This document shows, piece after piece, positions 1 through 34,054 of a stretch of 34,054 bases of DNA. The notes under the pieces were generated by a model. The model made no database searches. It was not told the DNA's origin and saw only the letters and a program-made list of their open reading frames with translations. This stretch comes from Bacteroidota bacterium (GTDB lineage Bacteria > Bacteroidota > Bacteroidia > Chitinophagales > Saprospiraceae), in NCBI GenBank assembly GCA_006226345.1, contig SBHD01000226.1:1-34054 (forward strand), written 5' to 3'. Within the stretch, counting starts at the first letter, position 1; every line of letters starts with the position of its first letter. A program made the position numbers and the translations under genes.

Positions 1-129
1 GTACTGAACCAGGTACGGAACGAAAAATAGGCGAAGTATTCAGGATCAATGGCTTGCATTACGGCCAGCATGAAAAGTTTAAATCACTTCAATAACCAAT
101 TCTGTGAACCATTAAAAAAATAAAGAAAA
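1..129. other. Left flank, no confident gene
   Basis: No gene is assigned here. On the plus strand one frame closes at a stop at 28-30 and another at 93-95; either could be the tail of an upstream gene. On the minus strand an ATG at 71 opens a frame to the window edge (MLAVMQAIDPEYF...), with a second ATG at 59. It has a somewhat more coding-like third-position composition than the plus frames, so a divergent gene start is possible. The 60 bases before the sheath gene are AT-rich and would suit a leader, but I see no TAnnTTTG promoter box. In related loci the DUF4255 terminator gene often sits near the sheath gene, and it may lie just outside this window. Confidence 0.3.
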
Positions 130-1563
130 ATGGCACTGTATAAGACACCAGGGGTCTACATCGAGGAAATTCCCAAGTTCCCGCCGTCGATAGCGCCGGT
201 GGAAACCGCTATTCCGGCTTTTATCGGGTATACGGAAAAAGCGGAAGACCAGGTTGCCGACGATCTGTTGCTGAAACCAACACGGATCTCGTCGATGGTA
301 GAATATGAAACCTATTTCGGCGGGCCACAACCCGAAGAGGATATTGAAGTCACCATTTATGTCCAAACGGACGGCAGTGGTAATGAAACCAGTATAAAGG
401 CGGTAGCAACGCTGGATGAAGCGGATCGCTCCAAGCACAATATGTATTATGCGCTGCAATTGTTCTTCGCCAATGGAGGTGGCCCCTGCTACATTATCTC
501 CGTAAAGACCTATCTCACTTTTGGTGGGGCCTTGGTTAAAACGGATCTGGATGAAGGTTTGAAAGCCCTGGCAAAAGAAGACGAGCCGACGATAATCGTA
601 TTCCCGGAGGCGCAACAGCTGGGTATAAGCGACTATAAAGGTCTGCATGATGATGCCCTGACGCAGTGTGCAACGCTGAAAGACCGGTTTGTGATCATGG
701 ACCTCCACGGTGATACTATTTCATTGTCCAACCCGGCGGCCAACCTCTTAACGGCTGTAGGTAACTTCCGGACGAATGGGATCGGTGCAAATAACCTGAA
801 GTATGGTGCTGTGTACGGTCCGAATATCGAAACGATCCTGGATTTCGCCATTGACGAGACCAAGGTGCAGGTAGTGGTCGATACCGATGGTACAGCAGCG
901 GCAGGAGTGGCGCTGAATACACTGGAGGCCGGCAACAACCGCCATTACCAGTTAGCGAAAGCCGCTATCCGGGACTTCCCTTGCAAAATGCCGCCGAGTT
1001 CCAGTATGGCTGGTATTTATGCTGCTACAGACAATAGCCGCGGGGTCTGGAAAGCGCCTGCCAACGTGAGTGTAAATGCGGTGATCAAACCCACGATCCA
1101 GTTCTCTAACGTCGAGCAGGACCAGATGAATGTGGATGCCACATCCGGGAAGTCTGTGAACGCCATCCGGGCCTTCATCGGCAAAGGCACCCTCGTCTGG
1201 GGCGCCCGTACGCTGGCTGGTAACGACAACGAGTGGCGTTATGTGAATGTCCGCCGTTTCTTCAATTTCGTAGAAGAATCGGTCAAAAAAGCTACCGAAC
1301 AGTTTGTATTTGAGCCTAACGATGCCAATACCTGGGTGAAAGTCCAGGCTATGATCGAAAATTTCCTGACTACACTGTGGCGCCAGGGCGCCCTGCAGGG
1401 AGTAAAACCCGAACACGCCTTTTACGTTGCAGTCGGACTGGGAAAGACCATGACCCCGTTGGATATCCTGGAAGGCCGTATGATCATTGAGATCGGTATG
1501 GCAGCCGTTCGCCCGGCTGAATTCATCATTCTGCGCTTCTCGCACAAGATGGCCGAATCCTAA
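130..1563 (+). CDS. eCIS contractile sheath protein (Afp2/3/4-like)
   Basis: Structural subunit of the contractile outer sheath that drives the inner tube out of the particle. The 477-residue protein opens with the sheath signature YKTPGVYIEEIPKFPPSIAPV and ends with the sheath-type strand IEIGMAAVRPAEFIILRFSHK. The middle (about 90-200, NGGGPCYIISV and following) matches the usual sheath core. An ATG with an A-rich upstream region and this conserved start fix the N-terminus. It is the first recognised gene of the array and lies 58 bases before the tube gene. Afp carries three sheath paralogues; only one is visible here, so others may lie upstream or this system may use a single sheath. Family assignment is firm; which Afp paralogue it matches is not resolved. 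Confidence 0.95.
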   Translation: MALYKTPGVYIEEIPKFPPSIAPVETAIPAFIGYTEKAEDQVADDLLLKPTRISSMVEYETYFGGPQPEEDIEVTIYVQTDGSGNETSIKAVATLDEADRSKHNMYYALQLFFANGGGPCYIISVKTYLTFGGALVKTDLDEGLKALAKEDEPTIIVFPEAQQLGISDYKGLHDDALTQCATLKDRFVIMDLHGDTISLSNPAANLLTAVGNFRTNGIGANNLKYGAVYGPNIETILDFAIDETKVQVVVDTDGTAAAGVALNTLEAGNNRHYQLAKAAIRDFPCKMPPSSSMAGIYAATDNSRGVWKAPANVSVNAVIKPTIQFSNVEQDQMNVDATSGKSVNAIRAFIGKGTLVWGARTLAGNDNEWRYVNVRRFFNFVEESVKKATEQFVFEPNDANTWVKVQAMIENFLTTLWRQGALQGVKPEHAFYVAVGLGKTMTPLDILEGRMIIEIGMAAVRPAEFIILRFSHKMAES

Positions 1564-1621
1564 AAGAGCCGGATACCCCGGCCTGTTCACCTATTCCATC
1601 ATCAATTAAACTCAACATATC

Positions 1622-2056
1622 ATGGCTCAGGAATATCCATTACCCCGGTATCACTATCAGATTGACTGGGGTGGCGCCAAGATCAGTTTTACCGAAGTTA
1701 CCGGCATGGACATGCAGGTGGAAGTGATCGAGTACCGACACTCCGACAGCAAGGATTTCAGCAAGATCAAAATGCCCGGAATGCGAAAGTTCAGCAACAT
1801 CACGCTGAAACGCGGCAAGTTCGAAAACGACTTCGACTACAACGACTGGTTCGGTGAAATCGCCAATGAACGGGTCAGCGGCCGCCGCGATGTGGTCATT
1901 CGCCTGCTCAATGAAAAACATGAGCCCGTAGCCGTGTGGAAGGCGCAGCGCTGCTTCCCGGTAAAGGTCACAACACCGGATCTGAAATCCGATGCCAATG
2001 AAGTGGCGATCGAGTCCATGGAAATCGCGCACGAAGGGCTCACGCTGGTCCGCTAA
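1622..2056 (+). CDS. eCIS inner tube protein (Afp1-like)
   Basis: Subunit of the rigid inner tube (phage T4 gp19/Hcp-like fold; conserved phage tail region protein family) that stacks as hexamers inside the sheath and holds cargo. The 144-residue length is typical. Visible family features are the opening PLPRYHYQIDWGG, the SFTEVTGMDMQVEVIEYRHSD segment near residues 21-42, KMPGMRKFSNITLKRG near 50-66, and a C-terminal IESMEIAHEGLTL. It is followed 10 bases later by a second, related tube gene, as in afp1/afp5-type pairs. No promoter is seen in the 58-base gap before it, so it is probably cotranscribed with the sheath gene. Confidence 0.94.
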   Translation: MAQEYPLPRYHYQIDWGGAKISFTEVTGMDMQVEVIEYRHSDSKDFSKIKMPGMRKFSNITLKRGKFENDFDYNDWFGEIANERVSGRRDVVIRLLNEKHEPVAVWKAQRCFPVKVTTPDLKSDANEVAIESMEIAHEGLTLVR

Positions 2057-2066
2057 TACGTTGATC

Positions 2067-2510
2067 ATGGCAACTGTCGATTATTATCCGCCCCTCGGGT
2101 TCTATTATAAGGTGGAATTCAGTATCAGCCGGCAGAAGAATGATGTTCGGTTCCAGTCGGTCTCTGGACTTTCGGTAGAGTATGATTACGAAAGTTTCAA
2201 GGAAGGCGGGGAGAACCGGTTTGAGCACAAACTTCCGGTGCGGACCAAATATTCCGACATGGTGCTTCGCCGTGGGATGCTGACCGATTCGGATGTGTAT
2301 AAATGGTGCCTGAAGGCTTTTCGCGACCGGGAATTCGAACCGGCGGACCTGAACATCATTTTGATGAATGAAAAAGGTGAGCCGCTTCGTACCTGGAGCA
2401 TCACGCATGCCATTCCGAAAAAATGGTCGGTGAGCGATCTGAACGCCAATGAGAATGCCATCGTGATCGAAACCCTTGAACTGACGTACCGATACTTTAC
2501 CATCCATTGA
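2067..2510 (+). CDS. eCIS second inner tube / tube initiator protein (Afp5-like)
   Basis: The 147-residue paralogue of the preceding tube protein. It shares the layout GFYYKVEFSI..., a VSGLSVEYDYESFKEGG loop, the KYSDMVLRRGMLTDSD strand, and a C-terminal IETLELTYRYF. Afp5-like copies form the first tube ring on the spike, and its position just before the afp6- and afp7-like genes fits that role; which copy is the initiator is inferred from order. The start is placed at ATG 2067 (MATVDYYPP) because the family begins at this point. An upstream in-frame ATG at 1992 would read the end of the previous gene in another frame and adds a low-complexity peptide unlike the family. Confidence 0.92.
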   Translation: MATVDYYPPLGFYYKVEFSISRQKNDVRFQSVSGLSVEYDYESFKEGGENRFEHKLPVRTKYSDMVLRRGMLTDSDVYKWCLKAFRDREFEPADLNIILMNEKGEPLRTWSITHAIPKKWSVSDLNANENAIVIETLELTYRYFTIH

Positions 2511-2512
2511 AT

Positions 2513-2704
2513 ATGCCGATCGAAATCAAGGAACTCGTCATAAAAGTTACGGTCAGTGAAGACCGGTCCGCAAACAACCGTTCTGCCGGGAATGGGGAGC
2601 AGAGCGCGCGCCGTAAAAAAGGCGGTGCCAAAGAACGCAACGACCTGGTAGCGGAATGTGTGGAACAGGTACTGCAAATCCTTCAATCTAAAAACGAGCG
2701 CTAA
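2513..2704 (+). CDS. Small eCIS protein, DUF5908 family (Afp6-like position)
   Basis: A 63-residue protein beginning MPIEIKELVIKVTV, the characteristic start of the DUF5908 family of small proteins found in contractile injection loci. The N-terminal half looks like one or two beta strands, followed by a charged, Lys/Arg/Ser-rich linker (about 20-45) and a short amphipathic C-terminal helix (NDLVAECVEQVLQILQ). It occupies the slot of afp6, between the second tube gene and the LysM gene. The ATG at 2513 lies 2 bases after the preceding stop; a TTG two codons earlier is possible but less likely. Its stop overlaps the next start (TAATG). The molecular role is unknown. Confidence 0.8.
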   Translation: MPIEIKELVIKVTVSEDRSANNRSAGNGEQSARRKKGGAKERNDLVAECVEQVLQILQSKNER

Positions 2705-3411
2705 TGCCTTTAGCTGGTAAACTGGAAAAAATGCTGATCCTGGGATTCAAGGATTCAGAGGAAGCCGAAAACGGTGGTGTGGCGGAAGCCAAAGCCAACG
2801 GGGCTTACTATGAAGCCCTGATCAACCCGGAGTCGTATTCGCTGGCGTACAAGCTCAAGTTTTCCGATGAAGGGCAGGGCCAGGGCACCAGCGGCACGCA
2901 GTTGAAGTATGAGTACACCGAACCGGAGGAGATCACCTTTGAATTCCTGTTTGACAACACCGGCATCATCGACGGCCGGCCGCGTGAGCATGTAGCCGAT
3001 GATATCGAGGAATTCAAAAAGGTAGTGGTCGGATACCAGGGCGATTCGCACGAGCCACTTCATTTCAAGCTGGTTTGGGGGCAGAATTCCATTTTTAAAG
3101 GCCGGGTCACAGAAGTGGATATCACCTACAAGCTGTTCAAGCCGGACGGTACACCGATCCGGGCGGTGGCCAAGGTAACGTTCAAAAGTAGTATTGAAGA
3201 AGAAAAACGGGCGGCAACAGAAGACCGAAATTCTCCCGACCTGTCGCACGTACGTACCGTTAAACTCGGTGATACCCTTCCGTTGATGTGCTACCGCATT
3301 TATGGCGACCCCCGCTATTACCTGCAGGTGGCTGCCGTAAACGAACTCAATAATTTTCGCGACCTGGAACCCGGGACACAACTTGTTTTTCCACCCATAG
3401 AAAAACAATAA
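2704..3411 (+). CDS. LysM-containing tube/baseplate adaptor (Afp7-like)
   Basis: The 235-residue protein linking inner tube and baseplate spike, equivalent to Afp7 or phage gp53/gp54-like hub adaptors. The N-terminal two thirds (about 35-165) match the CIS tube-adaptor domain: YEALINPESYSLAY, then EEITFEFLFDNTGII and FKGRVTEVDITYKLF. The C-terminal 50 residues form a LysM domain (VRTVKLGDTLPLMCYRIYG ... LEPGTQLVFPP). In T4-like particles this LysM-type module binds baseplate partners rather than peptidoglycan; that role is inferred here. The start overlaps the previous stop by one base, and the VgrG-like gene follows after 15 bases. Residues 15-32 (EEAENGGVAEAKANG) form a small lineage-specific insertion. 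Confidence 0.92.
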   Translation: MPLAGKLEKMLILGFKDSEEAENGGVAEAKANGAYYEALINPESYSLAYKLKFSDEGQGQGTSGTQLKYEYTEPEEITFEFLFDNTGIIDGRPREHVADDIEEFKKVVVGYQGDSHEPLHFKLVWGQNSIFKGRVTEVDITYKLFKPDGTPIRAVAKVTFKSSIEEEKRAATEDRNSPDLSHVRTVKLGDTLPLMCYRIYGDPRYYLQVAAVNELNNFRDLEPGTQLVFPPIEKQ

Positions 3412-3426
3412 AAACCGCTTTACCCT

Positions 3427-5199
3427 ATGGGCGTCAACAACAGCTCAACCATTCCAACGCCGGCCACACCGGATGTATGCACGGTCAAGATCCTGATCGG
3501 TGGCGAAGAAATATCCAGTGTGTTCGAGATCATGTCGGTCACCGTATCCCGGCAGTTCAACCGTATCCCGGCTGCAACGGTGATCATGCGGGATGGCGAA
3601 GCGGCCACGGCTACTTTCCGCGCCAGTAATACCGAGCATTTTATCCCGGGAAAAAACATTGAGATCCAACTCGGCTACCGCGCTCAGGATGAGGCTGTCT
3701 TTAAGGGCATTATCATTAAAAACAGCATCAAAGTGCGGCAAAACGGCAGCATGCTTATTATTGATTGCCGGGACGAAGCCGTAAAGATGACTGCCGGTCG
3801 AAAAAGTTCCTATTTCACAGACCGGAAGGACAGCGATATACTGGAAGATGTGATCGGCACATACGGCCTGCAGCACGACATTGCTGCCACATCCGCTGAA
3901 CTGAAGGAGGTCGTGCAGTACGACAGCACAGACTGGGATTTTATCCTCTGCCGGGCAGAAGCCAACGGTCACCTGGTACGGGTGGAGGACGGCAAGGTCC
4001 TCTCGGGCCCGCCCGAGGTGAGTGCCGAGCCGGTCGTCCAGGTACAATACGGGGCTACCTTGCTCGAACTTGACGCCGAGATGGATGCCCGCTGGCAGAG
4101 TCCTGGAATCAAAGCGATGAGCTGGAATGCCACAGACCAGGAAGTCCTCGAGGCCGAGGCCAGCGAACCACCAACCACCGAAAACGGGAATATCCCGCCT
4201 GCCGACCTGGCTGATGTCCTTGGCGGTGAGGCACACGCACTGCTCCACGGGGGAAAGATCAGTCAGCCTGAACTGCAAGCCTGGGCCAATGGCCGGCTAC
4301 TGAAGGAGCGGTTGGCCAAGGTGCGCGGCCGGGCGCGTTTTCAGGGGCTGGCAAGTGTATTGCCCGGGCAAATAATTGAAGTCGCCGGAATAGGGGAGCG
4401 GTTTGAAGGCAAGCTGCTGGTGGCAGGTGTCCGCCACCAGGTGGCTGCCGGGAACTGGGAAACCGATGTCGAGTTTGGCCTCGACCCGCGCTTGTTTGCC
4501 GAAGTATATGATATCCGTCCCCTGCCGTCTGCCGGGCTGTTGCCGGCAGTTAGCGGTTTGCATACCGGAGTCGTGACGGTACTGGAAGGTGATCCCGATA
4601 ACGAATTTCGGATCAAGGTTCGGCTGCCCCTGGTCAGTACCGCTGAAGAAGGTGTCTGGGCTAGGATCGCCACGCTTGATGCCGGAAATGAGCGCGGTAC
4701 TTTTTTCCTGCCGGAGATCGGGGATGAGGTGCTGGTCGGTTTTCTGCATGATGATCCGCGCTACCCGGTTGTATTGGGTATGCTGCACAGCAGTGCCCAT
4801 CCGGCCCCGGAAACAGCGACGGATGACAACCACATCAAGAGCTACGTCAGCCGGGAAAAAATGGTCTTCCGGTTTGACGACGAGAATAAGGTCATCACCC
4901 TGGAGACCCCCTCCGGCAACAGCCTGGTGCTGTCAGAAGAGGATAAAGGCATCAAGATCACAGACGAGAACGGTAACACAATAACTCTGGATGATAATGG
5001 CATTACCATAGAAAGTACCAAGGATCTGATCCTGAAAGCAGCCAAAGATATCAAGATCGAAGGAACGAATATAAACATGGCCGCTACCGCAAACCTCAAG
5101 GTGGAGGGCAGTGGCAGTGCTGAGTTATCCGGCGCCAGCACTACTGTGAAAGGCAGTGCCAATACGGTGATCCAGGGAGGAATTGTACAGATAAACTAG
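3427..5199 (+). CDS. VgrG-like spike/hub protein (Afp8-like; gp27-gp5 fusion)
   Basis: The 590-residue trimeric spike that plugs the tube end and pierces the target envelope. Domain order is as expected: a gp27-like hub (about 10-360, with EIQLGYRAQDEAVFKGIII near 78-96), a gp5 OB-fold (about 377-460, HTGVVTVL... then EIGDEVLVGFLHDDPRYPVVLG), and a C-terminal triple beta-helix (about 480-590). The beta-helix shows its typical runs of DENGNTITLDDNGITIEST and KDIKIEGTNINM. There is no T4-like lysozyme insertion and no extra C-terminal effector domain, so it is structural. The next gene encodes the PAAR tip that should cap this beta-helix. Length and order match Afp8/Pvc8. Confidence 0.94.
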   Translation: MGVNNSSTIPTPATPDVCTVKILIGGEEISSVFEIMSVTVSRQFNRIPAATVIMRDGEAATATFRASNTEHFIPGKNIEIQLGYRAQDEAVFKGIIIKNSIKVRQNGSMLIIDCRDEAVKMTAGRKSSYFTDRKDSDILEDVIGTYGLQHDIAATSAELKEVVQYDSTDWDFILCRAEANGHLVRVEDGKVLSGPPEVSAEPVVQVQYGATLLELDAEMDARWQSPGIKAMSWNATDQEVLEAEASEPPTTENGNIPPADLADVLGGEAHALLHGGKISQPELQAWANGRLLKERLAKVRGRARFQGLASVLPGQIIEVAGIGERFEGKLLVAGVRHQVAAGNWETDVEFGLDPRLFAEVYDIRPLPSAGLLPAVSGLHTGVVTVLEGDPDNEFRIKVRLPLVSTAEEGVWARIATLDAGNERGTFFLPEIGDEVLVGFLHDDPRYPVVLGMLHSSAHPAPETATDDNHIKSYVSREKMVFRFDDENKVITLETPSGNSLVLSEEDKGIKITDENGNTITLDDNGITIESTKDLILKAAKDIKIEGTNINMAATANLKVEGSGSAELSGASTTVKGSANTVIQGGIVQIN

Positions 5200-5217
5200 A
5201 CTAAAATACGCGCAACT

Positions 5218-5487
5218 ATGCTACCTGCAGCCCGCATAACAGATATGATCGTAAGCATTGCCACCTCCGGCATCCCGACGCCTATACTACCCCCGGGTGC
5301 ATCTACGGTACTGATCGGCGGGTTGCCGGCTGCCCGAATGAGTGACACCTGCGGGCCTGACGCCATTATTAAAGGTTCAACTACCGTGCTGATCGGCGGG
5401 CTGCCGGCTGCCCGGATTGCAGATCCGACGGCTGCTGGCGGTGTGGTCATGCCGCCCGGGGCACCTACCGTGCTGATCGGTGGATAA
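5218..5487 (+). CDS. PAAR-domain spike tip protein (Afp10-like)
   Basis: An 89-residue single PAAR domain. It shows the diagnostic repeats: PAARITD at 3-9, then TVLIGGLPAAR(M/I)xD twice, and a terminal TVLIGG. PAAR proteins fold into a small metal-bound cone that sharpens the VgrG spike and can carry effectors. No extension domain follows, so this copy is only the tip. The repeated peptide is matched by near-identical DNA, with CTGATCGGCGGG recurring near 5311 and 5389. The gene sits 18 bases after the spike gene and 42 bases before the gp25 gene; order relative to Afp (where the gp25 gene comes first) is inverted. Confidence 0.93.
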   Translation: MLPAARITDMIVSIATSGIPTPILPPGASTVLIGGLPAARMSDTCGPDAIIKGSTTVLIGGLPAARIADPTAAGGVVMPPGAPTVLIGG

Positions 5488-5529
5488 CCTGAAGAACAAC
5501 GGACACTTTTAACCATAAAAACTACCGGT

Positions 5530-5973
5530 ATGAATCGTGCTTTTCTCGGCAGAGGCTGGTCTTTCCCCCCGACATTCACCCGTACACCGACCGGGGTAGT
5601 GATGCTGGAAGAAGAAGCAGATATCGCCTCCAGTCTGGAGATCCTGTTGAGCACGGCTCCTGGAGAGCGGGTGATGCTGCCCCAATACGGGTGCAACCTG
5701 GAAGAACTGCTTTTTGAGAGCCTGGATACCCGTATGAAGACTCTGATGGCCGATAAGGTACGTTCCGCCATTTTATACCACGAACCCCGGATCGAACTGG
5801 AAAAAGTAAAACTGGATGACAGCCGTGAGCTTGAAGGTGTGGTGCTGATCGAAGTGATCTATCGCGTCAAATCGACAAACTCCCGGTTCAACTTTGTCTA
5901 TCCCTTCTACAAAGAAGAAGGAACGGATATCAACCTGACCACCACTATTGATCTGCTGCCCGACAACGCCTGA
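5530..5973 (+). CDS. gp25-like baseplate wedge protein (Afp9-like)
   Basis: A 147-residue member of the GpW/gp25 family. T4 gp25 starts sheath polymerisation and is the most conserved baseplate wedge component. Family marks are FLGRGWSFPPTF near the N-terminus, EEEADIASSLEILLSTAPGE (about 28-47), the PQYGCNLEELLFE motif near 53-65, and DKVRSAILYHEPRIELEKV. The protein is full length and the start codon is conventional. The Afp11-like gene begins five bases after its stop, as expected for partners that assemble together in the wedge. Confidence 0.94.
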   Translation: MNRAFLGRGWSFPPTFTRTPTGVVMLEEEADIASSLEILLSTAPGERVMLPQYGCNLEELLFESLDTRMKTLMADKVRSAILYHEPRIELEKVKLDDSRELEGVVLIEVIYRVKSTNSRFNFVYPFYKEEGTDINLTTTIDLLPDNA

Positions 5974-5978
5974 CCGCT

Positions 5979-8900
5979 ATGTCTGATACTGCCAATTGCA
6001 ATCAAAATACCAATCCGCTCCGGCTCGTCCGGGAAGGTACGAGCCAGGACCAGCGCCTGTTCCAGGCACTGGATCCCGCGTATATCCCGGTGAATGAGCG
6101 CACACCGGCGCACGGGATGGTTTTTGCCAAAGCCATTGCTGAATGGCTGAAGTATTATGATCCGGGGAACAACCTTTCCGGCAACTGGGAGCAGTTTTTT
6201 CAGGAAGATGTGTCGGTGACACTGGCTCTGGCTTCAGTTCAGGATGTGGACGGCTACCGCGAAGCGATCAATTCCTATTTCATCTTTTTAAACGATCTCA
6301 CCAACGATTCAGACCTGCCGGGCTTGCGCCAGCATCTGGGTTATCTGTATAGTTGTGTCGGATCGCTGGCTTTACAACTCGACTTGTTCCTGGCCCGGTT
6401 GCCGCGTGAGCTGGAACTCTACGGCGCCCTTCAGAACCTGATCCAAACCCAACTGGCCGGTTCCTTTCAGCGTCTGATTGCCTACTATAAAGGCGGGGGA
6501 GCCGCTCATATTGAAGATGTGGCGCCAGACATCCGTATCATGGGTGCCGGGGTGATCCCGTTTGCCAATGTGCTGACGACCGGGTTGTCGACAGATTGGT
6601 TTGTGCACTCGGGTGCCCCGGACTGGACAGCCTATACCACGGGTATTCTGGCGGATAGTTCCATTTATGGCGCTGCTGCCGGAGACTTTGCCAGTATCAA
6701 CCATGCGGCCACACACAATTTGTTTACGGGTATTTTTGATCAATTCCTGAAGGTATATGCCCGTGTGATCAGGGATGCAAGACAGGCGCTGGATGCTACT
6801 CTGACCAACTGGGATACCCACGCGCCGCATTATGCGCTCTTTCTGGCGTTCCTGCGCTTATTCGAGTACGGCCGCACCGAAATGAACACCCTGACCAAAC
6901 GGCACCTCGATTTTTATTATAAAAATATCCTCCGGATCAAAGAAAAACCTGCAGAGCCCGGGCAGGCACACCTGTTGCTTGAACTGGCTAAACAGGTGCC
7001 GGATTTTGAACTGACGGCGGGAACAACTTTCAAGGCCGGTAAGGACGACCTCGGCAAAGAGGCCTTTTTTGCGGCTGACCGGGACTTTGTGGCGAACCAG
7101 GCCACGGTAGAAAACCTGAAATCAGTCTACCGGCATAAAAACCTGCCTGGAGATACCCTGCCCGGACAAAACAACCGATTCTTCGCTGCCCCGGTAGCCA
7201 ATTCCGAAGATGGTAACGGTGGCGAACTGTTGTCAGCCGACAAGTCCTGGCATCCGTTCTACCATAAAAAATACGACAATGGGGTACTCGAGGAGATCCT
7301 GACGCCCCGTGCGGAAATCGGCTTTGCCTTAGCTTCTCATTACCTGTGGCTGGCAGAAGGGACGCGAACCATTACCCTGGAGTTTTCCTTTGTGTCTAAC
7401 CCGCCGGCATTTGCCAACCATATTTCCTGCCGTTTGTCCGGTCCGAAAGGCTGGATCGAGGCCACACCGGTGGCCTTGTCCGGGGGGAAACAGGGGTTCA
7501 AAGTGACACTTTCCGGAAATGACCCGGCTGTTGTACCATACGATGTCAAAACCCACGGATATTCTTTTCAAACGGATCTGCCGGTACTGCTGGTGACGCT
7601 TCGGCAAGACGACACCAACCAGAATTATTTCTATTCCCATCTTCAGGATACAGCAGTTACCAGTATAGACCTCACGGTGAAAGTTGAAGGCTTGAAAACC
7701 CTTGCCGTTTCCAATGATTTTGGCCCGGTCGATCTTTCCAAACCATTTCAGCCGTTCGGCGCACAGCCCGTAAATGGCAGCAGCCTGACCATTGGCTCTA
7801 AAGAACTTTTCCAAAAAATCCCTACTGAAGTTTCCATGAACCTGCAGTGGCAAAATACGCCCGATCCTCATGGAACTGCCAATCCACAGATCAAGCGTTA
7901 TTATCTGGATGATGGCGAATGGAAATCCTATGGCGGCAATTATTCCATAGGGAGTACCAGTTTTAACCTGAATTATGCCGTTTCGAATTCTCAGATCGAG
8001 GGACCTGATTTCAGTGAGGCTGAATTATTTCAATCTTCGTCGAGGCAGGGATTCTTGCGCCTGCAGCTGACCAGTGATTTCGGGCAAAAGCAATTTCAGG
8101 ATGATCTGGTTGCCTATCTGATAGCAGGGGATACCACGAACCCGCCCCCACAACCACCTGTCGGTCCGGCTGCGGCCCGGCTCTCGGTAGATTATACAGC
8201 GGTGCAGACCATTACCCTGAACTCTGCTTCCCAAGGCGCCTACGACAACCGTACCGCCCGCTATATTCATGTTTATCCGTTCGGCCAGGCCGAGCAACAT
8301 CCGGCGATCCTGACCGCGGGCAGCAAGGTGTACCTGTTACCGCAATTCGAGTTTTTGGTGGATGGGGAGAAAAAAGAAAGTGAAGGCGAACTCTACATTG
8401 GCATTGCCCGGCTGGCGCCGCCCCAAAACCTGTCGTTATTGTTTCAGGTGGCGGATGGTACGGCGGACCCCTTGTCTATAAAGCCGCCTCAACACCTGCA
8501 CTGGAGCTACCTTCGCAACAACGAATGGATTGATTTTCAACCGAATGAAGTCGAGGATCAAACCAAAGGCCTGACACATTCGGGGCTGGTGGTGCTATCC
8601 GTACCAAGGGATGCCACCGATAGAAACACGCTGTTGCCCACGGGATTGCACTGGCTCCGGGTAGCGGTGGAAACCGAAACCGATGCGGTTTGTCGGGCAA
8701 TCGGAGTAGCGGCTCAGGCATTCCTGAGCACCTTTGCCGACCGAAATAACGACCCTGCATTTGCGGCAAATGTGTTGCCCGCAGGCACCATTAAAAAACT
8801 GGAAAGGCCGGATGCCGATGTTAAAAAAGTTGGACAACCCTTTGCTTCCTTTGGCGGCCGTGGACAAGAGCGTCCCGGTTCCTATTATACCCGGGTGAGC

Positions 8901-9596
8901 GAACGGTTGCGGCACAAGGACCGGGCCATTACACTTTGGGATTACGAGCGTCTGGTATTGGAGACTTTTCCCGGGATCTATAAGGTGAAGTGCCTGAACC
9001 ATACCCAGTATGAACCCTCCACTTCGGGTGCGGGCATCTACCGTGAACTGGCACCCGGGCATGTGACGGTAGTGACGGTACCCAACCAGCAGTTTCACAA
9101 CCTCCGTGACCCCCTCCGCCCCTATACCAGTCTGGGGCTCCTGCTCGACATAGAAGATTTCCTAAAAAAGCGACTTTCCTGTTTTGTCCGGCTGCATGTG
9201 CGGAATCCCCAGTTTGAAGAAGTACGTCTGCGTTGCCGGGTACGGTTTTTCCCGGGGTTCGATGAGACTTTTTACCTCAAGAAACTCCGGCAGGCCGTCA
9301 CCCGCTTCCTGTCCCCCTGGGCATATCCGGACGGGGGGAGCCCGACTTTTGGAGGAAAGGTCTATAAATCGGTGCTCATCAATTTTATGGAAGAGCAGCC
9401 CTACGTCGACTATTTGACCGATGTAGCCCTGTTCCATGATATCAACGGGGTGCCGGGTGCCACAGATATGAATGAAGTGGAGGCCTCTATTGCCGTGGCT
9501 ATTTTGGTATCAGTGCCGGAAGACGCGCACGATATCAGCATTATTGATCCTGCGGAGGAAGAAACCCTGCGCGAAAAATGTGCTTGCGGATCATGA
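5979..9596 (+). CDS. Baseplate J/gp6-like wedge protein (Afp11-like)
   Basis: The 1205-residue major baseplate wedge protein. The clearest family segment is at about 967-1010 (SYYTRVSERLRHKDRAI, then WDYERLVLETFPGIYKVKC), the conserved baseplate J core found in Afp11/Pvc11. It is followed by GHVTVVTVP and a C-terminal FFPGFDETFYLKKLRQAV region. The N-terminal third is helical; residues about 340-960 hold several beta-rich insertions, with a proline-rich hinge near 720 (NPPPQPPVGPAA). The C-terminus is Cys/acid-rich (DPAEEETLREKCACGS) and overlaps the start of the next gene by four bases (ATGA). It is long for the family, as is usual for Bacteroidota systems. It should pair with the Afp12-like protein in the wedge. 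Confidence 0.9.
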   Translation: MSDTANCNQNTNPLRLVREGTSQDQRLFQALDPAYIPVNERTPAHGMVFAKAIAEWLKYYDPGNNLSGNWEQFFQEDVSVTLALASVQDVDGYREAINSYFIFLNDLTNDSDLPGLRQHLGYLYSCVGSLALQLDLFLARLPRELELYGALQNLIQTQLAGSFQRLIAYYKGGGAAHIEDVAPDIRIMGAGVIPFANVLTTGLSTDWFVHSGAPDWTAYTTGILADSSIYGAAAGDFASINHAATHNLFTGIFDQFLKVYARVIRDARQALDATLTNWDTHAPHYALFLAFLRLFEYGRTEMNTLTKRHLDFYYKNILRIKEKPAEPGQAHLLLELAKQVPDFELTAGTTFKAGKDDLGKEAFFAADRDFVANQATVENLKSVYRHKNLPGDTLPGQNNRFFAAPVANSEDGNGGELLSADKSWHPFYHKKYDNGVLEEILTPRAEIGFALASHYLWLAEGTRTITLEFSFVSNPPAFANHISCRLSGPKGWIEATPVALSGGKQGFKVTLSGNDPAVVPYDVKTHGYSFQTDLPVLLVTLRQDDTNQNYFYSHLQDTAVTSIDLTVKVEGLKTLAVSNDFGPVDLSKPFQPFGAQPVNGSSLTIGSKELFQKIPTEVSMNLQWQNTPDPHGTANPQIKRYYLDDGEWKSYGGNYSIGSTSFNLNYAVSNSQIEGPDFSEAELFQSSSRQGFLRLQLTSDFGQKQFQDDLVAYLIAGDTTNPPPQPPVGPAAARLSVDYTAVQTITLNSASQGAYDNRTARYIHVYPFGQAEQHPAILTAGSKVYLLPQFEFLVDGEKKESEGELYIGIARLAPPQNLSLLFQVADGTADPLSIKPPQHLHWSYLRNNEWIDFQPNEVEDQTKGLTHSGLVVLSVPRDATDRNTLLPTGLHWLRVAVETETDAVCRAIGVAAQAFLSTFADRNNDPAFAANVLPAGTIKKLERPDADVKKVGQPFASFGGRGQERPGSYYTRVSERLRHKDRAITLWDYERLVLETFPGIYKVKCLNHTQYEPSTSGAGIYRELAPGHVTVVTVPNQQFHNLRDPLRPYTSLGLLLDIEDFLKKRLSCFVRLHVRNPQFEEVRLRCRVRFFPGFDETFYLKKLRQAVTRFLSPWAYPDGGSPTFGGKVYKSVLINFMEEQPYVDYLTDVALFHDINGVPGATDMNEVEASIAVAILVSVPEDAHDISIIDPAEEETLREKCACGS

Positions 9597-12500
9597 GTAA
9601 AAAACCAGTTACCATATCAAAAAAGGTTGCTTTGAAGCCGGTGGAAGACTACTACCGACTACGCCGGGAAGGTATTGGCTTCATTGAACAACTGGGCAGT
9701 AGTGACTGGACGGACTATAATACCCATGACCCCGGTATTACTATTCTGGAAGCGCTCTGTTATGCGCTTACGGATCTGGGCTACCGCACCAGCTGGAAAA
9801 TCGAGGACATCCTGGCCTCTGCCGGCCCGGATGTTTACGCCAATCAACCCTTTTTTACCGCCCGGGATATCCTTACGGTCAACCCCTGGACACCCGACGA
9901 TTTTCGGCGCCTGCTTATCGACCTTGACGGTGTCCGGAATGCCTGGATATTCTGTAAGGAATGTGCCTGCGACCTGGTCTATTACGCATGGTGTGAAAAT
10001 GACAGCCTGCAATTGGCTTACGAGAAGCCGGCAAAGCCCTACCTCACACCCAAAAAGGTGGAGGTCCTTGGCTTGTATGATGTCATGCTTGAACTGGAGT
10101 CAGATCCGGAGTCCGGAGATCTGAATGACCGGAAAATTGAGCACCACTTTTCCATTTTTGACACTCAGGGAAAACCGCATACGGCAATCCTGGAATTGCG
10201 GTTTCCGGCCTGGGAACTGAGCGAGCAGCAGGAGTGGGAATTGTTTTTAAATAGTGATGCAGCATTTGCCGATCCCGATGCCAACCTGAACCTCACCATT
10301 CCGACGTTCAATGCCAGTCCGGATGAAGCCGGCATGATGACCGATCAGGATTTGCAGCGACACTGGCGTAAAGTGTTGTACCTGGATCTGGACCTGGAAA
10401 TTTTGCCGGGGGGCGATCATATAGTGATCTCGAATGCAGCGCTTCGTATTTTCGGGGATACTACTGTTCGGGAAAACATCACAGTGGCAGATCTGCTCAG
10501 CCTTTTCGCCGATAAATCGCCCAGCGGTTTTTTACAGCGCTACCGGACCAAACTAAAAAAGACGGCGGTTGCTGTAGTGGAGGCAAAAAAAAGCCTGCAT
10601 GCTCACCGGAACCTGGACGAAGACTTCTGCCGCATCCTGCCGGTAAGCATAGAGGAAGTGGCTGTTTGCGCCGATGTGGAAGTTACGCCTGATGCTGATA
10701 TCGAACTGGTCCAGGCAAAGATCTGGTTTGAGATTGAGCAGTATTTCAATCCGCCGATCCGGTTTTACACCCTGAAGGAGTTGATGGATGCCGGTATGCC
10801 GGTGGAAGATATCTTTAATGGTCCTGCGCTGAACAGCGGCTTTATTAAGCAGGAAGAACTGGAGGAGGCCGGGTTAAAAACCTTCCTGCATACCTCGGAT
10901 ATCCTCAACCGGTTGATGGATATTGAAGGGGTAGTTGCGGTAAATAACCTGCTGCTTACCAAATACGATGCTGTGGGTAATCCGGTTAAAGGTGCTGCCG
11001 ATCCGGTTGTTCAAAACGGTACCCTGGTATACGATCCGGACAAGGTGAGTGCCTTCTGGACGCTGGCTGTTTCCGGGCAGCATCAACCCCGGCTGTACTT
11101 TAATCTGTCCAGGTTCCTGTTCAGCAAAAACGGTCTGCCTTTCCTTCCCCGGATGGATGAGGCTGAAGACACCCTGGAGCAGCTGCGTGGTGCGGCAGAA
11201 CGCCCCAAGATCAAGAATGCGGCGAATGACCTGCCGGTACCCAAAGGCATTTTCCGTGATCCGGAAAACTATTTCGCCATGCAGCACAGCCTGCCTCTGA
11301 CGTATGGGGCCGGGCCGGCAGGATTGCCTTCCCACGCTTCGGTTGCCCGCAGGGCGCAGGCCCGGCAGTTAAAAGCATACCTGCTGGTTTTTGAACAATA
11401 CCTGGTCAACGCACTGGCCCAGGTGACCCATACCGCCAACCTGTTCTCCCTGGATGCTGCAGAAGTACATACCTATTTCAGCAAAGTGTTGGACAATTCT
11501 ATCGTGGCGCGATCGGAAGAGTTGCTGATCGCTGGCTACGATACGGCACTGCAGGAAATGGTCGAAACGGATATGGAGTTCCTGCTACGCCGCAACCGTT
11601 TTCTGGACCATATCATGGCCCGTTTCGGAGAACAATTCAGCGAGTATGCGCTCCTGCTGAACAATTTGTCAGGTAAAGCAGTCGCACTAAAACAACTGAT
11701 CTCCGATAAGCTGGGCTTTCTGAATGCCTATCCGGTCATCAGCCGCGACCGGGCAAAGGCTTTCAATTATACGGAAATGCCTTGTGCCCCTGAAAACTAT
11801 CCGGGTATCAAACGCAGGGTGAGCCTGTTGCTGGGGTATCCCGATCTGTTCTTTTCCTGGACCATCACCGGACCGGCTTTCGATCATTACAGTGTGGATT
11901 ATCAGCTCCTGGATAGTAGTGGCAATATTTGGCTGCAGGGCAACCTGACGGTGGTTACCTGGGAGCCGGACCAGGTAACTGCATTGGCTTATCATGCTAT
12001 CGTCATTCAGATGGTACAGCAGGATGCCTATGTCATTGAAGTGCAAAACGTGAGCGGGGTCGACCAGCATCGTGTGAAACTGCTGAATGCTGATGCAACA
12101 GACCTTGGCCAGCATCCGGACTGGCTGGCTACGCTGGCGGAGGCGCAGGCACTGGTGGAAGAGTTGGCCGCCTGGTCGGCCAATCACCGGGCTATGGTGG
12201 TGGAGCATCTGCTCTTGCGGCCCAAGTTTGCCGGTGATGCTCTTTTCCCGGCCTGCACTGAAGGCGGCTGCCATACCTGTGGGGACGAGGACCCGTATTC
12301 TTTCCGGCTGACATTTGTGATGCCCGGATGGGTACCCCCCTTTGATCAGGACCTGGATATGCGCGGTTTTGCAGACCGGACGATCCGCCAGGAAACCCCT
12401 TCACATCTATTACCAAAAGTTTGTTGGGTGGACAACCGGGGATTCCTCTTCGACTCCTGCCACGATCCGATACTGGATGATCTGGCCAAACTTTTACAGG

Positions 12501-13768
12501 ACGATCAGGCTACAGCCTATACGGAAGAAGAGGCCTGCCTGTGCGCACAGGAGATATTTCAGGCTTATGCAGCAGTTTTTGAACCCTGGTTCAGTGCCCT
12601 GAAAACGGAGCACTGGTTGCTGGCGGCCTGGAAAACAAAACTGGAAGCCCTGTTTGCCGGCTTCGCCCAGTCCGACCTTACGTGTACGGCTCCTCTGGAT
12701 GCAAATACGTGGGTGGCAATCGGAACTATGCTGGTAGACTATTTTGCTGATATTGCCCTGTATGGCTGGCAGTTTGAAAAATTTGAGGCCGCCTGGTGCG
12801 CCTGGCTGGATGCCAATGCAAAGTTTGACTGGACAGATGAACGGCTTCAGGAGCGCGTTGAGGCTATCCTGGAAGCCGGGTTACTGTCTTCAGGTAATAA
12901 CCTGGCGCCCGGACAACTTTGTACCTGTGCTGCGGCCATTTTGGCAGCATATGGAACAAAATTTTACCAATGGATGAAGACTGGGCTGGATGCCGGTAAG
13001 TCCCTGTCCGAACTCGGTGATATTCCGGATACTGCCGGTATTACGTTGTGTGCGGGTCTTTCCTTTAAGCCGGAAACCGCCGCTGAGATCGAGGCATTGC
13101 TCCGAGAGCGCTATACTGCCTATACCGAAGTTTCCTACCGGTTGTGGATACTCACCGATCTGCTTAGCAAACTGGAAAATATCTATCCGGGTGCAACTCT
13201 GCACGATTGTGATGACGGCAGTGATGACAATCCGGTTCGGCTGGGTCAAACCGCCCTTGGTACTTATGCCCGGCAGCAGTTACAGGCCAAAATCGTGACG
13301 AACAGATCAGTAGCAGCCCCGCCCCGGCAACCGGTGATCAGGCGGCTCAAACCTGCCCGGCAGAAAAGTGCCGGCGCGGCGAAGGGTAAGTTGACGCTAC
13401 AGGATAAGGCTGGAAATGGACCAGTGTCTGAAACGCCGGTAAAACCAACAAAACCGGTTTCAAAAACGAAAACACGAAGTAAAACTAAGGATACAAAGGC
13501 GGCTAAAACAGTGGCAGGAAGTACAGCGAAAGAAAAGACGCCGATGTCCGCAACTAAGACGCCGCCCGGGAAAAAGACCGCCAAGCCGGTAGCGGACAGC
13601 ACCTCAAAGCGAAAACCGGCCGGCAAACGAAGGTCCGAAAAGCCACCGGTAGCGGAGAAGCCTTCAAAGACCGCGGAGAAAGCCGGCAAGTCAACCGGCC
13701 CGAAGGCGGTTCGTAAGGCCAGGCCTCCCCGAAAACCGAAAAACCCAAAACCACCCAAATCTAAATAA
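9593..13768 (+). CDS. Baseplate wedge protein (Afp12-like) with basic C-terminal tail
   Basis: A 1391-residue wedge partner of the preceding protein. The N-terminus carries the Afp12/gp6-like motif (DYYRLRREGIGFIEQL, then WTDYNTHDPGITILEALCYA, about 20-60). A second conserved block at about 868-955 contains VVEHLLLRPK, YSFRLTFVMPGWVPPF and PSHLLPKVCWVDN. Two additions follow: a helical, Cys-containing region (about 978-1225), then a 147-residue tail (about 1245-1391) made almost wholly of Lys, Arg, Pro, Ala, Thr and Ser, resembling histone H1. The tail is in frame and ends the gene, so it is not a frameshift product. I start at ATG 9593 (MSKKPV), overlapping the previous stop; an upstream ATG at 9578 would add only five residues. 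Confidence 0.88.
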   Translation: MSKKPVTISKKVALKPVEDYYRLRREGIGFIEQLGSSDWTDYNTHDPGITILEALCYALTDLGYRTSWKIEDILASAGPDVYANQPFFTARDILTVNPWTPDDFRRLLIDLDGVRNAWIFCKECACDLVYYAWCENDSLQLAYEKPAKPYLTPKKVEVLGLYDVMLELESDPESGDLNDRKIEHHFSIFDTQGKPHTAILELRFPAWELSEQQEWELFLNSDAAFADPDANLNLTIPTFNASPDEAGMMTDQDLQRHWRKVLYLDLDLEILPGGDHIVISNAALRIFGDTTVRENITVADLLSLFADKSPSGFLQRYRTKLKKTAVAVVEAKKSLHAHRNLDEDFCRILPVSIEEVAVCADVEVTPDADIELVQAKIWFEIEQYFNPPIRFYTLKELMDAGMPVEDIFNGPALNSGFIKQEELEEAGLKTFLHTSDILNRLMDIEGVVAVNNLLLTKYDAVGNPVKGAADPVVQNGTLVYDPDKVSAFWTLAVSGQHQPRLYFNLSRFLFSKNGLPFLPRMDEAEDTLEQLRGAAERPKIKNAANDLPVPKGIFRDPENYFAMQHSLPLTYGAGPAGLPSHASVARRAQARQLKAYLLVFEQYLVNALAQVTHTANLFSLDAAEVHTYFSKVLDNSIVARSEELLIAGYDTALQEMVETDMEFLLRRNRFLDHIMARFGEQFSEYALLLNNLSGKAVALKQLISDKLGFLNAYPVISRDRAKAFNYTEMPCAPENYPGIKRRVSLLLGYPDLFFSWTITGPAFDHYSVDYQLLDSSGNIWLQGNLTVVTWEPDQVTALAYHAIVIQMVQQDAYVIEVQNVSGVDQHRVKLLNADATDLGQHPDWLATLAEAQALVEELAAWSANHRAMVVEHLLLRPKFAGDALFPACTEGGCHTCGDEDPYSFRLTFVMPGWVPPFDQDLDMRGFADRTIRQETPSHLLPKVCWVDNRGFLFDSCHDPILDDLAKLLQDDQATAYTEEEACLCAQEIFQAYAAVFEPWFSALKTEHWLLAAWKTKLEALFAGFAQSDLTCTAPLDANTWVAIGTMLVDYFADIALYGWQFEKFEAAWCAWLDANAKFDWTDERLQERVEAILEAGLLSSGNNLAPGQLCTCAAAILAAYGTKFYQWMKTGLDAGKSLSELGDIPDTAGITLCAGLSFKPETAAEIEALLRERYTAYTEVSYRLWILTDLLSKLENIYPGATLHDCDDGSDDNPVRLGQTALGTYARQQLQAKIVTNRSVAAPPRQPVIRRLKPARQKSAGAAKGKLTLQDKAGNGPVSETPVKPTKPVSKTKTRSKTKDTKAAKTVAGSTAKEKTPMSATKTPPGKKTAKPVADSTSKRKPAGKRRSEKPPVAEKPSKTAEKAGKSTGPKAVRKARPPRKPKNPKPPKSK

Positions 13769-13810
13769 TTCTAGTAATGCCTGCTGTTCAGGGTCAAACT
13801 GCAATGAGTT

Positions 13811-16800
13811 ATGGTACCCACTAAGTATAATTATCCGTTTTTTGAGGCGAATCAGGTACTCACCAACCGGCACCTCAACCAACTCTTCTCCTATCTTGAC
13901 GAGCAGGAGCGGCTGACCCGTGCCAACCTGATCGGGATCGGTATTGTCTGTGGCCTGGACATCAGTCTGGAAGGGACAGCAGCTGCACCGGTTATCCGGA
14001 TTACGAGGGGTTGCGGCGTCACGTCGCAAGGCTACCTGATCGTGGAGCCCGAGGATGTGCTGTTGACATCCTACCAACCGACCCTGTACCAGACGCCGGA
14101 TGATCTGCCCTACGAATCATTCAAAGACCCGGGTACAAATACTGATTACCCAATGTGGGAGTTGTTCCCGGCCGGAGAGCCCAATACGACGCCATTGGGC
14201 AATACTGCGGGGTTCCTCGACGACAAAGCGGTTCTGCTTTTCCTTGAACTCAAGCGGGAAGGTTTGCGGAATTGCAGCCCTAATAACTGTGATGACAAAG
14301 GTGCGGAGGTCACCATCACGCTCCGGCGTCTCCTGATCCGGGTGGATGATCTGGCCAAGGTCATCGCCACTGCGAACCAACAATCGACATCGTTGACACC
14401 TGCGGATATCGAGGCCTCCCTGCTTGCCCGGTTGAACCTGCCCGACCTCCGGATGCCGCGTTATGATGTGCCCAACTCGGAGCCGGCGACCTCTCAACAG
14501 GTCCTGGGAGGCTTCCTGGCAGTTTTTCCGGGAGAAGAGCTTGTTAAAAATACAGGAGATGCGCTGTCTGCTGCCTATCAGGCTTTTCAACCCATCCTGG
14601 AGGAGGCCTTCCCGACAGATCCGTTTGCCGGCTTTAAGAATGCCTTTGGCTTTTTGGAAAATACGCCGGCCAATCAGACCCAGGTGCGGTTTTTACAGTA
14701 CTACTACGACTTCTTTGATGACCTGTTGCGGGCATATGATGAGTTTCGCTGGGCCGGGTTTGACCTGATGTGCGCCTGCTGCCCGCCAGAAGGATTATTT
14801 CCGCGTCACCTGATGTTGGGGGTCTTATATCCGGACACCGTGACCAATCCATCCATATATCGCCATACGTTCCTGGCATCGGCAGCTATCAGCGGCTGTG
14901 AAGAGCGGTCGGAAGCATTACTGTTGTTGTTCCGGCGCCTGGTTGAAATGATTGGCGCCTTTACCAATACGCCAACCTTGCGTCCCGGACAGTCCAATAC
15001 CAAGTTAGATCCGCAGATCCGGGTAACGCCAAGTAAACTGGGCGATATGGCGTTGTCGGAAAAAGCCATTCCGTATTATTACAAACAGACCGGCACGCCG
15101 CCGCTCTACCGGGTTTGGAGCGCTGAAAAAGCCCGCCGGAACCGGGCCAATCAGAATTTTTCCTATCGCTCCAATGAGTACAGCCCCGCTGCACCAGGCT
15201 TTATTGAAGAAGCGCTCCGGTTTGACCTGGAGCCCAGCAATTTTCTCCGGATCGAGGGGCACCTGGGAAAAAATTACCAGCAGGCCCTGAAGACGCTGCT
15301 GTACCTGAAGGCACAGTATCGCCTTCCCATCGAGATCATTGCGCTGCGTACGGGTGCATTTGACGAAAATGCACCTATCGACCTGAGCAAGGAAAACTGT
15401 CGTTTTCAGGATTTGGATGCACAATACAGTGCCATTCGCGAGGAGTTGCGCTGTTTTCTGTACAAACAACTGGCCTACCTGTACGACCCGCCGGTAAACC
15501 AAACTGATACAGGAACAGCGCCGGCACCTTCCAAGTATGCTTTTTTCTACGACTTTGATAAAAAGTTTCAGGTCCGTTTTGGCAGTACCGGCTATTATTA
15601 TGAGCGTCTCCTGACGCTTGTAGATGGCAAAACACCTTATGCCAGCCCAAGTGGCGCTGTCAATGCAATAGACAATATCAACCCGGTAAGTGCGATCCTG
15701 TATATTCTGCCCTTTTTGCACCGGATGCATGAAATTTTGCCGGAGGCCCTACAGAACTTCAGCCTGGATGAATTTGAATTGCGTTATGGTGATCTTCAGC
15801 AGGTTGCAGCAGCCCTTGAGGCCAAAGCAGACGCTACTATCCAGGCCACCAGTATCAAGAATGCCTTGTTCAATTGGGAAGAGGTGGATGACCGAATCGA
15901 GGCGATCCTCTTTCATTGCCGGCCGGATGCCCTGAAGGCATTGATCAAGGAATACATAAAACGGATAAAGGAGGCAAAGCAAAAGCAGTTTTTCAGCTAT
16001 TTTGCCCGTAAGCATCCCGGACTCCAGCATAAAGGCGGGGTGCCGGTTGGAGGAACGTTTATCCTGGTATACCATGATGATCCGGATCCGGTTCCGCCGA
16101 CCTTCAACCCGAACCTGAACTGGCCGTTCCAGGTATTTACACCGAACCTTGCAGCCGGAGTAAACTTGGCTAATAATCAAAACTTCTTCCAGGCACTATA
16201 CCGGATCAATGCCAATCCCAGCCTGGCAACCGATCCGGATGTCCGTACCGTACTGGGCTCTTTCATTGGGCAGGTGTATAACCCGAATTTGTCGTATTTC
16301 CCGCCCTGGCAAAATCCTCCCACCGATGAGGTAGAAAAGATCCTGGATGAGACAGTGGATGAACTGACGGATGGTACGATTATCGCTGACTTTTTCCTTC
16401 CCTACATCTGTTGTTCGGATTGTTCACCGGTACAATATGTACTGCCGTCTTCGCCTCTTGGGGTATCTATTGAAAGCGGTTGTACAGATAAAAACAGGCA
16501 GGCAGAGATCGTTGTGAAGCCGCAGGGGGGAGTAGCACCTTTCAGCTATAACCTGAACTCCTCCGATTTTAAACCGCTTACAGGCAACCTGGTCCTGACG
16601 CCGGGTACGCATACCCTGGTTGTCCGGGATGATACCGGTGCCGAGACGACGGTGCAGACCATCGAAGTGCCCGAGCCAATCACTTTTGGCGCTATTGCCT
16701 ATGATTGTCTTGCTACTTCTGATGAATACGTTGCTGTGGTAGAGATCATGGGCGGGGTACCACCCTACACTGCCGATATGGGTACGATCGATCAGGTCAA

Positions 16801-18160
16801 AAAGGTGTTTGTCAGCGGGCCGTTGCCAACCGGTAAAGTAAACGTGGTGGAGATCAAGGACAGCCGACTGTGCAAAGCGACATTGGAACTGGAACATGAC
16901 TGCCAGGATGCGCTTGCCCTTGCGGTTCAGGTTGGCTGTACCAGTGCAAATGATGTAGCGCCGGTAGCATTGTCGCCCAGTGGCGGCGACGGTAAATACG
17001 AAATTCGCATAGGATCATCATCCGACTTCAAGCCCATTTCGGGGCCGATCACACAAAACCTGGGTGCAGGGTCCTACACGATTCAGTTGCGCGACGGAAG
17101 CGGGGCAACTACTGCTATCAATGTGGTGGTTCCGAAACAACTCAAAGCAGTCGTGCGGGAGTACACCTGTGAAGGTACGGAGCAGTATTTCGCGACTATC
17201 CTGATCACCGGTGGTGTCCAGCCGTATATGGTGAATGACAAGACGGTGTCGGATAAATATGTTACAGACCTGTACAAGAGTGGTGAGGTTGCTGAGCTGA
17301 GCATTCTGGATGCCAATAAATGTGTTGCCAATGTGACCTTGCAGCATTCCTGTGCCGATGCGTGCGGACTGCCTTGCAACGGATTGTCCATGCGTTGTCA
17401 CTACCGGCTCTGGATACAGCCACAGGATGCCGACAAGCGGTTTATCCAGTATGACTGTAGCCCGGTCGTTGTACGGGTAAACGGTCAGGATGTTAAACTG
17501 GGTTCAGCTGAAAACGCTTTCCGGTTCACTGTTGACGGATTAAATTCTGATTTCCACAACCTGATGGGTGGTGCGGTTAAGGTCCTGAACACAGCGATTG
17601 AAAAAAGCCTGAAGGAAATGGGCAACAGCCAACTGCAACTTACCTATGAACCCCTGTCTGACCCCTACCAGACCTTGCAAATAGAGTATTTTGAATGCGA
17701 GACATTTAACCTGGAGTTTGAATTTGTCGTTGCTACATCCTTCCAGTCCGGGAAATTCCATGTCCGCTACACCAACGAGGCCGATCCAAACGGTACGCAA
17801 TTCAATGGGGTTATCCTGACGAACCTGGAAACCGGCGAACAGGCCTACATCCCGGTTGCTTTATGTCAGCGCCGTGACCTGTGCCAGAATACGCCGTACA
17901 AGGCTGTTTGTGATGCTAAAATACCGAAACTGGCAATAGCAGTAGAACCCTTGGGGAATAATCGTTTTGCATTGATCGCAGAGCTGACCAATTTGCCTGC
18001 CAGTGAGATTGCTGCCTGGATATGGGATGTGCCGAACGGTGACAGGCTGGTGTACACCGGCCAGGAAGTCGAGGCATTTATTGAAAAGCCGGATGGTTTG
18101 ATCCGTTTGACTGCCATTACACAAAAAGGATGTGTGGGACATGCCGATTTCCCGCTCTGA
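13811..18160 (+). CDS. Large SprB-repeat protein in the tail-fibre (Afp13) position
   Basis: A 1449-residue protein I do not recognise as a named family. The N-terminal 80 residues (YPFFEANQVLTNRHLNQLF, then IGIVCGLDIS) look like a baseplate-docking region of the type seen in Bacteroidota eCIS loci, but this is from memory. Residues about 80-880 are mixed helical. About 886-1185 are two tandem units of roughly 150 residues, each with two Ig-like SprB-type modules (GGVAPFSYNLNSSDFKPL; SSDFKPISGPITQNLGAG). The C-terminus is beta-rich and ends with a PKD-like module. SprB-type repeats normally occur on surface adhesins, so target-cell binding is a good inference. It lies between the Afp12-like and tape-measure genes, exactly where afp13 (fibre) sits. 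No signal peptide is seen, as expected for a cytoplasmically assembled particle. Confidence 0.75.
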   Translation: MVPTKYNYPFFEANQVLTNRHLNQLFSYLDEQERLTRANLIGIGIVCGLDISLEGTAAAPVIRITRGCGVTSQGYLIVEPEDVLLTSYQPTLYQTPDDLPYESFKDPGTNTDYPMWELFPAGEPNTTPLGNTAGFLDDKAVLLFLELKREGLRNCSPNNCDDKGAEVTITLRRLLIRVDDLAKVIATANQQSTSLTPADIEASLLARLNLPDLRMPRYDVPNSEPATSQQVLGGFLAVFPGEELVKNTGDALSAAYQAFQPILEEAFPTDPFAGFKNAFGFLENTPANQTQVRFLQYYYDFFDDLLRAYDEFRWAGFDLMCACCPPEGLFPRHLMLGVLYPDTVTNPSIYRHTFLASAAISGCEERSEALLLLFRRLVEMIGAFTNTPTLRPGQSNTKLDPQIRVTPSKLGDMALSEKAIPYYYKQTGTPPLYRVWSAEKARRNRANQNFSYRSNEYSPAAPGFIEEALRFDLEPSNFLRIEGHLGKNYQQALKTLLYLKAQYRLPIEIIALRTGAFDENAPIDLSKENCRFQDLDAQYSAIREELRCFLYKQLAYLYDPPVNQTDTGTAPAPSKYAFFYDFDKKFQVRFGSTGYYYERLLTLVDGKTPYASPSGAVNAIDNINPVSAILYILPFLHRMHEILPEALQNFSLDEFELRYGDLQQVAAALEAKADATIQATSIKNALFNWEEVDDRIEAILFHCRPDALKALIKEYIKRIKEAKQKQFFSYFARKHPGLQHKGGVPVGGTFILVYHDDPDPVPPTFNPNLNWPFQVFTPNLAAGVNLANNQNFFQALYRINANPSLATDPDVRTVLGSFIGQVYNPNLSYFPPWQNPPTDEVEKILDETVDELTDGTIIADFFLPYICCSDCSPVQYVLPSSPLGVSIESGCTDKNRQAEIVVKPQGGVAPFSYNLNSSDFKPLTGNLVLTPGTHTLVVRDDTGAETTVQTIEVPEPITFGAIAYDCLATSDEYVAVVEIMGGVPPYTADMGTIDQVKKVFVSGPLPTGKVNVVEIKDSRLCKATLELEHDCQDALALAVQVGCTSANDVAPVALSPSGGDGKYEIRIGSSSDFKPISGPITQNLGAGSYTIQLRDGSGATTAINVVVPKQLKAVVREYTCEGTEQYFATILITGGVQPYMVNDKTVSDKYVTDLYKSGEVAELSILDANKCVANVTLQHSCADACGLPCNGLSMRCHYRLWIQPQDADKRFIQYDCSPVVVRVNGQDVKLGSAENAFRFTVDGLNSDFHNLMGGAVKVLNTAIEKSLKEMGNSQLQLTYEPLSDPYQTLQIEYFECETFNLEFEFVVATSFQSGKFHVRYTNEADPNGTQFNGVILTNLETGEQAYIPVALCQRRDLCQNTPYKAVCDAKIPKLAIAVEPLGNNRFALIAELTNLPASEIAAWIWDVPNGDRLVYTGQEVEAFIEKPDGLIRLTAITQKGCVGHADFPL
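16466..17365 (+). repeat. Tandem duplicated SprB-like repeat units within the 1449-residue protein
   Basis: Two units of about 150 residues (about 886-1033 and 1034-1185). Matched segments include SSDFKPLTGNLVLTPGTH versus SSDFKPISGPITQNLGAGSY, LVVRDDTGAETT versus IQLRDGSGATT, and VVEIMGGVPPYTA versus TILITGGVQPYMV. Each unit ends in a conserved HxC motif (EHDC, QHSC). The DNA has diverged, so the duplication is old. Confidence 0.8.
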
Positions 18161-18208
18161 TAGCAGCATCGGTTTATCTCATACAACCTCTAAGTCAGGA
18201 ACACTGAT

Positions 18209-19609
18209 ATGACAAATATTATCCGGCAACAAACATTTCTCTTTGATTGGCACGGCGCCGGTGAAGACGCGGCCGCCATCCAGCAACGGGCAACAGCCCT
18301 TTGCCGGGAGAAATTGTTGCCGGCACTGGAAGCCGCACTGGAACAGCTGGCGCCTGATCACACACACTGGTGCCTGGACCGCCTGGAACTGGACCTTGGA
18401 TCATGGTCTCCCGCGGCACTGGATACTGAACTGGTGCCAGCATTGACCAAAGCACTGGAGGAGCAGGTTGAACGAACGGTGGTGTATTTCGGGCAGGAGA
18501 CGGACACCGAAAAAAACGGTCTGGTCCGGAAGACATCCATCCCTGGTACAGCAGCCAGCGTTTTTGTCCTTTTTTTGGAAACCGGCCGGTTACCCTGGTA
18601 TTATAAGTTGCTGGAAGGACAAAGCCTGGAGCAGGCGCTGGAAGCACAATTGTTTGCCGGTTCCGGAGCAATAGCGGCCTTTCAGCCTGAATTCCTGCGT
18701 GTCATTCGATCGCCGGATGTCCGGAAAAGGCTGGTCTGGCAGTTTTCTGCCGGTTTCCTACATCGTTTGCTGGCGCTTCAATCCGGGCAGGCAGAGTCGG
18801 TGGTACAGGCGCTGCTGGATAGTCTGGAACAAGTGCCGGTATATTTTCAGAAAAAAGCAGCGTACCTGGTATGGCAGGCGGCATTCGAAACTTTAGCGCA
18901 AAACCAGGAATCATTTTCAGCCAATAAGCTTCGGGCGGTTTGTGCAAAACACCTGATGGAGGAATTAGAGGATATGCCAGAGCTTAGTGACCGGAAAGCG
19001 TTCTGGCCGAATTTGTTTTCCGGTACAACAGATATGGATTTTTCTGAAACACCGGAAGCGATACCTGATACCACCCGGCTGCACTATTCCCGATCCGATA
19101 CAGAGGTTGCGGAGCCTGTTTACCTGGACCATGCAGGTATTATACTGCTACACCCGTTTTTACCCCGGCTCTTTGAAGCGCTGGAGATCGCTGATGACAC
19201 TTCGATCCGGGCACCTGGACGTGCCCTCGCCTTGCTGCACTATGCGGCGACGGGCCAGGAGCCGACTCCCGAATATGAATTGCCACTGGCCAAGATCCTG
19301 TGTGGTATACCGGTTGAAAAGCCGGTGGATACCACTAAAGCACTTACTGATAAAGAAAAAGAAGAAGTAACTGGTCTGCTTCAGGCAGTGATCAAACATT
19401 GGGGCGCCCTGGGAAATTCAGTCCCGGACGCCTTGCGTGGCACCTTCCTGGTACGACCGGGGAAACTTTCCCGTAGAGGAGACGAGTGGCTGTTACAAGT
19501 TGAAGCCCAAACCCTGGATATCCTGCTGGACCAACTTCCTTGGAGTATTTCGGCAATCCAAACACCCTGGATGTCGTCGATGCTTTGGGTAGAATGGGGC
19601 AACCCCTAA
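18209..19609 (+). CDS. CIS tape measure protein (Afp14-like)
   Basis: The 466-residue protein predicted to set tube and sheath length. Family signs are the N-terminal IIRQQTFLFDW with DRLELDLG near 57-64, the block HAGIILLHPFLPRLFEAL at about 308-325, and the C-terminal LPWSISAIQTPWMSSML and VEW ending. These are the recurring features of the contractile injection system tape-measure family (Afp14/Pvc14). It has no transmembrane segments and a helical, Gln/Leu/Ala-rich middle suited to an extended ruler. It sits between the fibre-like gene and the cargo gene, 43 bases before the latter. Particle length should scale with this protein; I cannot derive the length from sequence alone. Confidence 0.9.
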   Translation: MTNIIRQQTFLFDWHGAGEDAAAIQQRATALCREKLLPALEAALEQLAPDHTHWCLDRLELDLGSWSPAALDTELVPALTKALEEQVERTVVYFGQETDTEKNGLVRKTSIPGTAASVFVLFLETGRLPWYYKLLEGQSLEQALEAQLFAGSGAIAAFQPEFLRVIRSPDVRKRLVWQFSAGFLHRLLALQSGQAESVVQALLDSLEQVPVYFQKKAAYLVWQAAFETLAQNQESFSANKLRAVCAKHLMEELEDMPELSDRKAFWPNLFSGTTDMDFSETPEAIPDTTRLHYSRSDTEVAEPVYLDHAGIILLHPFLPRLFEALEIADDTSIRAPGRALALLHYAATGQEPTPEYELPLAKILCGIPVEKPVDTTKALTDKEKEEVTGLLQAVIKHWGALGNSVPDALRGTFLVRPGKLSRRGDEWLLQVEAQTLDILLDQLPWSISAIQTPWMSSMLWVEWGNP

Positions 19610-19652
19610 ACAGCCGGTCAAAGGCCGATCGGCATTAACGGACCCATCATGT

Positions 19653-22600
19653 ATGAAAACAGGTTCTGAAAAATCTTCCACTACTTCCAGTACGTCTGCG
19701 CAACAGGCGTCGAAACAGCCTTTTCTGACAAAGGCGAGTGGTGGCGGTTTTCTGGAGCCGACCGTTCAGATGAAAATGACGGTAAACCGGCCCGGGGACA
19801 AGTTTGAACAGGAGGCAGATCGAATGGCTGAGAAGGTGGTACGGATGCCGGAGGAAAAAGTGCAGAAAGCGGAGACGGAGCGGATACAGAAAGCAGGGGC
19901 GCCGGAAGAGAAAATCCGGAAAGCGGAAGACGAGCGGCTGCAAAAGGCGGATATGCCGGAAGAGCAGGTCCAAAAGGCCGCTATGCCGGAAGAAAAAATA
20001 CAGAAAGCGGAGGAGGAACAGGTACAGAAAGCCGATATGCCCGACGAGCAGGTCCAAAAGGCCGAAGATGAAAAACTCCAAAAGCAGGAAGAAGAACCGG
20101 TCCAGCGAAAAAGCGGAGACGGTGCGCCTGCAGTGAATGCCAATACCCAATCTGCCATCCGGCAAAAATCCTCGGGTGGGCAGCCGCTTGCCGCCGACGT
20201 GCGCAGTTATATGGAACCCCGTTTCGGGGCCGATTTCAGCCAGGTGCGTATTCACAATGACCAGGAAGCCGCCGGCCTGAGCAACCAGCTCTCGGCCCGG
20301 GCTTTTACCTATCAGAATAATATCTTTTTCTCCCGCGATCAATATAAGCCTGAGACCAGTGAAGGCAAGCAACTCCTGGCCCACGAACTCACCCATACCA
20401 TACAGCAAGGCCATGCCATTCAACGCAGTACTGCCGTAACCACCACTGCTTCTCCGCCGCCTATTCAACGGCTGGGTGTGAGCGATGCGCTGGACTATTT
20501 TGCAGATAAAGCCTATTACATACCCGGTTTCCGGATGCTGACGATCGTATTGGGTTTCAATCCGATCAATGGTGCCAGGACCGACCGCAGTGCTGCGAAC
20601 ATCCTGCGGGCAGTGATCGAACTGATCCCGGGAGGGGCATTCATTACGCAGGCGCTTGAAAACCACGGGGTGTTTGCTGAAGCTGGTGCCTGGATAGAAC
20701 AGCAACTCAGCACCCTGGGCGATATCGGATCGCAGATCGTTTCCGGGCTGAACCGGTTCCTGGACTCTCTGAGCTGGAGAGATATTTTTGATCTCGGTGG
20801 CGTATGGGACCGCGCCAAGCGCATCTTCACAGACCCTATCGGCCGGCTCATTTCCTTTGGGAAGGGTGTGGTGAAAGACCTGCTCACACTGGTCAAAAAT
20901 GCCATTCTCCGGCCCCTGGCAGCCCTGGCACAGGGCACCCGGGGCTACGACCTGCTCCGGGCCTTGCTGGGTGAAGACCCTATTACCGGCGAGCCGGTAC
21001 CCCGCACGCCCGATACGGTTATTGGCGGCTTTATGAAACTGATCGGTCAGGAAGAGGTCTGGGAGAACATCAAGCGTGGTAACGCCATTCAGCGCGCCTG
21101 GGCCTGGTTCCAGGGCGTACTGGCAGGCCTGATGAACTTTGTCCGCACCATTCCCGGAAGGATCATCAGCACGATCACCTCCCTGACTTTCCGGGATATT
21201 ATCACAGTAGCGGGTGCTTTTGTGAAGGTGGTCAAGTCCTTTGCCAATATCGCCTTTGAGTTTATCAGTTGGGGCATCAACCAGGTGATTGGCTTGCTGG
21301 AGATCCTGTTTGATGTGGTCGCACCGGGCATCATGCCGTATATCCGGAAGGCCAAAAGTGCCTTTAACACCATCCTGAAAAACCCGATCGCTTTTGTCGG
21401 TAACCTGATCCGGGCCGCCAAACTAGGCTTCCGGATGTTTGCCAATAATATCCTGGAGCACCTGAAAACCGCCCTGATCAAATGGCTGGTAGGGCCTCTG
21501 GCTGCCGCGGGTGTGTATATTCCCAAGTCGTTCAGTCTGCTGGAGATTGTCAAATTGATCCTCTCCGTGCTGAACCTGACCTGGACAAATATTCGCAAGA
21601 AGCTCCTTAAGTTCATTCCAGAGCCGGTACTGCAGGGTTTGGAAAAGACCTTTGATATCCTGGTCACGTTGGTGAAGGAAGGTCCGGCTGCAGCCTGGGA
21701 AAAGATCAAAGGCGAGCTGATCGAACTGAAGGATATGCTTATCAGTGAGATCACCGGCATGGTCGTAACCCAGATCGTCAAGGCGGCTGTCACAAAACTC
21801 GTGACGATGTTTAATCCGGTAGGTGCGGTTATTCAGGCCATCATCGCCATTTATGACACCATCACCTTCTTCATTGAGCGGATCAAACAGATCGCGGCAG
21901 TTGTAGGTTCATTCATTGATTCCATCGCTGCCATTGCCGCCGGAAAAGTAGGCGCGGCTGCCAGGAAAGTGGAGAGCACTATGGCCAATACGCTGGTGGT
22001 GGTACTGGCCTTCTTGGCCAGGTTTGCCCGGCTGGGCGGGATACCGAAGAAGATCGTGGGGATCATCCGGCGTATCCGCAAACCGATCGACAAAGCACTG
22101 GATAAGATTGTGGGGTGGATCATGAAGGTACTTAAGGGCGCCAAAGACAAGGTGGTCAGTTTGTTCATGCGGCCCAGGCCGTTCAAGGCCGGCAAAGGAA
22201 GCCACCGGTTGTTTGCTGATGGAGACGAGGTGATGCTGGCCAGCAGCCCGGCCCGGCGGTTGGGTAATGCGCTTACAACTTTTCGGACCAATGACCCGCC
22301 ACCCTCTGCCGCAACGCTCAAGCTGATTCAAAGTGCCCATGACAAAGGCAGTCAGCTCAAGAAGAATATTGTCAAAAAGGATCCCAAACTCTTATCTAAA
22401 AATGAGGAATTACGGGATGACATTGTATCGTTGCTGATCCGGATCATGTATGAAACAGGTGGGACGAAAAAGAAAAAAATGGCCCCTGTTACCATAACAT
22501 TTGAAGCTAAGGGGAATAAGGGGGAATTTAACCGTCAGCTAAAATTGCAGGAAACCGAGATCAACAAGATGCAGGTTGGGGACTGGCAGAAAAACAGGGC

Positions 22601-23051
22601 CCGGTTTGTTGCATTCGGACGGAACAAGAAAGAGGATACCGCATCAGAGCGGAAAGCCGCACTGACGCAAAAACTGGTAAATAATCCGAAAAAGGCTATA
22701 TCTGCTCTGGAAAGCCAGGGACTTCTGAAAGCGAGTTCAAAGGCAAGGCTGGAGGCGATTTTCTCCGATCCTAATATTCCTGCCGGTCAAAAGGATAAGG
22801 CAGCAGCATCTATTATAAAACAGATCATGGATTCATATTCCGGCAAAAACCTGGCTGTTTTGCATACACTGGATCAGGTAGCGGGCGGGGCCGCGACGAT
22901 TTATGGTGACGATGCCTCTATATTTGGAGGACGTTACGAGAATTCTACGATTGGAAGTCAATGGTATCCTGCGAGGATCGCCATCATTGATAAAGCAACG
23001 CTAAACGTGGACCCCAAGGTGAAAATTAAAAGTGTAACATTGAAATCTTAA
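19653..23051 (+). CDS. eCIS cargo toxin: DUF4157 leader, Ntox15 (Tde1-like) DNase tip
   Basis: A 1132-residue predicted effector. Residues 40-65 hold the EQEADRMAE leader motif of eCIS cargo, and 65-148 a run of short MPEEKVQKA-type repeats. Residues 177-250 are the DUF4157 domain with a zincin-like HELTH at 244-248. About 260-850 is a very long hydrophobic/amphipathic helical region, possibly for loading or membrane passage. The tip (about 945-1120) matches polymorphic toxin type 15: GEFNRQLKLQETEINKMQVG, the HxxD motif H1071-T-L-D1074 followed by QVAGG, and STIGSQW at 1098-1104. In Agrobacterium Tde1 this domain is a type VI DNase needing HxxD. GC falls sharply near residue 890, so the tip looks exchanged. 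The neighbouring immunity-type gene supports the call. Activity is inferred, not shown. Confidence 0.87.
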   Translation: MKTGSEKSSTTSSTSAQQASKQPFLTKASGGGFLEPTVQMKMTVNRPGDKFEQEADRMAEKVVRMPEEKVQKAETERIQKAGAPEEKIRKAEDERLQKADMPEEQVQKAAMPEEKIQKAEEEQVQKADMPDEQVQKAEDEKLQKQEEEPVQRKSGDGAPAVNANTQSAIRQKSSGGQPLAADVRSYMEPRFGADFSQVRIHNDQEAAGLSNQLSARAFTYQNNIFFSRDQYKPETSEGKQLLAHELTHTIQQGHAIQRSTAVTTTASPPPIQRLGVSDALDYFADKAYYIPGFRMLTIVLGFNPINGARTDRSAANILRAVIELIPGGAFITQALENHGVFAEAGAWIEQQLSTLGDIGSQIVSGLNRFLDSLSWRDIFDLGGVWDRAKRIFTDPIGRLISFGKGVVKDLLTLVKNAILRPLAALAQGTRGYDLLRALLGEDPITGEPVPRTPDTVIGGFMKLIGQEEVWENIKRGNAIQRAWAWFQGVLAGLMNFVRTIPGRIISTITSLTFRDIITVAGAFVKVVKSFANIAFEFISWGINQVIGLLEILFDVVAPGIMPYIRKAKSAFNTILKNPIAFVGNLIRAAKLGFRMFANNILEHLKTALIKWLVGPLAAAGVYIPKSFSLLEIVKLILSVLNLTWTNIRKKLLKFIPEPVLQGLEKTFDILVTLVKEGPAAAWEKIKGELIELKDMLISEITGMVVTQIVKAAVTKLVTMFNPVGAVIQAIIAIYDTITFFIERIKQIAAVVGSFIDSIAAIAAGKVGAAARKVESTMANTLVVVLAFLARFARLGGIPKKIVGIIRRIRKPIDKALDKIVGWIMKVLKGAKDKVVSLFMRPRPFKAGKGSHRLFADGDEVMLASSPARRLGNALTTFRTNDPPPSAATLKLIQSAHDKGSQLKKNIVKKDPKLLSKNEELRDDIVSLLIRIMYETGGTKKKKMAPVTITFEAKGNKGEFNRQLKLQETEINKMQVGDWQKNRARFVAFGRNKKEDTASERKAALTQKLVNNPKKAISALESQGLLKASSKARLEAIFSDPNIPAGQKDKAAASIIKQIMDSYSGKNLAVLHTLDQVAGGAATIYGDDASIFGGRYENSTIGSQWYPARIAIIDKATLNVDPKVKIKSVTLKS
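19845..20096 (+). repeat. Short charged tandem repeats in the DUF4157 cargo protein
   Basis: About ten units of 8-10 residues (65-148), each ending in V/I/L-Q/R-K/R, with units such as MPEEKVQKA, EDERLQKAD and MPDEQVQKA. The DNA is visibly repetitive (ATGCCGGAAGA recurs). Repeats of this type are common between the leader and the DUF4157 domain of eCIS cargo. A coiled-coil or extended spacer role is inferred. Confidence 0.85.
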
Positions 23052-23064
23052 AACTCGACGTGGT

Positions 23065-23640
23065 ATGATCCCTTATGATGGATTTAAGGAGCGGTATTAC
23101 GGCAGTAAGAAGAATTGGCGTGGATTTACGGATGAGGAGAAAGCGGAGATCGAGCGGCTGCTTCCAGAGGATGTTTCCGGTTTTCTGCTGGCGGAAGGCC
23201 TGTCCAGCTATGGGAATAATTTCCTTTGGACAACCCATCCGGGTTTATTGGCAGATGTTTTGGATGCCTGGGGATTGAAGCAGGATAAATGTTTTGCCTT
23301 TATGCGCTCTGCTTTTGGGGCGTGCATTTATTATGCGGAGAACGAATATTTTTATCTGGATCCATTGTTTGGGAGGATCGTGTCAATGGACGATAATTTT
23401 TACCTGGCGTTAAATTATTCCCTGACCATTGATGAAATATTGGAAAACGGCTTCTTCCTGGATGTTTTCAATAACCTGGAAATGGATACTGCACAGTTGA
23501 AGCCTGATGAGATCCTGGCTTTTATCCCGGCACTACCCATGGGGGGCAGTTTTGAAACCTCGAAAGTCGAAAAAGTAAAAATGGCGGAGCATTTAATGTT
23601 CCTTGCCCAGCTTTTTGAAGGGAAGGCTAAAAAGGTTTAA
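23065..23640 (+). CDS. Tdi1-like immunity protein (GAD-like plus DUF1851)
   Basis: A 191-residue predicted antitoxin for the upstream DNase tip. The N-terminal half resembles the GAD-like domain (LPEDVSGFLLAEGLSSYGNN then FLWTTHP at about 34-59). The C-terminal half resembles DUF1851: FMRSAFGACIYY at 79-90, LDPLFGRI at 98-105, FIPALPMGG at 153-161 and EHLMFLAQL at 175-183. This two-domain layout is that of Tdi1, the immunity protein of the Agrobacterium Tde1 DNase, and it sits 13 bases after a Tde1-like toxin. It is cytoplasmic, with no signal peptide. The gene is AT-rich (35-40% in counted lines), matching the toxin tip but not the flanking genes. Family assignment is from recognised motifs, not a search. 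Confidence 0.85.
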   Translation: MIPYDGFKERYYGSKKNWRGFTDEEKAEIERLLPEDVSGFLLAEGLSSYGNNFLWTTHPGLLADVLDAWGLKQDKCFAFMRSAFGACIYYAENEYFYLDPLFGRIVSMDDNFYLALNYSLTIDEILENGFFLDVFNNLEMDTAQLKPDEILAFIPALPMGGSFETSKVEKVKMAEHLMFLAQLFEGKAKKV

Positions 23641-23669
23641 CCTAATTCGAAAAACAGATTTACATCCAA

Positions 23670-25007
23670 ATGGCTGGTAAAAATAACGCGAACACCTCCT
23701 CCCTCTCCACCGCTCTCACCTACCTTCATTCCGTCCTGTCCGGACGGCTGAAAGTTCATTTGGGCAAAGAGGCGCAGGTAGAAGTGCAGGGAACCGCCTA
23801 CTACGAAGACGACTCGCCCTTCGCCCAATTTATCCAGCACCATCAACCCAATTTCGAAGAATATATCGTGCTGCTCCTGGCATTGGCGCCACATATCCAG
23901 CCGCATTTTTTTAACCAGGTCCTGGGTGAATATTACCCCGAAGGCGGTGAACTACCGGAGTTCGGCGGATTACGTATCGGCAACCACCGAGGTATACTGC
24001 CTACCGGAGAAACCGCACAGTTCGTACTGGCCGGTAATGATCTGGAAAAACGCCTGGCCGTTCAGCAGTTGTTCCGTTCGGAACACTGGTTCTCACAAAA
24101 GCAGGTCCTCTGGCTCGAACCGGTGCGCGAAGGCGAACCGATCATGAGCGGCAGGTTGATCCCGGACCCTGAGTTTGTTGAGCGCCTGACCCTGGGTACG
24201 GTCAGTCGTCCACGTTTCAGCACAGATTTTCCGGCTGAATACATCACCACCGAAATGACCTGGGATGATCTCGTGTTACATCCCACTACTGTACGGCAGA
24301 TCCGGGAGATCGAGCACTGGATCAAGCACCATGCCACACTCCTTGATGACTGGGGGATGGGCAAGCGCGTGAAACCGGGATACCGGACGCTGTTTTATGG
24401 TCCGCCCGGGACCGGTAAAACACTGACGGCAACACTGCTAGGTAAATACACCGGAAAGGAAGTGTATCGCATCGACCTGTCGCGCGTCGTTTCCAAATAT
24501 ATTGGCGAAACTGAAAAGAACCTTTCCAGGCTGTTCGACAAGGCCGAGAATAAAAACTGGATACTGTTCTTTGACGAAGCCGACGCGCTGTTCGGCAAAC
24601 GCACCGGAATTCGGGATGCGCACGATAAGTATGCCAACCAGGAGGTGTCTTATCTCCTGCAACGGATTGAGGCCTTCAACGGGTTGGTGATCCTGGCTTC
24701 CAATCAGCGCGCCAACGTGGACGAGGCATTTACCCGCCGGTTTCAGGCGATCATTCATTTTCCGATGCCCCGCCCGGAAGAACGGCTCGAGCTCTGGCAA
24801 AAGGTGTTTCCGGAACAGCTCAAGATCGCTAATGATATCGACTGGAAGCAGGTGGCTGCCAGGTATGAACTCACAGGCGCCGGTATTGTCAATATCGCCC
24901 ACTACTGTGCGGTGGAAGCTCTGGCCGACCAAACGCACCGGCTCGACCGCCAGCGGCTGGAAGCCGCTATCCTGCGGGAATTTGTGAAAGAAGGTAAGAT
25001 GGTATAG
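23670..25007 (+). CDS. AAA+ ATPase (Afp15-like)
   Basis: A 445-residue AAA+ protein; Afp15/Pvc15 members are needed for particle assembly or cargo loading. The AAA core has Walker A GPPGTGKT at 244-251, Walker B ILFFDEADALFG with D302-E303, the sensor region ILASNQ and an Arg-finger-like TRRF. The N-terminal ~200 residues are family specific (LTYLHSVLSGRLKVH, SEHWFSQKQVLWLEP). It is full length and soluble. It is the last gene of the array, 29 bases after the immunity gene; GC returns to the operon level within the first 60 bases. The stop lies only 7 bases from the convergent regulator gene's stop, with no obvious hairpin in between. Confidence 0.93.
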   Translation: MAGKNNANTSSLSTALTYLHSVLSGRLKVHLGKEAQVEVQGTAYYEDDSPFAQFIQHHQPNFEEYIVLLLALAPHIQPHFFNQVLGEYYPEGGELPEFGGLRIGNHRGILPTGETAQFVLAGNDLEKRLAVQQLFRSEHWFSQKQVLWLEPVREGEPIMSGRLIPDPEFVERLTLGTVSRPRFSTDFPAEYITTEMTWDDLVLHPTTVRQIREIEHWIKHHATLLDDWGMGKRVKPGYRTLFYGPPGTGKTLTATLLGKYTGKEVYRIDLSRVVSKYIGETEKNLSRLFDKAENKNWILFFDEADALFGKRTGIRDAHDKYANQEVSYLLQRIEAFNGLVILASNQRANVDEAFTRRFQAIIHFPMPRPEERLELWQKVFPEQLKIANDIDWKQVAARYELTGAGIVNIAHYCAVEALADQTHRLDRQRLEAAILREFVKEGKMV

Positions 25008-25014
25008 CCCTTGG

Positions 25015-25662
25015 TTACATTAATCTCCAGGCATAAAGCCCCGATTCAAACGCTACACGCACCAGTCCTGCCGTATTGCGGACGCCGAGTTTCTGGATAA
25101 GGTTGATCCGGTGAGTCTCTACGGTACACTGGCTGATGAATAACTTCTTGGCAATCTCAATTGACGTGTATTCTTCAACGATGAGTTGGAGGATCTCCTG
25201 CTCGCGTTGTGTCAGGTTGCGTCTTTGTTTTTTTTTGCTGCTTGGGTTGTTGGTCAGCCAGGCTGTAAATTCATTGTACAGGGAGGCCGGCACATACCGC
25301 CTGCCCTTGGTTAGTGCGGTCAGTGCCTGTCGGATATCCTCAAGCGGAGAGGTTTTTGGCAGATAAGCCGATATTCCCTCCTTAAAATAAGCTTTGATCT
25401 CCGGGATAGATTGCGTATTGCCGAAAATCAGGATGAGCAGCGCAGGAAACTTTTTCCGGACTTGCCGGACTATTCCGGTTGCTTCAGCGCCTTTAAGGCT
25501 ACCGTCGAGCCAGAGGAGATCAGCAGGAAATTGGGTTAAGGCGGAGGACAGGTTTTTGAGCGAGCCGCTGGTCTGGACGACCAGGCAATTTTCCAGTTCC
25601 TGCATCTGTTGCAGGAGCGCCTCCCGTAAGAGCGGGATAGATTCGATCAGGAAGATTCGCAT
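25015..25662 (-). CDS. NarL/LuxR-type response regulator with degenerate receiver
   Basis: A 215-residue transcription regulator, receiver plus LuxR-type HTH. The receiver (1-120) keeps the phosphorylatable-type Asp (LLWLDG, D53) and the Lys (LPKTSP, K103), but the usual acidic pair near the N-terminus is E7-S8 (IFLIESIPLL). The DNA-binding domain (about 148-208) is complete: LTQREQEILQLI, IAKKLFISQCTVETHRI, IQKLGVRN. The ATG at 25662 is used; an in-frame TTG two codons upstream is possible. The gene is convergent with the eCIS array. No partner kinase is in the window, so whether it is phosphorylated, and whether it controls the eCIS genes, is unknown. Confidence 0.88.
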   Translation of the reverse strand: MRIFLIESIPLLREALLQQMQELENCLVVQTSGSLKNLSSALTQFPADLLWLDGSLKGAEATGIVRQVRKKFPALLILIFGNTQSIPEIKAYFKEGISAYLPKTSPLEDIRQALTALTKGRRYVPASLYNEFTAWLTNNPSSKKKQRRNLTQREQEILQLIVEEYTSIEIAKKLFISQCTVETHRINLIQKLGVRNTAGLVRVAFESGLYAWRLM

Positions 25663-25856
25663 TTTCAAATGGTGGATTAACTGATTATTGGTGATGGGTG
25701 AAAGCCAAACCGGTTGGGAACGGCTAATACTATCGAATTAGCATACGTTGACGTTGGGAAACATCAATGCAAAAAGACCTTTCGAATGGGAGGTGTCGGA
25801 AACTGGCAGGCTTGTACTGCCAATTGGATTAGGAGAATTTCCTGGAGTGTACGAAA

Positions 25857-25864
25857 CAAATATA
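25857..25864 (-). promoter_or_regulatory. Possible promoter -7 box for the response regulator
   Basis: The minus strand reads TATATTTG, matching the Bacteroidota TAnnTTTG box. No good TTTG element lies at the expected 17-23 bases upstream, and the leader would be nearly 190 bases, so this is weak. Confidence 0.3.
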
Positions 25865-26002
25865 ACGTAAAAAAATAATATAGCTTAAGTTCGGTCAAAC
25901 CTTAACGTTCGCTCCGTTATATGGGCAAATTCTGTTCCAGTTTTGTTCGGTACAGCAGTTTGGCGGCGAACCGGCCGGATCCTCAAATTAGTCTGCCCGG
26001 GC

Positions 26003-26036
26003 TTTACCTACCGGAACTGTCTGCGTTGTACCTTTG
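26003..26036 (+). promoter_or_regulatory. Promoter for the nucleotide-sugar operon
   Basis: TACCTTTG at 26029-26036 matches TAnnTTTG exactly. A partial upstream element (TTTA, 26003-26006) lies 22 bases before it. The implied leader to ATG 26151 is a little over 100 bases. Confidence 0.45.
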
Positions 26037-26150
26037 CCCACCATTCATTCGGGAATTACCTGGAAACGGGTGACGTTTGGCCTAAGTTTGGCACCATTCT
26101 GGTAAGGAACAGGCTTCCCCTGACCGCTCTATCTGGACTAAAAATATCCC

Positions 26151-27098
26151 ATGCAAAAAAAACGCGTCCTCATCACCGGCGCCGCCGGTTTTCTTGGCTC
26201 CCACCTGTGTGATCGTTTCCTCGCCGAAGGCTACCAAGTCATCGGTATGGACAACCTGCTCACCGGAAGCCTGGACAATATCGAGCACCTGTTCAAGGAG
26301 CCGGATTTTGAATATTACCACCACGATGTCACCAAGTTTATCCACGTGCCGGGTCAGCTGGATTACATCCTGCATTTCGCTTCACCGGCCAGTCCGATCG
26401 ACTACCTGCAGATGCCCATCCAGACCTTGAAGGTTGGGGCACACGGTACACACAACTGCCTTGGCCTGGCCAAGGAAAAGGGCGCCCGGATCCTGGTGGC
26501 TTCCACCTCGGAAGTGTATGGCGATCCGCTGGTGCACCCGCAGACGGAGGAATACTGGGGGAATGTCAACCCGGTAGGGCCCCGCGGCGTATACGACGAA
26601 GCAAAGCGCTTCCTCGAAGCCATTACCATGGCTTATCATAATTACCACAAAGTCGACACCCGGATCATCCGGATCTTCAATACCTACGGCCCCCGCATGC
26701 GGGTAAATGATGGCCGTGTACTGCCGGCTTTTTTCAGTCAGGCGATCCGGGGCGAAGGGCTGACTGTGTTCGGGGATGGCTCCCAAACCCGTTCGTTCTG
26801 TTATGTCGATGATCTGGTTGAGGGTATTTACCGGCTGTTGCTGAGTGATTATCACCTGCCGGTCAATATGGGCAACCCGGCCGAGATCACCATCATGCAG
26901 TTTGCGCAGGAGGTGCTGGACCTGGTACAGAACCCGGAGGCCTTCATCGATTACCGCCCTCTGCCGGAGGACGATCCCAAACAACGTAAGCCGGATATTA
27001 CCAAAGCCCGTAATCTGCTCGGCTGGGAACCGCAGTACGACCGGGCCAAGGGTTTGAAACTGACATACGAGTATTTTAAAAAGGTAGTGACTGTCTGA
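26151..27098 (+). CDS. UDP-glucuronate decarboxylase (UDP-xylose synthase)
   Basis: A 315-residue extended short-chain dehydrogenase that converts UDP-glucuronate to UDP-xylose with bound NAD+, for cell-surface polysaccharide. Visible: the Rossmann motif GAAGFLGS at 10-17, a catalytic STSEVYGD segment near 118-125 (T119, E121), and YxxxK (Y148-K152, GVYDEAKRF). The [16 protein letters not shown] and [14 protein letters not shown] segments are typical of UXS rather than epimerases. The protein is cytoplasmic and full length. The dTDP-glucose dehydratase gene follows after 7 bases, so the two are cotranscribed. Close relatives include dTDP-glucose and GDP-mannose dehydratases, but these motifs favour UXS. 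Confidence 0.9.
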
Positions 27099-27105
27099 AC
27101 CGAAC

Positions 27106-28161
27106 ATGGCTGCTACACGAACGATCCTCATCACCGGCGGCGCCGGATTTATCGGTTCGCACCTGGTGCGGCTGTTTGTGCATAAATATCCGCACTATCA
27201 TATTGTCAACCTGGATGCGCTGACCTATGCCGGCAACCTGGCCAACCTGCAGGATATCGAGCAGGCGCCTAACTATACGTTCGTGAAGGGAGATATCCGC
27301 GACCAGGAATACATGCAGGTATTGTTTAACCGTTACGGATTCGACGGGGTGATCCACCTGGCCGCTGAGAGCCATGTGGATCGCTCCATTACCAATCCGC
27401 TGGCCTTTGTTGAGACCAACGTGCTGGGTACGGTAAACCTGCTGAACGTCGCCCGCCAGACCTGGAAGGACGATTTTTCGGGCAAGCGGTTCTATCACGT
27501 TTCCACCGATGAGGTGTACGGTTCATTGGGCGAAGAGGGGCTGTTTACGGAAGAAACGCCGTATGACCCGCGCTCGCCGTACTCTGCATCCAAGGCCTCC
27601 AGTGATCATTTCGTGCGGGCCTGGTACCATACCTACGGACTACCGGTGGTGCTCTCCAACTGCAGTAATAATTACGGTCCTTACCAGTTTCCGGAAAAAC
27701 TCATCCCCCTGATGATCAACAACATCCGGGAGAACAAGCCGCTGCCGGTATATGGCGACGGTAAATACACCCGCGACTGGCTATGGGTAAAAGACCATGC
27801 CGGGGCAATCGATCAGGTGTTTCACAAAGGGAAAGACGGCGAGACCTACAATATCGGAGGCAATAACGAGTGGAAAAATATCGACCTCGTACAGAAACTC
27901 TGCGATATCCTGGATGAGTTGCTGGGCCATGCGGCCGGTACTTCACGCCAACTGATCACTTTCGTTAAAGACCGACCCGGTCACGACCGCCGGTACGCCA
28001 TCGATGCTTCCAAGATCCGCCGGGAACTGGGCTGGGAGCCTTCCATTAAATTCGAAGAAGGCTTCCGGCAAACCGCACAATGGTACCTGGATAATCCGGG
28101 CTGGCTGCAACAAGTGATCTCCGGCGATTACCAGGATTACTACAAGCAACAGTATGATTGA
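27106..28161 (+). CDS. rfbB: dTDP-glucose 4,6-dehydratase
   Basis: A 351-residue enzyme making dTDP-4-keto-6-deoxyglucose, the second step of dTDP-rhamnose and related sugar pathways. Visible: NAD-binding GGAGFIGS at 11-18, [13 protein letters not shown] at 36-48, [12 protein letters not shown], the catalytic STDEVYG (T134-D135-E136) and YSASK (Y159-K163), then [16 protein letters not shown] and [11 protein letters not shown]. All family residues are present and length is normal. No rfbA, rfbC or rfbD neighbours appear, so the end sugar is unknown. A strong inverted repeat directly follows the stop. Confidence 0.96.
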
Positions 28162-28174
28162 ATGATGAGTTATA

Positions 28175-28234
28175 AATGATAAATGATGAATGGTTCACCT
28201 TCCTGAGTGGGTGAACCATTCATCATTTATCATT
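28175..28234. terminator. Bidirectional terminator: 25-base perfect inverted repeat
   Basis: Left arm 28175-28199 and right arm 28210-28234 pair perfectly over 25 bases around a 10-base loop. It sits between the convergent dehydratase and rhodanese genes, 14 bases after the first stop. The right arm is partly repeated at 28235-28248 (AACCATTCATCATT), and that copy contributes the rhodanese stop codon. The AT-rich motif (ATGATGAATG, AATGATAAATG) looks like a spreading intergenic repeat. Confidence 0.7.
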
Positions 28235-28243
28235 AACCATTCA

Positions 28244-28747
28244 TCATTCATAAACCTTCTCTCCCTTGTTCAGCCACACGCCCCAGGTGCGGTCGTAGGC
28301 GTGTACTTTTTGGGTACGGCCCTTGGCATTGTAAACGGAATGGCCCTGATTGACCCATTCAAAGATGCCGCCGTATAGGTTGGACACGTTTTTATAGCCG
28401 GCCTGGATCAGTTTTTCTGCGATCTTTTCGCTACGGTAGCCTACAGAGCAATACACGACGATCCGGCTGTTCTTATCCAGCTTGGGAAGTTTATCCAATT
28501 CAAAATGATCATACCCTACCTGAACGGCGCCTTTCAGGTGGCTGACAGCGTACTCCCTGGGCTCCCGGGCATCCAGCAGCACTAATGATGGGTAGTCTTT
28601 AACCGTGGAAGGAACATCGGTCTCCGGCACGCTATGCTGGAGCAATGTTTTGAGCATAAGGCGGTAGGCGCCGCTTTTTACCTGGCTGTAGCCGGCTATT
28701 GCCAAAAAGAGCAATAAGCCAGCTACCAGAATTCCTTTTCTTTTCAT
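28244..28747 (-). CDS. Periplasmic single-domain rhodanese
   Basis: A 167-residue exported rhodanese-like sulfurtransferase. An N-terminal hydrophobic segment (GILVAGLLLFLAIAGY, about 5-20) acts as a signal peptide or anchor, with no lipobox Cys. The rhodanese domain covers about 45-150: VLLDAREPREYAVSHLKGAV, then the active-site loop C100-SVGYR and LYGGIFEWVNQGH. The catalytic Cys is present, so sulfur transfer is possible, though many such proteins have unknown substrates. It is convergent with the dehydratase gene. I see no clear promoter box upstream. Confidence 0.9.
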   Translation of the reverse strand: MKRKGILVAGLLLFLAIAGYSQVKSGAYRLMLKTLLQHSVPETDVPSTVKDYPSLVLLDAREPREYAVSHLKGAVQVGYDHFELDKLPKLDKNSRIVVYCSVGYRSEKIAEKLIQAGYKNVSNLYGGIFEWVNQGHSVYNAKGRTQKVHAYDRTWGVWLNKGEKVYE

Positions 28748-28913
28748 GATACTCGTCGGTCTTTCGCGTAAACGAGCAAAAGTCGGAATAATTGCTCAGG
28801 TAAAATACCGAAGCGGATGGATTGCAAATGTTTTGGCAACACAAAGGGGCCAAAACAGAAAAGAAGGGGGGACTACAGGAGTAAAGAAGGCAGAGGCGGG
28901 GGCCCTGATGATG

Positions 28914-28948
28914 AAAAAAATCCTACTGCCAGAAGGGGAGCAGTAGGA
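28914..28948 (-). terminator. Intrinsic terminator, minus strand
   Basis: A perfect 9-base stem (28921-28929 with 28940-28948, TCCTACTGC/GCAGTAGGA) with a 10-base loop, followed on the minus strand by seven T residues (28920-28914). This is a textbook intrinsic terminator. It lies about 200 bases past the prs stop, so it ends either a long prs 3' region or a separate short RNA. Confidence 0.65.
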
Positions 28949-28978
28949 AAATCAAAACATACTATGAGAAAACTGGTA

Positions 28979-29009
28979 CGAAGGTAATCTGTCAGGCGCA
29001 TAGCCTAAA
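28979..29009 (-). promoter_or_regulatory. Possible weak promoter for a small RNA
   Basis: The minus strand reads TTTA, then 19 bases, then TACCTTCG. This is one mismatch in each element from TTTG-N19-TAnnTTTG at ideal spacing. It would start a transcript of about 60 bases ending at the 28914-28948 terminator. Confidence 0.25.
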
Positions 29010-29090
29010 CGGACTTTTACGGAACGGCAGGAATTTCGAGAAAACGGCGGGCTGGGAGAGCGGGTGGTGTTTGGGGGAGCGTTACGCACA

Positions 29091-29125
29091 TACTCGTCCT
29101 TCGACTCGCAGTCGAAGGACGAGTA
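29091..29125 (-). terminator. 16-base perfect inverted repeat after prs
   Basis: Arms 29091-29106 and 29110-29125 are perfectly complementary around the loop CGC. It begins 20 bases past the prs stop. There is no T run after it, so it may be an RNA-stabilising hairpin, a factor-dependent terminator or a REP-like intergenic element. Confidence 0.55.
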
Positions 29126-29144
29126 AAGGGGGGGATGGACCCGC

Positions 29145-30077
29145 TTAGGTCCCGTGGAACAACGCGGCGATAGACTTGTGCTCCACCGTATTCCGGATAG
29201 CCCGGGAAAACAGTTTGGCCGTAGAGAGTACCTTGATCCTGGGTGATTCGCGCCGGAGCGGGATCGTATCGCATACGATCAGTTCACTCAGCTGGGAGTT
29301 TTCGATATTGTCATAGGCTTTGCCGGAAAGCACGGGGTGGGTGCAAATAGCGCGGACTGAGCGGGCGCCTTTTTCCAGCAGGGCATCAGCGGCTTTGCAC
29401 AGGGTGCCGGCGGTATCGACCATGTCGTCGACCAGGATCACATCGCCGCCCTCTACATCGCCAATTACAGACATGGAGGCTACCTCATTGGCTTTGGTGC
29501 GGTACTTGTCGCAGATCACCAGCTCGCGTTTGAAGTGCTTGGCATACACGCGGGCCCGTTTTACGCCACCCACGTCGGGGCTGGCGAAAATGACATTTTC
29601 CAGGTTCTGCTGCTCCAGGTAGGGCATGTAGATCGCTTCCGAGCGCAGGTGGTCAACCGGGATATCAAAAAAGCCCTGTACCTGGTCAGCATGCAGGTCC
29701 ATGGTCATGACCCTGTTGGCACCGGCAGTGGTCAGCAGGTTGGCCATGAGTTTGGCGCTGATCGGCACGCGAGGCTTGTCTTTACGGTCCTGCCGTGCAT
29801 AGCCGAAGTACGGTATTACAGCCGTAATATAGCCTGCAGAGGCACGGTGCGCCGAATCGATAAACAACAAGAGTTCCATCAGGTTGTCATGTGGCTGACA
29901 GGTACTCTGGATAAAGAACACAAAGGCGCCTCGGACGCTTTCGTTGATAATGGGTTGCATTTCACCATCGCTGAAGTGCGCCAGCGTTTTGTCCCCCAGG
30001 GGGGCGTCGTAGTGAAAAGAAATGTCGGAAGCCAGGGCCTCGGAGGCCGAGCAGGAAAATAGCTTTACTTCAGGCAT
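29145..30077 (-). CDS. prs: Ribose-phosphate pyrophosphokinase
   Basis: Makes PRPP from ribose 5-phosphate and ATP for nucleotide, histidine and tryptophan synthesis. Visible: FSDGEMQP near 35-42, the YFGYARQDRKDKPR ATP-site loop, the MTMDLHADQVQGFFDIP segment, the catalytic KYRTKANE region, and the PRPP loop VILVDDMVDTAGTL. Starting at ATG 30077 (MPEVKLFS) gives 310 residues, the usual length. The frame extends 30 codons upstream to 30167, but that would pass through a promoter-like box at 30146-30153 and has no family similarity. It is a monocistronic housekeeping gene unrelated to the eCIS locus. Confidence 0.96.
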   Translation of the reverse strand: MPEVKLFSCSASEALASDISFHYDAPLGDKTLAHFSDGEMQPIINESVRGAFVFFIQSTCQPHDNLMELLLFIDSAHRASAGYITAVIPYFGYARQDRKDKPRVPISAKLMANLLTTAGANRVMTMDLHADQVQGFFDIPVDHLRSEAIYMPYLEQQNLENVIFASPDVGGVKRARVYAKHFKRELVICDKYRTKANEVASMSVIGDVEGGDVILVDDMVDTAGTLCKAADALLEKGARSVRAICTHPVLSGKAYDNIENSQLSELIVCDTIPLRRESPRIKVLSTAKLFSRAIRNTVEHKSIAALFHGT

Positions 30078-30145
30078 CATAGCGCCGGAATACGGAGGTG
30101 TGGAAGGTTCGTGATGATTGGCAGGCACGGGTCGCGCGGTTTTGG

Positions 30146-30153
30146 CAAAGGTA
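30146..30153 (-). promoter_or_regulatory. Promoter -7 box for prs
   Basis: The minus strand reads TACCTTTG, an exact TAnnTTTG match. The leader to ATG 30077 would be about 60 bases, which supports the shorter prs start. No clear TTTG element is seen at the usual upstream spacing. Confidence 0.5.
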
Positions 30154-30260
30154 CTATTTGGCTGCAAATAAGAAAACCGTTTGCCTGTGGTAATTTGCCT
30201 GTATCGTGGATGGCTGTTGACAGCATTGGCAAATGCGGAATAATTCCAGGAAGTTGTTTT

Positions 30261-30289
30261 TTTGAAAGTGGTGTGATATTATACCTTTG
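30261..30289 (+). promoter_or_regulatory. Promoter for the M36 metalloprotease gene
   Basis: TTTG (30261-30264), a 17-base spacer, then TACCTTTG (30282-30289). This is the best fit to the Bacteroidota promoter pattern in the window. The leader to ATG 30460 would be about 165 bases. Confidence 0.65.
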
Positions 30290-30459
30290 AACCTCCTGAA
30301 AATTTCCAATGTTAACGGATTGCTGAAGTGCCGGTCCTGGCAAGCGCACTGCCTGCCCGGGATGGCTGGGATGCATTGTTCCATTTATTTTAACCATGAA
30401 GTTGTCTGTTGCCCGGTTGCCCGGGATAACCGGCAACCTCCAAACCTCTTACTCTCTGC

Positions 30460-33400
30460 ATGATGCGACGCATTGCTCTACTACGTCTTGGGTTCCTGAC
30501 TGTGCTGCTGGGCTTGTCCCAGTTTCTGCAGGCGCAAAGCGCCGACCTTTCCAAAGAAAAGGAAACGGCCCTGCGCTTTTTACAAGCGAATCCGACCCAA
30601 TTCAACCTGGAGGCACAGGATGTCTCCGATGTCCGGATCACGGATGCTTATGTTTCCCGGCATAACGGGGTTACACACGTTTGGGTCCAGCAACAGTATG
30701 CCGGGATCCCGGTGTATAATGCCTTGTTTGGCCTGCACGTTAAGCCGGACGGATCGGTTCTCCACCTGGGGCACCGTTTTGTGCCGCAACTATCCGGCCG
30801 GGTCAATACGACCCTGCCTTCTCTGGGTGCCGCCCGGGCGCTTGAGGTCGCAATGCAACAATTGGGTTTTGCCGGCTTTGATACTCCGGCACTCCAGCGG
30901 AAGATCGATGAGCGCAACTGGGTGTTTGAAGGCGGTGCGGTTGCCAGCGCTGAAATCCCGGTCAGGATCTGCTATGCTTTAGATCAGAAAGGTCAACCGC
31001 GTCTGGCCTGGAACCTGTATATCGACCAGGCCAATACATCCGATCTGTGGACGATCTGTGTAGATGCACAAACCGGACAGATCCTGCAGCAGTTGAACCA
31101 CACGGTGTACTGCAAAGCCGGACATGCGCATCTTGCCGGCGAGGATTGCCGGGAAGAGGCCACCGTTCAGGAAAAAACTACCCAGGTAAAAAAACAAGCA
31201 GTAACCGGGGCAGCTGATGAAACCTACAGGGTTTTTCCGCTTCCTGCAGAAAGCCCGATCCATGGAACGCATGAACTGGTGATCAATCCCGCCGATCCGA
31301 CGGCTTCTCCATTTGGTTGGCTGGATGAAGACGGTGTAGATGGTGCAGACTTTACCTACACCCGTGGCAACAACGTCTGGGCGTTTGAAGACAGTGCCAG
31401 TGATAATACGCCCTCTCCGGACGAATCGGCAGATGGTGGCGCCGATCTGATGTTCGATTTTCCGTTTGATCCGAATGCAGAACCGGAAGACAACCTGAAT
31501 GCCGCGGTGACCAACCTGTTCTATATGAACAATATGATGCACGACATCACCTACCGCTTCGGCTTTGATGAGGTGTCCGGTAACTTCCAGACAAACAACT
31601 ACGGTCACGGAGGCCAGGGTGGTGATGCCGTACTGGCACAAGCCATTGATGGCGGCGGTGAGAACAATGCCAACTTCGCCACACCGTCGGATGGCGGCCC
31701 CGGCCGGATGCAAATGTTCCGGTGGAGTGGGCAGAGCGGTAATATCGTTTCTGTTAATGCACCTGGCGCCCTGATCGGCACCTATTATGGTCGTCCGGCT
31801 AGTGGCTGGGGTGGTGCCATTTCCAATGTGCCGGTAACGGGCGAAGTTGTTATTACCGACGACGGTACCGGCTCGGGGGATGCCACCAAGAACTGCAACC
31901 CCCCGGTGAACAACCTGCAGGGCAAGATCGCCATGGTCGACCGCGGAGTATGCGAATTCGGCCGTAAAGCGCTCAATGCAGAGCAGGCCGGCGCCATTGC
32001 CTGCATCATCTGCAATTTTGAAGATGCCACGATCGGTATGGGTGGCGGCGCCGTTGGCGGGCAGGTGACCATCCCTACGGTGATGATGACCAAGCCAGAT
32101 TGCGACCTGCTCCGGCAATACGCCGGCGCCGGGCTGAACATTTCCCTGGTGGAGCCGCTGGTCAGCGGTCCGGCCTTTCTCGATGGCGACTTTGACAACG
32201 GCATTATTGCACACGAATACGGTCACGGTATCTCCAACCGCCTTACCGGTGGCCCCAATGCCAATGGTTGCCTGGGCAACGCCGAGCAAATGGGAGAAGG
32301 CTGGAGTGACTGGTTTACGCTCGTCACTACGGTCAGCGACGCCGATGTCGCTGAAAAACGCCGGGGTGTGGGTACGTATGTGCTGCGACAGCCTACCGAC
32401 GGCCAGGGTATCCGTCGCTACCCGTATTCAACGGATATGAGCATCAACCCGGTTACCTTTTCTACCGTCGCACAAAACACGCAAGTGCATGCGCTTGGCG
32501 AGATCTGGGCGGCGGTAACCTGGGACCTGTACTGGGCTATGGTGGAGAAATACGGATTCGATTCGGACCTGAGTAATACGAACAGCGGTAACTACCGGGC
32601 CATTCAACTGGTTATGGATGGCATGAAACTGCAACCCTGCAGCCCCGGGTTTATCGATGGTCGTGATGGAATTATGGCCGCCGATATGTTGAACTACGAT
32701 GGCGTGGATACCTGCCTGATCAGTGAGGTCTTTGCCCGCCGGGGTATGGGCTATTTTGCTGACCAGGGAGATAACAACAATGCCGCAGACGGCTTTGAGA
32801 ACTTTGATCCGATCCCGACGTGTGTAAAAGAACTTAAGATCCGGAAAGAAACCTCTACGCCGTTGCTTTTCTCCGGCGACAATGCTGAGTTTACCATTAC
32901 CGTTACCAACCATAAAGATGACCCGGTGACCAATGTAGTGGTTACCGATCCGCTGCCGGCAGGACTGACGCTTGTTTCAGCCAGTAACGGTGGTACGGAT
33001 AACAATGGAGTGGTGACCTGGGACCTGGGTACAATGGCATCCGGTGAGGTGATCATTCTGACCTATAGCGCCCAGACGAACCCCAGCGCCAAGTCGCAGC
33101 TGTTCTTCCGGGATGAAATGGAGACGGAAGGCGACAGCTGGATCTCGCTGGTGAACAATAACGAAGGCGTGAATATTTTCTACCTCCAGGGCGATTCGGT
33201 CCAGGTAGGTACCTATGCCTGGAAAGCCGATGCGCCGGATACAGAGACCGACCAGTCGCTGTTGCATTACCTGCCAGTGACGATCACGGGCGCCCAGCCG
33301 GTCATGCGCTTCTGGCACAATTATGATACCGAGGCCGGAGCGGATGCAGGATTCCTGGAGATCCAGATCGATGGGGATAACCAGTGGCGGCGTATTGCAC

Positions 33401-34008
33401 CTGAAAAGGTATTCCGTAAAGGCTACCCGACTGGTATCCAGTATGGCACTTTTGCTATTCCGTTCCTGAGCGGCTTCTCCGGCAACTCCGGCGGTTGGAT
33501 ACAATCATACTTCGATCTGAGCGAATATATCGGCGAGAATATCCTGTTCCAGTTCCGGTTTGGAACGGACGACAACACCAATGTTCCGAATGGTGGCTGG
33601 TACATTGACCAGGTCGATATCATGGATATGCTCAACTATGAATCGGAAGCCTGTGTTACCTCCGCTGAAGGTGATCAGGCCTGTGACAGCGCTCCGGAAC
33701 GCGGTGTGATCATCGATCCCGATTCGGTGGTGGATACCGACGAGCCGGTCAACAACGCCCTGGGTCTGCAGGTGCAGCCCAACCCGGTCCGCGATGTGCT
33801 TTCCCTTTCTTTTGGTGAAGATGCCAGCGGCCCGGTCCGTATCCTGCTGATCGGAGCAGACGGACGGCTTGTTGCAGAGCATAATACGACGAATGTGCAT
33901 GCAGGGCAGGTGTTCCCGTTGAATGTACAGCACCTGCCGGCAGGGATGTATGTGGTACGGGTAGAGAACAGTAAAGGCAGCAGTGTGGTAAAAGTGGCTA
34001 AACAATAA
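30460..34008 (+). CDS. Secreted M36 (fungalysin) metalloprotease with T9SS sorting domain
   Basis: A 1182-residue exported zinc protease. A signal peptide covers about 1-26 (ending LQAQS), followed by a fungalysin-type propeptide (HVWVQQQYAGIPVYNALFG, about 70-88). The catalytic M36 domain contains HEYGHGISNR (H585, E586, H589) and the third-ligand segment EGWSD (E613). A PA domain is inserted at about 440-560 (GKIAMVDRGVCEFGRKALNA). A DUF11-type Ig domain (about 790-875, DPLPAGLTLVSASNGG), a jelly-roll-like region (about 885-1065) and a T9SS type A sorting domain (about 1101-1182, VQPNPVRDVLSLSF to the C-terminus) follow. It should be moved to the surface or medium by T9SS, likely for protein degradation. 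It is monocistronic with its own promoter and terminator. Confidence 0.95.
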   Translation: MMRRIALLRLGFLTVLLGLSQFLQAQSADLSKEKETALRFLQANPTQFNLEAQDVSDVRITDAYVSRHNGVTHVWVQQQYAGIPVYNALFGLHVKPDGSVLHLGHRFVPQLSGRVNTTLPSLGAARALEVAMQQLGFAGFDTPALQRKIDERNWVFEGGAVASAEIPVRICYALDQKGQPRLAWNLYIDQANTSDLWTICVDAQTGQILQQLNHTVYCKAGHAHLAGEDCREEATVQEKTTQVKKQAVTGAADETYRVFPLPAESPIHGTHELVINPADPTASPFGWLDEDGVDGADFTYTRGNNVWAFEDSASDNTPSPDESADGGADLMFDFPFDPNAEPEDNLNAAVTNLFYMNNMMHDITYRFGFDEVSGNFQTNNYGHGGQGGDAVLAQAIDGGGENNANFATPSDGGPGRMQMFRWSGQSGNIVSVNAPGALIGTYYGRPASGWGGAISNVPVTGEVVITDDGTGSGDATKNCNPPVNNLQGKIAMVDRGVCEFGRKALNAEQAGAIACIICNFEDATIGMGGGAVGGQVTIPTVMMTKPDCDLLRQYAGAGLNISLVEPLVSGPAFLDGDFDNGIIAHEYGHGISNRLTGGPNANGCLGNAEQMGEGWSDWFTLVTTVSDADVAEKRRGVGTYVLRQPTDGQGIRRYPYSTDMSINPVTFSTVAQNTQVHALGEIWAAVTWDLYWAMVEKYGFDSDLSNTNSGNYRAIQLVMDGMKLQPCSPGFIDGRDGIMAADMLNYDGVDTCLISEVFARRGMGYFADQGDNNNAADGFENFDPIPTCVKELKIRKETSTPLLFSGDNAEFTITVTNHKDDPVTNVVVTDPLPAGLTLVSASNGGTDNNGVVTWDLGTMASGEVIILTYSAQTNPSAKSQLFFRDEMETEGDSWISLVNNNEGVNIFYLQGDSVQVGTYAWKADAPDTETDQSLLHYLPVTITGAQPVMRFWHNYDTEAGADAGFLEIQIDGDNQWRRIAPEKVFRKGYPTGIQYGTFAIPFLSGFSGNSGGWIQSYFDLSEYIGENILFQFRFGTDDNTNVPNGGWYIDQVDIMDMLNYESEACVTSAEGDQACDSAPERGVIIDPDSVVDTDEPVNNALGLQVQPNPVRDVLSLSFGEDASGPVRILLIGADGRLVAEHNTTNVHAGQVFPLNVQHLPAGMYVVRVENSKGSSVVKVAKQ

Positions 34009-34030
34009 ACAGCCCTACCGATAAAAAAAA

Positions 34031-34054
34031 GCCGACGGCGAATTCGCCGTCGGC
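34031..34054 (+). terminator. Terminator after the M36 gene
   Basis: A perfect 24-base palindrome (10-base GC-rich arms around AATT) 22 bases past the protease stop, preceded by eight A residues. The following bases are beyond the window, so a T run cannot be confirmed; the A run suggests it could also work in the other direction. Confidence 0.7.

Follow-up and report, generated by a model that had tools for sequence, protein, structure and literature searches.

Genes at the locus

The window, the whole stretch of 34,054 nucleotides analysed here (Saprospiraceae, contig SBHD01000226.1), carries the operon of a CIS in which a cargo toxin gene and a small downstream gene lie between a tape measure protein and an AAA ATPase (Table 1). 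The composition of the operon (gp25, Alg11/12-type proteins, CIS tape measure, and AAA) is that of a CIS, as compared with canonical T6SS effector delivery. Judging from homologues of its components, the machine can be assigned to the AlgoCIS type (subtype Ib) with an Alg19-type tail fibre; the fibre matches 9WT0, the AlgoCIS tail fibre on the baseplate wedge, and a cap together with a cap-adaptor homologue is encoded close to one end of a second contig from this genome. An earlier note on this DNA had called the AAA protein an assembly ATPase, a label that is better replaced by that of a putative cargo loader, by analogy with Pvc15 and from position and domain. Pvc15 is a cargo loader, and ATPases of its type reportedly unfold the cargo that they load (PMC11495950).

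Table 1. Features of the operon and of the cargo slot (window coordinates)
Feature	Coordinates	Strand	Basis or detail
Contractile sheath protein	130..1563	+	Profile
Two gp19-like tube proteins (1622-2056; overlapping ORF 1992-2510)	1622..2510	+	Profiles
CIS tube protein (CIS_tube)	2704..3411	+	Profile
VgrG-like spike (Phage_GPD + Phage_base_V)	3427..5199	+	Profiles
PAAR spike tip	5218..5487	+	Profile
gp25-like baseplate wedge protein	5530..5973	+	Profile
Baseplate J-like protein, Alg11-like	5979..9596	+	7aeb_G (chain presumed to be Alg11), E 6.6e-148
Baseplate wedge protein, Alg12-like	9578..13768	+	7aeb_A, E 5.1e-99
Tail fibre homologous to AlgoCIS fibre	13811..18160	+	9wt0_a, E 3e-62, residues 7-604 and 702-892
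CIS tape measure protein, upstream border of cargo slot	18209..19609	+	367.5 bits
Cargo toxin, 1132 aa	19653..23051	+	Charged low-complexity N-terminus, eCIS_core leader, long helical carrier, Ntox15 DNase tip (predicted)
Charged 'EEKVQKAE'-type repeats, residues ~60-150, between N-terminus and leader	19830..20102	+	Translation read directly
eCIS_core (DUF4157, PVC-metallopeptidase) domain, HELTH at 244-248	20184..20414	+	Profile, 105.5 bits
Long carrier, partly hydrophobic, common to other family cargoes to residue ~825	20463..22124	+	Alignments
GC-poor, probably exchangeable cartridge (tip + immunity gene)	22443..23640	+	GC 0.455 and 0.447
Ntox15 (Tde1-type) DNase domain (predicted), HxxD at residues 1071-1074	22521..23000	+	Profile and sequence matches; weak fold matches
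Tdi1-type immunity protein (predicted), 191 aa	23065..23640	+	Profile and sequence matches
AAA ATPase, downstream border of slot; Pvc15-like loader by position and domain only	23670..25007	+	AAA, 100.2 bits

The cargo toxin and its partner

The earlier note had described a DUF4157 leader joined to a tip with Ntox15 marks and followed 13 bases on by the next gene, and its coordinates, motifs, and spacing are all exact (HELTH at 244, HTLD, the HxxD motif, at 1071, QVAGG at 1075, and STIGSQW at 1098). In profile searches, eCIS_core covers cargo residues 178-254 (cut-off 22) and Ntox15 (PF15604) covers residues 957-1115 with 55.6 bits over the whole protein, rising to 65.8 bits when the last 260 residues are searched alone (cut-off 22.5); the NCBIfam profiles have no match in the cargo protein. 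The tip also matches 8fzz_A in sequence (E 1.9e-8), and H142 and D145 of the HxxD motif, together with G149, G150, N52, R53, G172, and W175 (tip-alignment numbering), are invariant in all six aligned Ntox15-like tips. An AlphaFold2 model of the tip is of low confidence (mean pLDDT 68.2), and its top three Foldseek matches are chains of 8fzy (Tde1), with probability 1.00, E 1.2e-3 to 5.9e-3, and TM 0.39-0.49; among the best 50 of 68 matches, all others have a probability of at most 0.15. The carrier is nearly all-helical in a model that is likewise of low confidence.

The 191-residue protein encoded downstream matches T6SS_Tdi1_C (PF08906) with 40.4 bits (cut-off 27.4), and its residues 7-184 align to residues 5-188 of 8g0k_B, a crystallised Tdi1 homologue (phmmer, E 1.4e-8). 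The layout proposed in the earlier note therefore holds for its Tdi1 part, while the GAD-like label (PF08887) is borderline because the score of 22.4 bits (E 1.2e-4) falls under the cut-off of 25. In NCBIfam, only TaeI is matched, weakly (38.2 bits versus an equivalog cut-off of 450). Bosch et al. describe AlphaFold-Multimer as inaccurate on Tde/Tdi complexes (PMC10470768). The eCIS_core, Ntox15, and Tdi1_C profiles each have one match in the genome, all at this locus, and the matches of leader, tip, and immunity gene are far beyond chance. Together, the profiles and the 8fzz_A and 8g0k_B matches bear out the central proposal of the earlier note: the cargo is an eCIS_core leader with a predicted DNase tip of the Ntox15 (Tde1) type within a CIS operon, and its neighbour is a predicted immunity protein of the Tdi1 type.

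A probably exchangeable cartridge in a recurrent slot

The GC content of the tip and the immunity gene is low compared with the other genes measured (0.50-0.62), and the low values cover these two elements; the carrier and the ATPase are not GC-poor. Carriers from four related loci (L079, L117, L071, and L118) share 47-55% identity with the window carrier in alignments that stop at residues 824-836, and, when identity is taken in 75-residue blocks, the values lie at 34-76% as far as residue 825 and at 16-25% for residues 826-900. The tips behind these matching carriers are Ntox4 (L079) and Endonuclea_NS_2 (L071 and L118), that of L117 being lost to a contig end. Three loci (the window, L125, and L099, the last ending before the ATPase) contain a leader with an Ntox15/Tdi1 pair after the tape measure, in which toxin and Tdi are homologous in all three and the carriers are different; L017 also contains an Ntox15/Tdi1 pair.

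The family sample comprises 61 tape-measure loci of one family, of which 37 run through to the AAA ATPase. A leader-bearing protein lies between tape measure and ATPase in 30 of these 37 complete slots, so the position inside the operon, singled out as notable in the earlier note, is instead the usual cargo slot. An HExxH motif is present in 69 of 70 leader proteins across the 61 loci. Among 62 tips, matches were obtained to NS_2 (5), Ntox15, AHH, WHH, and Colicin-DNase (3 each), and other domains seen once (e.g., Tlde1); many tips have no match, and 10 of the 62 are so short that the leader itself falls within them. The 41 next genes include matches to SUKH (5), Tdi1_C (3), Imm49 (2), and Imm11 (2), with at least 29 matching none of these four, and the gap between toxin and small gene is no more than 50 bp in 41 of 43 cases. 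Within the complete family slots, 20 of 52 leader proteins have no small gene behind them, indicating that an immunity partner is not universal. Outside the family, only 11 of 29 leaders are followed by a small gene at a distance of no more than 100 bp; of the ten scanned, one matches SUKH and nine have no Pfam match. Partners differ with the tip (Imm11 behind the AHH tip of L113; Tdi1 behind Ntox15 in the window, L099, and L125), and several partners in relatives match no family. A constant N-terminal part, variable tips, and a partner that changes with the tip constitute, as judged from these comparisons, a polymorphic toxin system.

Comparison with known systems

The window pair resembles the Tde/Tdi pairs of Bacteroidales T6SS (8fzy, 8fzz, and 8g0k) and Tde1/Tdi1 of Agrobacterium in having an Ntox15 domain with HxxD and an adjoining Tdi1-type gene, a likeness evident from profile and sequence matches and, to a weak degree, from the fold. 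The window toxin is distant from them in sequence and, with its eCIS_core leader and long carrier, would be delivered through an eCIS in place of a T6SS. TafE/TaeI of Acinetobacter baumannii similarly combine an Ntox15 DNase bearing HxxD with an adjoining immunity protein, although TafE is a T6SS effector acting on fungi and TaeI is longer, at 286 residues (PMC9973263). AlgoCIS of Algoriphagus machipongonensis (cargoes Cgo1 and Cgo2) shares with the window the homologues of Alg11, Alg12, tail fibre, and cap adaptor as well as a DUF4157 cargo; its cargo locus tags (12695 and 12690), two and three tags off alg19 (12705), fit the same slot, as judged from the tags. Cgo1 has a predicted metalloprotease C-terminus, as opposed to the predicted nuclease tip of the window cargo with its immunity gene, and the main text of the AlgoCIS paper makes no mention of immunity (PMC8894135).

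A constant DUF4157 leader with a variable tip also characterises the PVC-metallopeptidase polymorphic toxins (Zhang 2012) and the EATs (Geller 2021). Table 2 of Zhang 2012 tabulates Ntox15 with PVC-metallopeptidase, and the Ntox15 entry gives Imm-SUKH as partner and omits Bacteroidetes, in contrast to the Tdi1 partner of the window; Geller 2021 describes EAT-immunity pairs (e.g., EAT5; PMC8213781). An Ntox15/Tdi1 pair in an eCIS was not found in the passages of the two papers that were consulted. The T6SS-like CIS of Halogeometricum borinquense also has mid-cluster toxins, some with DUF4157, and downstream immunity partners tested by co-expression, but it is archaeal and membrane-bound, and its cluster genes showed no obvious toxin domain (PMC11566945). 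The principle of swappable eCIS toxins and immunity genes is already published (Zhang 2012, Geller 2021, Zachs 2024), and the novelty suggested in the earlier note was overstated, given that pairs of an eCIS toxin and its immunity protein had been described by 2021 and Ntox15 behind the leader was tabulated in 2012.

Target and alternative explanations

A bacterial target is likely, being favoured by the homology of the fibre to that through which AlgoCIS binds and punctures bacteria and by the cartridges of relatives, which include interbacterial-type toxins and immunity genes. SUKH, Imm11, and Imm49 next genes and WHH/colicin-DNase, AHH, and Tlde1 tips are typical of interbacterial toxins. 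The earlier note had argued from the need for protection to bacteria or kin as targets, a step that is not compelled, since production of the DNase in its own cytosol would be reason enough for the producer to need Tdi1. The same cartridge may, with low probability, be directed at a eukaryote (protist, alga, fungus, or invertebrate), with immunity serving only for storage of a cytosolic DNase before release. Consistent with such a target, deletion of the Acinetobacter Ntox15 DNase TafE affects antifungal activity only, yet TafE has the immunity protein TaeI (PMC9973263), whose model the window immunity protein matches weakly; Geller 2021 also describes pre-2021 eCIS effectors as toxic to eukaryotic cells (PMC8213781). 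These points are countered by the binding and puncturing of the bacterium Echinicola pacifica by AlgoCIS via the homologous fibre (PMC13314943) and by the interbacterial-type tips and next genes found in the same slot. Purified AlgoCIS had no effect on any bacterial strain tried (PMC8894135).

Slightly less probable again is a CIS that is anchored, in the T6SS-iv/haloarchaeal mode, or that acts in a dying producer, which would make the pair an agent of contact-dependent killing or a toxin-antitoxin-like pair. The window fibre also matches All3314 (7b5h_AA), part of the thylakoid-anchored system of Anabaena. Further, the haloarchaeal CIS with mid-cluster DUF4157 toxin-immunity pairs is membrane-bound (PMC11566945), and one subtype holds AlgoCIS, MACs, and T6SS-iv (PMC8894135); however, this genome has homologues of the AlgoCIS baseplate proteins, of its tail fibre, and of its cap adaptor, and AlgoCIS particles lie free in the cytoplasm and are never anchored (PMC8894135). 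No anchor gene happened to be noticed in the window. Human intestinal commensals often carry orphan tdi genes (PMC10470768), and the small gene could accordingly be an orphan against foreign T6SS attackers, neighbouring the toxin by chance. This is very improbable given that Ntox15 and Tdi1_C are single-copy and side by side, that the pair is adjacent again on different carriers (L099 and L125) and present in L017, and that the GC-poor stretch takes in the tip and the immunity gene but neither carrier nor ATPase. We therefore favour, with a probability of roughly 0.85, the reading that tip and immunity gene are an exchangeable DNase/immunity cartridge belonging to a polymorphic eCIS cargo; that reading joined with a bacterial target is rather probable.

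Proposed mechanism and significance

In the favoured cartridge reading, the N-terminus and eCIS_core leader would direct the cargo to the particle, and its loading into the tube would be the work of the AAA ATPase. The constant part of the cargo would be the long helical carrier, and the last ~200 residues the exchangeable DNase tip, which would cut DNA via its HxxD site after release. The Tdi1-type protein would keep the nuclease inactive in the cytosol of the producer, and it would most likely do so as a wedge inserted into the nuclease fold, the mode shown for Bacteroidales Tde/Tdi pairs. Tip and immunity gene would travel as a single cartridge within the slot that tape measure and ATPase border. 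Structures are known for the kind of pair that toxin tip and immunity protein represent, which makes activity, neutralisation, and interface accessible to established assays.

The locus bears on whether such eCIS particles attack bacteria and on how a producer withstands the toxin that it makes. Geller et al. call the missing immunity genes beside most antibacterial EATs an intriguing mystery (PMC8213781), a 2023 review regards the existence of such eCIS immunity systems as unclear (PMC10598620), and a 2026 review treats cognate immunity genes as the rule (PMC12961389). The slot in relatives is a source of further candidate toxin-immunity pairs. More tentatively, the Saprospiraceae slot may be a hot spot of antibacterial cartridges, with AlgoCIS-type particles acting as free-floating, receptor-guided weapons to which kin are immune. 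As a Tdi1-type protein splits the nuclease fold and Pvc15-type ATPases reportedly unfold cargo, the neighbouring ATPase would strip the immunity protein during loading, and the toxin would travel without it and refold in the target. Such stripping, if true, would answer the puzzle of Geller et al. by allowing antibacterial eCIS toxins to be made without death of the producer.

The cargo and its partner

The cargo joins a DUF4157 leader to an Ntox15 tip, as the earlier note had proposed: Pfam matches eCIS_core at residues 178-254 (105.5 bits) and Ntox15 at residues 957-1115 (55.6 bits), and the motif positions that the note had given are exact in the translation. NCBIfam yielded no match for the cargo. 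When compared with PDB sequences, the tip matched the Bacteroidales Ntox15 effectors 8fzz, 8fzy and 8g0k (E 1.9e-8 to 2.6e-6). When the tip was modelled with AlphaFold2 (mean pLDDT 68.2), three chains of 8fzy ranked first with a probability of 1.00, yet no match reached E 0.001; among the best 50 of 68 matches, all others had a probability of at most 0.15. The N-terminus ahead of the leader is long, charged and of low complexity. AlphaFold2 modelled the carrier as nearly all-helical, but with a mean pLDDT of 49.3 the model was not good enough to be searched by fold. A profile built from this region, starting inside the leader, matched mostly helical and designed proteins in the PDB, and also aureolysin, all weakly (best E 6e-4). 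Between residues of about 290 and 840, units in which a 'GxxPITG'-like turn separates the helices recur by eye and may be internal repeats. A glycine zipper as in Tde1 (PMC10240207) is unsupported, since the window cargo contains a single GxxxG (at 488).

Both reading frames, and the short spacing between them, are as first described (table). The Tdi1 layout claimed for the small protein, a GAD-like domain plus DUF1851, held for its C-terminal part (T6SS_Tdi1_C at residues 123-183, 40.4 bits), while the GAD-like match, at 22.4 bits, fell just below the cut-off of 25. In the PDB, the protein matches 8g0k_B (E 1.4e-8, over residues 7-184 of 191) and 8fzz_B (E 5.9e-8), the partners of the matched Ntox15 effectors; its match to the TaeI immunity model of NCBIfam is weak (38.2 bits, where the equivalog cut-off is 450). 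The window's own genome (5.2 Mb, 99.4% complete) contains eCIS_core, Ntox15 and Tdi1_C in one copy each, all at the window locus. That the small gene is an orphan immunity gene is judged unlikely, because toxin and Tdi1_C are single-copy here and because low GC is common to the tip and the immunity gene. Bacteroidetes-type promoters have a TTG upstream of TAnnTTTG; in a search for such a promoter serving the immunity gene alone, TAnnTTTG was found at 22919, without the TTG upstream, and no such promoter is proposed.

Features of the eCIS operon in the window
Feature	Position	Strand	Length or placement	PDB match
Baseplate J protein	5979-9596			7aeb_G (AlgoCIS), E 6.6e-148
Alg12-type protein	9578-13768			7aeb_A, E 5.1e-99
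Tail fibre	13811-18160			9wt0_a, E 3e-62
Cargo ORF	19653-23051	+	1132 aa	
Immunity ORF	23065-23640	+	191 aa; 13 bases after cargo	

Shared carriers and exchanged tips

The carriers at four loci of related genomes (L079, L117, L071 and L118) share 47-55% identity with that of the window, in alignments that end at residues 824-836. In blocks of 75 residues, identities range from 32/74 to 57/75 after residue 150 and up to 825, are 10/63-16/64 in block 826-900, and past 900 are 0-31% where at least 5 positions align, the last seven residues excepted. The tips mounted on these carriers are Ntox4 (L079), Endonuclea_NS_2 (L071 and L118) and one cut by the contig end (L117). The GC content of the tip (0.455) and the immunity gene (0.447) compares with 0.544 for the carrier, 0.546 for the ATPase and 0.50-0.62 for the other genes measured, and when 660 overlapping segments of 1100 bases are compared with the cartridge formed by tip and immunity gene, only 3 are lower in GC.

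A scan of 62 tips, drawn from 70 leader proteins (the remainder ran off the stretch or fell short in length) and including the leader itself in 10 cases, identified Endonuclea_NS_2 in 5, and Ntox15, AHH, WHH and Colicin-DNase in 3 each, with the WHH and Colicin-DNase matches overlapping at least in L116. Families matched once include Ntox16, Ntox4, Gln_deamidase_2, Tlde1 and PT-HINT. One leader protein (L069:10661-15766, minus strand) has PT-HINT, a pretoxin domain, close to its C-terminus; Zhang et al. (2012) stated that HINT was never found with the PVC system (PMC3482391). Amongst 41 next genes (same-strand, non-leader, of about 100-367 aa, with longer, shorter, opposite-strand and missing ones left out), SUKH (SMI1_KNR4) was matched by 5, Tdi1_C by 3, Imm49 by 2, Imm11 by 2 and Imm43 by 1. 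In a control of small genes beyond the ATPase (63 of 65 listed), 48 families were matched and no immunity family appeared among the 25 of them listed; single weak immunity families are possible among the other 23, and for this reason no p-value for immunity families against the control is put forward. Where tip and partner are both known they agree, with Tdi1 behind Ntox15 (window, L099, L125) and Imm11 behind AHH (L113); recognised tips followed by a gene matching no Pfam family were seen at L071, L079 and L120.

The slot between tape measure and ATPase

Of 398 Saprospiraceae genomes, 117 gave matches to the tape measure domain CIS_TMP, and 60 stretches downstream of such matches, together with the window, gave 61 loci. 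The 60 were hand-chosen, mostly as best-scoring full-length matches; L125 (genome G342) was included in the knowledge of its Ntox15, and L127 comes from the window's own genome, where it represents a second site. The ATPase is reached in 37 of the 61 loci, while 24 stop short of it, many apparently because the contig or extracted stretch ended. At least one eCIS-leader protein occupies the slot in 30 of the 37; the other seven comprise six empty slots (one of them, L124, with its ATPase on the other strand) and one with reverse ORFs only (L084). The complete slots contain 52 leader proteins, 32 of them with a gene of less than 350 aa next on the same strand, and across complete and incomplete slots the gap from toxin to small gene is at most 50 bp, overlaps included, in 41 of 43 cases. 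Since the genes were called with our own ORF script, some of the small ones are possibly chance ORFs. The earlier note considered the position of the pair inside the structural operon notable; the occupancy in the family loci examined does not bear this out, and the idea of a special position was rejected in favour of a usual cargo site.

In a sample of the phylum that includes some Saprospiraceae, CIS_TMP was present in 75 of 395 genomes. Amongst 40 stretches from outside the family, hand-chosen mostly by score, 36 extend to the ATPase (19 with a leader, 16 empty, 1 with reverse ORFs only), so the slot is occupied in other families too and is fuller in the family loci sampled (19/36 versus 30/37). 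A small next gene lies within 100 bp of 11 of the 29 leaders outside the family; no difference from 32/52 is claimed, with p at 0.06 and differing rules (under 350 aa within the family; 75-399 aa and a gap of up to 100 bp outside it). Unlike the window, one other family of the phylum sample (f38: L134, L136-L138, L140, L141, L145) has leader cargoes of 1030-1214 aa with the ATPase next and no immunity-sized gene between.

Recurrence of the Ntox15/Tdi1 pair

Within the order, Ntox15 was found in 11 of 396 genomes, that of the window among them. At L099, an eCIS-leader protein with Ntox15 (98.9 bits) is accompanied by a Tdi1_C gene, and at L016/L125, stretches of the same locus, an eCIS_core and Ntox15 protein is followed by Tdi1, a peroxidase-like gene, an eCIS_core and Ntox16 protein, a DUF6714 gene and the ATPase. 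The toxins of the window, L099 and L125 share 27-48% identity and the Tdi proteins 28-31%, and both are homologous; the carriers differ, the match between those of L125 and the window being confined to the leader part. The pair therefore occurs on at least two distinct carriers. A further pair (L017) occurs on a 485-aa frame that BLAST did not match to the leader of the window cargo. At two loci, L018 and L019, related carriers bear Ntox15-like tips that are longer, and the genes behind them match no Pfam family. A contig search with three Ntox15 tips confirmed two loci and revealed none beyond those already found. Directly after the pair, L016:9660-14503 (the locus also seen in L125 and L130) contains the haem-peroxidase-like gene and the Ntox16 cargo with its DUF6714 gene; DUF6714 is possibly a new immunity family for Ntox16.

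The machine and its surroundings

The operon encodes sheath, tube proteins, CIS_tube, a VgrG-like spike, PAAR, gp25, Baseplate_J, the tape measure and an AAA ATPase, and the PDB matches of three of its proteins (table) indicate an AlgoCIS-type machine. We take the matched baseplate J protein of AlgoCIS (7aeb_G) for Alg11, and the chain matched by the fibre would be Alg19, judging from its entry, in which, according to the authors, the AlgoCIS tail fibre is attached to the baseplate wedge. Weak SprB and BiPBP_C matches on the fibre, as well as weak PHROG and NCBIfam matches, were set aside; the PDB match identifies it. The window begins at a contig end. Close to the end of another contig of the same genome, C385, there is a cap gene (Pvc16_N), and the protein encoded next matches the cap adaptor of AlgoCIS (7adz_1A, E 1e-10); this region probably represents the 5' part that the operon lacks in the window.

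Several other features were observed. The gp19-like tube ORFs at 1622-2056 and 1992-2510 overlap by 65 bases as called, and the second start may lie further downstream. Behind the ATPase, 25015-25668 (minus strand) resembles, by eye, a LuxR/NarL-type response regulator and could be an eCIS regulator; Response_reg and GerE appeared in a pooled scan of the gene set containing it. Outside the operon, 30460-34008 encodes a metallopeptidase of the fungalysin (M36) type that also has a secretion sorting domain, Por_Secre_tail. Elsewhere in the same genome (contig C318, 19241-19867; L129), a 208-aa ORF near the contig end gives a second tape-measure match, a C-terminal one, and may be either a remnant or one edge of another CIS locus.

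Mechanism and target

Three precedents suggest how the pair would work. The ATPase Pvc15 loads PVC cargo via N-terminal disordered signal peptides and is reported to unfold a tagged cargo (PMC11495950); in AlgoCIS, the tube is filled with the DUF4157 cargoes Cgo1 and Cgo2 (PMC8894135); and the Ntox15 domain of Bacteroidales is an HxxD-requiring, Mg-dependent DNase whose nuclease fold is split by Tdi (PMC10470768). By analogy, Tdi1 would hold the DNase dead inside the producer, the cargo would be threaded into the tube and, after injection, would refold and cut DNA. In AlgoCIS fired on bacteria, the tube ends in the periplasm (PMC13314943); the carrier with its hydrophobic segments, although too poorly modelled to judge, is a candidate for passage of the nuclease from periplasm to cytoplasm.

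A bacterial target is favoured, with a probability of roughly two in three, because AlgoCIS uses Alg19 to bind and puncture Echinicola pacifica (PMC13314943) and because the cartridges of relatives include interbacterial-type ones. No firm claim is made, given that TafE, an Ntox15 DNase that acts on fungi, nevertheless has an immunity protein (PMC9973263), and that AlgoCIS was reported in 2022 to have no effect on any bacterial strain tested (PMC8894135).

Relation to earlier work

Zhang et al. (2012) described PVC-metallopeptidase toxins with variable tips, Ntox15 among them, and Imm-SUKH as the immunity protein for Ntox15, with a notable share of systems lacking immunity genes (PMC3482391). 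The Ntox15/Tdi1 pair may be among the pairs of eCIS-associated toxins (EATs) and immunity proteins in Fig. 5a of Geller et al.; further EATs were tested by Danov et al. in 2024 (PMC11297309). A haloarchaeal study (Zachs et al., 2024) validated CIS-cluster toxins with immunity partners, some of them with DUF4157 (PMC11566945). In the literature searched, as titles and abstract openings and with most subscription papers outside its scope, no report of an Ntox15/Tdi1 pair in an eCIS was found. According to a 2023 review, EATs have no known immunity proteins of this kind (PMC10598620), and a 2026 review takes the opposite view (PMC12961389). The pattern seen in the family makes this question of eCIS immunity testable.
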